Positions 1 through 64,000 of a stretch of DNA of 64,000 bases are shown piece by piece (position 1 is the stretch's first letter; each line of letters opens with the position of its first letter). Source of the stretch: Acidobacteriota bacterium (GTDB lineage: Bacteria > Acidobacteriota > Vicinamibacteria > Vicinamibacterales > UBA8438). The notes under the pieces were generated by a model. It searched no databases. It worked only from the letters and a program-made list of their open reading frames with translations, and had not been told where the DNA came from. The DNA lies in the NCBI GenBank assembly GCA_009838525.1, contig VXRJ01000038.1, positions 198,654-262,653 of the forward strand. The letters are read 5' to 3'. The translations under genes and the position numbers were made by a program.

Positions 1-222
1 GCCTTCGACGCGGGGGAGACCGGCCTGGCCGTTACGTGGATCCACTATCGCGGTCCGGGCGAAGTGACCTTCGATCCCAGGGTGATTTCGATCGAAGGGG
101 GACGCGGCGGGGAAGCGACCACCACGGTTCGCTTCTCGGAGCCGGGAACGCATCTGCTGCGCGTCCACGGAGACGATTCCATCAACGCCACGCCGTTTGA
201 CGTCACGGTCACCGTGCGGTGA
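1..222 (+). CDS. 3' end of a protein cut by the window edge, Ig-like/beta-sandwich tail
   Basis: Reading frame 1 is open from the first base to a TGA at 220-222, giving 73 codons of a C-terminus. The residues alternate in a beta-strand pattern (VTFDP, TTTVRF, HLLRVHG, DVTVTV) with few helix formers. This resembles the last strands of an Ig-like or PKD-like extracellular domain. It lies just upstream of a secreted-protein gene on the same strand. The function cannot be told from this tail. Confidence 0.6.
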   Translation, partial: AFDAGETGLAVTWIHYRGPGEVTFDPRVISIEGGRGGEATTTVRFSEPGTHLLRVHGDDSINATPFDVTVTVR

Positions 223-269
223 TGGCCGGAAATGGCGACGTCACGGGCAGCAGTGAAGGAGACGACGTG

Positions 270-1295
270 ATGCACCGGTATACGGGACGGCAAGGGATGA
301 CGGCGGGCGCGGGTAGCGTGGCCTGCGCCGCCCTGGCGCTGATGATTTTCGGATTCGCGGCGCCCGCGGGCGCCCAGGGCGCGCCGGACGGCTGGGAGCC
401 CGAGCGCCTGGCCGATGGCCAGCCGAACATCCAGGGGATGTGGAACAACACGCGCGCCATGTTCACGCCGCTCGAGCTGCCCGAGGAGCTGGCGGGCCGC
501 GACGACATCACCACCGACGAGCTGCGCGAGCGGGCGTCGGAGCGGGGCAGCGGCCGGATCGAGCGGAGCGAGTGGCGCGGCCACGAGAACAACCGGGGCG
601 GCGTCGGCGGCTATGGCCTCTACTGGTTCGACTGGTACTTCGACGAGCCGACCGACATCGGCCAGGCGTCCATCATTGTCGACCCGCCGAACGGACGCGT
701 TCCGGAGCGGACGGCGGATGCGCGGGAGCGGATTGCGCTGAACATGGCGCAGTTGCACGACTCCTACGCCAACATGGAAACCGGCGACCGCTGCATCTCG
801 CGCGGCGTGCTCGGCATGATGATGCCGACCGAGTACAACAACGGCACGCTGATCCTGCAGCCGCCGGGCTATGTCGTCTTCCACAGCGAGATGATTCACA
901 ACGCGCGGATCATCCCGATCGACGACACCCCGCACGTGGATGACGGCATTCGGCAGTGGGAAGGCGATCCGCGCGGCCGCTGGGAAGGGAACACGCTGGT
1001 CATCGAGTCGACCAATTTCCGCGCGGTGCGGAACATGCGGGGCCCGACGGCGGGGACGCGCTCACGCCAGTCCGAGGCGCAGCGGATCGTCGAGCGGATC
1101 ACGATTGTCGGCCCGGATGCCCTCCGGTACTCCGTGACCATGGATGATCCGGAGACCTACACCGGGCCGTGGACGGCGTCCTTCCCCTACGACCGGGACG
1201 ACAACTACCTCCAGTTCGAGTACGCCTGCCACGAGGGGAACTACTCGGTTCCCAACGCGCTGGCGGGCGCCCGCGTGGAAGAGGCGGAACCGTAG
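270..1295 (+). CDS. Secreted protein, copy 1 of a four-member YACHEGNY family
   Basis: About 341 residues. The ATG at 270 is chosen because AAGGAG lies at 254-259; an upstream in-frame ATG at 219 overlaps the previous stop and lacks a site. A signal peptide (hydrophobic AALALMIFGFAAP, likely cleavage after AGA) implies export. The mature part starts with WEPERLADGQPNIQGMWNN and contains GDRC, EYNNG, a WEGDPRGRWEG segment, DPETYTGPW and the C-terminal YACHEGNY. These blocks recur in three other proteins of this window (4479-5462, 5600-6541, 8198-9190). This copy is closest to 4479-5462, sharing the RLADGQP start rather than the WGDPDL start. Conserved His, Cys and Asp residues could form a metal or catalytic site, but no biochemical role is known to me. 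Confidence 0.85.
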   Translation: MHRYTGRQGMTAGAGSVACAALALMIFGFAAPAGAQGAPDGWEPERLADGQPNIQGMWNNTRAMFTPLELPEELAGRDDITTDELRERASERGSGRIERSEWRGHENNRGGVGGYGLYWFDWYFDEPTDIGQASIIVDPPNGRVPERTADARERIALNMAQLHDSYANMETGDRCISRGVLGMMMPTEYNNGTLILQPPGYVVFHSEMIHNARIIPIDDTPHVDDGIRQWEGDPRGRWEGNTLVIESTNFRAVRNMRGPTAGTRSRQSEAQRIVERITIVGPDALRYSVTMDDPETYTGPWTASFPYDRDDNYLQFEYACHEGNYSVPNALAGARVEEAEP

Positions 1296-1390
1296 GCTGA
1301 GGGAGACGACGCCAGCCTGTTCCGTCGGACGTGCCGTCGAGGCAATCCTCCGTCGCTCGGGAGCGATGCTGACGGCCCCGATCTGATAAA

Positions 1391-2122
<732 letters not shown>

Positions 2123-2187
2123 CCGGAGCATACGGCTCCCGGAGCGAGGTGAGGGTGGCTTGGAGCAGGTGCCTTCGCGTACACGAC

Positions 2188-2220
2188 AACGGCCCGACCC
2201 TCGTGGAGGGCCGGGCCGTT
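2188..2220. terminator. Bidirectional hairpin between convergent genes
   Basis: AACGGCCCG (2188-2196) pairs with CGGGCCGTT (2212-2220). An inner CCCTC (2198-2202) pairs with GAGGG (2206-2210) around a GTG loop, with one A/C mismatch between the two stems. It lies between vapC (+) and the convergent gene at 2250-2807 (-). There is no clear T-tract on either side, so it may be a Rho-independent terminator of reduced strength or a hairpin protecting mRNA ends. Confidence 0.65.
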
Positions 2221-2249
2221 GAACAATCCTCCCCGCCGTCGCGTCGCGG

Positions 2250-2807
2250 CTACCGTCCGGGGACCATCAGATGGGCGGCCGTCGTGCCCGCCTCCATGAT
2301 CCAGACCATGTCCGCGCGCCGCTCCGCCGGGAGCCCGAGCGAGTCCGCCGTGGCGTTCGGCACCGCAATCGTGATGTGGGCGTTCGCGCTCGCCTGATCG
2401 CGGCCGCTCACCGAGTACCAGACGGTTCCGAACTCCGCCAGCACGCGGGTGCCGTTGGCCTCCGCCTCGGCCATCATGGCGCGACGGGCATCGGCGTCGT
2501 CCCCCGCCTCGAGCGCAAACTGCCGGTTCTGCTCGAACCGGGGCAGATTCCCCTCGGCGGAGCATTGCACGGCGAAGTCAGCCGTTCCCGGTACGTCCGA
2601 GCGGTCCCAGCAGACCAGGCCGTTCTGGCTCTCGCGGACGACGACCCGGTTACCGTTGGCGTCCCAGCGCACGACGCCCGCCTGTTCGGCGAGCCGTTGG
2701 GGGGCGGCGACCGTGGCCTTGGCGATCACGTCGGCGTCCGATTGCGCGTTTGACGTAGCGGGCGCCGCGAGCAGCGCGGCGATGGCGATGAGCAGGTAGC
2801 GTCCCAT
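2250..2807 (-). CDS. Exported hypothetical protein, 185 aa
   Basis: A signal peptide is clear: MGRYLLIAIAALLAAPATSNA then QSDAD. The mature part (~164 residues) has a central CWDRSDVPG and a second Cys in AVQCSAEG that could pair. It also has charged helical blocks (RRAMMAEAEANG) and a C-terminal strand-rich part (MVWIMEAGTTAAHLMVPG). I do not recognise the family. It is transcribed alone, convergent with vapC and divergent from the Rap1a-like gene at 2922. A periplasmic or lipid-binding role would be a guess. Confidence 0.8.
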   Translation of the reverse strand: MGRYLLIAIAALLAAPATSNAQSDADVIAKATVAAPQRLAEQAGVVRWDANGNRVVVRESQNGLVCWDRSDVPGTADFAVQCSAEGNLPRFEQNRQFALEAGDDADARRAMMAEAEANGTRVLAEFGTVWYSVSGRDQASANAHITIAVPNATADSLGLPAERRADMVWIMEAGTTAAHLMVPGR

Positions 2808-2921
2808 GTCTTGATCCTCCTCCGGAAAAGGCCGGTCGCGGCTATTCTAATCTAGCAGGCCGTATAGGGACTGCCGGCGTCTATACTGCGGTAACGCGGC
2901 CGACGCCGGAAGGGGAGGGGG

Positions 2922-3338
2922 ATGGCGTTTCGACGCGCGGGCGTGATCCGCTGGCTCGGGCTCGTTGCGATCTTCGTGCTGCTGGCCACGCGGCCGACGG
3001 ACCTCGGGCGCGCGGCGCAGGGCCGGCAGGGCTCCGGCGAGGAGCTGGCCGAGGACTGCACCCTCTACTTCGAGTTCCTCGGGCGAACCGGCGCCGGACG
3101 CCAGGAGACTTTCGAGATCGACCCGTTCGGAATGGGCTACTGCGCCGGCCTGGTGCGCGGGGTGGCGGAATCGGCGAACCGGTTGATGCCGGGCGCCGTC
3201 TGCCTCCCCCCGGACACGACGGCGGCGCAGGCGGTGTGGGTAGTCGTCAACTACCTGCACGAGCACCCGGAGGTGCGCCGCACCGCCGACACCACGATTG
3301 TCCTGACCGCCCTGCGTGGCGCGTTCCCGTGCGACTAG
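2922..3338 (+). CDS. Rap1a/Tai-like small secreted protein
   Basis: 138 residues with an N-terminal hydrophobic segment (LGLVAIFVLLA) that acts as signal or anchor. The mature domain matches the Rap1a/Tai pattern: C46, then MGYCAGLVRGVAESAN (C74), VCLPPDTT (C94), VVNYLHEHPE, and a final ALRGAFPC (C137). Four Cys spaced like this form two disulfides in Rap1a. Rap1a and Tai neutralise type VI secretion peptidoglycan amidase effectors in the periplasm, but many family members occur without any effector. No effector or T6SS gene is seen here, so immunity is not implied. ATG 2922 has an AAGGGGAGGGGG site just upstream. Confidence 0.75.
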   Translation: MAFRRAGVIRWLGLVAIFVLLATRPTDLGRAAQGRQGSGEELAEDCTLYFEFLGRTGAGRQETFEIDPFGMGYCAGLVRGVAESANRLMPGAVCLPPDTTAAQAVWVVVNYLHEHPEVRRTADTTIVLTALRGAFPCD

Positions 3339-3375
3339 CGGACCGCTAGTACTTCGCTCCGCCGCCCGCCACGCG

Positions 3376-4431
3376 TCAGGGCATCACGCGCACGTACTTC
3401 CGCAGCATGCGGGGACGCGGCTCGCCGCCGTAGAGGTTCCCCTCGGCGTCGACCGCGACGAACTCGGCGCCGTTGCCGGCCGGGTCGCGCGGGTCGCCCC
3501 ACGGGAACAGGACGAACTCGTTCACCCAGCCGGTCTCCACGTCGCCGATCCGGATGCCCATCTCGAAACCGGGGTTCTGCAGGTCGTCGGACTCGGAGTC
3601 CGCGACGTAGATGCGCCCGTGCGCGTCGAACGAAATCCCGCTCGGCCGGCCGAACTGCAGCCACTGGGCGATGAACTCGCCCTCCTGGTCGAAGATCTGA
3701 ATACGGTTGTTCGACCGGTCGGCTGTGAAGACGCGTCCGTCGTTGTCGAGGGCGATCGCGTGCAGCGTCCGGAACTCGCTCGGCCCGTATCCGGTCTGGC
3801 CCCATTCCTTGATGTACGTGCCGTCGGGCGCGAACTTCACGACGCGGTTGTTGCCGTCGTTCTGGTGTCCGTCGGCGACGAAGATGCTGCCGTCGTCCGC
3901 CACCACGACATCGGACGGCGCATTGAAGTGGTCGCGTCCGCCGCCCGCTTCGCCGGGGGTGCCGAGGGTCATCAGCCTCTCGCCGGTCGAGCTGAACTTG
4001 ACCACGATGTGGCCACGGTCGCCGCCCTCCGGCGTCCGCGCCGCGGCCACCGAGTCGGTCACCCAGACGTTACCGTCCGGATCGATGTCAATGCCGTGCG
4101 GCCAGATGAACATCCCGCCGCCGAAGCTCTCCGCCACCGTCCCGTCGGGCCGGAACTTGACGACCGGATCGAGGTCGGAGTCGAGGCATTCGTAGCCGAA
4201 ACGCTCCGGGCCGGCGTCACAGCGCAGGATGGCCCAGATGTGCCGGCCGTCGTTGTCGACCGTCGCGTCTCCGACCGCTCCGATTGCCCGGCCGTCCGGA
4301 AGCGTCGCCCAACCGTCGACCATTCGGTACGGATTGGGATAGGTCTGGCCGCTCAGGTCACCCAAGGCGCTCACGGCGACGATCACCGCCAGGGCCGCGA
4401 CGATTCCGATACGTCTCGCTGTCTCCATCAT
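3376..4431 (-). CDS. Secreted NHL-repeat beta-propeller
   Basis: 351 residues with an N-terminal signal (IVAALAVIVAVSALGDLSG). Repeated NHL-type blades are visible: VVKFRPDGTV..WPHGIDIDPDGNVWVTD, HFNAPSDVVVADDGSIFVADG, VKFAPDGTYIKEWG, LHAIALDNDGRVFTADRSNNRIQIF and RPSGISFDAHGRIYVADS. That suggests a six-bladed propeller. The order resembles the catalytic propeller of peptidyl-alpha-hydroxyglycine alpha-amidating lyase, but lyase activity cannot be shown from the motifs. It sits 47 nt downstream of family member 4479-5462 on the same strand, so the two probably share a transcript. Confidence 0.85.
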   Translation of the reverse strand: MMETARRIGIVAALAVIVAVSALGDLSGQTYPNPYRMVDGWATLPDGRAIGAVGDATVDNDGRHIWAILRCDAGPERFGYECLDSDLDPVVKFRPDGTVAESFGGGMFIWPHGIDIDPDGNVWVTDSVAAARTPEGGDRGHIVVKFSSTGERLMTLGTPGEAGGGRDHFNAPSDVVVADDGSIFVADGHQNDGNNRVVKFAPDGTYIKEWGQTGYGPSEFRTLHAIALDNDGRVFTADRSNNRIQIFDQEGEFIAQWLQFGRPSGISFDAHGRIYVADSESDDLQNPGFEMGIRIGDVETGWVNEFVLFPWGDPRDPAGNGAEFVAVDAEGNLYGGEPRPRMLRKYVRVMP

Positions 4432-4478
4432 GGTTGTTCCCTCGTTTCTGCTTGTTCCTGATCGTGCTTGCCGGCGGC

Positions 4479-5462
4479 CTAGCGTTCCTGCGCGCGCTGG
4501 CCGCTCAGCGAGTTCGGTACGGCGTAGTTGCCCTCGTGACAGGCGTACTCGTACTGCAGGTACTCGTTGTCCCGCTTGTAGTTGAACGCCACGGTCCAGG
4601 GCGCCGTGTAGGTCTCGGGATCGTCGACCCGCAGCTCGTAGCGAAGGGTGTCGTTGTCGAGCAGCGTGAACCGTTCGACGACATGCCGCGCCTCCGTCTG
4701 CGGGGCGCGCGATCCGGGTCCGCGCTGGTTCTCGACCACCTTGAAGTTTCGCGATTCGACGACCAGCGTGTTGTCTTCCCAGCGGGCGCGCGGGTCGCCG
4801 TTCCAGAGCCGGATCGCCGAGTCGGCGGGCGGGCCGGCGTCGATCGGAATGACCCGCGCGTTGTGGATCATCTCGCTCAGGATGACGACGTGGTTCGGTG
4901 TGTGGAAGAACATCTTGCCGTTGTTGTACGCGGTCGGCATCATGATGCCGTAGGTGCCGCGCGACAGGCAGCGGTCACCGGTCTCCATCGTCGAGTACGA
5001 ATCGTGCAGGTGCTCGCGGTGCCATGCCACGCTCGCCTGGGCCTTCTCCGTCATCGCCGGCATCTTGCCGCTGGCCGGCTCGATCAGCAGGGCCGGCGCA
5101 TCAATGCCGGACGGCTCCTTCCAGAACCAGTCGAACCAGTAGTTGGCGTAGGCGCCGACTCCGCGGCTGTTCTCGTGACCCTGCCACGTGACTGACTTGC
5201 GCTGGTCGGACCGCTCCTGCACCAGGGCCTCGATGTCTTCCTGGCTCACCTCGCGGCCGGCCAGCGCGTCGGGCAACTCGAGCGGGATGTGTGCGGAGCC
5301 GACGTTGTTCCAGGTGCCGTTCAGATCGGGCTGGCCGTCGGCGAGCCGGGGCGGATCCCAGTCGCCGTTGCCGTTCTGCGCGGCTGCCGGGGTTGCCGCG
5401 CCAGTCGCCGCGATTGCCGCCACCGCCGCCGCGGCCGTGAGCCGGAGGATCAGTCGGAACAT
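4479..5462 (-). CDS. Secreted protein, copy 2 of the four-member YACHEGNY family
   Basis: 327 residues. The signal peptide runs through ATGAATPAAAQ. The mature start is WDPPRLADGQPDLNGTWNN, followed by WQGHENSRGVGAYANYWFDW, METGDRCLSRG, PTAYNNGKM, LWNGDPRARWEDNTLVVES, DPETYTAPW and YACHEGNYAVPNSLSGQRA. It is strongly alike to the protein at 270-1295 along its whole length. A probable operon with the downstream NHL protein suggests a shared extracytoplasmic pathway. It is divergent from copy 3 at 5600 across about 137 bp that must hold both promoters. Confidence 0.85.
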   Translation of the reverse strand: MFRLILRLTAAAAVAAIAATGAATPAAAQNGNGDWDPPRLADGQPDLNGTWNNVGSAHIPLELPDALAGREVSQEDIEALVQERSDQRKSVTWQGHENSRGVGAYANYWFDWFWKEPSGIDAPALLIEPASGKMPAMTEKAQASVAWHREHLHDSYSTMETGDRCLSRGTYGIMMPTAYNNGKMFFHTPNHVVILSEMIHNARVIPIDAGPPADSAIRLWNGDPRARWEDNTLVVESRNFKVVENQRGPGSRAPQTEARHVVERFTLLDNDTLRYELRVDDPETYTAPWTVAFNYKRDNEYLQYEYACHEGNYAVPNSLSGQRAQER

Positions 5463-5599
5463 GGTGAACCTCGCTTTCGGGCTGATGATACTGCGATCCG
5501 GCGCGTCCCGTGCACTGGCCGGCGCCCGTTCTTGCGCCGCCTACCGGCGAGCGGTATCGTAGCCGCAGGCGGACGGCTCAACCGGGAGGAAGGATCACC

Positions 5600-6541
5600 A
5601 TGGGCGCACGAAGCGATGATTGCTGCGGTCGGTCGGTCGTGACGGCGCTGGCGGTGCTGCTCGCCCTCTTTGTGGCGGCGCCGGCGGCGGCCCAGGAATT
5701 CCGGACGCCGTGGGGTGATCCCGACCTCGAGGGGACCTGGTCCTACGCGTCATTGACTCCCCTGCAGCGGCCCGCGAGCATGGGAGAGCGGGAGCACTAC
5801 ACGCCGGAGGAAGCGGCGCAGCGGAACATCGAGGTGACGCAGGATCGCGAGCCGCCCCCGGGTAGCGTCGGGTCCTACAACGCCCTCTGGTTCGACCGGG
5901 GCCGGGTCAGCCCCGACCTGCGGACATCGCTCATCACCGACCCGGCCGACGGGCGCCTGCCGGTCCGGCCGGAAACCACCGCCAAGCAGGAGGCGGCGCG
6001 CGCCTACAGCCGCGAGCATCCGGCGGACTCCTGGCTCGACCGGAGCAACTGGGATCGCTGCATCACCTATCACGGCGTGCCGCCGGTATCGACCGGCTAC
6101 AACAACACGTACCACATCGTGCAGACGCCGACCCATGTGGCGATTCGGGTGGAGAACATCCACGACGTCCGGATCATCCCCATCGATGGCCGGCCCGCCC
6201 TGACGGATTCCATTCGGCAGTGGAACGGTGATTCGCGCGGCCGCTGGGAGGGCGACACGCTGGTTGTCGAGACCCGCAATTTCAGCTCGCAGACGCAGCA
6301 CCGGTTTCCGTCGTCTCCCGAGACGGTGGCGGTGGAACGGTTCCGCCGCCTCGACAACGACACCATCGAGCACACGTTCTCGATCGAGGACGATTCGGTC
6401 TACACGCGGCCGTGGACGGCGATGCGGCACATGCCGCGCATGCCCGACTACATCATCTATGAGTACGCCTGCCACGAGGGGAACTACGCAATGACCAACA
6501 TCCTCCTGGCGGAGCGGTCGCGGGAGGCGGAGGGACGCTGA
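5600..6541 (+). CDS. Secreted protein, copy 3 of the four-member YACHEGNY family
   Basis: 313 residues. The ATG at 5600 has GGAGGAAGGA at 5585-5594; an earlier in-frame ATG at 5510 has no such site. Signal peptide: TALAVLLALFVAAPAAAQ. This copy begins the mature region with EFRTPWGDPDLEGTWSYASLT, the variant shared with 8198-9190. It keeps YNALWFDRG, WDRC, GYNNTYHI, RQWNGDSRGRWEGDTLVVETRNF and YEYACHEGNYAM. The stop codon overlaps the presumed CTG start of the acyl-CoA ligase gene, implying co-translation. Confidence 0.85.
   Translation: MGARSDDCCGRSVVTALAVLLALFVAAPAAAQEFRTPWGDPDLEGTWSYASLTPLQRPASMGEREHYTPEEAAQRNIEVTQDREPPPGSVGSYNALWFDRGRVSPDLRTSLITDPADGRLPVRPETTAKQEAARAYSREHPADSWLDRSNWDRCITYHGVPPVSTGYNNTYHIVQTPTHVAIRVENIHDVRIIPIDGRPALTDSIRQWNGDSRGRWEGDTLVVETRNFSSQTQHRFPSSPETVAVERFRRLDNDTIEHTFSIEDDSVYTRPWTAMRHMPRMPDYIIYEYACHEGNYAMTNILLAERSREAEGR
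6522..6540 (+). promoter_or_regulatory. SD sites that point to a CTG start overlapping a TGA stop
   Basis: GGGAGG (6522-6527) and GGAGGG (6529-6534) precede a CTG at 6538-6540 whose last two bases begin the TGA of the upstream gene (CTGA). In the ligase frame there is no ATG, GTG or TTG between the in-frame stop at 6460-6462 and the conserved ligase N-terminus, so CTG is the best start. It is a rare start codon, and a damaged start cannot be excluded because this gene is already frameshifted. Confidence 0.4.
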
Positions 6542-8105
6542 CGCTTCGGGCGCTCCTTGAAGGCCGCGCGCGAACGACGCCGGCCGCGCCCTTCGTCATC
6601 TTCGACGGCCTGGACGGGCGGGTCACGACCCGGACCTACCGCGAATTCGACCGGGAGGCGAACCGGGCCGCGCACCTCCTGGCGCGCCTGGGTATCGGCC
6701 GGGGCGACACGGTCACGCTGCTCCTGTCCAACTGCCTGGAGTTCCTGTACCTCTGGTTCGGCGCCGCCAAGCTCGGCGCCGTCATCGTCCCCGTCAACAC
6801 GGCGTCGTCGGTCTCGGAGCTGGAGTACCTGGTGGTCCACTCCGAGAGCCGGCTGATCTTCACGCAGGCTGACCAGGCGGACGTCGCCCGGCAGGTGCGG
6901 GAGCGGTGTCCGCGCGTGGAAGAAGTGGCTATCTGCGGGGCCGGAGCCCCGTCACCCGCGGTCGACTTCGGCCGGCTCGCGGCGGAGTGTCCCGAGACGG
7001 CGCCCGAGGGGCCGGCGCCCTCGCCCACGGACGAGGCCGCCATCCTCTATACGTCCGGGACGACGGCGCGTCCCAAGGGCGTGCTCGTCACGCACGCCAA
7101 CTACCTCTGCGCCGGCGAGACGGTGGCGCGCGCGGTCCGGCTGACCGCCGCCGACCGCCACCTGGTCGTCCTGCCGCTGTTTCACGGCAACGCCCAGTAC
7201 TACTCGACGATGAGCGCGCTGGTAACCGGCGCCAGCATGGCGCTCATGGCGCGGTTCAGCGCGAGCCGCTACTTCGATCAGGCGATTGCCCACCGGTGCA
7301 CGGTCTCCAGCCTGTTCGCGGCGCCGATCCGCATGCTGCTGGTCCAGCCGCGGCGGCCGGAGCATGCCGTGAACGACCTGCGCGTCGTGATCTTCGCGCA
7401 GAGCGTGACGCCGGCTCAGCTCGCGGAGTGGGACCAGCGGTTCCGCGCGCCGCTGCTGCAGCTCTGGGGGATGACCGAAACGATGGGGCCGCCGCTCATC
7501 AACCCGCTCGACGGCGAGCGGCGCAACCAGTCCATGGGGCTGCCGGCCCCGGTTACGCGACCCGACTCGTTGACGAGGGCGGCCGTCCCGTCGCTCGTGG
7601 CGAGATTGGACAGATCGTCGTGCGCGGCGAGCCGGGCGTGTCGCTGATGAAGGGCTACTACCGGAATCCGGACGCCACGGCCGAGACCATCCGGGACGGC
7701 TGGCTGTGGAGCGGCGACAACGCACGGCAAGACGCCGACGGCTACTACCATTTTGTCGACCGCGCCAAGGACATGATCAAGCGGTCGGGAGAGAACGTCG
7801 CCGCGAGCGAGGTGGAGGCGGTAATCCGCGAGCATGCCGACGTCTTCGACTGCGCCGTCATCGGCGTGCCCGACGAGATGCGCGACGAAGCCATTCTCGC
7901 CGTCGTCGTGCCGCGAAGCGGGGCGGGGAAGCCGCCCGCGGCCGGATTGACAGAGGAAGCGGTGATCGACTGGTGCCGCCAGCGCCTCGCCGGCTTCCGC
8001 GTCCCGCAGTTCGTGCGGTTCCGGGCGGAGCTTCCGCGAACCGCGGTCGGCAAGGTGCAGAAGCACGTCCTCCGGGCTGAGGTCGGATCGGCGCCTCCGG
8101 CCTGA
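6538..8105 (+). pseudogene. AMP-dependent acyl-CoA ligase, frameshifted near 7550
   Basis: The ANL-superfamily ligase is split over two frames. The first frame (6538-~7550) carries the AMP-binding N-domain with the P-loop AILYTSGTTARPKGVLVTH and the A5-type WGMTETMG. The second (~7550-8105) carries DGWLWSGDNARQDADGYYHFVDRAKDMIKRSGENV and the C-terminal lysine segment RTAVGKVQK. The break falls in GGCCCCGGTTAC at 7545-7555, where adding one base rejoins LPAP to GYATRL. Such enzymes adenylate a fatty or carnitine-like acid and load CoA; the sequence resembles CaiC/FadD-like ligases. All other key motifs are intact, so this is either a recent mutation or a sequencing error at a C/G homopolymer. 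Confidence 0.85.
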
Positions 8106-8197
8106 GCGGATGAGCGGCCGGCGGGTTGCATCCACGGTGCGGGTGCGCGAAGATGCGGGAGCGGACCGTGGCGGGTTCGCACCGGAGGAGGTGGCTC

Positions 8198-9190
8198 ATG
8201 GAGCGTCGAACTCGAACGGTAGTCGCGACGGTGGTGACGGCCATGGCGTGCATGCTGCTGGCTCCGTTCCCGGCAGCCGGCCAGGGCGGGCTGCGCACTC
8301 CTTGGGGCGACCCGGATCTGCAGGGTCTCTGGACCGGTTCGACACTCACGCCGCTGGAGCGGTCACAGGCATTTGCGGGCCGCGAGTTCCTGACCGAGGA
8401 GGAAGCGGCGGAACTCGAGCAGCGCGCCGACAGCAACCGGTTCGTCGAGCGTGAGGTGCGCGAGGGGGATCCCGGCACCTATAACCAGATCTGGTTCGAT
8501 CCCGGCACGCGGCTGGTGCCCGACCGACGCACCGCCCTGATCACCGACCCGCCCGACGGCCGCATCCCGTATACCGCGGAGATGCGCGAGCGCGAGCGGC
8601 TGCAGGTGGCCTACCGGGTGAACGGCGCGCGCTACTCCTGGGTGGACGTCGATACCGGCGAACGCTGCATGACGGACGGCGTGCCGATGTTCTGGCTCGG
8701 CTACAACCCGAATCACCTGATCGCGCAGACGCCCGACCACGTCATCATCCTGCACGAGATGTTCGGCGACCGGCGCATCATTCCCCTCGGCGACGCGCCG
8801 TCAGGGACAGTCCGGCAATGGAACGGCCACATCCGCGGCCACTGGGAGGACGACACGCTGGTCGTGGAGTCCACGCACTTCGTCGACGGGACGGCGAACC
8901 GCTGGGCGGCGACGTGGCGCATGCCGACCGAGACCATGCACCTCGTCGAGCGCTTTACGCGCGTCGACGCCACGACTCTCGAGTACGAGTTCACCCTCAC
9001 CGACCCGGCGAAGTTCACCCGTTCCTGGAGCGTCCGGCTGCCGCTGACCACGAACCAGGCGTCCCGCGGCGTCACTTCCGGGCCGCTCTACGAGTACGCC
9101 TGCCACGAGGGCAACTACAGCCTCATGAACGTGCTCAGCGGCGCCCGGGCCGAGGATCGGGCTCGCGCCGCGGGCGGCGGGCAGGAGTGA
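8198..9190 (+). CDS. Secreted protein, copy 4 of the four-member YACHEGNY family
   Basis: 330 residues. The ATG at 8198 has GGAGGAGG at 8184-8191. The signal peptide is VVTAMACMLLAPFPAAGQ. The mature start GGLRTPWGDPDLQGLWTGSTLTPLER pairs it with the 5600 copy. It keeps YNQIWFDPG, GERCMTDG, GYNPNHLI, RQWNGHIRGHWEDDTLVVES and YEYACHEGNYSLMNVLSGARAE. It carries a small insertion (TNQASRGVTSG) before the last motif. It follows the broken ligase gene by 92 nt, with its own ribosome-binding site. Confidence 0.85.
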   Translation: MERRTRTVVATVVTAMACMLLAPFPAAGQGGLRTPWGDPDLQGLWTGSTLTPLERSQAFAGREFLTEEEAAELEQRADSNRFVEREVREGDPGTYNQIWFDPGTRLVPDRRTALITDPPDGRIPYTAEMRERERLQVAYRVNGARYSWVDVDTGERCMTDGVPMFWLGYNPNHLIAQTPDHVIILHEMFGDRRIIPLGDAPSGTVRQWNGHIRGHWEDDTLVVESTHFVDGTANRWAATWRMPTETMHLVERFTRVDATTLEYEFTLTDPAKFTRSWSVRLPLTTNQASRGVTSGPLYEYACHEGNYSLMNVLSGARAEDRARAAGGGQE

Positions 9191-9225
9191 TCGCACGAAG
9201 GCGTCCGCGTCTTTGTCATTGCGCT

Positions 9226-9245
9226 ATGTATCTTGCGAAATACAT
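9226..9245. promoter_or_regulatory. Inverted repeat ATGTAT-N8-ATACAT, candidate TA operator
   Basis: ATGTAT (9226-9231) and ATACAT (9240-9245) form a perfect 6-bp inverted repeat spaced by 8 nt, in an AT-richer stretch about 60 bp upstream of the addiction-module antitoxin at 9308. Type II antitoxins commonly repress their own promoter through such sites. Position is the only support. Confidence 0.4.
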
Positions 9246-9307
9246 GTGTGGGTGACGCGGAGTATGGACATCTTGCTGTCACAGCTCAGGAGTGAGAGGA
9301 TGGAGTT

Positions 9308-9535
9308 ATGGCAGTTGCGCCGGTTTCGGTATTGCTCAAGCTTCCCGGCTCTGAACGGGCCGCTCTGGCGATGGCGCTGTGGGACAGTCTTACCGACGCC
9401 GAGCGTGAGGCGGAGCTTGTCCTGACCCCGGAGCAGGAGTTGGAGTTGGACCGGCGCTGGGCTGCGCATCTCGAAGACCCCGCCTCGGCGATTCCCTGGG
9501 CCGAAGTGCGCCGTCAGCTTCTCGGTAGCCGGTGA
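9308..9535 (+). CDS. Addiction-module antitoxin (RelB-like short family)
   Basis: 75 residues with the hallmarks of the short putative addiction module component family: LLKLPGSERAALAMALWDSL, then a TPEQELELDRRW block and a C-terminal DPASAIPWAEVRRQLL. The first half would form the dimer and DNA-binding part; the second wraps the toxin. The start ATG at 9308 has AGAGGA upstream. It overlaps the downstream toxin gene by GTGA, which is typical of co-translated pairs. Confidence 0.85.
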   Translation: MAVAPVSVLLKLPGSERAALAMALWDSLTDAEREAELVLTPEQELELDRRWAAHLEDPASAIPWAEVRRQLLGSR

Positions 9536-9825
9536 TATGTTCTGTCCGGTTTCTGACCGAAGCAGCCGCTGAGGCTTCGGATGCGCTCCGCTGGTACGAG
9601 AGTCGACGTTCCGGTCTCGGAACGGAGTTTGTAGAAGCCGTGGACCACACCGTGTCACGAATTGCGGAGAATCCCGTGGCGTTCCCCAAGGTACGGGGAG
9701 AAGTTCGTCGAGCGGTGCTGTCACGCTTTCCGTACGCCGTCTATTTTCGACTGGTTGGCGACGCCGTCGTTGTGCTCGCCGTGCTCGGTCGCCAACATCC
9801 CGAACGCTGGCAGTCTCGCGCATAG
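9532..9825 (+). CDS. ParE/RelE-family toxin
   Basis: 97 residues with the standard ParE/RelE core: VRFLTEAAAEASDALRWYESR, GLGTEFVEAVDHTVSRIAENP, a strand pair VRRAVLSRFPYAVYFRL and VVVLAVLGRQHPERW. The GTG start overlaps the antitoxin stop. Family members are either mRNA interferases (RelE) or gyrase poisons (ParE). The RYESRRSGLGTEF-type N-terminus and the RxHPERW ending are more ParE-like, but this is not decisive. No lesion is seen. Confidence 0.88.
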   Translation: MICSVRFLTEAAAEASDALRWYESRRSGLGTEFVEAVDHTVSRIAENPVAFPKVRGEVRRAVLSRFPYAVYFRLVGDAVVVLAVLGRQHPERWQSRA

Positions 9826-9848
9826 TCATCTCCACGTTCGTCACGCCG

Positions 9849-10472
9849 TCAGCCCGTGGACTTCCACAGGTCACCGCGTAGCGGCTCATCTGGCTGGCGA
9901 GGATAAGCCCGCGCGGGAGATCGCGCAGCGCGTCGCCACACGACAGCACCGACTACAGCAACCAGCAGCAGGACGGCGGCCAGCACCAGTAGCGGCGCGA
10001 CAAGCGCCAGCACCGACAACCCGGCCGCGGCGCCGTTCTCGCCGGTCGACACCACCGGCGTTCCCAACCCCGCGGTCATCGCGGTCGTCGCTCCACGCAC
10101 CAGTGCTGTGCCCGCCCGGACGAGACCCGCCGTCCCGCCGCCGGCGACGGCGGCCAGGGTCCACTGGAGAAGTGGCGACGTGGTCTCGATGCTCGCGGCC
10201 GACACCATGACGCCCGCGACCACCGCCATCGGCATGGCCACCGTATCGAGCAGGTTGTCGAGCCAGGGGATGTAGTACGCGCCGATCTCGAACACCACCG
10301 CCGCCGTAAGGGCCAACAGGGCCGGAGTGTCCGCCATCCATTCGAAACCGGCGCCTAGCTCGAGGAAGCCCGCCCGGGCGGCCAGTCCCATGACGAGAAC
10401 CGGCAGGAACACCCGAATGCCGCAGGCCGCGGCCAGCCCCACTCCGAGACCCAGGCTCAGCACGAACTCCAT
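9849..10472 (-). CDS. DUF4126-type integral membrane protein
   Basis: 207 residues. The start is set at the ATG at 10472; upstream codons in the frame are unlike protein. The sequence is a run of hydrophobic segments (EFVLSLGLGVGLAAACGI, LLALTAAVVFEIGAYYIPWLDNLLDTVA, MPMAVVAGVMVSAA, LSVLALVAPLLVLAAVLLLVAVVGAVVW) with Gly/Ala-rich turns. IPWLDNLLDTVA matches the DUF4126 pattern. Its role is not known. It starts 2 nt after the stop of the PQQ-type propeller gene on the same strand, so it is probably co-transcribed. Confidence 0.75.
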   Translation of the reverse strand: MEFVLSLGLGVGLAAACGIRVFLPVLVMGLAARAGFLELGAGFEWMADTPALLALTAAVVFEIGAYYIPWLDNLLDTVAMPMAVVAGVMVSAASIETTSPLLQWTLAAVAGGGTAGLVRAGTALVRGATTAMTAGLGTPVVSTGENGAAAGLSVLALVAPLLVLAAVLLLVAVVGAVVWRRAARSPARAYPRQPDEPLRGDLWKSTG

Positions 10473-10474
10473 GG

Positions 10475-12292
10475 TCAGGGCAGCGCGAACGTCACCAGCA
10501 CGTTGCTCCCGAGCGGCGCCTCGAGTTCCGGCGCATACGTGGCGATGCGGTCGCTGAAGCCGCCGACCGGCACGGTGACGTACTGGCGTCCGTCGACCTC
10601 GTAGGTGACCGGGTAGCCGCTGATCTGGCTGCCGAGGATGGTCTCCCACAGCACGTCGCCGGTCTCGGCGTCGAAGGCGCGCAGCCGGCGGTTGGAGTCG
10701 CCGAAGAAGACGACGTTGCCGGCCGTGGCGAGCGTCGACCCCGCGTTCGGCGCGCGCTGGCCGTAGCGCCAGACGGCCCGCCCGGTGGCGATGTCGAGGG
10801 CCCAGACTTCGGTCAGGTCGCCGTCCTCTTCACGCCCCGGTTCGGGCACGGAGAACCGCGGACTCGTGCCGGAGACGCTCCGCTCGTTCGCGGTCTGATT
10901 GAGGCACGAGCGGTTGATCGGGATGTAGAGGAGCTTGGTGACCGGACTGTAGGACCACGACCACCAGCCCTTGATGTTGTGGCCGCAGATGATGAACTGC
11001 TCCCCGAATTCGCGCGCCACCAGGTCCATGTTGATGGTTACCGCGCCGGTTTCGACGTCCACGTCGCTGATGATGAAGCGCTCGGTGTCCTCGTAGGGGA
11101 ACGGCGTGGCCCAGAGGAACTCGCCGGTCTCGCGATCATTGACGAACAGGCCGCCCGGCTCGCCCATCACCACGACGACCTTGCGTTCCTCGGCGGTGCC
11201 CGCGATGGCCGGATTGATCCACCGGACGGCTTCCGGATCGGGGTTGACCACCGTATCGATCAGGGTCCGTTCCTGCACGAAGTCCTCGTCCCAGTCGTCG
11301 CACGGCAGGTACTGGTAGTACCAGTCGATGGCGCCGGTCTCCGCGTTCATGGCGATGGTCGAGTTGGAATAGAGCTCGCACGGCGTGGTGTCGCCCACGT
11401 CCCACGTGCCCCGGCGGGCCAGCCGCGTGTAGGGAAGCGGCACGGCGATTCCCCAGAAGACGAGGTTCAGCTCGGGGTCGAAGCTGCCGGGGAGCCCCCA
11501 CGGCGACACGTGGACGCGGTTGGCGGTCGGCAGGTTGCCCCAGGTCTCGCCGCCCGGATCGTCGGCGCCGGCCGCGGTATACGTCCGCCACTGCTCGTCG
11601 CCGGTCGAGGCGTCGTGGGCGGCGACGAAGCAGCGCGGCTCGAGGCGGGCCGGACTGCACGTGCGGCCGCTCATCACCTGGCCGTTGATGATCATCGCCC
11701 CCGACGAATGGCTGATGCCCGTGCGGAAGTCGGCCGTCTCGACGTCGAGGGCCACCTCGCCGGTTTCGGCGTCGAGGGCGACGATGTGCGCGTCGGCGGT
11801 CAGGTGATAGATATAGCGATCGTAGATCGCGAGGTTGCGGGTCCTGCTGCCGTACTGGGCGTGCTCCCGGATGTCGGGCGGGAGGTCGCGCTGGTAGTCC
11901 CAGATGCGGTCGCCCGTCGTCGCATCGAGCGCCTCGATGTGGTCGTAACCGGGATGAGCGATGTACATCACGCCGTCGTAGACCAGCGGACGGATCTGCT
12001 GGGGTCCCTCGTCCATCGCGCGCATCCAGGCGAGCTGCAGCTCGCCGACGTTGTCGCGCGTGATCTGATCGAGGGGGCTGAAGGCCTGGAAGTCGTACGT
12101 CCGGTGCACCATCAGCCAGTCGGCCGGATCCGGGTCGCGCAGCATCTCGTCGGTGATCGGGACGAAGCTCTGGGCCTCGACGGTAGTGGACAGCTCGTGT
12201 GCGGGGAGCGGCAACTCGAAATCGCCTCCGAACAACCAGAGGCCGACGGCAAGGGCCGCACCAAGCGATGCGTGGGACAGGGACTTCGTCAT
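10475..12292 (-). CDS. Secreted PQQ-type quinoprotein (alcohol/methanol dehydrogenase-like)
   Basis: 605 residues with a signal or anchor segment (ALAVGLWLFGG). Multiple PQQ-type W-motif repeats are seen: ALDATTGDRIWDYQRDLP, ALDAETGEVALDV, AHDASTGDEQWR, AMNAETGAIDWYYQYLPCDDWDED and AFDAETGDVLWETILG. The WYYQ..DDWDED element matches the catalytic-Asp blade of methanol/ethanol dehydrogenases, suggesting a periplasmic PQQ-dependent enzyme. No cytochrome c motif (CxxCH) is fused, and no PQQ synthesis gene is in the window. A paralogue lies at 32116-33885. The substrate is unknown. Confidence 0.88.
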   Translation of the reverse strand: MTKSLSHASLGAALAVGLWLFGGDFELPLPAHELSTTVEAQSFVPITDEMLRDPDPADWLMVHRTYDFQAFSPLDQITRDNVGELQLAWMRAMDEGPQQIRPLVYDGVMYIAHPGYDHIEALDATTGDRIWDYQRDLPPDIREHAQYGSRTRNLAIYDRYIYHLTADAHIVALDAETGEVALDVETADFRTGISHSSGAMIINGQVMSGRTCSPARLEPRCFVAAHDASTGDEQWRTYTAAGADDPGGETWGNLPTANRVHVSPWGLPGSFDPELNLVFWGIAVPLPYTRLARRGTWDVGDTTPCELYSNSTIAMNAETGAIDWYYQYLPCDDWDEDFVQERTLIDTVVNPDPEAVRWINPAIAGTAEERKVVVVMGEPGGLFVNDRETGEFLWATPFPYEDTERFIISDVDVETGAVTINMDLVAREFGEQFIICGHNIKGWWSWSYSPVTKLLYIPINRSCLNQTANERSVSGTSPRFSVPEPGREEDGDLTEVWALDIATGRAVWRYGQRAPNAGSTLATAGNVVFFGDSNRRLRAFDAETGDVLWETILGSQISGYPVTYEVDGRQYVTVPVGGFSDRIATYAPELEAPLGSNVLVTFALP

Positions 12293-12464
12293 GGTGTCGC
12301 TCCTTCCCGTTTCGTGGTCAAATCCGGCATCACCGAGCGCACGCCGCGCGATCCGAACGCTCCATGATGCCGTACTCCCGGCTCTTGCGCGCGAGCACGT
12401 TCTGTCGCGCCGCCCCGTCCAGCGACCCGCGCGGCCTGGTTCTCGCGCCCATGCGCTCGGCGCG

Positions 12465-13097
12465 TCAGGAGACCGCGTAGCCCAGCGTCCGGGCGATGTT
12501 CTTCAGCAGGCTGAGAATGGCCGGGTCGCCCAGCGCACGATGAAACCTCGGATGTCCCGGGGTTGCGCCGGCCGCCTCAGAGCGATCCGTCAGGACCATC
12601 GCCGGGCGGTTGGCGTGCATCGATGACGGGTAACGAAGCCCAACGGTCGCGGGGTAGGAATCGTAGCATCCACGCGCCCAGTTCCGGGCCGTGGATCGAG
12701 CGCCCGTCATCAGACCCATCGATGCGCCCGCGCGGGTGGTGAAGGAGCCGGTGAGATCGAGGAGCGGCAGCGGGACCGCAGTGTCGAACCCGACAAGCCA
12801 GGGTTCCTTGTGCCAGCGATTGATGACGCGGGTGTGCTGGAAGACCTCGGCGAAACAGGTCGCTGGATCACATGCCGCGTAGAGAACGGCCCGGTCCTGG
12901 TATGTCGCCGGTTGGCCGAGGTGGTGATCGAATCGGGCGGCAGTCGGCCCTGCGTGTCTGAAATGATCCCACCGCGTGGGATGTCGCCCGGCGCGGAAGT
13001 AGATCCGCCACACCGGCGCGCCGGTGGGCAGTGTGTGCACATCCGGTTTCAGCGCATCGAGCCGGGTGATCTCGGGAGTGCGTGGAACCTTGGGCAC
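12465..13097 (-). CDS. RES-domain toxin (NAD+-targeting family)
   Basis: 210 residues. The RES signature residues are visible: R31 in VWRIYF, E84 in CFAEVFQHTR, and a Ser in YPSSMH. The core VLYAACDPATCFAEVF is characteristic. RES toxins such as MbcT and ParT either break down NAD+ or ADP-ribosylate a target. The antitoxin gene at 13105-13701 lies just upstream on the same strand with a 7-nt gap, in the usual antitoxin-first order. No lesion is seen. Confidence 0.9.
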   Translation of the reverse strand: MPKVPRTPEITRLDALKPDVHTLPTGAPVWRIYFRAGRHPTRWDHFRHAGPTAARFDHHLGQPATYQDRAVLYAACDPATCFAEVFQHTRVINRWHKEPWLVGFDTAVPLPLLDLTGSFTTRAGASMGLMTGARSTARNWARGCYDSYPATVGLRYPSSMHANRPAMVLTDRSEAAGATPGHPRFHRALGDPAILSLLKNIARTLGYAVS

Positions 13098-13104
13098 CGG
13101 CCCA

Positions 13105-13701
13105 TCACAAAGCGCCTGCCATCTCTACGACAGGCGCCGGATCCATGCCGGCCCTCAGCCAGTCGAGCGGAGTGAGCGCCTGGCCGTCCGGCGCCTCCAA
13201 CTCCGGGTCGGGAGTCGTGAACCAGCGCAGCACCGAGACCGCATCGAGTGTGTTCGGCACGGCTGCGTTCACGGCCCCGATGTTCGGCACGAGTCCATCG
13301 TGACCGAACTGATGAACCGGGATCGTCCATCGGCCGTCGATCCGGACCGCGTGCAACGTGCGCTCGCGGATCATCTGGCGCACGCGAACCGGCGTGATCC
13401 CCCCGAGGCGTGCCGCGGCCTGGGCCGGCGTGAGACCCGTTGCCAGGATCGCACCGAAGGCGGAGACGTAGGTCGCCATGGGATCATCGCGGTCGGGGTG
13501 TTCATCGACGTCAGCGCCGGCCTGTTGCAGCAAGGCGATTTCCGGCGGCGTCAACTCGTGGGCCGACGGTCCGTACAGCGTGCGGCGCATGCTGTCGATC
13601 GCCTGTTGAAGTGCTGCGTTCAGGATTCTCGGCGGCCGGGCTGCAAGGCCGTGCATCTGGAAATAGCGATCGTTCGCCGGGTGAGTGCGTTGTTGTGGCA
13701 T
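13105..13701 (-). CDS. Xre/ParS-like antitoxin of the RES toxin
   Basis: 198 residues from the ATG at 13701 (MPQQRTHPANDR); the frame stays open upstream into the tRNA but without protein-like sequence. The middle has an HTH region (TGLTPAQAAARLGGITPVRVRQMI followed by VRIDGRWTIPVHQ). The C-terminus (TLDAVSVLRWFTTPDPEL..ALTPLDWLRAGMDP) resembles the toxin-binding domain of Xre/MbcA/ParS antitoxins. It directly precedes the RES toxin gene. It is likely an autorepressor. Confidence 0.85.
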   Translation of the reverse strand: MPQQRTHPANDRYFQMHGLAARPPRILNAALQQAIDSMRRTLYGPSAHELTPPEIALLQQAGADVDEHPDRDDPMATYVSAFGAILATGLTPAQAAARLGGITPVRVRQMIRERTLHAVRIDGRWTIPVHQFGHDGLVPNIGAVNAAVPNTLDAVSVLRWFTTPDPELEAPDGQALTPLDWLRAGMDPAPVVEMAGAL

Positions 13702-13795
13702 CGTCGAGACTTGCTTTCGTCTCCTTTCGTCAAAAGCAAAGGGAATAGTGCCATCTTCGATCGACCGGTCGCAAGCATCTGGAACCGGGGATGGT

Positions 13796-13882
13796 TGGTG
13801 CGGAAGGGGGGATTTGAACCCCCACGAGCCGAAGCCCACAAGCTCCTGAGGCTTGCGCGTCTGCCAGTTCCGCCACTTCCGC
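13796..13882 (-). tRNA. tRNA-Leu (anticodon CAG)
   Basis: Read on the minus strand, 13882 to 13796 folds as a class II tRNA. The acceptor stem GCGGAAG pairs with CTTCCGC, and the encoded CCA is at 13796-13798. The anticodon stem CAAGC/GCTTG encloses loop CTCAGGA with anticodon CAG. A long variable arm (GTGGGCTTCGGCTCGT) identifies Leu. The T-arm GGGGGTTCAAATCCCCC is intact. It reads CUG codons. The flanking sequence shows no duplicated 3' end, so there is no sign of use as an attachment site. Confidence 0.97.
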
Positions 13883-13983
13883 GAGAGTGAGGACTGTGAG
13901 GAAAGGGCAGTATAACACCGCTCCGAATCGGGCCGTTCCGCCTATACTCGAAGGGTCTGCTGTCTAACGAAGGAGATTCACCA

Positions 13984-15735
13984 GTGGCACTGTCACGTGG
14001 CGCGCGCTTCGTTCTTCTGTTCATCACGCTGGCCGTCATCGTGTCGATCGGCGGCATGGCGATGGGCTACTACATGGTCTCGCGGGGGCCGCAGGTCGAA
14101 TCGGAATCGGTGCTCTGGTTGCGCGTGCCGCCGGTGCTGACCGAGCGATCGCCCGACGACCTTCTCGGCCTGCTGAGCGGCGACGGGGGCTCCACGGTGG
14201 GGTCGATCGTCGGCGCCCTTCGCAAGGCGAAGGTGGACGATCGGGTGACCGCGGTGGTCCTGGCGCCGTCTCCCGGTATTGCCTCGTGGGCCGCGATGCA
14301 GGAGATCCGCGACGCGGTGGCCGACTATCGCAAGTCGGGCAAGCCCATCGTCGGCTACGTCGAGTTCGGTCTCGCCCCGGCGTATTACCTGGCGTCCGCC
14401 TGCGACGAAGTGGTCATGACCCCGAGCAGTCCGCTGATTCTGGTCGGCGTCGCGGCGTACGAGATGTTCCTCCGCGGGGCGCTCGACAAGCTCGGGCTCG
14501 AGGCGGACATGGTGGCGGCCGGCGACTACAAGACGGCGATCAACGGCTACACCGAGACGACCTTCACGCCGGAACACCGCGAGGCCACCGACGCGCTGGT
14601 CCGCGACCTGTACGAGCAGCTTGCCGACGGGATCGCGGAGGGGCGGGGCATGACTGCGGCTCGCGTCCGCGCCCTGATCGACGAGGGGCCGTTCGTTCCC
14701 GCCGACGCGGTGCGCCATGGCCTGGTGGACGAGCTGGCCTACGAGGACGAGCTGCTCGCGCGCCTCGCGCCGGACGACGACGAGCCCGCCACCATCGACG
14801 CCGGGGAGTACCGGCGCGTGAGCGCCCGCAGCCTCGGGCTGGGCGGCGGGCCGCGCATCGCGGTGGTGTACGCGGAGGGCCCGATACTCATGGGATCGGC
14901 TGGAGGCGCCCTGCCGGGCATGTCGTCGATCATCGGATCCCGCTCGACGTCCCGGGCGATCCGCCAGGCGCGCGAGGACGACTCGATCGAGGCTATCGTG
15001 CTCCGCGTCAACTCGCCGGGAGGCGACGCGACGGCGTCCGACATCATCTGGCGCGAGCTGGTGCTGGCGCGCGACGAAAAGCCGCTGGTCGCCTCCATGT
15101 CCGAAGTGGCCGCCTCCGGCGGTTACTACATCGCCGCCCCCGCCCATTCCATCGTGGCGCAGCCCGGCACGGTCACCGGGTCCATCGGCGTATTCGCCGG
15201 CAAGTTCGCCGCGCGGGGCGCTCTGGAGAAGCTGGGGGTCGGCATGGAGGGCGTCACCTACGGCGCCCAGGCCGATCTTCTCTCGCCGGTCGATCGGTTC
15301 AGCGAGGCCGGGCGCGCGTCCATGCAGGCGCAGGTGGACGACATCTACGAGCGGTTCCTGCAGGTGGTGGTCGACGGCCGGGAGATGAGCCGCAACGACG
15401 TGCATGCGGTGGGCCAGGGACGGGTCTGGACCGGGCGGCAGGCGCTGGATCGGGGCCTGGTGGACGAGCTGGGCGGCTTGCGGGAAGCGGTCGAGCTGGC
15501 CAAGGCGCAGGCGGGGATCGACGCGGATCGCGACGTGACGCTGGTGACGTACCCCGCTGCCCGTTCGCTCTTCGATGCGTTGCGGGTCGGGGTGCGGACG
15601 TGGTCCACGCTCGGCGGGGCCGCCGCCTGGGCGGAGGGGCCGGAAGCCGAGACCGCGCGCACGCTCTGGTGGCAGGCGCGTCTGGCCAGCCGGGGCGCAC
15701 CCCTGCTGCTGATGCCGCCCCTGCTCGTTCAGTAG
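13984..15735 (+). CDS. sppA: Signal peptide peptidase SppA, double-domain type
   Basis: 583 residues with one N-terminal membrane segment (FVLLFITLAVIVSIGGMAMGYYMV), matching the 67K-type SppA made of two tandem ClpP-like domains. The catalytic lysine lies in the first domain (AAGDYKTAINGYTETTFTPEHREA). The catalytic serine lies in the second (SEVAASGGYYIAAPAHSIVA, then GTVTGSIGVFAGKF). It degrades cleaved signal peptides in the membrane. The start is GTG at 13984 with AAGGAG at 13969-13974. It ends 4 nt from the convergent ppiD-like gene. Confidence 0.95.
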   Translation: MALSRGARFVLLFITLAVIVSIGGMAMGYYMVSRGPQVESESVLWLRVPPVLTERSPDDLLGLLSGDGGSTVGSIVGALRKAKVDDRVTAVVLAPSPGIASWAAMQEIRDAVADYRKSGKPIVGYVEFGLAPAYYLASACDEVVMTPSSPLILVGVAAYEMFLRGALDKLGLEADMVAAGDYKTAINGYTETTFTPEHREATDALVRDLYEQLADGIAEGRGMTAARVRALIDEGPFVPADAVRHGLVDELAYEDELLARLAPDDDEPATIDAGEYRRVSARSLGLGGGPRIAVVYAEGPILMGSAGGALPGMSSIIGSRSTSRAIRQAREDDSIEAIVLRVNSPGGDATASDIIWRELVLARDEKPLVASMSEVAASGGYYIAAPAHSIVAQPGTVTGSIGVFAGKFAARGALEKLGVGMEGVTYGAQADLLSPVDRFSEAGRASMQAQVDDIYERFLQVVVDGREMSRNDVHAVGQGRVWTGRQALDRGLVDELGGLREAVELAKAQAGIDADRDVTLVTYPAARSLFDALRVGVRTWSTLGGAAAWAEGPEAETARTLWWQARLASRGAPLLLMPPLLVQ

Positions 15736-15739
15736 CCGC

Positions 15740-17668
15740 TCAGGCCTGGCCGAGCGCGAGGTCGAGCACGGCCTGATCGATGGTGATCTCCAGCCGCTGC
15801 TTGACCTGGTCGAGGTAGGCGGTGAAGAACTGGTTCTGACGCTGCACGGTCAGTTCGTCGCGGATCGTGTCGCGGTTCTGAGCCAGATCGTCGACCGTCG
15901 CCTCCTCGCGCTCGGCCAGGTGGACGATGGCGACCGCGTTGCCGGCCTGCACCACGTCGCTCACCGCTCCCGGCTGCATGTCGAAGGCGACCGTTTCCAA
16001 CTCCGGACTGAAGCCCACCTGGGGCAGCGAAGCCCCGCGCGCGACCAGCTCGCTCGATCCGACTGACAGCTCCGCCGCCTCCGCCGCGGCGACGAAATCC
16101 TCCGCCTCGCGAAGCGTCGCGAGCGTCTCGGTGGCCCGCTCGCGCGCCAACGTGAGGGCCTTCTTGCGGATCACGTCCTCCTGGACCTGGTCGCGCACCT
16201 CGTCGAGTTCCGGGATGTACGGGTCCTGCACTTCCGTGACGGTGACGAACGCCGGACCGGCCGGCGACGGAATCGGCCCGGCGATGTCGCCCACCTCGAG
16301 ACTGAAGGCCTCGGCCGAAACCTGCGGCGCAAGGCCCAGGCCCAGGATGGGCTCGCCCTGCGCGGCGAAACCCGACTCCTGCATCAGGTAACCGCGCGCC
16401 ATGGCGGCGCGCTCGAGCGCTTCCGGCGAGTCCGCCTCGACCGCGACGGCGCGCGCGAGCGCGTTGACTCGCGCCAGGGACTGCTCCTGCTTCAGCGTGT
16501 TCTCGATGGCGGCGCTCACCTGCTCGAACGGCTGCGTGACCTCGTCCACCTTCTCGGTGACGTGGATCACGTGGAAGCCGAACGGACTCCGAACCGGGTC
16601 CGAGATCTCGCCGGCCGCCATCGCGAACGCCGCCGCCTCGAACTCCGCGACCATCCGCCCGCGGTCGAACGTTCCCAGATCGCCGCCGTCGGCCGCGTTC
16701 GCTTCGTCCTCGGAATGTTCGCGCGCCAGCTCGGCGAAGTCCGCGCCTCCGCGCGCCTCGGCGGCCAGCTCGGCGGCCCGGGCCTCCACGTCCGCTTCCT
16801 CCTCGTCGTCGTCGACCCGGAGCAGGATGTGGCTCGCGCGCACCTGGCCCGGCGTCCGGTACTGCTCGATGTTGGCGTCGTAGTACAGCCGCACTTCGTC
16901 GTCGGCGAGGGTCAGGCCGTCGCGGATGGCGATCTGATCGATCAGCAGGAACCGCATCCGGCGCTTCTCCGGGATCTCGTAGGTCGCCTGCTCCTCCGCG
17001 AACTGCGCCGCGATGTCGTCGTCGGTCGCCTCCAGGCCCTCGCGGAAGTCGATTTCGCGGAAAGCCACCACATCCACCCGTACGCGCTCGTTGCGGCGGC
17101 GGTGTTCTGCTTCGACCTCGGCATCCGACACGCTGACCCAGCCCGTGATGGCCGCCTGCAGGCGCTGGAGCATGATCTCGTTCCGGATGTCCTCCTCGAA
17201 CTGGGACGGATCGATCGGCGGCCGCTGCGCCGCGAGCAACTGGCGGTACTGCTGTTCGCCGATGAACTGCCCGTTTACCTGGAACGCGGGGATCGACAGA
17301 ATCCGTTCGCGCACTTCCGCGTCGCTCACTTCGATGCCGAGGCGTCTCGCTTCATCGAGCGCGGCGTGGCCGTCTATCATCTGCTGCAGCACCTGACGGT
17401 CCAGGCCCAGTGAGCGGATCAACTCGTCGGAGACGTTGCCGCCCATCTGCAGGCGGTACTGCTGGAGTTGCTGCGCATAGAGCTGTTGGAAGTCGAAGCG
17501 GAGGATCTCGCGGTCGCCGACCCGTGCGAGCACCTCGTTCGGCATTCCGACGCCCCCGGACTGATCCATGAAGCCGGGGACGTACAGGAAGATAAAGGCG
17601 AGAACGACGGCCGCCAGGCTCCACTTGAGCCATCCCTTGTGCCGCCGCATCCGATCGAGCATGGTCAT
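15740..17668 (-). CDS. ppiD: PpiD/SurA-like membrane-anchored parvulin chaperone
   Basis: 642 residues. An N-terminal anchor (GWLKWSLAAVVLAFIFLYVPG) puts the rest outside the membrane. A SurA_N/PpiD-like helical domain (LRFDFQQLYAQQLQQYRLQM...) comes first. A PPIC parvulin domain follows around residues 275-375 (RASHILLRVDD, FAELAREHSED, GGDLGTFDRGRM, SPFGFHVIHVTEKV), then a second degenerate repeat. PpiD aids folding of secreted proteins at the Sec exit. The organism may use it for its many exported proteins. The gene symbol rests on architecture. Confidence 0.9.
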   Translation of the reverse strand: MTMLDRMRRHKGWLKWSLAAVVLAFIFLYVPGFMDQSGGVGMPNEVLARVGDREILRFDFQQLYAQQLQQYRLQMGGNVSDELIRSLGLDRQVLQQMIDGHAALDEARRLGIEVSDAEVRERILSIPAFQVNGQFIGEQQYRQLLAAQRPPIDPSQFEEDIRNEIMLQRLQAAITGWVSVSDAEVEAEHRRRNERVRVDVVAFREIDFREGLEATDDDIAAQFAEEQATYEIPEKRRMRFLLIDQIAIRDGLTLADDEVRLYYDANIEQYRTPGQVRASHILLRVDDDEEEADVEARAAELAAEARGGADFAELAREHSEDEANAADGGDLGTFDRGRMVAEFEAAAFAMAAGEISDPVRSPFGFHVIHVTEKVDEVTQPFEQVSAAIENTLKQEQSLARVNALARAVAVEADSPEALERAAMARGYLMQESGFAAQGEPILGLGLAPQVSAEAFSLEVGDIAGPIPSPAGPAFVTVTEVQDPYIPELDEVRDQVQEDVIRKKALTLARERATETLATLREAEDFVAAAEAAELSVGSSELVARGASLPQVGFSPELETVAFDMQPGAVSDVVQAGNAVAIVHLAEREEATVDDLAQNRDTIRDELTVQRQNQFFTAYLDQVKQRLEITIDQAVLDLALGQA

Positions 17669-17908
17669 GGCCCCATTTTACTATCAGGCCGCATCAGGCG
17701 GCGTGGTTCGGTGGGCAGACACCGGCGCCGCTGCGCGCCGCGGCCGCACGCCCGCCGCTGCACGCCGATGCCGGGTCGGTGTAGAATCTTCCGGCGGAAC
17801 CAGACCCGCCAGTCAGGAGAAGCGATTCTCGCACAGTTCGCCGTGCCTGCCCTGGCACACTTCCCCGGTTTGCGGGGACACCCTCGCCGGCCGGAGAAGA
17901 TCGTCGCC

Positions 17909-18523
17909 ATGATGCGGTCGGCGCAGTCCTCGCCCGACCCCGCATTCGTCGCCCGCACGGCGTTCGCTCTGGGCACGATCGCGCTGGAAACTGCCAGGCG
18001 CCTCGAACGGGCGGAGACGCTCTCCCTGACCGACGACCTGACCGGCCTGCCGAACGGCCGCCTTTTTCGAAGGGCCGTCGGCTCCGCGCTCTCGCCGGGG
18101 GCAGGCGCGGGCGGTCCGGTTTCGCTGCTGTTGATCGATCTGGATGATTTCAAGTCCGTGAACGATCGTTATGGTCATCCGCGGGGCGACCGGGTGCTGG
18201 TAGAGACGGCGGCGTTGCTGCGCACGGGTACGAGAAGGTCCGATCTCGTCGCGCGGGTCGGCGGCGACGAGTTCGCGGTTCTCCTGCCTGCCACCGGCCG
18301 CGCGGGTGCGGCGGCGGTGGCGGCTCGGCTGCACCGGCAGATCGGCAGCCACCGGTTCCTGGGCCGCGCGCGGTTCGCCGCGCGGGTCACGGCCTCGATC
18401 GGAACCGTCACGACGCGCGCCGGCCTGCCGGCGGGCGCCGTCGTGCAGATGGCTGACGACGCACTGTATCGGGCCAAGCACCGGCGGCGCTCCCGTGGGA
18501 CGCTCCGGATGAAGGAGCGTTGA
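17909..18523 (+). CDS. GGDEF-domain diguanylate cyclase, coupled to mreB
   Basis: 204 residues if the ATG at 17909 is used (GGAGAAG 8 nt upstream); an upstream GTG near 17842 is possible. A short helical lead (FVARTAFALGTIALETARRLERAETL) is followed by a complete GGDEF domain: DDLTGLPNGRLF, LLIDLDDFKSVNDRYGHPRGD, the I-site RRSD, the active site ARVGGDEFAVLLP, and ASIGTVTTR. It should make cyclic-di-GMP and be product-inhibited. Its TGA shares one base with the mreB ATG (TGATG), so it is translated with the cell-shape operon. There is no sensor domain, so it is probably soluble. Confidence 0.9.
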   Translation: MMRSAQSSPDPAFVARTAFALGTIALETARRLERAETLSLTDDLTGLPNGRLFRRAVGSALSPGAGAGGPVSLLLIDLDDFKSVNDRYGHPRGDRVLVETAALLRTGTRRSDLVARVGGDEFAVLLPATGRAGAAAVAARLHRQIGSHRFLGRARFAARVTASIGTVTTRAGLPAGAVVQMADDALYRAKHRRRSRGTLRMKER

Positions 18524-19539
18524 TGTTCGAGATGTTGTCGTTTTTATCGACCGACCTGGCAATCGATCTGGGGACCGCGAATACGTGCGTCTTCGCCAGC
18601 GGCAAGGGGATTGTCGTAAACGAGCCGTCGATCGTGGCCGTCAACCGTATGACAGGGAGCATCGAAGCGGTTGGCAACGAGGCGAAGCGGATGCTCGGAC
18701 GCATGCCGGGCGGCATGGACGCGGTCAAGCCGATGCGCGAAGGCGTCATCGCCGATTTCGAGGCCGCCGAGCAGATGCTCTCGTACTTCATCAAGCGGGC
18801 GAACAACAGCTTCCTCGTCCGCCCGCGGGTCGTCATCGGCATCCCGTCCGAGGTCACGCAGGTGGAGCGGCGCGCCGTCAAGGACAGCGCGTTCCGCGCG
18901 AAGGCGAGCGAGGTCTACCTGGTCGAGGAGGCGGTGGCCGCAGCCGTGGGGGCCGGGATGCCGATCACCGAACCGTTCGGCAACATGGTGATCGATATCG
19001 GCGGCGGAACCACCGACATCGCGGTCATCTCGCTCGCCGGCGTGGTGTACAGCCGGGCCGTCCGCGTGGCGGGGAACGAGATGGACGACGCCATCATCCA
19101 GTACGTCAAGCGGGAGCACAGCCTGCTGATCGGCGAGCGGACGGCGGAGGAAATCAAGATTGAACTCGGATCGGCCTCCGAGCTGGACGAACCGATGACG
19201 CTGGCGATCAAGGGCCGCCACCTAGTGAAGGGCGTGCCCCAGACGGTCACGCTGACCGACGGCGAGATCCGGGAGGCCATTTCCGACCAGGTGGACATCA
19301 TCGTCGAAGCGGTGCACGATGCGCTGGAGCAGACGCCGCCGGAGTTGTCGGCCGACATCTCGGACCGCGGCATCATGATGACCGGCGGCGGGGCCATGCT
19401 GAAGGGTCTCGATCGGCGGATCACCGCCGCGGTCGGCGTGGGGGTCACCCCGGCTGATGATCCCCTCTACTCGGTGGTGAAGGGGGCCGGCGAGATGCTG
19501 AACGACCTGGGCCTGCTCCGGAAGATCGCAGTGGGTTGA
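18523..19539 (+). CDS. mreB: Rod-shape-determining actin homologue MreB
   Basis: 338 residues. Actin-fold motifs: phosphate-1 TDLAIDLGTANTCVF, PSEVTQVERRAVKDSA, the connect region, phosphate-2 NMVIDIGGGTTDIAVISL, and the adenosine motif IMMTGGGAMLKGLD. MreB filaments guide the elongasome. The ATG at 18523 is preferred over a TTG one codon upstream. It heads a run with mreC, mreD, mrdA and rodA. The sequence looks fully functional. Confidence 0.98.
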   Translation: MFEMLSFLSTDLAIDLGTANTCVFASGKGIVVNEPSIVAVNRMTGSIEAVGNEAKRMLGRMPGGMDAVKPMREGVIADFEAAEQMLSYFIKRANNSFLVRPRVVIGIPSEVTQVERRAVKDSAFRAKASEVYLVEEAVAAAVGAGMPITEPFGNMVIDIGGGTTDIAVISLAGVVYSRAVRVAGNEMDDAIIQYVKREHSLLIGERTAEEIKIELGSASELDEPMTLAIKGRHLVKGVPQTVTLTDGEIREAISDQVDIIVEAVHDALEQTPPELSADISDRGIMMTGGGAMLKGLDRRITAAVGVGVTPADDPLYSVVKGAGEMLNDLGLLRKIAVG

Positions 19540-19565
19540 GCATGGCGGGGACGGGAGCCTGAACC

Positions 19566-20405
19566 GTGTTAAGGAGGCATCGAACCGCATCGGTGGTGCT
19601 GGCGGTGCTGCTCGGCCACGTAGTGCTGATATCCGCCCAGCTCACCGTCCAGTCGGGGAGAACCCTGCTCGACGCGACGATCTTCGGCACCCTCAGCGAG
19701 GCGCAGCGGCTGGTGGCGGGCGCCACCGGCCTGGTGCGGGGCGCCTGGAACGGCTACGTCGGCCTGCACACCGTCAGCCGGACGAACCGCGACCTGGAAG
19801 CGGAAGTGGCGGCGCTTCGCCTGCAGCTACAGGAGCAGCACGCGCTCGTGCAGCAGGCGCGCGGACTGGAGCGCCTGCTCGAGTTGCGCCAGTCGGTCGA
19901 TCTCGACACGGTCAGCGCCCGCGTGATCGGCGCCGACGCATCCCCCTGGTTCCGAACCCTGACGATCGACCGGGGCAGCCGCGATCTCGTCGACGCGGAC
20001 CTGGCGGTGATAGCCCCCGCCGGCGTCGTCGGCCGGGTTGTCGGACGTCCGGGCCTGCGCGCCGCGCAGGTGCAGCTCCTGATCGACCGGAACGCGGCGG
20101 CGGGCGCCCTGATAGAACGGACGCGCGCCGTCGGGATCGTCGTCGGCCAGGACGATCCGGCGGTCTTCTCGATGGAGTACGTATCCAACCAGGAGGACGT
20201 CGCGGTGGGCGATCGCGTCATCGCGTCGGGCGCCGACGGCATCTTCCCGCACGGTTTCACCATCGGAACGGTGGCGGAAGTGTCGCGCGGACCGGAGCTC
20301 TACAAGAACATCCGGGTCACTCCGGCGGTTGATTTCACGCGGCTCGAACAGGTCCTGGTGGTGATGGACAACGCCGGAACCCAGGTGGCGGAGGGGCTCC
20401 GATGA
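19566..20405 (+). CDS. mreC: Rod-shape-determining protein MreC
   Basis: 279 residues. One N-terminal membrane segment (VVLAVLLGHVVLISAQ) is followed by a coiled coil (NRDLEAEVAALRLQLQEQHALVQQ). The MreC beta-domains come next (DASPWFRTLTIDRGSRD, DLAVIAPAGVVGRVV, SNQEDVAVGDRVIASGADGIFPHGFTIGTV). It links MreB to PBP2 on the periplasmic side. The start is uncertain: GTG at 19566 is the only likely start, yet the strong AAGGAGG lies inside the first codons. The stop overlaps mreD by ATGA. Confidence 0.95.
   Translation: MLRRHRTASVVLAVLLGHVVLISAQLTVQSGRTLLDATIFGTLSEAQRLVAGATGLVRGAWNGYVGLHTVSRTNRDLEAEVAALRLQLQEQHALVQQARGLERLLELRQSVDLDTVSARVIGADASPWFRTLTIDRGSRDLVDADLAVIAPAGVVGRVVGRPGLRAAQVQLLIDRNAAAGALIERTRAVGIVVGQDDPAVFSMEYVSNQEDVAVGDRVIASGADGIFPHGFTIGTVAEVSRGPELYKNIRVTPAVDFTRLEQVLVVMDNAGTQVAEGLR
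19570..19576 (+). promoter_or_regulatory. Strong SD (AAGGAGG) located inside the annotated mreC start
   Basis: AAGGAGG spans codons 2-4 of the frame opened by GTG at 19566, so it cannot serve that start. The next in-frame GTG codons are at 19593 and 19596, about 16-19 nt away, which is longer than ideal. Either mreC begins at one of those GTGs, shortening its N-terminus by nine or ten residues, or the true start is non-canonical. Confidence 0.45.
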
Positions 20406-20917
20406 GGGTCGGCCGGATTGGCCTGGCGATCCTCGCGGCGCTGGTGGCGCAGACGACCATCGCCTGGCTGCTGGGGAGCGCCCGGGCGAACGTCGACCTG
20501 CCGCTCGTGGTGGTCGTCCTGGCGGGGCTTGACGGCGGACCGTTGACGGGGTTCCTGACCGGCGCGATCGCCGGCTGCGGGCAGGACTGGCTGTCGGGCG
20601 GAATCGTCGGCGTCAGTGGCGTCTCGAAGAGCCTGGTCGGGCTGGCGACGGGTATGGTCGCCACGTACGTCTACACGACGGGAATCCTGTTCCAGGGACT
20701 GGCTATCGCCGTGGCCACGGTCGTGCACATATGGGCCTTTGTCGCCCTCTATGCGCTCATGCCGCAGGCGGGGCCGTCCGGCTCGTGGGACGTCGTCCTG
20801 ATGCAGACTCTGGCGAACGCCGCGGTCGGACTGGCGGTGCTGGCGGTGGTCCGGTACGGCCCCTGGCCGCCCGACGCCGAAGAAATGCAGCGCCGGACGC
20901 GGCAGAGCGCCTCGTAG
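20402..20917 (+). CDS. mreD: Rod-shape-determining protein MreD
   Basis: 171 residues, nearly all membrane-embedded: IGLAILAALVAQTTIAWLLG, LPLVVVVLAGLDGGPLTGFLTGAIAGCGQDWLSGGIVG, GLATGMVATYVYT, LAIAVATVVHIWAFVALYALM. GCGQDWLSGGIVG with the preceding Gly-rich loop is typical of MreD. It overlaps mreC by ATGA. It joins MreC and RodA/PBP2 in the elongasome. No special feature was noted beyond the short basic C-terminus. Confidence 0.93.
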   Translation: MRVGRIGLAILAALVAQTTIAWLLGSARANVDLPLVVVVLAGLDGGPLTGFLTGAIAGCGQDWLSGGIVGVSGVSKSLVGLATGMVATYVYTTGILFQGLAIAVATVVHIWAFVALYALMPQAGPSGSWDVVLMQTLANAAVGLAVLAVVRYGPWPPDAEEMQRRTRQSAS

Positions 20918-20941
20918 CGCCGGCGCGGAGCGAGACAGGAT

Positions 20942-22936
20942 TTGGCATACAGACTGTCGCCGTCGATCGAGCAGGCCACGCGGGCGGACGCCCGCCGCGT
21001 CGGGTTCCTGCTGATCGGCTTCCAGGCGAGCGTCGCACTCGTCTTCGTCGGCGTCCTGACCGCTTTCTGGTACTTCCAGGTCAGCCAGCACGAGCGCTTC
21101 CTGCTCCGCTCGGAGAACAACTACCAGCGGCAGCTCGACCTGCGGGCGCCGCGGGGCGTCATTCTGGACCGCGACGGCCGGGTCCTGGTGGAGAACCGCG
21201 ATACGTCGAACATCTCCCTGATCCGTGACCAGGCGGAGCAGATCGACGAGTCGATAGCGACGCTCTCGCGGGTCACCGGGGTCGACGTCCAGGCGGTGCG
21301 GGATACGCTGGAACGCCATCGGAACGTCCCTTCGTCACGACCGGTCGCCGTCGTGCAGAATGCGTCGCTCGCCCAGATTGCGTCGGTCGCGGCGCGCCGT
21401 CTGGAGCTGCCGGGAGTCGTGGTGGAGCAGACGCCGAACCGCTACTACCCGGCCGCCGATCTGGCCGCCCATTCCTTCGGCTACGTCGGAGAAATCACCG
21501 AAGGGCAGCTCGATCAGGAGCAGTTCGCCGGGCTCCGGAGCGGCGACATCATCGGCCATGCCGGGGTCGAGCGCACCTACAACCACCTGTTGATGGGGAC
21601 GGACGGCCAACGCCACATCGTCGTCGACAACATCGGCCGGGAGTTCGAGGTCGTCAGGGAGACGCTCCCGGTCGAAGGTCATCAGTTGCGGCTCACCATC
21701 GACTACGACCTGCAGAAGGCGGCGGAAGACGCCTTCCGGGCGGCCGGCTTCAACGGGGCGGCGGTGATGCTCGATCCGTGGAGCGGCGACGTTCTCGCGC
21801 TGGTCAGCCTGCCGGCCTACGACCCGAACGCCTTCGCCAACGGCATCGACGGCGCCGCCTGGACGGCGCTCAACCGCGACCGGTTGAAGCCGCTGCAGAA
21901 CCGCGCCCTGCAGGGCCGCTACTCGCCCGGATCGACGTTCAAGATCGCGATGGCCGTCGCGGCCCTCGAGGAAGGGGTGATCGACCCCGACTTCAAGGTT
22001 GCCTGCCACGGCGGCGGTACGTTCTACGGCCGGTTCTATCGCTGCCACGCGACGCATGGCGTGGTCGGGATGGAGGAGGCCCTCGAGAAGTCGTGCAACA
22101 CGTACTTCTACACGCTGGGCCAGCAGCTCGACGTCGATCAGATTCACAAGTGGTCGACCGCGCTCGGCCTCGGCGAGCTGAGCGGGATCGACCTGCCGTA
22201 CGAGGTCCAGGGCCTGGTCCCGTCGCGCGCCTGGAAGCAGGAGGCGACCGGCGAGCGCTGGTATCCGGGCGAGACCATCTCGGTCGCGATCGGTCAGGGG
22301 CAGGTGTCGGTGACGCCGATGTCGCTGGCGGTGATGATGGCGACGGTGGCGAACGGCGGCCAGCGGGTCACGCCGCGGCTGCTCGACGCCTGGAACGACG
22401 GCAGCGGCTGGCAGAGAGCGTCCAATCCGTCGATGGCGTCGATCGTGCGGATGTCGCCGCAGACCATCGAGACGCTCCGGACCGGCCTCTGGAACGTCGT
22501 CAACCGGGAGGGGACGGGCCGGCGCGGCCGGATCCGCGGGCGTGACGTCATCGGGAAGACCGGCACCGCGCAGGTCATCTCACTCGACGGCCTGGAAGCG
22601 GCGGGGGAGACCGATCGCGATCTGCGCGACCACGGCTGGTTCGTCTTCGCCGCGCCGCGGGACGTCCCGCGTGTGGCCGGCGTGGTCTTCGCCGAGCATT
22701 CCGAACATGGCTATCTGGCCGCGCCCATCGCCCGCCACCTGATGGAGACCTACTTCGCCAAGGCGGAGGGTGAACCCTTGCCGGTGCTCCCGCCGCCCGC
22801 GCCGCCGGCGCGGCCCGCCGTCGGGCCGGACCGGGCGGACGTCCCGGCGGGCGGATCGCCGGCCGAACCGCCCGCGCTGCCGGGCGGAGAACCGGTGGCG
22901 GCGGGAGACCTGGTCGGGGCGGGAGGTGATCCGTGA
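20942..22936 (+). CDS. mrdA: Penicillin-binding protein 2 (elongation transpeptidase)
   Basis: 664 residues from a TTG start (20942). An N-terminal anchor (VGFLLIGFQASVALVFVGVLTAFWYF) comes first. The class B PBP dimerisation domain opens with LDLRAPRGVILDRDGRVLVEN. The transpeptidase domain has SPGSTFKI (catalytic Ser and Lys), SCN and GKTGTAQ. It crosslinks peptidoglycan during side-wall growth. The C-terminal tail is long and Pro/Ala-rich (PVLPPPAPPARPAVGPDRAD) and probably disordered. It overlaps rodA by GTGA. Confidence 0.97.
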   Translation: MAYRLSPSIEQATRADARRVGFLLIGFQASVALVFVGVLTAFWYFQVSQHERFLLRSENNYQRQLDLRAPRGVILDRDGRVLVENRDTSNISLIRDQAEQIDESIATLSRVTGVDVQAVRDTLERHRNVPSSRPVAVVQNASLAQIASVAARRLELPGVVVEQTPNRYYPAADLAAHSFGYVGEITEGQLDQEQFAGLRSGDIIGHAGVERTYNHLLMGTDGQRHIVVDNIGREFEVVRETLPVEGHQLRLTIDYDLQKAAEDAFRAAGFNGAAVMLDPWSGDVLALVSLPAYDPNAFANGIDGAAWTALNRDRLKPLQNRALQGRYSPGSTFKIAMAVAALEEGVIDPDFKVACHGGGTFYGRFYRCHATHGVVGMEEALEKSCNTYFYTLGQQLDVDQIHKWSTALGLGELSGIDLPYEVQGLVPSRAWKQEATGERWYPGETISVAIGQGQVSVTPMSLAVMMATVANGGQRVTPRLLDAWNDGSGWQRASNPSMASIVRMSPQTIETLRTGLWNVVNREGTGRRGRIRGRDVIGKTGTAQVISLDGLEAAGETDRDLRDHGWFVFAAPRDVPRVAGVVFAEHSEHGYLAAPIARHLMETYFAKAEGEPLPVLPPPAPPARPAVGPDRADVPAGGSPAEPPALPGGEPVAAGDLVGAGGDP

Positions 22937-24039
22937 TCGTCGACCGCCGGCTCCTGGCGCATTTCGACTGGCCGCTCCTCACGGCGCTCGGCCTCCTGAG
23001 CCTGCTCGGCCTCCTGATGATTTACAGCGCCACCTACGATCCCGCGACCGGCCAGGCGGGACCGCAGGTCCTGCGGCAGCTCGTCGCGCTGGTGATCGGC
23101 TTCGCCGCGCTCGCCGCCTGCCTGGCGTTCGACTACCGGGCGCTCATCGAACGGTCGGCGCTGCTATACGGCGGCCTGCTGGCGGCGCTGGCGCTGACGC
23201 TCGTCGCCGGCGTCGAGCAGGGCGGCGCGCAGCGATGGCTCAACCTCGGGGTCGCCACGATTCAGCCGTCGGAATTCGCCCGGGTCGTCCTTGCGCTGGT
23301 CCTGGCGATGCTGCTGGTCCGCTCGCGCTACCGGCAGCGGACCACCGGCGACTGGGTCCTCGCCTGCGTCGTGGTCGCGATACCCGTGCTCATGATCATG
23401 CAGCAGCCCGACCTGGGGACCGCGGCCACCCTGCTGCCGGTCGGACTGGCCATGGCCCTCATGGCGGGCATGCGGTTCCGCGTGCTGGGCGCGCTGGCCG
23501 TCGTCGCCATCCTCGCCGCGCCGGTCGTCTGGGCCTACGGCCTCGAGGACTACCAGCGGACGCGCGTCGCCAGCTTCCTGGATCCGGAGCGGGATCCGCG
23601 CGGGGCCGGCTACCAGCAGATTCAGGCGCGGATCACGGTCGGCGCGGGGGGGCTGACGGGACGCGGCTTCCTGCAGGGGACGCAGAGCCAGTACAACTTC
23701 GTCCCGGCCGCGCACACGGACTTCATCTTCTCCGTCCTCGCGGAGGAGCATGGGTTCCTGGGGGTGGTCTTCGCCCTGGGGCTCTACCTGTTCGTGATCC
23801 TCAGGTCGCTGCAGGCGGCCCGAGTTTCGGAAGATCGCCTCGGCGTGCTGCTCGTGGCGGGCATCATGGCGGGATTCACGTTCCAGGTGGTCTACAACGT
23901 CACCATGTCGGCGGGCCTGTTGCCGGTGAAGGGGCTCACGCTGCCCCTGCTGAGCTACGGGCGCTCGTCGGTAATCGCAACACTCATCGGGTTCGGGCTC
24001 ATCCTCAACGTGAGGATGTACCGGTTCTCAAAGTACTGA
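22933..24039 (+). CDS. rodA: RodA (SEDS peptidoglycan glycosyltransferase)
   Basis: 368 residues from a GTG start overlapping the mrdA stop. A SEDS fold with about ten membrane helices is evident. Family hallmarks: LMIYSATYDP, QRWLNLGVATIQPSEFARVVLALVLA, IMQQPDLGTAA, ARITVGAGGLTGRGFLQGTQ, NFVPAAHTDFIFSVLAEEHGFLG, and LPLLSYGRSSVIATLIGFGLILNV. It polymerises glycan with PBP2. QPSEF and FVPAAHTDFIFS are strongly conserved and intact. Confidence 0.97.
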   Translation: MIVDRRLLAHFDWPLLTALGLLSLLGLLMIYSATYDPATGQAGPQVLRQLVALVIGFAALAACLAFDYRALIERSALLYGGLLAALALTLVAGVEQGGAQRWLNLGVATIQPSEFARVVLALVLAMLLVRSRYRQRTTGDWVLACVVVAIPVLMIMQQPDLGTAATLLPVGLAMALMAGMRFRVLGALAVVAILAAPVVWAYGLEDYQRTRVASFLDPERDPRGAGYQQIQARITVGAGGLTGRGFLQGTQSQYNFVPAAHTDFIFSVLAEEHGFLGVVFALGLYLFVILRSLQAARVSEDRLGVLLVAGIMAGFTFQVVYNVTMSAGLLPVKGLTLPLLSYGRSSVIATLIGFGLILNVRMYRFSKY

Positions 24040-24175
24040 TTCCCAGTACTGATGAAACTATCGACGGCTCGGCGCAACGCGGCGCACGGCGGCGTCAGGA
24101 GGGTGAGCGCAGTGGACCTGCGCGCCCGGGACGCCTGCCGGTCGCCGCGGCCGGGCCGCCAGGAGATCGCACTGC

Positions 24176-25807
24176 ATGAACAAGGAGTTGATTGTGTCGT
24201 CGTCCGGCCGGGAAGTGGCCGCGGCGATTCTGGAGAATGATCAGGTTGCCGAGATCTACATCGAGCGGGAAAGCCAGCGCGGCGTCGCCGGCAACATCTA
24301 CAAGGGGCGCGTCCGCAAGGTCCTCCCCGGGATGCAGTCGGCGTTCGTAGATATCGGCCTCGAACGTGACGCCTTTCTCTACGTCTCGGACGTCCTGGAC
24401 ACGATCGAGGAGTTCGAACGGCTCGAGTCGGGCGACAGCGACGACGATCCCCCCGCCGGCGACGGCGCTGGCGCCGATGACGCCAGCGGCAACGGCAGCA
24501 ACGGCGGTAGCGGCGGCAACGCCAACCGGGGCAACGGCGGCAAGGCCAAGCCGACCGGCCGCGTCCGCGCCACCGGCCAGAACAGCGCCGACCAGAAGAT
24601 CGAGAACCTCCTGAAGGGAGGTCAGGAAGTGCTGGTGCAGGTGGTGAAGGAGCCACTCGGCACCAAGGGCGCGCGCGTCACCTCGCACGTCAGCGTCCCG
24701 GGGCGCTTTCTCGTCTTCATGCCGGCCGCCGATTCCGTGGGCGTCTCGCGCAAGATCGACTCGCGCGAGGAGCGCCGGCGGCTGCGCGGCATCATCAAGT
24801 CGTTCCGGGAGGAGAACGGGTTCCCGGGCGGCATCATCATCCGGACCGCCGCGGCCCGGCGCTCCACCGAGGACATCGAGGGCGACCTGCGCTACTTCAA
24901 CGAGCTGTGGACCGAGATGCGCGAGCAGATGGACTCCAGGCGCGCTCCCGCGGTGCTGCACCGCGAGGAGAACCTGGTGGCGAAGCTGCTGCGCGACCAC
25001 CTAACGGACGACTACTCGGCGATCCGGATCGACGACACGCGCGAGCACGATCGCGCGCGCGGGCTGGTCGAACGGTTCATGCCGTCGCTCGCGCCGCGGC
25101 TCCAGCACTACACGAAGACGTTTCCCATCTTCGAGGAGTACGGCGTTCAGTCGGAGATCGACAAGGCGCTTCGAAGCAAGGTGTGGCTGAAGTCGGGCGG
25201 CTACATCGTGATCAACCAGACCGAGGCGCTGGTCGCCATCGACGTCAACACCGGCCGCTACGTCGGAAAGAAGAGCAGTGGTCTCGAGGAGACGATCGTT
25301 AAGACCAACCTGGAGGCGGCGGCCGAGATCGTCAGACAGATCCGGCTGCGCGATCTCGGCGGGATCATCGTCCTCGACTTCATCGACATGGACGACCGGA
25401 AGAACCGCCTGAAGGTGGCCCAGGCGTTCGAGCAGGAGATGCGGCGCGACCGCGCGCCGTCGAAGACCGCGCACGTCTCGGACTTCGGCCTGATCATCGT
25501 CACGCGCAAGCGCGTCCGGCAGAGCCTGGAACGGCAACTGACCGATCCCTGCCCGTACTGCTCCGGCAGCGGCGTCATCAAGTCCACGTCAACGATCTGC
25601 CACGAGATCTTGGCGGAGATGCAGAAGGCGGGCCCCGACCTGCACGGCCGGCCGGTTCAGCTACGGGTCAACCCGGACATCGCCCGGATCCTCCGCAAGG
25701 AGGAGCAGGGCGTCCGGCGCGACATCGAGAAGCTACTGGGGAGCGCCCTGACCATCGAGGCGGACGACCGGCTGCATCACGAGCAGTTCGACGTCATGGC
25801 CTGGTAG
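24176..25807 (+). CDS. rng: Ribonuclease G (Rne/Rng family) with a Gly-rich insert
   Basis: 543 residues. The S1 RNA-binding domain is recognised from NIYKGRVRKVLPGMQSAFVDIGLERDAFLYVSD. It is interrupted around residues 83-140 by a charged, Gly/Asn-rich run (DSDDDPPAGDGAGADD..NGSNGGSGGNANRGNGG) before resuming at GQEVLVQVVKEPLGTKGARVTSHVS. Catalytic Mg ligands lie in VAIDVNTGRYVG and IIVLDFIDMDDRKNR. The Zn-link is CPYCSGSG. RNase G matures 16S rRNA and degrades mRNA. It follows rodA by 136 nt. The insert is longer than in standard RNase G. Confidence 0.95.
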   Translation: MNKELIVSSSGREVAAAILENDQVAEIYIERESQRGVAGNIYKGRVRKVLPGMQSAFVDIGLERDAFLYVSDVLDTIEEFERLESGDSDDDPPAGDGAGADDASGNGSNGGSGGNANRGNGGKAKPTGRVRATGQNSADQKIENLLKGGQEVLVQVVKEPLGTKGARVTSHVSVPGRFLVFMPAADSVGVSRKIDSREERRRLRGIIKSFREENGFPGGIIIRTAAARRSTEDIEGDLRYFNELWTEMREQMDSRRAPAVLHREENLVAKLLRDHLTDDYSAIRIDDTREHDRARGLVERFMPSLAPRLQHYTKTFPIFEEYGVQSEIDKALRSKVWLKSGGYIVINQTEALVAIDVNTGRYVGKKSSGLEETIVKTNLEAAAEIVRQIRLRDLGGIIVLDFIDMDDRKNRLKVAQAFEQEMRRDRAPSKTAHVSDFGLIIVTRKRVRQSLERQLTDPCPYCSGSGVIKSTSTICHEILAEMQKAGPDLHGRPVQLRVNPDIARILRKEEQGVRRDIEKLLGSALTIEADDRLHHEQFDVMAW

Positions 25808-25814
25808 CGCGGGA

Positions 25815-26327
25815 TCAGCGGCTGGGCGTCTTGCGCCAGATCTCGTGGATGGCGTCGGCGTTGATCAGCTTGGTCGCATAGGCGATCTGGCCGACGTGCA
25901 GCGCGTAGTGGCTCACCTGCAGCGTGATCACCTCGGCCAGGGTCATCGGCTCCGGCGTTTCCTCCGTCACCTCCAGCAGCCGCCCCGGATCGAACCCCCG
26001 GAGCGCGGCGTCCGCTTCCTCGATGGCCTGGTCCAGGTTGGCCCGCAGCAGGGCGGCCGGCAGCTCGCGGCGCTCCGCGAACTCGGTGCGGCGGTCGCGG
26101 ACGAAATCGCTCCCGCCGATGATGCGGCCGATGTAAAAGCGGGTGGATCCGGTGCAGTGGAGCACCAGGTTGCCGATCGCGTTCGACTTCTCGTTCGGGC
26201 GCCACCAGATCTGTTCCGGCCGGAGCGCGCCGATACACGCGCGCACCTGCCCCGTCAGGTGGACGCAGAGCCGCGAGCGCGCGATGTCGACGAAGGCGGC
26301 GTCGGCGGAGGTGGCGGGATCGGTCAT
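25815..26327 (-). CDS. DinB/DUF1572-like metal-binding four-helix protein
   Basis: 170 residues. The order of helices and His residues fits the DinB-like superfamily: IWWRPNEKSNAIGNLVLHCTGSTRFYIGRIIGG (first His) and VITLQVSHYALHVGQIAYATKLI (HxxxH). Such proteins bind a divalent metal and often act as thiol-dependent transferases or are uncharacterised. It ends 7 nt from the convergent rng stop and is divergent from the nucleoside transporter. No partner gene suggests a substrate. Confidence 0.85.
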   Translation of the reverse strand: MTDPATSADAAFVDIARSRLCVHLTGQVRACIGALRPEQIWWRPNEKSNAIGNLVLHCTGSTRFYIGRIIGGSDFVRDRRTEFAERRELPAALLRANLDQAIEEADAALRGFDPGRLLEVTEETPEPMTLAEVITLQVSHYALHVGQIAYATKLINADAIHEIWRKTPSR

Positions 26328-26465
26328 GGCGTGATCCTAGCAGCCCGTGGTGAAGCCCTGCGTGGCACCGCGAGCGGCGAGGCGCCCGGCTGACAAGGCT
26401 AACTGCGGCGCTGCGCCGTGGGGTAGGCTTCCCCGGATGCGCACCGCTTCCGAAGGGCCGAGAGG

Positions 26466-27788
26466 ATGACGGCGGCGGGGAGGCTGCGCCTCGGCGCCGG
26501 CTTCGGGGCGGCGGTCCTGGCCCTGGCCGCGTTCGCGCTGGCATCGTCCCTGCCGGGGCCGGTGCGCGCGCTGATGGGGATCGCCGCGTTCATCCTGACC
26601 GCGGTCGCCTGCTCGGCGAACGCCGCGGCCATCCGGTGGCGGACCGTCGCGTGGGGCATCGGCCTGCAACTGGCCCTCGGGATCTTCATCCTGAGGTTCA
26701 GCATCGGCGGCGTCCGGCCGGGCTACGCGGCCTTCTCGGCCATCGCGGATGTCGCGACCGCGTTCATGGGCTTCACCAGCGCCGGGTCGGAGTTCGTCTT
26801 CGGCGTGCTGGCCGATCCCGCCGCGATGGAGCAGGTCTTCCCGACCGGCCTGGTGCTGGCGTTCGCCGCCCTGCCGATCATCATCTTCGCGTCGTCGGTC
26901 TTCACCGTCCTCTACTACCTCGGCATCCTGCAGGTGGCGGTCAGCCTGATGGCCCGCGCGATGATGCCGCTGATGCGCACGAGCGGCGCGGAGTCGCTCT
27001 CGGCCGCCGCGAACGTCTTCCTCGGGCAGACGGAGGCGCCCATCGTGGTCCGCCCGTACATCCCCGCCATGACGCAATCCGAGCTGCTCGCCCTCATGAC
27101 GGGCGGGCTCGCGACCATCGCCGGCAGCGTCTTCGCGATCTACGTCAGCCTGGGCGCGGATCCGGTGGCGATGCTCACCGGGAGCGTGATGGCGGCGCCC
27201 TGCGGCCTCTACCTCGCGAAGATCCTGCTGCCCGAGACCGACCAGCCGGCGACGGCGGGCCGGGCCGTGATCAGCCGCGAGCGGCAGCACGTGAACCTCG
27301 TCGACGCCGCCGCGTCGGGCGCGGCCAGCGGCATGCAGCTCGCCTTCAACGTCGCGGCGATGCTGATCGCCTTCCTCGCGTTCATCGCGATGATCGACGC
27401 CATGCTCGGCTTCGTCCGGCCCGGCCTGTCGATGGCCGGGATCTTCGCTTTCCTCTTCGCGCCGGTCGCCGCCCTCCTCGGCGTGCCGCCGGCCGACATC
27501 CCGGCCGTGGCGGATCTCCTCGGCACGAAGCTCGTGACCAACGAATTCGTCGCCTACGTCAAGATGGGCGGCGAGTACGCGACGACCCTGAGCGACCGCG
27601 GGCGGACGCTGGTGACCTTCGCGCTGACCGGCTTCGCCAACTTCGGCTCCATCGGGATCGTCCTCGGCGGCATCGGCAGCATGGCGCCCGACCGGCGCGT
27701 CGACCTCGCGCGGCTGAGCGGCCGCGCCCTGCTCGCCGGGTTCACCGCCACGATGATCAACGCCTGCGTCGCCGCCCTGCTGCTGTAG
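26466..27788 (+). CDS. Concentrative nucleoside transporter (CNT/NupC family)
   Basis: 440 residues with many membrane helices. CNT hallmarks: [90 protein letters not shown], and [25 protein letters not shown]. The family imports nucleosides with H+ or Na+. The GQTEAP loop and the late NFGSIGI motif form the transport core. It is followed 13 nt later by mtnA, which also handles a nucleoside-derived product, so the two may be used together in purine and methylthio salvage. Confidence 0.94.
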
Positions 27789-27801
27789 GCTGATCAGCAC
27801 G

Positions 27802-28848
27802 ATGTTGCCAACCGTCGAATGGAAGGACGACCACGTCGTGATGGTCGATCAGCGGAAGCTGCCGGCCCACGAGGTCTACGTCGAGCTGAAGACGGCGCGC
27901 GAGGTGGCGCGCGCCATCGAGCGCATGGTGATCCGCGGCGCCCCCGCCATCGGCGTCGCGGCGGCGATGGGGCTGGCCCTCGGCGTCGTGAAGTCCCGCG
28001 CCACGGGAAGCGCGACCCTCGCCGGCGAGTTCTACCGGCAGTGCGAGATGATGGCCGGCACCCGTCCGACCGCCGTCAACCTGTTCTGGGCCATCGACCG
28101 GATGAAGCGCGTCTTCTCGGAGGCGGCGCGGGCGGGCCGGTCGCCGGCCGAGATCCGCGCCATCATCGTCGCCGAGGCGCGGGCGATCCACGACGAGGAC
28201 GTGGACTGCTGCCGGACGCTGGGCCGCCACGGCGCGGCGGTGGTGCCCGACGGCGGGCAGGTCCTGACGCACTGCAACGCGGGCGCGCTGGCGACCGGCG
28301 GCTACGGCACCGCACTCGGCGTGGTCCGGGCGGCGGTCGAGGCGGGCAAGCGCATTGCCGTCTACGCCGACGAGACCCGGCCGTTCCTTCAGGGGGCGCG
28401 GCTCACGGCGTGGGAGCTGCTGCGCGACGGGATCGACACCACCGTCATTACGGACGGCATGGCGGGGCCGCTGTTGCGGAGCGGGAAGGTGGACGTCGTG
28501 GTCGTCGGGGCGGACCGGATTGCGGCGAACGGCGACGTCGCGAACAAGATCGGCACCTACACCGTCGCCGTCCTCGCGCGCGAACATGGCGTGCCGTTCT
28601 ACGTCGCGGCGCCGACGTCGACCGTCGATCTCGCGACGCCGGACGGCTCCGCGATTCCCATCGAGGAACGGAACGAGCGCGAAGTGACCCACGTCGGGTC
28701 GTCGCGCGTCGCCCCGGAGGGCGCGGGGGTGTGGAACCCCGCGTTCGACGTGACGCCGCACGCCCTCGTGGCGGGCATCATCACCGAGCAGGGAGTCTGC
28801 CGGCCGCCCTACGGCGAGAGCCTGCGCGCCGCGTGCGAGGCCGTCTGA
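27802..28848 (+). CDS. mtnA: S-methyl-5-thioribose-1-phosphate isomerase
   Basis: 348 residues of the eIF2B-like fold. Family blocks: [56 protein letters not shown] (catalytic Cys), [19 protein letters not shown], and [18 protein letters not shown] (catalytic Asp). It converts methylthioribose-1-P to methylthioribulose-1-P in methionine salvage. No other mtn genes are nearby. It starts 13 nt after the nucleoside transporter and precedes tsaD by 5 nt, so these genes are likely one transcript. Confidence 0.96.
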
Positions 28849-28853
28849 CGCAC

Positions 28854-30077
28854 ATGCAACTACTGGCCATCGAGACGTCGTGCGACGAAACGGCCGCCGC
28901 CGTGGTGGCCGACTCCGGCGATCCCGCCCGGCCGTGGGACGTGCGCTCGAACATCGTGGCGTCGCAGGTGGAGATTCACCGCGCGTGGGGCGGCGTGGTC
29001 CCGGAGCTCGCGTCGCGCCAGCACGTGCGCGACATCTGCGGCGTCGTCGACCGCGCGCTGGAAGAGGCGGACACCGGCTGGGACGGTCTTGACGCCATCG
29101 CCGTGACGCAGGGACCGGGGCTGGTCGGCTCGCTGCTCGTGGGCGTCGCTTTCGCGAAGGCCGCCGCCGCGTCGCGCGGCCTGCCCCTCGTCGGCGTGCA
29201 GCACCTGGCCGGACACATCGAATCGCTCGTCGTCGAGGGCGGCGCGATGCCGCTGCCGGCCGTCGTCCTGGTGGTGTCGGGCGGGCATACCAACCTCTAC
29301 CTGGTGGCGGGGGAGGCGGCGGACGGAACGCTCGCCTGCCGTCTCATCGGCAAGACCCGCGATGACGCGGCGGGGGAGGCCTACGACAAGGTCGCGTCGC
29401 TCCTCGGCCTGTCCTACCCGGGCGGCCCGGTGATCGACAAGCTGTCCCGCACCGCCAACGACCGCGCCGTCGATTTCCCCTACGCGCGCATGACGCACGA
29501 CGACCGGAACGCTCCCCCGGAGGGCGCCCGTCCCGCCGGCATCGCGGCAACGCGCCGGCTCCGGGAGCTGGAGTTCAGCTTCAGCGGCCTCAAGACATCG
29601 GTCAAGCGCCACGTGCAGCGGCGAGTCGCCGAGCAGGAGGGCCGCGACGTCCAGGCGCGCCCCGGCGCGCCGGACGACATGGCGGGCCACGCCGCCGCAC
29701 AGGGGGCGGCACCGCAGGGCGCCGCCGCGTCGGAAAACAGGCCCGACACCGCCGCCGCGCTCTCCGAAGCGGAAGTGGCGGACATCTGCGCCAGCTTCCA
29801 GCGCGTCGTCGTCGACACGCTGCTCGATCGGACGTTTCTCGCGGCGCGGCGCTATGGCGCGCGCAGCGTCGGCATCTCGGGAGGCGTCTCCGCCAACTCG
29901 CGCCTGCGCGCGGACGCCACGACGCGCGCCGAGCAGGCCGAGCTGCCGCTCTTTCTCCCGTCCATGGCGCTGGCCACCGACAACGCCGCCATGATCGGCG
30001 CGGCCGGCCTCCGCCTCCTCCACGCCGGCATCACCGCGCCACTCGACCTCAACGCCAGGGCGTCGCTGCCGCTCTGA
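28854..30077 (+). CDS. tsaD: tRNA N6-adenosine threonylcarbamoyltransferase TsaD with an insert
   Basis: 407 residues; bacterial TsaD is usually near 340. The start is the ATG at 28854 (MQLLAIETSCDETAAAVV), since upstream codons in this frame run inside mtnA. Motifs: WGGVVPELASRQH, VTQGPGLVGSLLVG, HLAGHIES (metal His pair), VLVVSGGHTNLYLV, GEAYDKVA, and the late GVSANSRLR and STDNAAM-like ATDNAAMIG. An Ala/Gln-rich low-complexity stretch (~residues 255-305, with AAAQGAAPQGAAASEN) sits between the two lobes and accounts for the extra length. It installs t6A37 with TsaB/C/E. Confidence 0.95.
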   Translation: MQLLAIETSCDETAAAVVADSGDPARPWDVRSNIVASQVEIHRAWGGVVPELASRQHVRDICGVVDRALEEADTGWDGLDAIAVTQGPGLVGSLLVGVAFAKAAAASRGLPLVGVQHLAGHIESLVVEGGAMPLPAVVLVVSGGHTNLYLVAGEAADGTLACRLIGKTRDDAAGEAYDKVASLLGLSYPGGPVIDKLSRTANDRAVDFPYARMTHDDRNAPPEGARPAGIAATRRLRELEFSFSGLKTSVKRHVQRRVAEQEGRDVQARPGAPDDMAGHAAAQGAAPQGAAASENRPDTAAALSEAEVADICASFQRVVVDTLLDRTFLAARRYGARSVGISGGVSANSRLRADATTRAEQAELPLFLPSMALATDNAAMIGAAGLRLLHAGITAPLDLNARASLPL

Positions 30078-30089
30078 TACGCTTCGCGC

Positions 30090-31430
30090 ATGAGCTGGCT
30101 GGGACAAACACACTGGCGCATCCTCGTTGCGCTCGGGCTTGGGCTCGTCTGGGGCGTCGTCGCCACGTTCGTCGGGCTCAGCGGTTTCACCCGCGACTGG
30201 ATCACGCCCTTCGGCACCATCTTCCTGCGCCTGCTGCTCCTGATCGCGGTCCCGCTGGTGCTGGCGTCGCTCGTCACCGGCGTCGCGTCGCTCGCCAACC
30301 TCCAGAAGCTGTCACGCATCGGCGGCAAGACGATTGCCATCTACCTCGGGACGACCCTCATCGCCCTGGTGATCGGCCTCGTCGTCGTCAATGTCGTCGA
30401 ACCGGGCGCGTCGATTCCGGAGAGCCTGCGCCTTAGCCTCCAGGAGGAATACCAGGGCGACGTCGAGCAGCGCCAGGAGACGGCCGACCAGATGGAGCGG
30501 GGGCCGCTCCAGCCGCTGGTCGACATGGTCCCCGACAACATCTTCAACGCCGCGTCGAACAACCGCGCGATGCTGAGCGTGGTCTTCACGGCCCTGCTCC
30601 TCGGCGTGGCCCTGATGCTGCTGCCGCGCGAACAGGCGCAGCCGTTGCTGTCGCTGTTCGAGTCCGTGAACGCGGCGATCATCAAGATCGTCGAGCTCAT
30701 CCTGATCGTGGCGCCGGTCGGCGTCTTCTCGCTCATCGCCGGCACCATCACGTCGGTGGCGGGCGACAACCCGGCCGACGTGGCCCAACTGCTCGGCGCG
30801 CTCGGCCTCTACTGCGTCTGCGTGCTCGTCGGCCTCGCGATCCACGCGTTCCTGACCTATCCCATCCTGTTGCGGACCCTGACGCCGATTACGCCGTTCC
30901 GCTTCCTGCGCGGCGCCGCCCCGGCCCAACTGGTCGCGTTCTCCACGTCGTCGAGCGCGGCGACCCTGCCCGTCTCGATGGAGACGGCGGAGCACAATCT
31001 GGGCGTCTCGGAGGAAGTCGGATCGTTCGTGCTGCCGCTCGGCGCCACCATCAACATGGACGGCACTGCCGTCTACATGTCGGTGGCGGCGGTCTTCATC
31101 GCGCAGACCCTCGGCATCCCGCTCGATCTGGCGGCGCAGGCGACCATCGTCTTCACGGCCATGCTCGCGTCGATCGGCACCGCGGCGGTGCCCAGCGCGG
31201 GGATCGTCATGCTGGTGATCGTCCTCGAGGCGATCGGCGTGCCGGTGGCCGGCATCGCGCTCATCTTCGGCGTCGACCGCATCCTCGACATGTGCCGGAC
31301 GATGACCAACGTGACGGGCGACATCACGGTGTCCGCCGTGGTCGCGGCGAGCGAGGGGCAGTTGACGGCGACGTCGATGAACGGCCTGTCGGGGGCGGCG
31401 GCCGGGGCCGCGGCAGGGTCCGGCTCATGA
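30090..31430 (+). CDS. Dicarboxylate/amino-acid:cation symporter (DAACS)
   Basis: 446 residues with around eight membrane helices and two re-entrant loops. Hallmarks are the serine-rich HP1 (VAFSTSSSAATLPVSMETAE), GATINMDGTAVYMSVAAVFIAQ (transmembrane 7), and SIGTAAVPSAGIVMLVIVL (HP2), ending with RILDMCRTMTNVTGDI. These proteins import glutamate, aspartate or C4-dicarboxylates with Na+ or H+. An extra polar segment (residues ~112-145, EEYQGDVEQRQETADQMERG) lies between early helices. Its stop overlaps the HD-domain gene by ATGA. Confidence 0.95.
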   Translation: MSWLGQTHWRILVALGLGLVWGVVATFVGLSGFTRDWITPFGTIFLRLLLLIAVPLVLASLVTGVASLANLQKLSRIGGKTIAIYLGTTLIALVIGLVVVNVVEPGASIPESLRLSLQEEYQGDVEQRQETADQMERGPLQPLVDMVPDNIFNAASNNRAMLSVVFTALLLGVALMLLPREQAQPLLSLFESVNAAIIKIVELILIVAPVGVFSLIAGTITSVAGDNPADVAQLLGALGLYCVCVLVGLAIHAFLTYPILLRTLTPITPFRFLRGAAPAQLVAFSTSSSAATLPVSMETAEHNLGVSEEVGSFVLPLGATINMDGTAVYMSVAAVFIAQTLGIPLDLAAQATIVFTAMLASIGTAAVPSAGIVMLVIVLEAIGVPVAGIALIFGVDRILDMCRTMTNVTGDITVSAVVAASEGQLTATSMNGLSGAAAGAAAGSGS

Positions 31431-31996
31431 CGCCGACCCGCGACGACGCCTGGGCCTTGCTGACCGAATACACCCAGGGCGACAGACTCCGGAAGCATGC
31501 GCTGGCCGTCGAGGCGGCGATGCGCGGCTACGCGCGCCAGTTCGGAGAGGACGAGGAGGCGTGGGGCATCGTCGGCCTCGTCCACGACTTCGACTACGAG
31601 CGGTGGCCGGACGCGGCGGATCACCCGTTCCGCGGCCGCGACATCCTGCGCGAGCGCGGCTGGCCCGAATACATGATCCGCGCCATCCTCTCGCATGCCG
31701 ACTACAGCGGCGTGCCGCGCGAATCGCGGCTGGAGCACACGCTGTTCGCCTGCGACGAGCTGGCCGGATTCATCACCGCGGCGGCGCTCGTCCGGCCGAC
31801 GAAGAGCGTCCTCGACCTCCAGACCAAGTCGGTCAAGAAGCGGATGAAGGACAAGGCGTTCGCCCGCGCCGTCAGCCGCGACGACCTCCGGCAGGGGGCG
31901 GAAGAGCTGGATCTGCCGCTCGACGAGCACATCACGAACGTCATCGGCTTCATGCGCGAGGTGGCGGGCGATCTCGGCCTGCGGGGAACCGCCTGA
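31427..31996 (+). CDS. HD-domain hydrolase
   Basis: 189 residues, starting at the ATG that overlaps the symporter stop. HD metal ligands: LRKHALAVEAAM (H), GLVHDFDYERWPD (HD), ILSHADYSG, and a later D in LFACDELAGF. The family covers phosphohydrolases acting on nucleotides or nucleotide second messengers, so the substrate here is unknown. A C-terminal basic run (QTKSVKKRMKDKAF) is notable. It is translationally coupled to a transporter, which may be fortuitous gene packing. Confidence 0.9.
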   Translation: MTPTRDDAWALLTEYTQGDRLRKHALAVEAAMRGYARQFGEDEEAWGIVGLVHDFDYERWPDAADHPFRGRDILRERGWPEYMIRAILSHADYSGVPRESRLEHTLFACDELAGFITAAALVRPTKSVLDLQTKSVKKRMKDKAFARAVSRDDLRQGAEELDLPLDEHITNVIGFMREVAGDLGLRGTA

Positions 31997-32115
31997 GAGG
32001 GTATTTTCTTCTTATTAAACCCAAAGCCAATTCCCATCACTATGTAGGGCTGTTTCAGACGCCCATATAGCAGCATTGGCGCCTATCTATTAATAGCGGT
32101 CCGGGAGGGCGAGCG

Positions 32116-33885
32116 ATGACGGTTACAACCAGACGTGCGGTGAGGCGTGCGGCAGGCCCGACGGTGGCGGCCTTCGTGGCGGCGGCCATGGCCGGGATGG
32201 CCGCGCAGGAGCGCGAGTTCGTGCCGGTCACGGACGCGATCCTGGAGAACCCGGCGCCCGGCGACTGGCTCACATGGCGGCGGACGGTTAACGGCTGGGG
32301 CTACAGCCCCCTCGATCAGATCGACCGCAGCAACGTCGGCGGCCTGCGCATGGTCTGGACCCGCGCCCTCGCGCCGGGACGGTCCGAGGGAACGCCGCTC
32401 GCCTACGGCGGCGTCCTCTACATGCCGCAGTCGAGCGACGTGATCGAGGCGATCGACGCGGTGACCGGCGACCTCATCTGGAGCCACCGCCGCGACCTCC
32501 CGGAGGACGTGTACACGTTCGTCGGCGGCAATTCCGCCAACAACCGCAACATCTCCATCTACGACCGGTTCATCGTCAACACGAGCGACGACTCGTACAT
32601 CTTCGGCCTCGACGTCGAAACCGGCGAGATCGCCTGGGAGACGCAGATCTTCGACTACCAGGAGACTCCCGCCGGACACAGTTCCGGGCCGATCATCGCC
32701 GACGGCAAGGCGATCTCGGGGCGGAGCTGCCGCCCGGCCGGCGGCCCCGAGACCTGCGTCATCATCGCCCACGACGCGCGGACCGGCGAGGAAGTCTGGC
32801 GCCGGCGCACGATCCCGGCGCCGGGCGAGCCGGGCGACGAGACCTGGGGCAGCGTCCCGTTCGAGCAGCGCGTGCACGTCGGCGCCTGGATGCCGGCGAG
32901 CTACGACCCGGAGCTGCGGCTCATCTACCAGGGGACGTCGGTCACCTCCCCGGCCCCGAAGTTCATGCTGGGGGGCATCGAGAACACGCACCTCTACCAC
33001 AACTCGACCCTCGCCCTCGACGTCGACACGGGCGAGATCCGCTGGCACTACCAGCACCTGAACGACCACTGGGATCTCGACCACCCCTTCGAGCGCATCC
33101 TCCTCGACACCGCGGTCACGCCCGACCCCGCCGAGGTCGCCTGGATCAACCCGCGCATCCAGCCGGGCGAGATGCGGAAGGTGATGACCGGCGTGCCGGG
33201 GAAGACCGGCCTCGTCTACACCCTCGACCGCGAGACGGGCGAGTTCCTCTGGGCAAAGCCGACCGTCCCGCAGAACGTCATCAGCGGCATCGACCCGGCG
33301 ACTGGCGTGGTCACCGAGAACGCCGAGGTGACGTTCACCGCCGAGGGGCAGCAGGTGCTCGCCTGTCCCAACATGCACGGCGGGAAGGACTGGGAGGCGG
33401 GCGCCTACAGCCCCCTCACCAACACCATGTACATGCCGCTCCGCAACATGTGCCAGCGGCTGCTCGCCACCACCTCGCCCGACGCGTCACACCGAATCTA
33501 CGCCCTCGCAGTCCGGCACGAGCTGGCCCCCAACATGGACCAGCTCGGTTCCGTCTACGCCATCAACGCCGAGACCGGCAAGACCACCTGGCTGCACCAG
33601 CAGCGTGCCGCGACCCTATCGCTCGTCGCCACCGGCGGCGGTCTCGTCTTCGGCGGCGACGCGGCGGGACGCTTCCACGCGTTCGATCAAGAGACCGGCG
33701 AAATCCTCTGGGAGATCAACCTCGGTTCCCCCGTCTCCGGCTTCCCGATCAGCTTCGCCGTCGACGGCCGGCAATACATTGCCGTCAGCACTGGCCGGGC
33801 GGCCACGACGGCCAGTTTTCTGGAATTGACGCCGGAGTTGCGGCCGAGCATTGGGAACAACTTATTCGTGTTTGCGTTACCTTAG
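32116..33885 (+). CDS. Secreted PQQ-type quinoprotein, second copy
   Basis: 589 residues with an exported N-terminus (AAFVAAAMAGMAAQ). The start ATG follows GGGAGGGCGAGCG. Repeated W-motif blades are visible: AIDAVTGDLIWSHRRDLP, GLDVETGEIAWETQ, AHDARTGEEVWRRR, ALDVDTGEIRWHYQHLNDHWDLDHP (catalytic-Asp blade), TLDRETGEFLWAKP, AINAETGKTTWLHQQR and AFDQETGEILWEINLGSPVSGFPISF. It resembles the protein at 10475-12292 in order and ends the same way (GNNLFVFALP). No CxxCH is present. It is the last core-like gene before the defence island. Confidence 0.9.
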   Translation: MTVTTRRAVRRAAGPTVAAFVAAAMAGMAAQEREFVPVTDAILENPAPGDWLTWRRTVNGWGYSPLDQIDRSNVGGLRMVWTRALAPGRSEGTPLAYGGVLYMPQSSDVIEAIDAVTGDLIWSHRRDLPEDVYTFVGGNSANNRNISIYDRFIVNTSDDSYIFGLDVETGEIAWETQIFDYQETPAGHSSGPIIADGKAISGRSCRPAGGPETCVIIAHDARTGEEVWRRRTIPAPGEPGDETWGSVPFEQRVHVGAWMPASYDPELRLIYQGTSVTSPAPKFMLGGIENTHLYHNSTLALDVDTGEIRWHYQHLNDHWDLDHPFERILLDTAVTPDPAEVAWINPRIQPGEMRKVMTGVPGKTGLVYTLDRETGEFLWAKPTVPQNVISGIDPATGVVTENAEVTFTAEGQQVLACPNMHGGKDWEAGAYSPLTNTMYMPLRNMCQRLLATTSPDASHRIYALAVRHELAPNMDQLGSVYAINAETGKTTWLHQQRAATLSLVATGGGLVFGGDAAGRFHAFDQETGEILWEINLGSPVSGFPISFAVDGRQYIAVSTGRAATTASFLELTPELRPSIGNNLFVFALP

Positions 33886-33951
33886 CCCCAAAGTTAGCTG
33901 ACTCTTCGGCATCTCGCAGACAGGCTAGCGGTACGCCTTGCAAGGTGAGAA

Positions 33952-34209
33952 ATGAACGAGGTCGATCGAATTCGACAACTGATCTGGACCGCCTTGGTCG
34001 AGCCGGCGATCCAGCGCGGGCAATCTCAAGTCATGTTCGACTGGCAAACTGTCGTCGATCACGTCAGGGCGGCCGGGATTCGCGGGAATCAGGCGAACAT
34101 CCAGAACGCGCTGGAGTCGTGGGACGACCGGCGGATCAGTGTGCGGTGGATGGGGCAGCGGCGCGGGAGAGATAAGCGCCTTGCCTACGTGATTGATGTC
34201 GCCGATTGA
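33952..34209 (+). CDS. Small hypothetical protein, 85 aa
   Basis: 85 residues from an ATG at 33952. It begins with a helix (MNEVDRIRQLIWTALVEPAI), has a central HVRAAGIRGNQANIQNALESW, and ends with a basic turn and strands (WMGQRRGRDKRLAYVIDVAD). I do not recognise it. The middle could be a helix-turn-helix of a small DNA-binding protein. It lies at the edge between the conserved block and the defence island and is transcribed opposite to the SIR2 gene that follows. Confidence 0.5.
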   Translation: MNEVDRIRQLIWTALVEPAIQRGQSQVMFDWQTVVDHVRAAGIRGNQANIQNALESWDDRRISVRWMGQRRGRDKRLAYVIDVAD

Positions 34210-34508
34210 TCGCGTGCACTAGGGTATCGGTGGGCTCTTTGGTGTACACAACAACCCCGTCGCCGCCGACAACTGACAACGCGCCCAGAAACTCGTCGTC
34301 GGAGATGTCGGCTAGAGCTAGACAACGGTAACGGCGGTCGCGGTCGAATCAAGAACGATTCGCGCCATGCTAGACAACCAAGCTTCACTACATCGACGAC
34401 CTAACCGAGCAGCTTCGTCGGTCTGGCAAGTCTAAGGTCGACCCGTTCAAGTACGGTACATCTTGGTATGCGTTACGAAATGGGCGGGACTGCGTCGTCA
34501 AGGGTAGC
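34210..34508. other. 299-bp gap at the edge of the defence island
   Basis: No convincing gene. Two short runs look protein-like: on the plus strand YIDDLTEQLRRSGKSKVD (from about 34389) with KYGTSWYALRNGRDCVV, and on the minus strand LADISDDEFLGALSVVGG (about 34260-34315). Neither has a proper start and stop. They may be decayed gene ends. No repeat or hairpin of note was seen. Confidence 0.4.
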
Positions 34509-37500
34509 TCAGGTTCCTACCGTGGCAGTCGTCACGTCGGTCTCCATTCGGGGTGCTCCAATCCACTGGTTCCGGACTTCCGCGAACTCGTCATCAGACT
34601 GGCAAGCCGTCTTCCACGACCCAACGTCGATCGGGATCTCACGACCACGCCGTCGATACTGGTCGAACAGCGAATAGGCCAAACGTGCGGCAGCCCGCCT
34701 CACGAGCAGCCTCACCGCTACGTCGCGCTCACCTTCGTCACGATCGGTCCCCGTACTACTTGGCCGACCACGGACCTCCGTGTCCCGCAGTATCCGTCGG
34801 AGGCCCAAGAGCAGCGACTGCTCGGATGCCTCTGTCAGTGCCCAAGAATGCCGACTCACTACATCGACCACCGCGTTTATCGTCATCGCAGCTAGTGTAT
34901 CTCGTCGCCAAAGAATGGCCTGCGCCGCCGCGCCTAAGAGACGCATCAGGTAGTTTCTCTCCGCCTCCTCGGTCGAGTTTCCCTGGCTAACGTACTCGGA
35001 CAGTATCTGCATGCTCTCCAGCGCGTCGGCCATCTCCTCCGGCTCTGCGGAAGTCATGCCTTCTTCCACCCTCGTTAACACTCCATCTTGCAACTCTTGC
35101 TCCAACAAGGCGCAAGCCATCTCCAGGCACCGGGCCGGAACGCGACACGTCGCTGACTCCTCGGTTACACGTCTCAACTCACCGCGTAACCCCTCGTCAC
35201 GCATCGCATGCAAGTGTCGGACGATCATCAAAGCCAGAGTTAGCATGAGATCGGACGCGCGGCGGCGCACAGTCGGGGCAACTGACAATGGCCCCGGTGG
35301 TTCCTCGCTCATCGCGTATTGGTGAAAGTGCTCTTTGTCAGCATCCCACCACTCAACCAGGCGACGCACGACAGAGCGCACATCCTCACTCGACCAGTTC
35401 GCGTCGTTCGCGTTGTTGATCGTCCTGCACAGGTCGACACCTTCTTCTCCAATGCCTACCGTCACGTGTCCGCTGCTGCCCTGGATTGGAAATCCGGCAC
35501 TGCGAACGTAATCTATCAACAACGCCGCTGGATCGACATCTGCAGGATGAGGCAACTTCAGAAAGGCGTGACGGTAGTAGTTGGTCCCGGAAGGCATGCC
35601 GTCCTTGTCTCGCCTGCTCCACAAGACCGCTCCAAACTGCCTTGACCGTGCCTCATCGAGCAATCCCAAGTCGTGCAAACTTCCGAGCGTTGTCACGCTC
35701 CACCCGCGAGCGGCGTGACTATCGGAGGACGCCTTGTCGAAATAGGCATCGAGTGAGCCATCGGCAATAGTCGGTCGCTCAATCGCCAGATTCCCTGGAG
35801 AGGTGAGGCACGCAAAAGGGTTCACGAATTCCTGTGCCTCCAAGGGGTCCTGGTCCGTGAGAATCGGAAAAAGCAGCAATTTGGGGATTCGCTCAACCCG
35901 CTCGCGAACGGAAAACGCCGCCAACAACCGTTCGACCAAGTTGCGGATTCCCCGGAATTCCCTTCGGTGGTCTGACTGGTACACATCAAGAAGGAAGTCA
36001 AGCAGTTGGTCCTTTGTGCCACATGAGCACCTGCAACACAGTCTTGACAGCACCTCAGGTAGCGCTCCAGCAAGTAAGGTCCCAAGATTCGGCGCATGGA
36101 AGTTCCCTGCTTCGATTTCCGGGGTCGCTGCACGGAGAGACCTCAAGTAACGTGCCACAAGCTCGTCGACGGAGCGCGTGTCCATTTGAGCTAGCGAGGC
36201 CCGGTCGAAGAGCTTGTCGACCGCTTTCTCGTCGCCAATGCGCACCATGGTTACCAAGGCCCAGTATGGCGAATACTGCGCAATGCGGGTGAGGGTGCCG
36301 GCAGCACTCTGAGTCGCGATGGTGCAACCCGGGATTTTGAACGGAATACCCGCGTCTTCGCAGAAGCGCAAGAAACTGTACGCGGTTAGCGCTTCTTCAT
36401 CCCAAAGGCCGAGAGAACTGGATTGCAGGACGCGTCCGATGTCGAAAGCTGGAGTTTCCGTAAACGCCGATCTCTTCATCGAGGGTCGTTCGAGCTTATG
36501 GGCGAAGACTTCCACATCGTGCCATGGGTCGCACTTGAACTGGCGCAGCGCGTGCCACCGCTCGCGAAACGCCTGCCGTTGGGTTTGGATGGTGGAGTTG
36601 TTTCTAGCGGCAAAGAATGACCGTTGCCCCACCGCGTCGAGCAGAAACATAATGAAGGATTCTTGGGATAAGAGCGTATAGTCCATTCGGGTAGGCACCA
36701 GATTCAATGTTGTGCGAATAGCCTCGAGCGACTGCTGCAAAACCCGCTCTGCCTCGTCCACCTGACCGAGCTCAGCAAGCATGCCCGCCTTCTTGGCGGC
36801 CCAGAACGGCATCGCATCCTCGGGCTCCCACGCTGCGAGTCGGGCCTTGAGCTCCTGAAGGTCTAGGGCGAACAGATCGAACAACGCTCGCTCGTAGTTG
36901 AGCCGGGCGTCGTGCTCTGGAGAGAGCGCGCCCTTGACTTTCTGAATCCGGTCCAGAGCATCGAGCCACTTGGCGGATAGCCCGTCTTCGCGGTAGTGGC
37001 GCATCATTGCCAGCAGGAGGTAATGACATCGGGACCTGACGTCATCGTCGGTCAGGCCGTGTGCGTGGATAGCGCTGGGGTCTACGGGCAGCGACGTTAG
37101 ACCTGAGCGGGCCGTTGCTGGCCAGTAGCGCAGCAATGTGGCTTCGAGGAAACGGACTTGGTCCTCAAGGAGTGGACACAGACACCTCTCCATGCGCCAG
37201 GTCAATTCGAAGGCGAATTCAAGATCAAGCGGGGCCGGAAGCGCCGCTTCAGCAGGCAGATCGCGGGTCCAGCGGCGAGTCTCCAACCATAGAGAAAGCC
37301 GGAGATCCTCGGGCAGTACTACCCACCCCGGATAATCGTGGCGTTGCGACTTCCATACGGAAATGAGGTCGGCAGGGTCTTCGGAGTCAATGGACGTTGG
37401 GCCATCGACTACGGTCCTTGGCCAACGGAGCCGATTGTCTGCAGCTCGCCGCCGTCGTAGGTGGTCGAGGAAGCAGTCCATAGCGTCACGGTTGTCACGA

Positions 37501-38306
37501 ACGTCAGGGCACTGAGACATGTCGACGGGAATGATGTTGCGGCGTTCGAGGAGGGTCTTCTGGGATGGTGAGAGATGCGCTAGCGAGCCGACGAGGTACA
37601 GTTTCGGGGAGTCTGTGCGGCCGATATTGTCATGCAGCCAACCGATCCAGTGCAGGAAATTAGGGTCGTCGGCGGAGAATCCGATCAGGCAGAGCGTATT
37701 CTCGAGAAGAGCTTGGCGGACGGTGTTGACGAACGGCGCGAAGTCGTGAGGATAGCGACGATAGTCCTCGTCGGTGATGATGAACGGGCGGTCTGATGGG
37801 AGGCTGCCATGGAGCTTGATAATTCGCGGGCGGTTCGAATAACCCAAGTCTTGAGGGTTCACGATGATGTCATACCGTTGAGAAATGACCGCACGGCAGG
37901 CTCGCTCCAGAAGCGTGTCGTAGTTGGTGGTGAACACATCTGACCATGGTAGGTCAAGCAGCCTCACGTGCAAGGAGGACGGTTCGTGCTGGAGATCCGG
38001 GATCGCGTCACGCAACATCTGGTTGAGCGTGGGCCGGCCGAACGCAGCATCGATTTCGTGGGCCAGGGCCGGAATCTGGAGGTATCTACGGTCGGGATCG
38101 GGTTTATGGCTATGCAATCGTTCGAAGAAGCGGTCGCCCAGTTGGGACCATGTCGGGAACGGTATGCTTGATCCGTGGGGAGTGGCGTTTCGGCTAAAGC
38201 CAGCGCCGACCATTACAGCAGCGTGGCCTGACAGAAGGCGGTCGGCGATCGCATCGAGATACGGTCGGAGAGCCGGGGGGATGTTGGGAATAGTGGACTC
38301 GTCCAT
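34509..38306 (-). CDS. Large SIR2-domain defence protein (DSR-like)
   Basis: 1265 residues. The N-terminal 300 residues form a SIR2-type NAD+-binding domain: AVMVGAGFSRNA (31-41), WSDVFTTNYD (N128), RIIKLHGSLP (H166) and LCLIGFSADDPNFLHWIGW. The remaining ~960 residues are helical and show no second enzymatic motif, consistent with a sensor/oligomerisation region as in defence-associated sirtuins (DSR1/DSR2). Known SIR2 defence proteins deplete NAD+ on phage sensing. It appears to be a solo gene; the nearest neighbours are an IS remnant upstream and the island edge downstream. Base composition looks less GC-rich than the core genes. It is not a classical protein deacetylase, given its length and context. 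Confidence 0.85.
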   Translation of the reverse strand: MDESTIPNIPPALRPYLDAIADRLLSGHAAVMVGAGFSRNATPHGSSIPFPTWSQLGDRFFERLHSHKPDPDRRYLQIPALAHEIDAAFGRPTLNQMLRDAIPDLQHEPSSLHVRLLDLPWSDVFTTNYDTLLERACRAVISQRYDIIVNPQDLGYSNRPRIIKLHGSLPSDRPFIITDEDYRRYPHDFAPFVNTVRQALLENTLCLIGFSADDPNFLHWIGWLHDNIGRTDSPKLYLVGSLAHLSPSQKTLLERRNIIPVDMSQCPDVRDNRDAMDCFLDHLRRRRAADNRLRWPRTVVDGPTSIDSEDPADLISVWKSQRHDYPGWVVLPEDLRLSLWLETRRWTRDLPAEAALPAPLDLEFAFELTWRMERCLCPLLEDQVRFLEATLLRYWPATARSGLTSLPVDPSAIHAHGLTDDDVRSRCHYLLLAMMRHYREDGLSAKWLDALDRIQKVKGALSPEHDARLNYERALFDLFALDLQELKARLAAWEPEDAMPFWAAKKAGMLAELGQVDEAERVLQQSLEAIRTTLNLVPTRMDYTLLSQESFIMFLLDAVGQRSFFAARNNSTIQTQRQAFRERWHALRQFKCDPWHDVEVFAHKLERPSMKRSAFTETPAFDIGRVLQSSSLGLWDEEALTAYSFLRFCEDAGIPFKIPGCTIATQSAAGTLTRIAQYSPYWALVTMVRIGDEKAVDKLFDRASLAQMDTRSVDELVARYLRSLRAATPEIEAGNFHAPNLGTLLAGALPEVLSRLCCRCSCGTKDQLLDFLLDVYQSDHRREFRGIRNLVERLLAAFSVRERVERIPKLLLFPILTDQDPLEAQEFVNPFACLTSPGNLAIERPTIADGSLDAYFDKASSDSHAARGWSVTTLGSLHDLGLLDEARSRQFGAVLWSRRDKDGMPSGTNYYRHAFLKLPHPADVDPAALLIDYVRSAGFPIQGSSGHVTVGIGEEGVDLCRTINNANDANWSSEDVRSVVRRLVEWWDADKEHFHQYAMSEEPPGPLSVAPTVRRRASDLMLTLALMIVRHLHAMRDEGLRGELRRVTEESATCRVPARCLEMACALLEQELQDGVLTRVEEGMTSAEPEEMADALESMQILSEYVSQGNSTEEAERNYLMRLLGAAAQAILWRRDTLAAMTINAVVDVVSRHSWALTEASEQSLLLGLRRILRDTEVRGRPSSTGTDRDEGERDVAVRLLVRRAAARLAYSLFDQYRRRGREIPIDVGSWKTACQSDDEFAEVRNQWIGAPRMETDVTTATVGT

Positions 38307-38393
38307 GGTGTGGACCTCGCGTCGGTGACCAAGACTAAATCAACGATACTGCATCAGTAGTAGCTTGTCGCTGTCTGCCGTCAAAGTGTCCTC

Positions 38394-38638
38394 TTAGCTT
38401 TCTTGACCTACGAACTGGTTGATGGTCTGGATGGGCCTCCGTCCCCGGTTTCGGTATCCGAGATGGGGGCGTTCGGTGCTGTAGTGCTGCAGCCAGGCAT
38501 CGAGGTCGGCCTGCAGCGCCTCGACGCTCTCGTAGAAACTGCTCCCGCATCTTGACGCGGAAGAAACTCGTCCAGCACGGTGTCGTTGAACCGCTCGGCG
38601 AGCTTGGTCCTCGCATCCCGGTTGCTGCTCTCAGATTT
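38394..38638 (-). pseudogene. 3' remnant of an IS481/IS3-like integrase-core transposase
   Basis: Read on the minus strand and corrected for two extra T residues (TTTs near 38572 and 38549), this gives TKLAERFNDTVLDEFFRV..KMREQF, YESVEALQADLDAWLQHYS, and ERPHLGYRNRGRRPIQTINQF before a TAA at 38394-38396. This is the typical C-terminus of DDE integrase-core transposases. The N-terminal two thirds are missing. It sits just upstream of the SIR2 gene and may mark past insertion at the island. Confidence 0.75.
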
Positions 38639-38822
38639 CGTTGCGGTGCGTCCGACGACGGCCTACTCTTCGTGCCAGAAAAGCCACGACTAGAAGGCTA
38701 AGGCGACACTTGACTCCACGGGCGCGGAGGCTAACTCCAACGCCCTCCTACCCACACGATTCCTGGAAGAACCGAGAGACATGGCACTGACATACTTTGA
38801 TGCAGTTGCGCCATTATCACTC

Positions 38823-39671
38823 CTACGCGCGCGGTGGGTGGTGGTGAATCGTGAAAATGGTGAAGATGTCAAGAACCTCCGACCTTCCCTTTCGTGTCCT
38901 CATTCCACCGACGATTACTTCCGCACGATTTGCAAACGCCGCCGCGTAGGGATTCGGAGTCTGCCGCAGCAAGTTGTCATGGATTTTCCCTTTGATTACA
39001 CGGTTCGGGTTGTCAGCGAGCCGGAGCTTGCACCGTCCAGTGCGACGGTTCAGACCCTCTATTTCCAGAACGTGATACCTGGAAGGGTTGTCGATCACTT
39101 CATCGACGCTTCGTATTATTGCCGCGTCGGACTCGGTTGTCGTCATTGCGTCATCGGTGCGGTGAAACTGCGTGATTCCGGAGCAGCCGTACCCAATCAC
39201 ATCGACAGCCCTCTCCCGTGACCGCTCGACCAGATCATAGGCCCTCGTCAATAGTCGCTCCTCCGATTGTCTGAACTCCCTGATGAGACGCCTTTCATCT
39301 TTGCGGTCCTCGTAAACGCGGTCGATCTGCCTATCAGCACTTGTGCGCCTTGGAAGGAGCAGGTACGCGGACAGGAATTTAAATAGGACCGCGAAGTCTT
39401 GCGGCCTTCCCGGGAACGCGGTGTACGCGGTAACCGACGCGTCTAGAATCCACTGTAATTCGATGGAGTTGGCGGTCTGTGACGATATCCGTGTTGAAAC
39501 CGCACTTCTTCCCCGGTTTCCAGGGAGTCGCGACGTCGCCAGCAGCGAAGCCGCGACGGAGTAGATCCGAGAATAGCCGTGCACGGACTCCGCGTAGCGG
39601 CGTGCGTCCATCGACGTCGAGTACTTGTCGTACTCGTAGTGGACGATGAAGGGTTCAATGGGAGACGGCAT
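38823..39671 (-). CDS. Unrecognised protein in the defence island, 282 aa
   Basis: 282 residues. The N-terminal half is helical (YAESVHGYSRIYSVAASLLATSRL, SVTAYTAFPGRPQDFAVLFKFLSAYLL). The C-terminal ~85 residues look like a small barrel (NPSRYHVLEIEGLNRRTGRCKL, NRVIKGKIHDNLLRQTPNPYAAAFANRAEVIVGGMRTRKGRSEV). No enzymatic motif is apparent. The tail resembles a domain found at the ends of many prophage or island proteins, but I cannot name it. Its location between the SIR2 gene and the type I RM operon suggests a role in defence. The start at 39671 lacks a good SD. Confidence 0.6.
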   Translation of the reverse strand: MPSPIEPFIVHYEYDKYSTSMDARRYAESVHGYSRIYSVAASLLATSRLPGNRGRSAVSTRISSQTANSIELQWILDASVTAYTAFPGRPQDFAVLFKFLSAYLLLPRRTSADRQIDRVYEDRKDERRLIREFRQSEERLLTRAYDLVERSRERAVDVIGYGCSGITQFHRTDDAMTTTESDAAIIRSVDEVIDNPSRYHVLEIEGLNRRTGRCKLRLADNPNRVIKGKIHDNLLRQTPNPYAAAFANRAEVIVGGMRTRKGRSEVLDIFTIFTIHHHPPRA

Positions 39672-40103
39672 ACCGGAGCGTTGTGTGAATGTCTATGTCG
39701 CGACAAGCAGCGCGCCTTCGTCGGTGATCAGCAACGCGTCCTCCTCGGTTACCAGCAGCGACACCGGGGCTGGCTGCTGGAACGGCACATCGTGACCGTG
39801 CAGAGAAACGTGCAAGTCCGCGAAAGCGGGTTGCAGCGGGTGCGGTGTTGACAAGGGAGGTTGACTCGCGCCCCGGATCTGGCGCATACATCAACTGTTC
39901 GGGTACGTTAGCTTCCAATGGGCGTTCGGCTGGCACCGACTCAATCCTGTCCAGCGCCTCGGCACCATACGGCGGTGTTTCGCTGTACGAACGATTCTAC
40001 AGGACGGCATCAGTGGTGGGCGTCAATAGCAATCGAAGACTGCACAATCTTGGGGGAGACGTCTCGGGCTCAGTAGACGTTCTCACGTTGATGCCGACCA
40101 CAC
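39672..40103. other. Gap with remnants of a minus-strand gene
   Basis: No intact gene. On the minus strand, about 40018 to 39880 reads YGAEALDRIESVPAERPLEA then VPEQLMYAPDPGRESTS. After a frame change, 39887-39693 reads FADLHVSLHGHDVPFQQPAP and ends LLVTEED-ALLITDEG-ALLVAT before a TAG. The last part is a striking three-fold LL(V/I)T repeat. Together they look like one small gene broken by a frameshift, directly upstream of the gene at 38823-39671. Confidence 0.45.
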
Positions 40104-40154
40104 GTTTCGGGCGGGAAGCACGGAGCGAAGCGAGTGGAGTCCGGCCCGAAACGC
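40104..40154. terminator. Hairpin 3' of hsdR
   Basis: CGTTTCGGGC (40104-40113) pairs perfectly with GCCCGAAACG (40145-40154). The loop contains GGAGCGAAGCGAGTGGAG. On the minus strand it lies about 110 bp after the hsdR stop and may terminate the hsd transcript. There is no clear T-tract. Confidence 0.45.
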
Positions 40155-40160
40155 GCGCGG

Positions 40161-40216
40161 ATCACAGAACAGGGGAAGCGCGAACCCCTTTACCTCAACT
40201 CGATTCTCTGTGATCG
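40161..40216. repeat. Nested inverted repeat next to hsdR
   Basis: GATCACAGA (40161-40169) pairs with TCTGTGATC (40208-40216). Inside, AGGGG (40172-40176) pairs with CCCCT (40186-40190). The two nested arms could extrude a cruciform or fold as RNA. The element lies between hsdR and the hairpin at 40104-40154. It could be part of a compound terminator or the trace of a mobile-element end. Confidence 0.4.
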
Positions 40217-40266
40217 GTGGTCCAAGCCAAGCGGCCAAGGAGAAGTGACGGAAAGCGAGCCGTGGC

Positions 40267-43338
<3,072 letters not shown>

Positions 43339-43340
43339 CG

Positions 43341-44078
43341 TTAACCGACCTCCTGCCCGTCGTCACCCGGCGCAATGAGACCGTCAAGGTCGTCGGGCCC
43401 GTTCTGTCCGACGATATGGTCGTTTAGCGCGGCTTTGTAAGCCTCCGGATCCCCCTTGAACAGTACTTGACTTGGTCGCAGCCCCAAGTCGCTGACTCGT
43501 ATCGTCTCGTTGTCGTTATCAAACGCATCATTGAATTCAGCGTGATCTTCGTAGTAGATCCGAGCGCCCGGATTCTGTATGAGCGCGTCGCGATGGATGC
43601 GGTAGAGGAACGACACGATTGCATCCGCCGCCTGCGCGGCGAGCGTGGCATGCCGAGGGCCGAGCCGCGGGGAAGAGTCGTCGCGCCCATGTGAGGCCAT
43701 GCCATAGCTGTTGCGAAGCTCGCATAGGCCCTGGATGGTCTGAAGCAGACCCTGAATCGTCCTCTTTACCGACTCTCGCCCCTTCGCCGACGCGGGATGG
43801 TTGCGCGGCAATAGGGCCAGGAAGTTGGTCGTCTCCTTCAAGAGCTTCTGCGCATTCCACTTAGGGTCCGCCGGCTGACCGATGTCGGCGAGCACCGTCT
43901 TGCAGACGGACTCGACCAGCGTCTTGGAGAGATCGAAGGCAAAGTCGGGCACGCTCTCCAGCGTGCTCTCAATGGTGTGGATTTGCTGTTCTATCGCCTC
44001 GACGTTGGGACCGTCAAGCACCGCAGTGCGTGCACCGACCATTCGGAATGGAGTACGAGCTGTAGATGGCTCAGGCAT
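43341..44078 (-). CDS. Abortive-infection C-terminal domain protein inside the hsd operon
   Basis: 245 residues. The ATG at 44078 is chosen because it overlaps the hsdS stop (ATGCCTGA); the longer upstream frame is antisense-like text within hsdS. The core is FAFDLSKTLVESVCKTVLADIG, a helical stretch, then GLLQTIQGLCELRNSYGMASHG and ATLAAQAADAIVSFLYRIH, matching the Abi_C pattern with LRN..GxxSHG. Such domains are found in abortive-infection proteins and are probably HEPN-like, with RN and H as possible RNase residues. The placement between hsdS and hsdR ties its expression to the RM system. Confidence 0.8.
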   Translation of the reverse strand: MPEPSTARTPFRMVGARTAVLDGPNVEAIEQQIHTIESTLESVPDFAFDLSKTLVESVCKTVLADIGQPADPKWNAQKLLKETTNFLALLPRNHPASAKGRESVKRTIQGLLQTIQGLCELRNSYGMASHGRDDSSPRLGPRHATLAAQAADAIVSFLYRIHRDALIQNPGARIYYEDHAEFNDAFDNDNETIRVSDLGLRPSQVLFKGDPEAYKAALNDHIVGQNGPDDLDGLIAPGDDGQEVG

Positions 44079-45408
44079 GGGTGACCTCCATTCGCACTTG
44101 GCCGCCAACCAGCCTAGGCAATAGGTAGTCGCGTACCTCGGTGAGCTTTGCCGATTCAGTATGATTAGCCGTGGAAAGCGCGAATAGCGGATCGGTGATG
44201 TCAGCGAAGCCTTTCCGAACTGGAGATGGGGGCACGATGATCGATTTATGAAGCACGTCATCGGGACGTACGCGTTGATGGCTATTTGAAGTGCCAGACG
44301 CGCTCTGCGCCAGTTCCTCGCGAAACGAAGACTGCTGGAATTGGCAGTAGATATAATGCCGGTCGAAAGTTGACTTCGGCACAAACACCAAAAACTCGGT
44401 AGATGCAACCTGCCGTCGCCCACGAGGTGGTGGCGGCAGCCAGATTCTTGCGATTCGAGGATTCAACTTGGAGAGCAAAACGCATCCTTCCGAGACCAGA
44501 AACTTGTTGCTCTTGATTGCCTCACCGAATTCGACAACCGCGTACGTATCTGCGTCGAATGCGGGAATGCTGAAGTGGTCGAAAACCTCGTTAGCATGTT
44601 CCCGCGGATTCACCTGCACCTTCGAAAGGGTCGCGATGTTCGGTGTACCGCCAACTTCCCACCCGTCCGGCACGGCGCCGATCTCGGTATCGATGAAGTG
44701 GGTGGGCAAGGCGTCGAAGATCGCCTGGGGCATAGATGGAAAGGAGACTGCGCCAGCAGCTTTGGCCTTCACCGGCTCGAAGTCTACGAACCACGCCCGG
44801 AAGATCGCCTGGGCCAGCCGCTCAAGTGCCCGAGCCGTCCGCCGGTTCTGTTCAATTCTGTCGTCCAGTGCGCCGAGCACACCGGCGATGGTGCGCTGTT
44901 CGTTGGAGGAGGGTACCGGAAACGACATCTCCCTAAGGTGACTCGGGCCAAAGTGCCTTAGGACGCTTCCTACGGCTGACGCCTCTGCCTGAAGCTGAAA
45001 CAGCGGCGACATGAGGAAGTACCGGATGAAGCCGGCATCAACATCTACCCGAGCCGGACGCATCCGGATGATGCCGGTATAGGGGATCGAGCCAGCGGAT
45101 GCTTGGGTAGCTATGCTCACCCGACCGAGCGTGCCGCTCGTGCTGACGAGAAGGTCACCTGGCACAACGCGGAAATGTGGCCACCGCGACTCGACCATGT
45201 CTGGGTCGAGGAAGTTGCAGCCGACAAGATCAACAAACGGCCGTTCGATATTCCGCAACCGAAGCAGCGGCACCCCCTCTTCGCGAAAGTCCTTCGCAAG
45301 AATCCCCGGACCTTCCTGGAAGTTGATGGCATCTGCAAACGGGACAATTTCCCACTCAACGGGACACCCAGAGAACACGCTTTCATAGAGCGATGCGTGT
45401 TCACTCAC
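44071..45408 (-). CDS. hsdS: Type I restriction enzyme specificity subunit
   Basis: 445 residues from the GTG at 45408, which overlaps the hsdM stop by GTGA; an upstream in-frame ATG at 45471 lies inside hsdM. There are two target-recognition domains, each followed by a long helix. The first runs [33 protein letters not shown] to [47 protein letters not shown]. The second runs [20 protein letters not shown] to the tail [22 protein letters not shown]. HsdS selects the bipartite target sequence. Confidence 0.95.
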
Positions 45409-47078
45409 TTGGGGATCCCCTGAAGCATCGTTCGCACCACAGCCGTCAATTGATTGCCCTCTACGAAGCAATCCTCCAACTCTGCGAGCAGGCGCGGGTA
45501 CTTCTCCGCGAACGGCTCGCCGTCATCCTCCTGCTCCTCGGCGCCGACGTAGCGGCCGGGTGTAAGCACGAAGCGGTGCTTGCCGATGGCTTCGACCGAC
45601 TCGACCTTGCAGAATCCGGGGATGTCGCAGTACTCCCACTTGCCGTGCTTGGCCTCGACCCACCAATCCGGCGCAGGCTCGCCGCGCCACTGCCGGAAGG
45701 CGTAGACGATGCGGCCTAGGTCGGAATCGAAGTTGGGGTCACCCATCCCGTCGGCCAGCATACTTTCGCCGGCGTCGCCGCCGGTGAGCACGCGTAGCGT
45801 GCGGGTCTTCATCGTGCCGAGCTTGCCGGCGTCTATGAAGAGCGTCTCGCTCTTGCGGTTACGCCCGCCATGCTTGAGGTTCCTGCCGGTCTTGTCGCGT
45901 GTGAGAAACCAGAGGCAGGCAGGGATGCCGGTGGTTAGGAAGAGTTGGGCCGGCAGCGCGACGATGCAGTCGACCAAATCGGCCTCGACGATGCGCCGGC
46001 GGATTTCGCCCTCGCCGCCGGAGCCGCTGGAAAGTGAACCGTTGGCCATGACGAAGCCGGCGACTCCGCCGCCGTGACCGTTGGGCGGGGCCAAGTGGTG
46101 GATGAAGTGCTGGATCCAGGCATAGTTGGCGTTGCCAGCGGGCGGCGTGCCATGGCGCCAGCGCATGTCGTCGGCCAGCAGTTTGCCCGACCAGTCCGAG
46201 ATGTTGAACGGCGGATTGGAGAGTATGTAGTCGGCCTTGAGGTCAGGGTGCAGATTGCGTAGGAACGTGTCGGCAGGGTGAGAGCCGAGGTTGGCCTCGA
46301 TGCCGCGGATCGCCAAGTTCATGTGCGCCAGCCGCCACGTGGTGGGATTGGACTCCTGACCGAAGATCGAGATGTCGGTCTTCTGTCCGCCGTGCGCTTC
46401 CACGAAGCGTTCGGACTGCACGAACATGCCTGCCGAGCCGCAGCAGGGGTCATAGACGCGACCCTCATATGGCTCGAGCATCTCGACCAGCAGCCGTACG
46501 ATGCAGCGTGGCGTGAAGAACTCGCCGCCGAGCTTGCCTTCAGCCTGAGCAAACTTGCCGAGGAAGTACTCGTAGACGCGGCCGAGCGTGTCGCGGGCTT
46601 TGGCACGGTCGTCTTTGAAACCGATGTCGGCAATCAGGTCGATCAGCCCCTTCATCTTCTCCGGTGCGATGCCGCGGCGGGCGTAGTCGCGCGGCAGCTT
46701 GCTCTTAAGGTTCGGATTGTCGCGCTCGACGGCGAGGATGGCGTCGTCGAGCAGCGTGGCGATGTCCGGTCGCGCGGCTTGGTTCTGAAGGTTCTGCCAG
46801 CGTGCCTCGGGCGGCACCCAGAAAACCCGCTCGGCGGTGTACTCGTCGCGGCTCTCCAGCAGGCTCTCGAGCTGAGGCCCGGCGATGCCATCGGCTTCCA
46901 GTTCGTCCTTGAGCTCGCCGCGTCGCGCGTCGAAGGAATCGGAGATGTACTTCAGGAAGAGCAGGCCGAGGACGACGTGCTTGTACTCGGCGGCGTCGAT
47001 CTGACCGCGCAAGGCGTCGGCCGACTTCCATAGGACGTCGGCGTAGTCCAAGTCGGCGGTTGCATCATTGTTCGTCAT
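45405..47078 (-). CDS. hsdM: Type I restriction enzyme M subunit (adenine methyltransferase)
   Basis: About 557 residues from the ATG at 47078 ([21 protein letters not shown]); an ATG seven codons upstream at 47099 is also possible. The HsdM_N helical domain ([20 protein letters not shown]) precedes the N6-adenine methyltransferase domain with motif [16 protein letters not shown] and motif [13 protein letters not shown]. It methylates adenine with HsdS, marking self DNA. It is first in the operon hsdM-hsdS-Abi_C-hsdR. Upstream in-frame text to 47213 is not protein-like. Confidence 0.96.
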
Positions 47079-47099
47079 GCCTGATTCAGCCTTCTTCAT

Positions 47100-47679
47100 C
47101 TTCCGACGCCAAGCGCCGGACCAGAGCGGTCGGTACGCGTACCATACCGCCCTCTCGTTTGAACCCGTTTGTTTTGCGACCGAATCCGCCCCGCTCAACT
47201 CCGCGGTATCCACCGCTCCAGAGGAACTTTGGAACTGGAAGCGACCCTTGCTCTCAGCGGTTCCAGCGGCATCGGCTTCGGCAAGGTGCGTGTGAGCACA
47301 TGTGCCTGCTCGGCTAGTACGGTCACTCCCAGTGACGTTCCGCGTTCAGTCACGGGATCGTCATCGTCGTCACCCATCGTCCCCGATGTTGTCGCCCCGG
47401 CACCGTGGCCGCTGCCCAGTAACCATACCGCACGACCGTGAGCGACGCCGACTTATCAGACTATCGCACGCTGGGCGAACCCGAGCGCCAACTTGCCACA
47501 ACGACACGGAACCTATCGCCGACGAAGAGGCTAAACAATTGGCACAGGCGGCCGAGAACGTGGCCGGGTTCGTGCTGCTTTCTGGTCGACCGGCGTGAGG
47601 CCGGCAAGGTGCGGCAAACATGTCAATGGCAATTGAAACTGCACATGCACCGCACACTCTGGCTGAGGACGGATCTGGA
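47100..47679. other. 580-bp gap upstream of hsdM
   Basis: No convincing gene on either strand. Open frames here (for example on the plus strand from 47438) are rich in Arg/Pro/Ser and lack domain patterns. The region probably holds the hsdM promoter near 47100-47200 and sequence continuing from the methyltransferase remnant at 47680-47804. No repeats of note. Confidence 0.5.
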
Positions 47680-47804
47680 CCGGCCGCCTCGGGTAGCCCG
47701 GTACTGGCTCGTCGATCCCCTCGACCCACTCCGGCGGGTTGAGCCATCCGCTCCGCAACTCGCCGAGCCCTCGGGCTTCCAGGGCTACAGCCACGAAATT
47801 GGCC
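47680..47804 (-). pseudogene. C-terminal fragment of a class I (MmeI-type) DNA methyltransferase
   Basis: On the minus strand from 47804 the frame reads NFVAVALEARGLGELRSGWL, then NPPEWVEGIDEPVPGYPRRP. This matches the conserved end of large class I DNA methyltransferases (typically ..RGLxELRDRWLNPPEWVxWVDEPVPGYPKRP). The rest of the methyltransferase is absent, and the downstream TLTNLYN-type motif cannot be found. Upstream text in a second frame (AVELVYLDDRLDSKGQ, about 47866-47818) may be an earlier part separated by a frameshift. It is a relic of a lost RM or BREX-like system. Confidence 0.6.
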
Positions 47805-47876
47805 CTTGCTGTCCAGTCGGTCGTCGAGGTAGACCAGTTCTACAGCATCAAGATCGGCGAGTTCCCGGCGCCAACA

Positions 47877-48410
47877 TCAACGAGTTTCCCGTGTGCTCGA
47901 TCGACGAGTGGCGAGTAGTCGTCGCATCTCTCCAGCACGAGGCAGGTTCGGATCGTGCCGCGCCGGCGTCGCCGTCAGCTCCCGAACGTACTCGATGGGC
48001 AAGCCATGTTCCCTGGCGCCGCCAACTACAAGATCACGATACCAGTCGAACGGAATCAACGCGTTGTCTACGAACACTTCCTGGGCGATGTAGGTCGCCG
48101 CGGCTTCCGACCGGCCATCCGGGACGTGAACCGATACCAATTGACGTACATAGCCTCCAGTGTGAACACCCTCGACCCGATCCAGGGTGATGAGATCATC
48201 CGGCGCCACCTCAAAGAGCACACCCCATGCGGCGGCCGAGTCGTCCGCCGCGACCAACGTACACTTCCCCGACCCGTCCCGGCCGCGCTTGTGAAAACGG
48301 ACCCGAAAACCCGGCACTTTTCCGATTGCGTGCACGATTGCGTCAGGGACCCGGCTAGGGTGGAGCAAGCGCTCCTCCAGCATATTGGATCCGTAGGCGA
48401 AGTAGATCAC
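47877..48410 (-). CDS. Gamma-glutamylcyclotransferase-like (AIG2) protein
   Basis: 177 residues with the GGCT/AIG2 fold: the opening YFAYGSNMLEERL (substrate loop), the conserved GFRVRFHKRGRDGSGK, the catalytic Glu in ITLDRVEGVHTGGY, and AATYIAQ then a C-terminal helical tail with DWYRDLVVGGAREHGLP. It probably handles gamma-glutamyl peptides or another amine-linked substrate. Its ATG overlaps the stop of the upstream membrane-protein gene by ATGA. The substrate is unknown. Presence in a defence island is unusual. Confidence 0.88.
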   Translation of the reverse strand: MIYFAYGSNMLEERLLHPSRVPDAIVHAIGKVPGFRVRFHKRGRDGSGKCTLVAADDSAAAWGVLFEVAPDDLITLDRVEGVHTGGYVRQLVSVHVPDGRSEAAATYIAQEVFVDNALIPFDWYRDLVVGGAREHGLPIEYVRELTATPARHDPNLPRAGEMRRLLATRRSSTRETR

Positions 48411-49183
48411 GGCGTTCTCTCCTGTGGAGTGGTCGCCCTTGTTGCGTCCGCGTACGCGAGAAGGACTCGGCGGTAGAAACTGGCCTGCGTCCTGAACTGC
48501 TGATGCATCAGCACTCCTCCGAAGAAAAGGGAAACCAAGGTGAGGATGGCGGCCAACAAGACTCGCTCGCCGGATGCCGCAGAGTCCTTCGCGCCAAGCG
48601 CAGCCAACGCCAAACAGGCTACTCCCGTCACAACACCGGCTGAAATGAATGCCGCTCCCAAGGCAAGACGTACATGCCGAATCGTGTTGGAGCGTTCGAT
48701 GAAGCGGTCATGCAACTCCTTGTTCCGTCCTAGTGCGACTATCTCAAGCATTAGATGGTGATCTCGATCCCTGACGATCCCTTTTAGGTTCGCGGTGTTG
48801 GCGTGGGACAATTGTTCGTCGATGTATTCGAGTGACTCACGTCGCGCAGCGGCCCGCAATCTCGCGAGATCTCCAGTATTCTTCTCTGGAAGAACCGGAC
48901 AGGCGTCCCGCTCGCTAGACAAGCAGAAACCGATACTCAACATGACTTGGCCGATGGCAAACAAAAGGAACACGGCGGTCGTCGAGACCGCGACGAACAT
49001 GGAGCCACCACCGAAGATATCCGCAAGGCCGTCGAGAATGGTGAGGGTCGGCCTCTCAGGGGCAAGAAGGAGCCAGGGAACACTGGCGACGAACACGAAG
49101 ACCCCCCCGGCAACGACGTAAACCAGAACGTCGCGTCCGAAGGATGCAGCACGGTCGTATAGCGCATCAATCCACAGCGTCAC
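48407..49183 (-). CDS. Four-helix membrane protein coupled to the GGCT-like gene
   Basis: 258 residues with four membrane segments: LVYVVAGGVFVFVASVPWLLL, MFVAVSTTAVFLLFAIGQVMLSIGF, LALGAAFISAGVVTGVACLALAAL, and VLLAAILTLVSLFFGGVLM. A cytoplasmic loop of about 80 residues (LARLRAAARRESLEYIDEQLSHANTAN..RDRDHHLMLEIVALGRNKELHDRFIERSNTIRH) separates the pairs. No motif I recognise. It is translated with the GGCT-like gene. A membrane effector with a soluble partner is a common defence layout, but this is only a guess. Confidence 0.7.
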   Translation of the reverse strand: MTLWIDALYDRAASFGRDVLVYVVAGGVFVFVASVPWLLLAPERPTLTILDGLADIFGGGSMFVAVSTTAVFLLFAIGQVMLSIGFCLSSERDACPVLPEKNTGDLARLRAAARRESLEYIDEQLSHANTANLKGIVRDRDHHLMLEIVALGRNKELHDRFIERSNTIRHVRLALGAAFISAGVVTGVACLALAALGAKDSAASGERVLLAAILTLVSLFFGGVLMHQQFRTQASFYRRVLLAYADATRATTPQERTP

Positions 49184-49389
49184 GGGATTCCCCTCGTCTT
49201 GTCGGTCTCGCGTCTCGTTCAGCCACCAAGCCCCGTAGTCCCTTGCAGGATCGCGTCGAGCGCCTCGCAGGCACCGCCCTGCCCGGCATCGGTCACCGAT
49301 GGATACATCGGCAGCGGGAGTCCGAATCTCCTACGCTCAGAGCCCCGCCCTCAAGCACCCCACGCGCGCCCCGGTGCCCTAAACAACTC
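49184..49389. other. Gap with no gene
   Basis: Spans the space between the membrane-protein start and the decayed abiEi. No open frame has a protein-like pattern and no repeat is evident. Possibly the promoter for the 49183-47877 operon. Confidence 0.5.
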
Positions 49390-49835
49390 CCATCCGCCGC
49401 CTACGCCGCGCTGCCATCATACCGAACACGACAGCCACAAGTCGGTCGCTGCTGCGACCGCGCGGCGTACAGTCGGCAACGGTGCGAGCGATGCCGTAGA
49501 TACGAACCGTCTGGCCCTCGATGTGGGGTACTCCCCGATCCCGAGATCGAACACTACCGTGGAGATGTTGACGACTCGGAGCGCCGGTGTCGAAACGCGC
49601 GGCAGGCGCGTACCACGCGGAATGGCAATCCAGACTTCAGCCGAAAGCTGCGTTCCGATGGAATCGGAGAGTCGAAAGCAGGCGAACCACCGACTGTGGC
49701 GACGCGGCGAGGACAGCCAGATCGTGGTACTCAGTGTGGCGAGTTGTCCTCGTTAGGCGATATCGCCCGGGGACAACCCTCTCCGGCGCACCTGAGTGTG
49801 CTAGTGTGAATGCCTTGGTGAGCTACGTTCCTGGC
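49390..49835 (-). pseudogene. Decayed AbiEi-type antitoxin gene
   Basis: Minus-strand translation with frame changes gives LTKAFTLAHSGAPERVVPGRYRL then TEYHDLAVLAASPQSVVRLLSTLRFH, a frame change, IGTQLSAEVWIAIPRGTRLP then RVVNISTVVFDLGIGEY, a second frame change near 49530, and HIEGQTVRIYGIARTVADC. This is the ordered AbiEi pattern (SGALERV.GRY, LLSALxFH, TQxxxEVWIAIPRG, GVPVRIYxxARTVADC). The 3' part after VADC is truncated and no AbiEii nucleotidyltransferase follows. Two frameshifts make it non-functional. AbiE is a type IV TA abortive-infection system. Confidence 0.65.
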
Positions 49836-50008
49836 CCGCAGCGCGGTTTGCTTCTCGGCGAGGCGCAGAGGTTGGCCTCTTGCGGTTTCTCAGCGTCGCG
49901 TCGTTTTGCTTACACTCATAGACGTCTGTAAGCGAATTACGGCATCTGGACCGAGCTTCGAAACGGTGGAACTGTCCGCTCGACCAGAATGCTCTCTCTG
50001 GGGCTTTC

Positions 50009-50881
50009 GTGCGCAAAACACCGTACTATTCCGTTCGCACCGGACGTCGTTCGGCCCGCCTCGACCTCAACGAGGTGAAAGGACTGTTTATCGCGGCCTT
50101 CGAGGACTTGGAGAAGGCCGGATACTTTCAGCAGGTCTTGGGCACACACTGCGTTGATGGCGATTTGCCCGGCTCCGCCGGTGACGACGTGGAAGTGTTC
50201 TTTTTTCGCAAGCTCAAGAAACGCAGCCTCTGGCCGTTTCGCGAGTCGAGCGGGAACTGGGAGGAGGAAGATCTCTTCGACGTCATCGAACTCCTTCACG
50301 ACTGTGCGTCCAAGGGCGTCGAAGGGCGTTATCACTCCTACCTCCAATGTGGCAGGCACTTTGAGACGTTCGACCAGGAAGCGGGTCGAAACTACTTTCG
50401 CGTCACGGTGAATGAGATTCTCCGCGATTATGACAAGGGCTACGTTCTCACAGCGCGCGGCGAGATCGTTACCATCGGTCCAAAGGGACTTCGCGACCTT
50501 GAAAGCGCACCGCGTCCTCCCGGTGATCCGACAAGCGTTCAGCAACGAGTCGACGCAGCGATCGACAAGTTCCGTAGGCGAGGCTCGACGTCGAGCGACA
50601 GGAAGGACGCCATTCGGGATCTGGCGGACATTCTGGAGTTCCTGCGACCGCAGGCCAAGGCGGTCCTGACGCGACAGGACGAGTCAGACCTGTTCAACAT
50701 CGCGAACAACTTCGGCGTCCGGCACCACAATCAACGTCAGAGGATTCAGTACGACGAACGCATCTGGCATAGCTGGATGTTCTATTTCTTCCTCGCAACG
50801 ATTCATGCGACGACACGATTGATTGAAAGGTCCAACACCGAACCGTCAGTGAAACGCAGAGCGGTTAGTTCGAGACGGTGA
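50009..50881 (+). CDS. Unrecognised defence-island protein, 290 aa, HEPN-like tail
   Basis: 290 residues from a GTG at 50009. The N-terminal half (LNEVKGLFIAAFEDLEKAGYF, DVEVFFFRKLKKRSLWPF, DLFDVIELLHDCASKG) and the C-terminal half look like separate domains. The latter (KDAIRDLADILEFLRPQAKAVLTRQDESDLFNIANNFGVRHHN..YDERIWHSWMFYFFLATIHATTRLI) is all helical, with RHH and an N-F-x-x-RH pattern that resembles HEPN-like or Abi-associated domains. The link to a known family is not firm. It lies alone on the plus strand between the abiEi relic and a transposase relic. Confidence 0.6.
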   Translation: MRKTPYYSVRTGRRSARLDLNEVKGLFIAAFEDLEKAGYFQQVLGTHCVDGDLPGSAGDDVEVFFFRKLKKRSLWPFRESSGNWEEEDLFDVIELLHDCASKGVEGRYHSYLQCGRHFETFDQEAGRNYFRVTVNEILRDYDKGYVLTARGEIVTIGPKGLRDLESAPRPPGDPTSVQQRVDAAIDKFRRRGSTSSDRKDAIRDLADILEFLRPQAKAVLTRQDESDLFNIANNFGVRHHNQRQRIQYDERIWHSWMFYFFLATIHATTRLIERSNTEPSVKRRAVSSRR

Positions 50882-50920
50882 TGAACTGGCCTCAGCTTGA
50901 TGTTGGGAACTGGACCACCA

Positions 50921-51419
50921 TGGCTGGTCGAGCGACAGGTCGGCATCGAGCAGCGGCTCGCCGAGCGGCACCTTTGAGGAGCACGCGCTGGTGCTCTACG
51001 ACCTGACGTCGAGCTACGTGGAGGGTGTCCACTGCCCGCTGGCCCAGCGCGGGCACAACCGCGACGGCAAGTCGGGCACGCTGCAGATCGTCTTCGGCCT
51101 GCTCTGCACGGCCGAGGGCTGTCCGGTCGCGGTCGAGGTCTTCGAAGGATCGACGGCCGACCCGATGACGCTGGCCCGCCAGATGGCGAAGCTCCGAGAG
51201 CGGTTTGGCCTGCAGTAGGTGGTTCTGGTGGGCGACCGCGGCATGCTGACCGCGGCGCGCATCCGCGAGGACCTGGCGGGCGTCGACGGCCTGCGCTGGA
51301 TCACCACGCTGCGCGCCACGACCATCCGCAAGCTCGTCAACGCCGGCACCGTGACGCCGTTCCTGTTTGACGAGCGCGACCTGGCCGAGGTCCGCGCAGA
51401 GACTTCGGTCGAGTCGTAG
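50921..51419 (+). pseudogene. Broken IS1634/IS4-type transposase fragment
   Basis: Three disabled parts of one DDE transposase. From 50921 WLVERQVGIEQRLAERHL runs into an extra T near 50973-50975, after which EEHALVLYDLTSSYVEG continues in a new frame. GTLQIVFGLLCTAEGCPVAVEV then FEGSTADPMTLARQMAKLRE is followed by an in-frame TAG at 51216-51218, and VVLVGDRGMLTAARIREDLAG resumes beyond it. LYDLTSSY and VLVGDRGM hold conserved Asp positions. The N- and C-termini are missing. It sits next to the large HATPase/helicase operon. Confidence 0.85.
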
Positions 51420-51555
51420 TCCGTTGCAGGCGTCTGCCGGGGCGCGCGCGGGCGTTGTCAGCGGACCGTGGCGTGGTCAGCGCCCCGGTTTCGGTCTGCC
51501 CGTCCAGCACGTGGGTCGCCGACCGGCCGCTCCGAGATCACGCGCCGCCTGACGC

Positions 51556-54500
51556 TCATCTCGCAATGATGTTGTGCACTTCTCCGCCGTTCACAACCTC
51601 ACGATCGAGCGCAGCGACCTCTGCCGCTACCCCGTCCTCAAGGTCGAAATGGTCCCGCCGGCCGTGGCGGCGCGCGAGTTGCACCAGGTCGCGCATGTAG
51701 GCGAGGCCCTCGACGACACCCGGTACATCGAGAACCTCGGGGCTAGCATCGAGCAGCGGCTGCGCAAGAAAGACCACCGACTTGGCTCGAGCCCGGGTGA
51801 CGGCCACGTTGAGGCGGTTGCGGCTGTAGATGAAGTCCGCCTCCAGCGCGGCGTACTCGGGGTCGGCCACGCCGTAGGAGACGAACACGGCGTCGGCCTC
51901 CCGCCCCTGCATCTTCTCGACGGTGTCCACGAAAGGGCGCGCCGACCAGTCACGGTTGCCGGCAAGGGCGCGGCGAATGGCTCGGATCTGGGCGTGGTGG
52001 GGACTCACGACGAACAGGCGCTCTCGCCAGAACGCATCATCGTCGGTGACGTCGGCCATGTCGTCCCGAAGCGCAATGGCGAGTCTGCTGACGAGCGCCG
52101 CCTCGACTTGGTTTGCGTTCGTTGCCTGCACGCCCTGGAGAATCACCACGACCAATGGCGCATGAGGCGCAAGACACGCACCCGTGAGCCCGGCGCGGCG
52201 TTGCTGCAAGTGCAGCCTCCGCGACGCCACGTTGGGCGTGGCGCAGCGGTAGTCGGGCCCGTACAGCAGGCGCGCCGCACCGGTCAGCACGTCGCACATC
52301 CGCCAGTTTTCCAGCAACTGGCAGAGCGGCGTCCCGGGCCGATCGGGGCGCTCGCGCAGCAAGTCGAAGACGGAGCGGTGCAGTGCGGGTTGCCCTGCCG
52401 CGGGCTCGGGATAAGTACCGGTGATGATCGGCCCCAACTGGAAGTGGTCGCCGGCCGCGACGAGACGCCCCCGGTCGTGGACGCGGTCGATCGCCAAGGC
52501 CGCGTCCGGCACCCGCAACTGCGAGGCCTCGTCGATCACCACCAAGTCGAAGGGCGCTGACGACTTCGCTAGGCCCCAGACGGTGCTGCCCACAATCGCG
52601 GCGTCGTGCCCGTCCAGCCAACTGTCGAGCTGTTCCGCGACGATCCTCTCGATGCCGCCAGGCGCGTCGGTCACCCGCCCGCCAACCTTGGCCAGCGCCG
52701 GCGCCGGTCGGCCGAGCTCATCGGCAATCCGCACGATCATCCGCAGCAGGTTGTCGATGGCGGCGTGGGTCATGGCGCAGATGAGGATTCGGAGCCGCCG
52801 CCGTTTCCGAGGCGCCCCACACAGGCCGAGCGCCAACGCGGCCAGAAAGTGCGTCTTCCCCGTGCCCGGCGGGCCCCATATCGCTGTTACTCGCGAGCGG
52901 GCGATGGTGCGCAACGCAACAGCCTGGCTCGGTGTGAGGCGGAAAGTGGCTGCCGTTTCCACTGGGTCTACCGCCCGAGACAAGCTCTCGGCGCCGGCCG
53001 CCGCGGCCGAGTCGTCGAGCAGCCGGACGAACAAGCCGCGCGTGTCGAACTGCTTCAGGCCGTCAATCGCCCGGTCGGTATTGAAGTCCAGGAAGCTGGG
53101 CATCAGCAGGACGCGGGCGCCGTTCTCGAGCGGTGGGTCGTGCCAGTGCGTCCAGTCGATATGCACGGTCCGTGCGAATCCCAGCGGGTCCGTCTCGACG
53201 GCAGCGACCTTTCCGATGCCCACATGCGCATCGGCGCGCCCGCCCCAGTGCCGCGCCCGGTGCGCCCAGTCGTTGAAGCGCGCCTGCGCACGCAGGCCCT
53301 CCGGAGTGTCTCGTACGACCAGCCAGCGAGCGAAGCTGCCGTCGTCGATCTCGATGCCGTCGGCGGCCACGCGGAAGCGCCCCTCGCCTTCGTGGACCAG
53401 AGGCCTCAGTGTCCCCTTGGCGGCCATCACGTCGCGCGCTTCGCAGCGTCCCGAGCGCACTGCGAGGCATCCCATAACGCTCTCGTAGCGAGCGAGGAAG
53501 GCCAGACGAGACAGCCTCGGGTGGTCGATGCCGGCCGACGAGATCAAAACGTGCTTGGGTGGCCAAGTCACGAGCTGGTCGCCGGCGAGGTCCCTGATCT
53601 GCCAGAGCGCCGCGCGGTAGCCGTACAGGCGGTGGGCGGCTTCCCGCACGACGGGTTGCAGGTCGACATCCTCGCCGTTCCAGGCCCGGAGCGCTGCGTC
53701 GGCGCGTACGGCATGACCGAATGGGTAGTGAAAGCGATTCCGCCGGACTTCGAACTTCGAGCCGAGCGCGGCGAGCGTTTCCGGCAGCGTGTAGGACACG
53801 TCAACGGGCAGGGCTAGCAGCCGACCGGCCGCCGAAACGAGCGGGATCAGGGGATGGGCGACCACGTCCCGAGGATGGTCGTCCACCTGCAGCAGGTCCG
53901 GGACCTGCAGGTGGAACAGCAGAGCCATCGCCGCCTGCGACAGTTGCGGGTCGGGCAGCGCCTCTAGCAGCACCCGCACGAGCCGCTCCCGCTCCTGCTC
54001 GCTGTAGCAGTAGAGCTGGACCGACAGTCGGTCCCTCCACTCGGGCGTTTTCGCATTCCAGTCGTCGATGCGGCGCAACACCTCGTACAACCGGCGGATG
54101 AAGCGCTCCCGCACGACCGCGCACTCTTCCCGGCTGTCCGCGACAACGACGAAGGGACGCGCCGGCCCCTCTTCCGCCAGAATGCTACGGCGCAGATCCT
54201 CGCGGGCCTGAACGAGCATCCCGAGCAGCCAGGTGCGGTCCTCGACCGGCTCGGTCTGTGCGCTCAGGAAGATCGCCACGTTCTCGCCCACGGGCAGCCC
54301 TGGGTGGAGTGAGCCGAAGACGCCGGGTTCCCCGCTGGCGTGCGCCTCCAGGCGCACCTCAAGGCGCGGGCGCTCGCCGGCCAGCGACGCGCAGCCCTGC
54401 AGCCGGTCGTCGGCGTCGGGCACACGCAGGGCGGCCGACAGTTCGGGCAGGGTGTGCACCCCGAGCGACCTGCCGAGGAAGCGCTTGCCGTGCGCGGTGA

Positions 54501-55323
54501 GGCCGACAAGACGAGAGACATCGTCACGCTCCACCATCTCGGATCGGCAGTAGTCCAGATACTCGCACCATTCGCAGCGGTAGCGGACGTGCCAGTCCAC
54601 CTCGTCGAGCGGCTGCGCGACGAGGGCCGGCAGCCGGGCGAGCACGTCCTCGAGGTGCGGCCGTACGACCAGTAAGTCGAAGTCCTCCGGTTCGGGTGCG
54701 CCGCCCAGCCACGCTGCCCCGGTTGCGAGGTCGACGCGTCCGTCGATGCCCGCCGCGCGCAGGACATGGGCGAGCTCGATCGCGTAGAACAGCACCTGAA
54801 TGCGGTAGGGAAGTCTCACCGTGCTCCCCCGTTTGACGTCGATCACGCGGAAGCGGCGTCCCCCCGCAGCCTCGGCCGTGACCTGCACGAGGTCGGGCCG
54901 GTTGTCGGTGATCTCGATCTGCGTCGGGTCGATGGCCAGGGCTTCGTACAGGGAGGCGGGCGCGCGCAGGGTCAACTGGTAGAGGAACTCTCCGTGCCGG
55001 GCGCGGCGCAGCAGATCGACGCTCTCCTCGACCGACCAGACGCGATCCGCCAGCGCGCCGTCGCCGTCTGCGACGAGCGCGCGGCCGGCGAGGTGGGTGG
55101 TCAGGATCTGCTCTTCCCACGTGCGGCCGCTTTCTAGGACCTCGGCCATCACCGGGCCCGACTCGTAGCGGCGTTGCGGCACGCCGTTGCGCGACGGCCG
55201 CCGCGTGGCGCGGAAGCGCAGGAACCGATCGCAGTCGTGGAAGAAGTACCGCGCCAGGGTAGATGGGCTGACGCCGAAGGGCGCGCGCGGCTCCGGCTGA
55301 ACCCTCCGTCGCAAGCGGCTCAC
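51556..55323 (-). CDS. Cas4/RecB-like Fe-S nuclease fused to a UPF1-like SF1 helicase
   Basis: 1255 residues from a GTG at 55323. The N-terminal ~270 residues form a PD-(D/E)xK nuclease of the Cas4/TM0106 kind: ARYFFHDCDRFLRF (first Cys), ITDNRPDLVQV (~140), RFRVIDVKRGSTVRLPYRIQ (DxK), then CEWCEYLDYC (~248-258) to complete a 4Fe-4S site. The C-terminal SF1 helicase has AIWGPPGTGKTHFLAALAL (~816), FDLVVIDEASQLRVPDAALA (~926), AAGDHFQLGPI, VEKMQGREADAVFVSYGV and NRLNVAVTRARAKSVVFLAQ. It should load on DNA ends, unwind and cut. It is translationally coupled (GTGA) to the HATPase-DUF3883 gene upstream, and no other partner is seen. Confidence 0.92.
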   Translation of the reverse strand: MSRLRRRVQPEPRAPFGVSPSTLARYFFHDCDRFLRFRATRRPSRNGVPQRRYESGPVMAEVLESGRTWEEQILTTHLAGRALVADGDGALADRVWSVEESVDLLRRARHGEFLYQLTLRAPASLYEALAIDPTQIEITDNRPDLVQVTAEAAGGRRFRVIDVKRGSTVRLPYRIQVLFYAIELAHVLRAAGIDGRVDLATGAAWLGGAPEPEDFDLLVVRPHLEDVLARLPALVAQPLDEVDWHVRYRCEWCEYLDYCRSEMVERDDVSRLVGLTAHGKRFLGRSLGVHTLPELSAALRVPDADDRLQGCASLAGERPRLEVRLEAHASGEPGVFGSLHPGLPVGENVAIFLSAQTEPVEDRTWLLGMLVQAREDLRRSILAEEGPARPFVVVADSREECAVVRERFIRRLYEVLRRIDDWNAKTPEWRDRLSVQLYCYSEQERERLVRVLLEALPDPQLSQAAMALLFHLQVPDLLQVDDHPRDVVAHPLIPLVSAAGRLLALPVDVSYTLPETLAALGSKFEVRRNRFHYPFGHAVRADAALRAWNGEDVDLQPVVREAAHRLYGYRAALWQIRDLAGDQLVTWPPKHVLISSAGIDHPRLSRLAFLARYESVMGCLAVRSGRCEARDVMAAKGTLRPLVHEGEGRFRVAADGIEIDDGSFARWLVVRDTPEGLRAQARFNDWAHRARHWGGRADAHVGIGKVAAVETDPLGFARTVHIDWTHWHDPPLENGARVLLMPSFLDFNTDRAIDGLKQFDTRGLFVRLLDDSAAAAGAESLSRAVDPVETAATFRLTPSQAVALRTIARSRVTAIWGPPGTGKTHFLAALALGLCGAPRKRRRLRILICAMTHAAIDNLLRMIVRIADELGRPAPALAKVGGRVTDAPGGIERIVAEQLDSWLDGHDAAIVGSTVWGLAKSSAPFDLVVIDEASQLRVPDAALAIDRVHDRGRLVAAGDHFQLGPIITGTYPEPAAGQPALHRSVFDLLRERPDRPGTPLCQLLENWRMCDVLTGAARLLYGPDYRCATPNVASRRLHLQQRRAGLTGACLAPHAPLVVVILQGVQATNANQVEAALVSRLAIALRDDMADVTDDDAFWRERLFVVSPHHAQIRAIRRALAGNRDWSARPFVDTVEKMQGREADAVFVSYGVADPEYAALEADFIYSRNRLNVAVTRARAKSVVFLAQPLLDASPEVLDVPGVVEGLAYMRDLVQLARRHGRRDHFDLEDGVAAEVAALDREVVNGGEVHNIIAR

Positions 55324-58300
55324 GTCAGGCGCTCATCGTCAACCGGGTTGTAGTTCAGCGGCAGGTCGCCGGGGTCCAGCGGTTCGGGCGCGGCCGGCGA
55401 CAGGGCGATCAACCCTTCCGCCGTCGCCTCGGCAGGGTGTTCCGCAGTGTCTCGCCATGCGTACGCGTAGAAGCCATACCGCAGTCGGGTGCGCTCTCGC
55501 GCCCACCTGATGGGAAACACCCGCGGGCGTTCCGTCTCGGTAGAGTCCACGACATAGAGCCAGTACTCCACCCTCTCATCGTCGTTCCGTAGCGCGTCGT
55601 TCGCCTGCTTCGCCGTGAGCGCCACGCTGGCCTCCTCTTCGAAGCGCCCCTGGACTCCCTTTACCTCGATTCGCCGCTCCCGGCCTCCGTCATCGACGCT
55701 TCGCACGTCGAAACCCGGCTGCAGGTCAGGCATCGCCTCGGCTCGCCGGCCGTGCTGCTTCTCGTACTGGAGCACCGCCTGCCTTGCGCGGTGATCATCC
55801 CGGGGGGTTCCCCGCACAGAGGCTGCGTCGCCGGTGTCCGTGTCGTGATTTCCGCGCGACATGACCAGCATCCGGACATGGTCGGCGGCGCGGCCGCCCG
55901 GCGTGGGCGGGCGCGTGCGGCTGCCCCCTTCGGCGGCGTGGTCACGGTGGCCGTTCGGCCGCGCAGGCTTTCCGTCGTCCCGCCGACCGCCCGCTCGCGA
56001 TTTGCTGCCGCCGAACGGGCCTGAGGCGGCGCGAGGGCCAGGGCGGTTGTCTGCGCCGCCGGCGTGCGGGCCGGATAGACCGGAACTGCTGCGCGGTGTT
56101 GGTACGCTCTCGTCTCCGCCGCCGGACACCGAGTCCGGGGCCTTCTCCCGAGCGTCGGTGCCCACATCCGTATCCTCGTCGGCGGAGGAATCCTCCGTCG
56201 ACGGCTTCTGGCTGATGCCGGACGCTGTTGCAGCCGGCTCGACGCCGAGCCCGTCAGCCAGCAGCTTCAGGTGGCGGCGGAACGCGCTCTCGTCGTCGAG
56301 AGCGAAGAGAGCCCCGGTGAGCCGCGGCACCTCCTGTCCGCGCTGCCCCAACTGGAAGTGCTCCACGAGCTGCTCCGCGGCTTGTACGGCGAAGTCGGCG
56401 GGATTGCCGACCAGCAGCAACGTCGTGCTCTGATTGTCGACTCCCTCTACGTATGCCCAGACGGCATGGCGCCGAGCGCCTACTCGCAGCGAGAGCGCGT
56501 TGTGCAAAGTGACATCGTGCAGGGAAGGCCGATCTTCGAGTTGTGAGAGGGTCGCTGTCAATTGCCGCAACCGGTTGGCCCACGGCGGTTCCGTCGCTCG
56601 CTCTCCTGGCTCGACCTCGACTTCGGCCGACAGCAGGGCGACGTCGAGAGCCTGCGCAACACGTCGAACCTGCGCCTTGGTGTCGCCCAGATGGGCGGAT
56701 GCGACCGCGATCCTGTCCGTCGGCAGGAACTCGCGGATGAGTGGCGACTGCACATCGTCGACCACGAGCGTCGGACCGATGGGATGCCACTCGCGGTGCC
56801 CATAGAGCTGCGCCTGCGCACGAGCTTCCTTCCAGGCGCCGACCGGAAGGTCCCCAGCGTCCATATCGTCCAGCACGTAACGGTAGGCGGCGGCGAGGTG
56901 GCCGCGGAGCACCTCGACACCGGCTGTTGGTTTCCGTTCCCATGTGTCGAGAAGAAAGGCCAGCGCTTGTCGGCCGGTGGTGGTGTCGGGCAGCGGCTGC
57001 AGCTCGGCGGCCGCCTGCACCGCGTCGGCGAGCGCCGGCTCGAAGTCCGAGAGCGCGACCACCCAGCCCCCCAGGTTGCCGCGCGCTCCGGCTCCGGCTC
57101 CGGTTCGCCGCACGACCCGGCGCGTCAACGGTACCCCGTGGAGATTCACCACGGCGAGCGCGCGGCGCAGATCGTCCTCCGTTGCCTCTCCGGCTCCGAC
57201 CGCCTCCAGCGCCTCCCGGAGCAACGCTGCGAGATCGCTGTCGTCTATTTCCGCGGCGCCCCGTCGTTCGAGTCGGCGCAGGGTGGGCGACTGCGGAACT
57301 GCGCCCCCGAAATCCACCCCTTCTTCCGCCAACCGGGAAGCGAGATCGCCGTCAATGTCAGCGACCGGCGCGTCCTCCCGGTCGGGGTCGGCGGCGAGCA
57401 GCACTTCAGCGGGTCTGCGCCGTTCGCCGTCTGTGCAGAGCAGCCAATCGTGGCTCCGCAGGTCCCGGACCCACTGGGCCGGCGCCCGCCCTGGCGTGGA
57501 ACGCCGGTAGTGAAAGAAGCTGGTCGCCGAATGACATCCCTGCCCGCGGAAGGCGTGGTGCTCAAGCGTTAACCACTCCTGCAGTGCCGCTCGCGGGACG
57601 CTGTCGATCGCGAACGGAAAGTGACGATCGTGGACTTTGTAGCCCGCGTCGTTCGCCTGTTCGACCTCCGCTACGTCGACGCCGATTCGCGTCGCCACCC
57701 GATCTCTCTCGGATCGGGGCATCCGTTCCGTTCGCACCTCGGTTGCACCTGCACCGCACACCTCGAGGCGTTCGAGGAACGCCACGACGGCCGAGCGGTC
57801 GACGATGTCGGCGTAGGCCGCGACGAGAGCAGGTTGTGAAAAGAGACCACGCCGGCTCTCGCCGCCGGGGACCAGCGGATTTGCCATGAGTGCGTCCGTG
57901 GGCTTGCAGGGCCCTTCTTCTGTCAGGACCAACGGCACGAGGTCCTGGCGCAACGGACCCTTGCCGAGCGCCCACGCCAGGAGTTCCACCAATGGAAGCT
58001 CGGCGCCCTCGTCGGCCGCCCGCCGAATCAAGTCGGCGAGCTTCACCTCGTTATGGTGTTCCTTCAGCCATCTGACGCCGGCATCATGAGGCCGGTTGTT
58101 CACACGATTGCGGATGCCAGACTGCAATTGCCGACCGCGGGTCGGCAGAAACGCAACCAGCGCTTCGGCGACAGCGCGCCCGCTTGGCTTGCGCCTGCTT
58201 GGCGGCTCCTCGTTCAACCACGAGGTGTCGCGCGCCGCCGCCCATCCGCCCGCCTTCGTCGGGACGACCGGAGCATGGTGCCACTCGTTCTTTGCGATAC

Positions 58301-59777
58301 CACGCCAGAGCGCGAAAAGGGCATCCGGCCGCTCGTCTTCCGGGAGTGCGCGCCACCAGTTCGGCAGCGTGTCCCTCCATGCGACTTCGTCGGCCTCGAG
58401 TACGCTCCCCCACTCCAGCCAGATCGCGAAGTCCGTGGCGCGTTCTCCCAACAGGTGTGCGTCCATGACCGTCGAACCGAAGAGCAGGTCGGGGCGCCAC
58501 GAGGAAACGAAGTCGGCGTGGAAGGGTTCGGGTAGGACTGCCGCCTGTTCGGGAGTACAGAACTGTCTTGGGCCCGGGCCGTGGACCGGCACGATCGGCT
58601 TATCGGCGAGGGTCCGGGCAAGGTCCTCGCGCAGATTCCGGAATGGGCCGGCCAGCAGGCCACCGTCGTCATCGGGTTCGCACAAGGCACGGTAGCCGCG
58701 TTCCCGCATGGCATCCGATTCGCCGGACAGCCAGATCAACAATTGGCGGACGATTTCCGGAACCTGTCCCACGATGGCTTCCTGCCAGGCGTCTCCAGCG
58801 ACCTCGCGCAGTTGCTGCCGGTCGACGTTGACGAACCAGTCGGCCTGCAGGTGGAATCCGAAGGGAATCCGGACCTGTGTGGGTAGCGTCGCGTACACGC
58901 ATCCATGATCGGCCGGACTCGGCAGGCCGTCGTCGTCGAGCCGCAGCAGACCGACGACTTGCCGTTCTGCCCGCCGGCCTCCCGGGTCGACCTGATCGTG
59001 AGTTTCTTGCCGCACCTCTAGGAAACGGCGCATGGCGGCGTCGTCCGGGCGGTAGTGGGCGACGAACGCCTTCCAGCGCCAGCGTGCGTCGCTCCCCGAA
59101 CGGCGGACGGTAACGATGTCGTCTTCGACCGAGAGCTTCCAGACGACCTCGTCGACGCTGACCTGGGTGAGGCCGCGCAGTGCAAGCACCGCGAGCGTGG
59201 TCCGGTTCTCGGTCGACGCCAGCCGTTCCAGGTCGTCCGTCACCGGGCGCCGCGGCTCTGCGGGTCGACCGAGCAAGAATGCGGTGGTGTAACCCGCGTC
59301 CGGTGCGGGGACTTCGTCGTCCCAGTGTGGACGCAGCGTGTCGAACCACTCTGGTACCTCCGATTCGAGATCTCCGCGTCGGACGCCGACATCGAACCGG
59401 AAACGCCAGTCGGCGTCCGAGACGCGCGCCTCCCGAAAACGCGCGAAGACCGACTTGAAGCCCACGCCCATGAAGCCCACCGTGGCGAGTCCCTTGGTGG
59501 ACGCGCCGAGCGAAGACAGGCCTCTGACGTCGGATTCGTCCAGCGCAAGGCGACCGTCGTGCTGGAACACTACGGCGTCGCCTTCCGATCGCCAGCAGAC
59601 CCGCCTCGCGCATGCGTCCACGGCGTTCTGCGTCAACTCGTAGATGTACATCCACGGGTGCGGCAGGCCGGCCGACAGCAGTTTCTGGACCGCTGTGCGT
59701 GCTCCCTTCCCGAATTCGTCTTCGTTTTTCTGTCGGATCCTGTCGACCACGCTGCGGCGGTCTGCATTCGTTGTCAA
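55320..59777 (-). CDS. Sacsin/Hsp90-type ATPase with C-terminal DUF3883 (NO VEIN-like)
   Basis: 1485 residues. The N-terminal Bergerat ATPase is evident: YIYELTQNAVDACARRV (E47, N51, D54), FQHDGRLALDESDVRGLSSLGASTKG (D74) and GFMGVGFKSVFARF (104-109). This is the sacsin-like GHKL subgroup. A ~1100-residue middle has no motif I recognise. A disordered Gly/Ser/Arg-rich linker (~1205-1330) precedes the DUF3883 domain: AVLQYEKQHGRRAEAMPDLQPGFDVRSVDDGG, RRIEVKGVQG (ExK) and TAKQANDALRNDDERVEYWLYVVDS. This gives a RecB-like nuclease core. The HATPase-plus-DUF3883 layout is also found in plant NO VEIN protein. It is co-translated with the downstream nuclease-helicase. A proposed role is DNA end sensing or remodelling. 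Confidence 0.9.
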   Translation of the reverse strand: MTTNADRRSVVDRIRQKNEDEFGKGARTAVQKLLSAGLPHPWMYIYELTQNAVDACARRVCWRSEGDAVVFQHDGRLALDESDVRGLSSLGASTKGLATVGFMGVGFKSVFARFREARVSDADWRFRFDVGVRRGDLESEVPEWFDTLRPHWDDEVPAPDAGYTTAFLLGRPAEPRRPVTDDLERLASTENRTTLAVLALRGLTQVSVDEVVWKLSVEDDIVTVRRSGSDARWRWKAFVAHYRPDDAAMRRFLEVRQETHDQVDPGGRRAERQVVGLLRLDDDGLPSPADHGCVYATLPTQVRIPFGFHLQADWFVNVDRQQLREVAGDAWQEAIVGQVPEIVRQLLIWLSGESDAMRERGYRALCEPDDDGGLLAGPFRNLREDLARTLADKPIVPVHGPGPRQFCTPEQAAVLPEPFHADFVSSWRPDLLFGSTVMDAHLLGERATDFAIWLEWGSVLEADEVAWRDTLPNWWRALPEDERPDALFALWRGIAKNEWHHAPVVPTKAGGWAAARDTSWLNEEPPSRRKPSGRAVAEALVAFLPTRGRQLQSGIRNRVNNRPHDAGVRWLKEHHNEVKLADLIRRAADEGAELPLVELLAWALGKGPLRQDLVPLVLTEEGPCKPTDALMANPLVPGGESRRGLFSQPALVAAYADIVDRSAVVAFLERLEVCGAGATEVRTERMPRSERDRVATRIGVDVAEVEQANDAGYKVHDRHFPFAIDSVPRAALQEWLTLEHHAFRGQGCHSATSFFHYRRSTPGRAPAQWVRDLRSHDWLLCTDGERRRPAEVLLAADPDREDAPVADIDGDLASRLAEEGVDFGGAVPQSPTLRRLERRGAAEIDDSDLAALLREALEAVGAGEATEDDLRRALAVVNLHGVPLTRRVVRRTGAGAGARGNLGGWVVALSDFEPALADAVQAAAELQPLPDTTTGRQALAFLLDTWERKPTAGVEVLRGHLAAAYRYVLDDMDAGDLPVGAWKEARAQAQLYGHREWHPIGPTLVVDDVQSPLIREFLPTDRIAVASAHLGDTKAQVRRVAQALDVALLSAEVEVEPGERATEPPWANRLRQLTATLSQLEDRPSLHDVTLHNALSLRVGARRHAVWAYVEGVDNQSTTLLLVGNPADFAVQAAEQLVEHFQLGQRGQEVPRLTGALFALDDESAFRRHLKLLADGLGVEPAATASGISQKPSTEDSSADEDTDVGTDAREKAPDSVSGGGDESVPTPRSSSGLSGPHAGGADNRPGPRAASGPFGGSKSRAGGRRDDGKPARPNGHRDHAAEGGSRTRPPTPGGRAADHVRMLVMSRGNHDTDTGDAASVRGTPRDDHRARQAVLQYEKQHGRRAEAMPDLQPGFDVRSVDDGGRERRIEVKGVQGRFEEEASVALTAKQANDALRNDDERVEYWLYVVDSTETERPRVFPIRWARERTRLRYGFYAYAWRDTAEHPAEATAEGLIALSPAAPEPLDPGDLPLNYNPVDDERLT

Positions 59778-60049
59778 GCGTTGTCCTCCCTCGGTCGTTC
59801 TGCGCCTCGCCAGCCTCAGCGGAACGGAGCCGCAGGCGGTCGTTGATGGCTCCAGTGGCCATCGGGTCGATCATCGGATCGCACGAGCAGTCCTGCAAGT
59901 CGGCTCGCGCCTTGCCGCGGTCGGCGATCTTCCCCGTAGGCTCTCGGTTGTCCACGCGATGCGCGAGCGGCACGGTGGGCAGATCGAGCGCTGGGAGCGT
60001 ATCCGTCAGACCGACGCCTTGACCAAGTCCGGCGAGAAGTGCGAAGACA
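59778..60049. other. 272-bp region upstream of the HATPase operon
   Basis: No recognisable gene. A continuous minus-strand frame (containing DVFALLAGLGQGVGLTDTLP, LAHRVDNREPTGKIADRG) extends over 59800-60057 and has no convincing start. It overlaps the end of the Phd-like gene. It probably contains the promoter for the HATPase-helicase operon, and possibly the relic of a toxin that once followed the Phd antitoxin. Confidence 0.45.
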
Positions 60050-60325
60050 TCATCTGCACTCGCTGATGATGATGTCGCTCGCGCTGCCGCAGTCTCGGAG
60101 TCCCATTGATGGTCGCCCGCTCTTCAGCCGTCGGCCGCTCCAATCGATTGTCAGGCTGGCTCTCAGCGCGGCGCGTGTCCGCTCAGCGGAGTCCGTCTCC
60201 GGGATGATCCGCGGCACTTGACTTCCGTCACGGATCACGACGAGCGTGGCGCCGTTCTCTACGGCGTGGATGTAGCTGTCGAGATCCGATTCGAGTTCCT
60301 GTAGGCTCACCTGCCGCTCTGGCAT
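60050..60325 (-). CDS. Lone Phd/YefM-type antitoxin
   Basis: 91 residues: MPERQVSLQELESDLDSYIHAVENG, TLVVIRDGSQVPRIIPET, then a basic C-terminal helix (ERTRAALRASLTIDWSGRRLKSG) ending SASDIIISECR. This is the full Phd fold and length. No toxin gene follows on the same strand; the next gene downstream is the 1485-residue ATPase 272 nt away. It may be an orphan, an anti-addiction gene or a regulator of the large operon. Confidence 0.8.
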   Translation of the reverse strand: MPERQVSLQELESDLDSYIHAVENGATLVVIRDGSQVPRIIPETDSAERTRAALRASLTIDWSGRRLKSGRPSMGLRDCGSASDIIISECR

Positions 60326-60400
60326 CTCATGCTCACCCCCGCCGCCCGATCACCCCAAGAGCCGTTGGGCAGGGTAGCATCAGAAATGGAGGAGGGCAGC

Positions 60401-60718
60401 ATGGCTGTCGTGCACATCGAGGCGGAGATCCCCTGGCGAATCGGTCGGGCAGATGGTGAGCATTGGGTCGGCATCTGCGATCCGCTCGAACTCACCGTCG
60501 AGTCCGAGACGTGGGCGGACCTGATGGAGGACATCGCACGGACCCTTGATGCGATGCTTCACGACCTACTGTCCAACAACGAGCTGGATCAGTTCTTGCG
60601 GGATCGTGGCTGGACCGCGCACGGCCCCACGAACGGTGCCGAGGCTGTCCGATTCGACATCCCGTTCATCCCCGCACTGGTTCAGCCGGATGATACGACG
60701 GCAGCGTTTCATCGCTAA
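60401..60718 (+). CDS. HicB-like antitoxin-type protein
   Basis: 105 residues from the ATG at 60401 (GGAGGAGGG upstream, at 60388-60396); a start at 60329 has no site. The fold resembles HicB: VHIEAEIPWRIGRADGEHWVGICDPLELTVESETWADLMEDIARTLDAMLHDLL, then an extra C-terminal part (LDQFLRDRGWTAHG..VRFDIPFIPAL). HicB proteins usually follow or precede a hicA toxin gene. The end overlaps a short frame (60690-60773) that begins like HicA, so this may be the survivor of a hicBA pair. Confidence 0.65.
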   Translation: MAVVHIEAEIPWRIGRADGEHWVGICDPLELTVESETWADLMEDIARTLDAMLHDLLSNNELDQFLRDRGWTAHGPTNGAEAVRFDIPFIPALVQPDDTTAAFHR

Positions 60719-60773
60719 GGTCCGGTCGTTGGGCTGCGGGTACAAAATCGACGCGGAAGCGCACGTCCTCTAG
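60690..60773 (+). pseudogene. Possible truncated hicA toxin
   Basis: 27 residues: MIRRQRFIAKVRSLGCGYKI then DAEAHVL and a TAG. The start MxRRxFIxKVRxLGC matches the first helix of HicA (YcfA) toxins, which continue ..GSHxxY. The overlap with the hicB-like 3' end is typical of such pairs. Beyond the TAG the expected GSH and strand part is not readable, so the toxin would be non-functional. Short length leaves much doubt. Confidence 0.3.
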
Positions 60774-60826
60774 CGCAGAGCCGGCGGGATCCACTACATA
60801 TCCGGTCCGCCCGACAGCCGCATCCC

Positions 60827-61395
60827 GTGACGGAATTAACCGTCTTCGTGACACGCAACGGCAGACAAAGTTCATCGCCATGAATCTTCCGGACGGACAG
60901 TCGCTCGAACTCACAGCGGGCGGCCAGAACGTACTCGTCAAGGAGATCGTCGAGCAGCTTGCGCCGCGCTTCACCCCCGGCGGCTACGTGATCTACGGCG
61001 GCGACACGGCGGAAGAGCACCTGCTCTACGACGAAGAGTACCTGCGGGACCTGGGCGTTGAGATCGACCGGTATGGGAAGATGCCGGACGTCGTGATCCG
61101 CTACGTCGAGCGCAACTGGCTCATTCTCATTGAGGCTGTCACGTCGCACGGTCCGGTGAACGTCCTGCGCCACAACCAACTCAAGGACCTCTTCGCCGGG
61201 TCAATAGCCGGGCTCGTCTTCGTTACGACGTTTCTCGACCGTGCGACGATGGGCGAGTACTTGCCGGAGATCGCTTGGGAGACGGAGGTGTGGGTCGCCG
61301 ATGCGCCTCGTCTCCCGTTATCAATCGGGCTCTGCCCGATTTGGCGTGACACACTACAGGACCCTGACGAACATGAAGTCACTACCCGATGCTGA
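60827..61395 (+). pseudogene. BsuBI/PstI-type restriction endonuclease, C-terminal domain, decayed
   Basis: From the ATG at 60880 the frame gives LTAGGQNVLVKEIVEQLAPR, TPGGYVIYGGDTAEEHLLYD, DRYGKMPDVVIRYVERNWLI and LIEAVTSHGPVNVLRHNQLK, the conserved catalytic domain of BsuBI/PstI enzymes, ending IAWETEVWVAD. In a second frame, 60827-60868 reads VTELTVFVTRNGRQS and would join at about 60868 with one frameshift. After VWVAD the sequence diverges to a random tail (APRLPLSIGLCPIWRDTL). The N-terminal half and the cognate methyltransferase are missing. The catalytic D and E/K residues are still visible. It is a relic. Confidence 0.75.
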
Positions 61396-62851
61396 GCTGA
61401 AGAGTCTCGCTACAGCACCTGGACCAAGGCAGTACCTCGCGTTCGACGAGATGGCGCGCCGAATACGGGGCAACCCGTCGCGTTGGATTCAGCACGAGGA
61501 GCCGTGGATTCGGAGTCCTGTAGATTTCACACGCGGGCTCAACGCCAAAGAGATGGAGTGGGCCTTTCTGAAATGGTCTCAGCAGTTGAACGACGTCGAA
61601 CCCGAGCTCGATCAGGAGCAAGAAGTGAGGATCGAGGAACTTGAGCGCCATCTCGACCAGGATCCTGATTCCCTTGAGAATAGGTATTTCAACGCGATCG
61701 GCGAAGAAATACGCCGACAACGGGACATGACAACCGAAGGCGCAGTGCGCAGCCGCTTGGAACGGATCACCTTGAAGGGGTTCAAGACGATCCGGGAACT
61801 GGTCGACTTTGAACCTCACTCACAAACCGTGCTAATTGGGCCCAACGGCGCTGGGAAGTCGAACTTCATTTCGTTCTTCCGCATGATGAGCTGGGCGTTG
61901 TCCGGCCCCGACAAGCTGGCGTTGCACGTGAGCCAGCAGGGTACTTCGCGCCGGCTTCTCCACGATGGCCCCGCCCATACCCGAGAGATCGAGGCCGAGT
62001 TGACGATCCGAACGGCAAGCGGAAGGAACGAGTACGCTTTTCGGCTCTTCCATGCCGCAGGAGACACGCTCGTTTTCGCCGAGGAGCGGTATCGATTCAC
62101 ACGCGCGGGACGACAGACCAAGGCGACTTGGAAGACTCTGGGCGCCGGACACAAGGACCCTCAACTCCCCGCTGCCGCGGTCGAAGATCAGACTGCACAG
62201 GTCATCCGCACGCTGCTGCGGAAGATGGTGGTCTATCAGTTTCATAACACGTCCGGCACTGCCCGAATTCGCGGCAAGTGGCCGGCTGGAGACAATCGCT
62301 GGCTCAAGGAGGATGCCGGCAACCTGGCGCCGGTACTCCACCGGCTACGAACACGAGCCCCGCGACACTACCAGCGCATCGTGGACACCATTCGACTCGT
62401 GCTGCCGATGTTCACCGATTTCGAGCTCGAACCGGAGGGTCGTGATCTGATGCTGGCTTGGCGCGAGCGAGATACGGACGAGGTGTTCGACGCCTCTCAG
62501 GCGTCCGACGGCTTCCTGCGCATAGCCGCGCTGATAACCCTGCTGCTGCAGCCGGCGCAGGATCTCCCTGACGTGCTGATTCTCGACGAACCCGAACTCG
62601 GCCTGCACCCATCGGCAATAGACGTGGTCGGCGGACTGATCGCGGCGGCGGCTACGAACATCCAGATCATTGCGGCAACACAGTCGGTCCCGCTGGTCGA
62701 CTGCTTCGATCCTGGCGACGTCGTGGTCGTCGAACGGCCGGATCGCGCATCTACGTTCAAGCGGCTGGATCCCACCGCACTGAGGGAGTGGCTCGAAGCG
62801 TACTCGGTATCCGAGTTGTGGGAGAAGAACGTTATCGGAGGGCGGCCCTGA
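61373..62851 (+). CDS. OLD/AbiL-like AAA ATPase, first gene of a two-gene system
   Basis: 492 residues from the ATG at 61373; an internal ATG at 61727 would leave the ATPase core only. A ~118-residue helical N-terminus (LPDAELKSLATAPGPRQYLAFDEMARRI, KWSQQLNDVEPELDQEQEVRIEELERHLDQD) precedes the SMC/OLD-like ATPase: ERITLKGFKTIRELVDF, VLIGPNGAGKSNFISFFRMM (Walker A 156-163), SQASDGFLRIAALITLLL (signature), VLILDEPELGLHPSAIDVV (Walker B) and IIAATQSVPLVDCF. Its TGA shares one base with the DUF4276 start (TGATG). ATPase plus TOPRIM-like partner is the layout of PARIS, AbiL and related anti-phage systems. Confidence 0.85.
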   Translation: MKSLPDAELKSLATAPGPRQYLAFDEMARRIRGNPSRWIQHEEPWIRSPVDFTRGLNAKEMEWAFLKWSQQLNDVEPELDQEQEVRIEELERHLDQDPDSLENRYFNAIGEEIRRQRDMTTEGAVRSRLERITLKGFKTIRELVDFEPHSQTVLIGPNGAGKSNFISFFRMMSWALSGPDKLALHVSQQGTSRRLLHDGPAHTREIEAELTIRTASGRNEYAFRLFHAAGDTLVFAEERYRFTRAGRQTKATWKTLGAGHKDPQLPAAAVEDQTAQVIRTLLRKMVVYQFHNTSGTARIRGKWPAGDNRWLKEDAGNLAPVLHRLRTRAPRHYQRIVDTIRLVLPMFTDFELEPEGRDLMLAWRERDTDEVFDASQASDGFLRIAALITLLLQPAQDLPDVLILDEPELGLHPSAIDVVGGLIAAAATNIQIIAATQSVPLVDCFDPGDVVVVERPDRASTFKRLDPTALREWLEAYSVSELWEKNVIGGRP

Positions 62852-63552
62852 TGTACCTCCGCCTGAACTTCATTGTCGAAGGACAGACCGAGGAGAGATT
62901 CGTCAACACCGTGCTGCGCGAGCACTTCGCGGACCGGTCGATTGTTGCGGTGGCGCATTGCGTCACGACCAGACGTGAGCGGCGAGCAGAGGATCGCAGG
63001 TACCGAGGCGGCCTCACCACCTACCAGCATGCCCGGGATGACATTCGTAGATGGGTGCGAGGAGACGGCGGCCGGGACGCAAGATTCACGACCATGTTTG
63101 ACCTATACAAACTGCCGGCCGACTTTCCCGGTTACGCAGAAGCCGCGAAAGTCTCCGATCCGTACGCGCGCGTGGGACTCCTTGAGGCGGCACTGAGCGA
63201 GACTATCGGCGACAGGAGGTTCATTCCGTACATCCAGCTTCACGAGTTCGAGGCTCTGCTGTTTGCCGATCCGCAGAAGCTTGACACTCAGTTCCCGGAT
63301 CGACCGTCGGCTATTGAGCAACTCGTCAAGACCGCGAGAGAAGTCGATTCACCGGAGCTGGTCGACGATGGGCCGACCACCGCGCCGTCGAAGCGAATAT
63401 CTGCGGCAATACCGGAATACGACCGTCGAAAGGCTTCTGCTGGTCCAATCGTTGCCGCAAAGATCGGATTGCCGGTGCTCCAAACGCAGTGCCGGCATTT
63501 CCGGGAATGGCTGGAGCGGCTCACCAGCGTGAAGGTCGATAGTCGCCTGTAG
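62851..63552 (+). CDS. DUF4276 (TOPRIM-like) protein, partner of the ATPase
   Basis: 233 residues. The opening LRLNFIVEGQTEERFVNTVLREHFA carries the VEGxTEE motif (E10) of TOPRIM-like and DUF4276 proteins. Later blocks are FTTMFDLYKLPADFPGYAEA (acidic), RFIPYIQLHEFEALLFADPQ, SAIPEYDRRKASAGP-type (AAIPEYDRRKASAGPIVAAKIG) and QCRHFREWLERL. The family is thought to be a metal-dependent nuclease linked to ABC-like ATPases. It overlaps the ATPase stop by one base, so both are made in equal amounts. Confidence 0.87.
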   Translation: MYLRLNFIVEGQTEERFVNTVLREHFADRSIVAVAHCVTTRRERRAEDRRYRGGLTTYQHARDDIRRWVRGDGGRDARFTTMFDLYKLPADFPGYAEAAKVSDPYARVGLLEAALSETIGDRRFIPYIQLHEFEALLFADPQKLDTQFPDRPSAIEQLVKTAREVDSPELVDDGPTTAPSKRISAAIPEYDRRKASAGPIVAAKIGLPVLQTQCRHFREWLERLTSVKVDSRL

Positions 63553-63621
63553 CGAGGCGCCTGGATGCCGGCGAGCACACGCGCACGCGGCTGGCAGACG
63601 ATTCCGTTGGAGGGTGACGCT

Positions 63622-63900
63622 GTGAGGCGGCAGCGCCCGTCCCCGGAGCATGCTCTCGGTGAGCTGAGCGGCCTGGTCGACATCCTCTCCGGCAGACAAG
63701 CACCCAGCGTACGGGTTCCCCTCTCAGAACTTGACCAGGCTTCCGAACTCTGCAGCCGGACGCTGTCGGACTGGTCGTGGCTGTGGCGTCAGCCTGGGCA
63801 CTACTTACGACTCTGGTGGCCCAGGAAGCGCTTCCAGTTCGCGCTACTGGGGGGCGAAGGCCTTCGATTGGCTCGTGGGGCCGGTCACCAAGGGAGCTGA
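63622..63900 (+). CDS. Small hypothetical protein, 92 aa
   Basis: 92 residues from a GTG at 63622 with GGAGGGTGA just upstream; an upstream ATG at 63565 is less supported. The sequence (RRQRPSPEHALGELSGLVDI, VRVPLSELDQASELCSRTLSDWSWLWRQPGHYLRLWWPRKRFQF) is Trp/Arg-rich in its second half and has no motif I recognise. It is 69 nt after the DUF4276 gene on the same strand and 5 nt before the EEP-family gene, so it may belong to the same operon. Confidence 0.5.
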   Translation: MRRQRPSPEHALGELSGLVDILSGRQAPSVRVPLSELDQASELCSRTLSDWSWLWRQPGHYLRLWWPRKRFQFALLGGEGLRLARGAGHQGS

Positions 63901-63905
63901 GGACC

Positions 63906-64000
63906 GATGAAGGTGATTACCTGGAACGTCAACAAGGCCAGCCTGTCCCGCAACGGCGTGTGGGAGATGCTGGAGCGTGAGGACGCGGACATCGTGCTGC
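63906..64000 (+). CDS. 5' end of an endonuclease/exonuclease/phosphatase-family gene
   Basis: The first 31 residues are seen: MKVITWNVNKASLSRNG, then VWEMLEREDADIVL. The start TWNVN is the Asn-containing metal-site motif of the EEP superfamily (ExoIII, DNase I, Mg-dependent phosphatases), followed by the usual helix and DADIVLLQE-like strand. The catalytic Glu and His lie beyond the window edge. It starts 5 nt after the previous gene. The substrate is unknown. Confidence 0.75.

Follow-up and report, generated by a model that had tools for sequence, protein, structure and literature searches.

A Tiamat-like ATPase gene overlapping a gene for a putative DNA2/Bad-type nuclease-helicase in an acidobacterial defence island

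Layout and surroundings of the gene pair

The window (the whole stretch of 64,000 nucleotides of acidobacterial DNA that was analysed) contains two very large genes on the minus strand, referred to below as P1 and P2. Their features are listed in Table 1. Both reading frames are open. The end of P1 and the beginning of P2 share four nucleotides (...CTG ACG TGA / GTG AGC... at 55323-55320), confirming the coordinates and the GTGA overlap described from the sequence alone. This overlap implies a single transcript with translational coupling.

Table 1. Features of the P1-P2 gene pair (positions in the window).
Feature	Position	Strand	Description and basis
P1 gene	55320..59777	-	Encodes 1485 aa: sacsin-type GHKL ATPase, DUF3883 nuclease domain at the C-terminus; TTG start codon
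P1 ATP-binding site, sacsin-type, residues 44-116	59430..59648	-	E47/N51, D74, GVGFKS 104-109; NF047352
P1 linker, residues ~1181-1325	55803..56237	-	Ser/Gly/Asp/Arg-rich low complexity (sequence); gap between tblastn pieces of relative L048
P1 NOV_C/DUF3883 nuclease-like domain, residues 1330-1421	55515..55790	-	PF13020; GFD 1355-1357, ExK 1371-1373, Q1391
P1/P2 stop/start overlap GTGA	55320..55323	-	Sequence
P2 gene	51556..55323	-	1255-aa protein, best read as a fusion of an iron-sulphur nuclease with an SF1 helicase, of the DNA2/Bad type
P2 Cas4/AddB/DNA2-like nuclease, residues 1-300	54424..55323	-	C31, D144, D162xK164, Q176, Y180, C250, C253, C259
P2 UPF1/DNA2-like SF1 helicase, residues ~796-1197	51733..52938	-	GPPGTGKT 817, DEAS 931, QGREAD, VAVTRAR; AAA_11, AAA_12
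Shine-Dalgarno-like GGGAGG, upstream of P1 TTG start	59785..59790	-	Sequence; surroundings conserved in L027

The defence-island setting proposed for the pair was borne out by its neighbours. These comprise a DSR2-like SIR2 gene (1273 bits), a Type I RM system with an Abi_C gene, a gene with a BsuBI/PstI REase domain, and an ATPase plus DUF4276 pair (HEC-01). The REase-domain gene (60880-61395) encodes a solo protein of 171 aa whose match to full-length REase models is confined to their C-terminal half, and no methylase was seen adjacent to it. Upstream of P1, a 91-aa ORF (60056-60325, minus strand) looks Phd/YefM antitoxin-like by eye; it gave no Pfam match and no toxin gene follows it. The GC content of P1 and P2 (68-69%, 52000-60000) is that of the rest of the genome fragment, and that of the DSR2/RM part is 58-63% (32000-50000), a gap which hints at separate origins. 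Elsewhere in the same genome, a full-length Tiamat distinct from P1 (TmtA, 520 bits; L105, 6946-10242) lies on contig C16 near a Type I HsdR gene, and contig C18 carries a NOV_C/DUF3883 protein of about 1154 aa (L057, 5888-11198) followed by a gene that appears SIR2-like by eye.

Relatives of the two proteins

The reading of P1 as a sacsin-type ATPase with a C-terminal DUF3883 domain was upheld, both models being matched above their cut-offs. Residues 44-116 match the NCBIfam sacsin ATPase NF047352 with 53.4 bits (cut-off 50), and residues 1330-1421 match Pfam NOV_C/DUF3883 (PF13020) with 38.6 bits (cut-off 22.1). The ATPase motifs (E47..N51, HDG at 73-75, GVGFKS at 104) are present, as are PGFD at 1354 and EVKG at 1371. 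DUF3883 has been described as a domain of the restriction-endonuclease type (PMC3710099). Its D...ExK is intact in P1, and the residues GFD, ExK and Q1391 are also present in a true Tiamat.

Relatives of P1 were searched for in the genomes of the phylum with its N-terminal 351 aa as query, and P1-type proteins were found only in the genome of the window, in G026 and in G317. The nearest relative (L027, from the Acidobacteria MAG COS1_bin_16, genome G026) is about 87-88% identical over 261 aa. Its start codon is kept in place (GTG instead of the TTG of P1), and a dN/dS of 0.35 over 261 codons corresponds to purifying selection, indicating that P1 is a selected gene. Upstream of P1, the homology between the window and L027 stops about 65 bp before the start codon, so P1 moves into different neighbourhoods. 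The copy in G317 (L048) is broken: its reading frame changes at least three times, three stretches of it are missing, and it lacks the low-complexity linker of P1. A scan of contigs with P1 produced a sole relative, which was partial. No PDB match was found for P1. Viral contigs scanned with P1 and with P2 gave no match for either; their scan with query A1 picked up a single nuclease, partial and situated at the end of its contig.

P1 shares with Tiamat (TmtA), a single-gene anti-phage system in PADLOC, the N-terminal sacsin-type ATPase, the C-terminal DUF3883 domain and a length of about 1500 aa. However, the TmtA models of PADLOC cover only both ends of P1. The best match reaches 127 bits (model positions 1244-1511 of 1563), whereas true Tiamats scored for comparison (L105, L115, L061 and the HNH-bearing L126) match end to end with 520-1284 bits. 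A tree built from 33 ATPase domains placed P1 with L048 in a clade of their own, which had a support of 100/100 and a long stem and stood apart from Tiamat (L061/L115) and from Hma-type ATPases. The partial match and the separate clade rule out P1 as a true Tiamat, from which it also differs by having an overlapping partner gene. Judged by its sequence, P1 is related to Tiamat, on a deep branch of its own. A further family of sacsin ATPases (L100, L107 and L109) has members about 1350-1590 aa long. In L100 and L109, the two scanned with PADLOC, the C-terminal third matches models of PbeA and of Type IV restriction (mREase_IV), corresponding to an ATPase-helicase/restriction fusion.

P2 had been described as a 4Fe-4S Cas4-like nuclease fused to a UPF1-like SF1 helicase, and this description was substantiated. 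Residues 141-260 match PDDEXK_1 with 24.4 bits (cut-off 22), residues 798-1184 correspond to an AAA_11/AAA_12 helicase, and the SF1 motifs are all present. In an alignment of 12 bacterial, archaeal and phage-contig nucleases, the four cysteines C31, C250, C253 and C259 were invariant together with D144, D162, K164, Q176 and Y180, giving the pattern C250x2C253x5C259, DxK and QxxxY. The closest solved structure is DNA2 (5eaw, E 3e-14), of which only the helicase aligns detectably; a nuclease profile of the P2 type found no PDB match. P2 has in common with DNA2 and Bad an N-terminal iron-staple RecB-family nuclease, a C-terminal SF1B helicase and a similar length, and its most plausible reading is a bacterial enzyme of the DNA2/Bad type, an Fe-S nuclease fused to an SF1B helicase, with a predicted activity. 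Bad is a bacterial DNA2-like enzyme that combines a 5'-3' ssDNA motor with an ssDNA endonuclease carrying an Fe-S cluster and prefers 5' ends; its gene lies beside a Type III methylase gene, and its cellular role is stated to be unknown (PMC7430649).

The sequence-only reading had also placed the helicase in the TM0106 type, and here the models disagreed. Although the TM0106 family (TIGR03491) has the same architecture, P2 scores 40.9 bits, under the curated cut-off of 97.45 and weaker than its match to Dpd-associated proteins, which excludes it as a TM0106 member. The best PADLOC model for P2 is DpdJ (156 bits), with a match restricted to positions 22-463 of 2112; P2 is thus not a DpdJ either. 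On alphaproteobacterial plasmids, P2 is collinear with two overlapping genes, the first encoding a 771-aa Fe-S nuclease and the second DpdJ, of which the N-terminus aligns. Such Dpd-type loci were aligned from Skermanella, Methylobacterium, Caulobacter and Azospirillum. They share with P2 the order of nuclease, middle region and SF1 helicase as well as the invariant residues. In at least one case, that of Skermanella, the gene pair adjoins dpdA/dpdB and 7-deazaguanine genes. The Dpd-type loci differ from P2 in consisting of two genes, in the extra SF2 YprA helicase of DpdJ and in their base-modification genes; P2 is one fused gene without these. In sequence, P2 therefore resembles a fusion of the 771-aa nuclease gene with the SF1 portion of DpdJ, the SF2 half being absent. 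Fused P2-type proteins were also found in G376, in Chlorohelix and on many haloarchaeal plasmids; these haloarchaeal proteins and the Dpd-type pairs are the closest relatives of P2. Within the phylum, the P2-type nuclease is strong in 3/396 genomes (that of the window, G376 and G404), and in G404 the gene stands alone beside gyrA.

Co-occurrence of P1 and P2 and other partners of sacsin ATPases

The sequence-only reading had proposed a search for co-occurrence of the two genes across genomes, and this search was run. Sacsin proteins above the cut-off were present in 24 of the 396 genomes of the phylum sample. The neighbourhoods of 30 sacsin loci besides the window were scanned over about 10 kb, some contigs being short, with an iterated helicase profile that also picks up TM0106 proteins at about 1e-33. 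None of these 30 loci had a UPF1-like helicase near the sacsin gene; the window alone has one. Conversely, neither of the two other genomes of the phylum with a P2 relative (G376 and G404) contains a sacsin gene. P2 is also absent from G317, whose P1 relative is the broken gene. In G026, P1 is cut by a contig end, and the remaining part of P1 and any P2 are absent from the assembly, so this genome is uninformative on pairing. Within what was searched, the P1-P2 pair is therefore not a conserved unit, and the exact pairing was seen once among the genomes examined. Tiamats mostly occur as single genes, and P2-type genes often have other partners, so neither gene of the pair obviously needs the other.

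Two loose analogues of the pair were found, both on plasmids. In Ensifer adhaerens (plasmid pCTYH.Ch1_3; L163, 5779-15500), one strand carries in succession the genes for a DrmD-like helicase, a sacsin ATPase and a TM0106 nuclease-helicase with gaps of 0-11 nt, the TM0106 gene starting 11 nt downstream of the sacsin gene. In Halorubrum hochsteinianum (L126, 8875-17979), an HNH-bearing Tiamat-like ATPase is convergent with a P2-type nuclease-helicase about 90 bp away, the only such neighbour among about 18 P2-type loci examined. The Ensifer cluster was rejected as a conserved three-gene system, its close relatives in Rhizobium and Mesorhizobium having the helicase and the sacsin ATPase without TM0106, or TM0106 without the sacsin ATPase.

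Sacsin ATPases were found beside other helicases at several loci. The DrmD-like helicase and sacsin ATPase, without the TM0106 gene, recur in Rhizobium bangladeshense and Methanomethylovorans. An HmaA-type SNF2-DUF3883 helicase followed by a sacsin ATPase forms a recurrent two-gene operon in five Acidobacteriota loci (L096, L097, L050, L052 and L103); in the one such operon scanned, the HmaA model gives 1683 bits and the sacsin ATPase scores as a partial TmtA. A NERD-UvrD helicase lies directly beside a sacsin ATPase in Sphingomonas. On a Sulfuricurvum plasmid (L160, 8243-16778), a NERD gene and a sacsin-DUF3883 gene lie directly upstream of a complete QatABCD system. The recurrent pairing of sacsin ATPases with unrelated helicases (SNF2, DrmD-like, UvrD, DNA2-like) suggests a general logic in which an ATPase-nuclease is combined with a helicase. 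For MORC/paraMORC operons, Iyer et al. 2008 likewise inferred that ATPase, nuclease and helicase act as partners (PMC2292703).

The P1-P2 pair resembles the Hma and DrmD-like operons in having a sacsin ATPase beside a helicase gene and DUF3883 in the operon. Their helicase is however of the SF2/SNF2 type with DUF3883 fused to it, whereas the helicase of P2 belongs to SF1 and comes with an Fe-S nuclease of its own, and no SNF2 gene (HmaA-type with DUF3883) is present in the P1-P2 operon. The MORC/paraMORC R-M operons likewise unite a GHKL ATPase, a helicase and a restriction-fold nuclease (PMC2292703); they differ in that the P1 ATPase is sacsin-type, the P2 helicase is SF1 and not SF2, and the P1-P2 operon is without a methylase.

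Possible functions of the pair

The claim of a new two-gene defence system held in part. As had been suggested, no PADLOC, Pfam or NCBIfam model names P1 and P2 together, but both genes come from known defence-linked families and their co-conservation fails. A new two-gene system is therefore possible and not shown, and we regard P1-P2 as known parts in a new combination, not as a proven new system.

In the explanation that we favour, P1 would be an ATP-gated GHKL clamp bearing the DUF3883 PD-(D/E)xK nuclease on a flexible linker. It would recognise or clamp foreign or abnormal DNA and then nick or license it. P2 may load at the resulting 5' end or flap, then unwind and resect the DNA; its SF1B helicase would translocate 5' to 3' as its iron-sulphur nuclease cuts single strands. 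Such a handover would be analogous to that from MutL-type ATPase-endonucleases to a helicase-exonuclease, the nearest precedent being discussed in PMC2292703. We infer the physical partnership of P1 and P2, DNA as their target, the order of events and the anti-phage function. Taken as a whole, this explanation, in which P1-P2 is a genuine translationally coupled two-gene operon built from two known defence-linked modules and acts by nicking followed by resection, is tentative, and our confidence in it falls just short of even. A stronger proposal, which we consider unlikely, is that P1 and P2 form a two-component immune system not described before: the Tiamat-like ATPase-nuclease would license the DNA2-like nuclease-helicase, which would then resect the DNA of the invader.

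The main rival, doubtful yet of appreciable probability, is that two independent solo defence genes, a self-sufficient divergent Tiamat (P1) and a self-sufficient Bad/DNA2-like enzyme (P2), overlap by chance in the island. Tiamat is indeed a one-gene system in PADLOC, solo Tiamats exist in the phylum (L115, 1077 bits) and in the window's own genome (L105), fused P2 relatives have many different neighbours, and the exact pair was not seen elsewhere. Against a chance overlap stand the translational coupling implied by GTGA, the repeated pairing of sacsin ATPases with helicases, and the Ensifer cluster, where these two activities stand in tandem independently.

A DNA-repair module, in which P2 would process stalled forks or 5' flaps as DNA2 does and P1 would be a repair clamp, appears improbable. 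In its favour, DNA2 is a replication/repair enzyme, Bad is stated to have no known role (PMC7430649), and one P2 relative lies isolated beside gyrA; however, the very sporadic distribution of both P1-type and P2-type genes and the defence-island location argue against repair, as does the change of flanks upstream of P1 in its nearest relative, which is expected of a mobile module. That the pair is a remnant or derivative of Dpd (7-deazaguanine DNA) restriction, with P2 as a fused Dpd nuclease and DpdJ N-terminal helicase that works together with recognition of modified bases, would account for the collinearity and the best PADLOC model, but is very improbable given the small matching part of DpdJ, the missing YprA SF2 half, the occurrence of fused P2-type proteins outside Dpd loci, and the PADLOC scan of 20 ORFs of the window, which showed no dpdA/dpdB or 7-deazaguanine synthesis genes near the pair.

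Our literature search found no paper describing the mechanism of Tiamat. The P1-P2 operon provides a concrete link between Tiamat-like proteins and bacterial DNA2-like enzymes, and it poses the question of whether a sacsin ATPase-DUF3883 protein creates the site at which a DNA2-like resection motor enters. If the reading of the pair as a two-component immune system is true, bacterial DNA2-like enzymes would gain an immune function.
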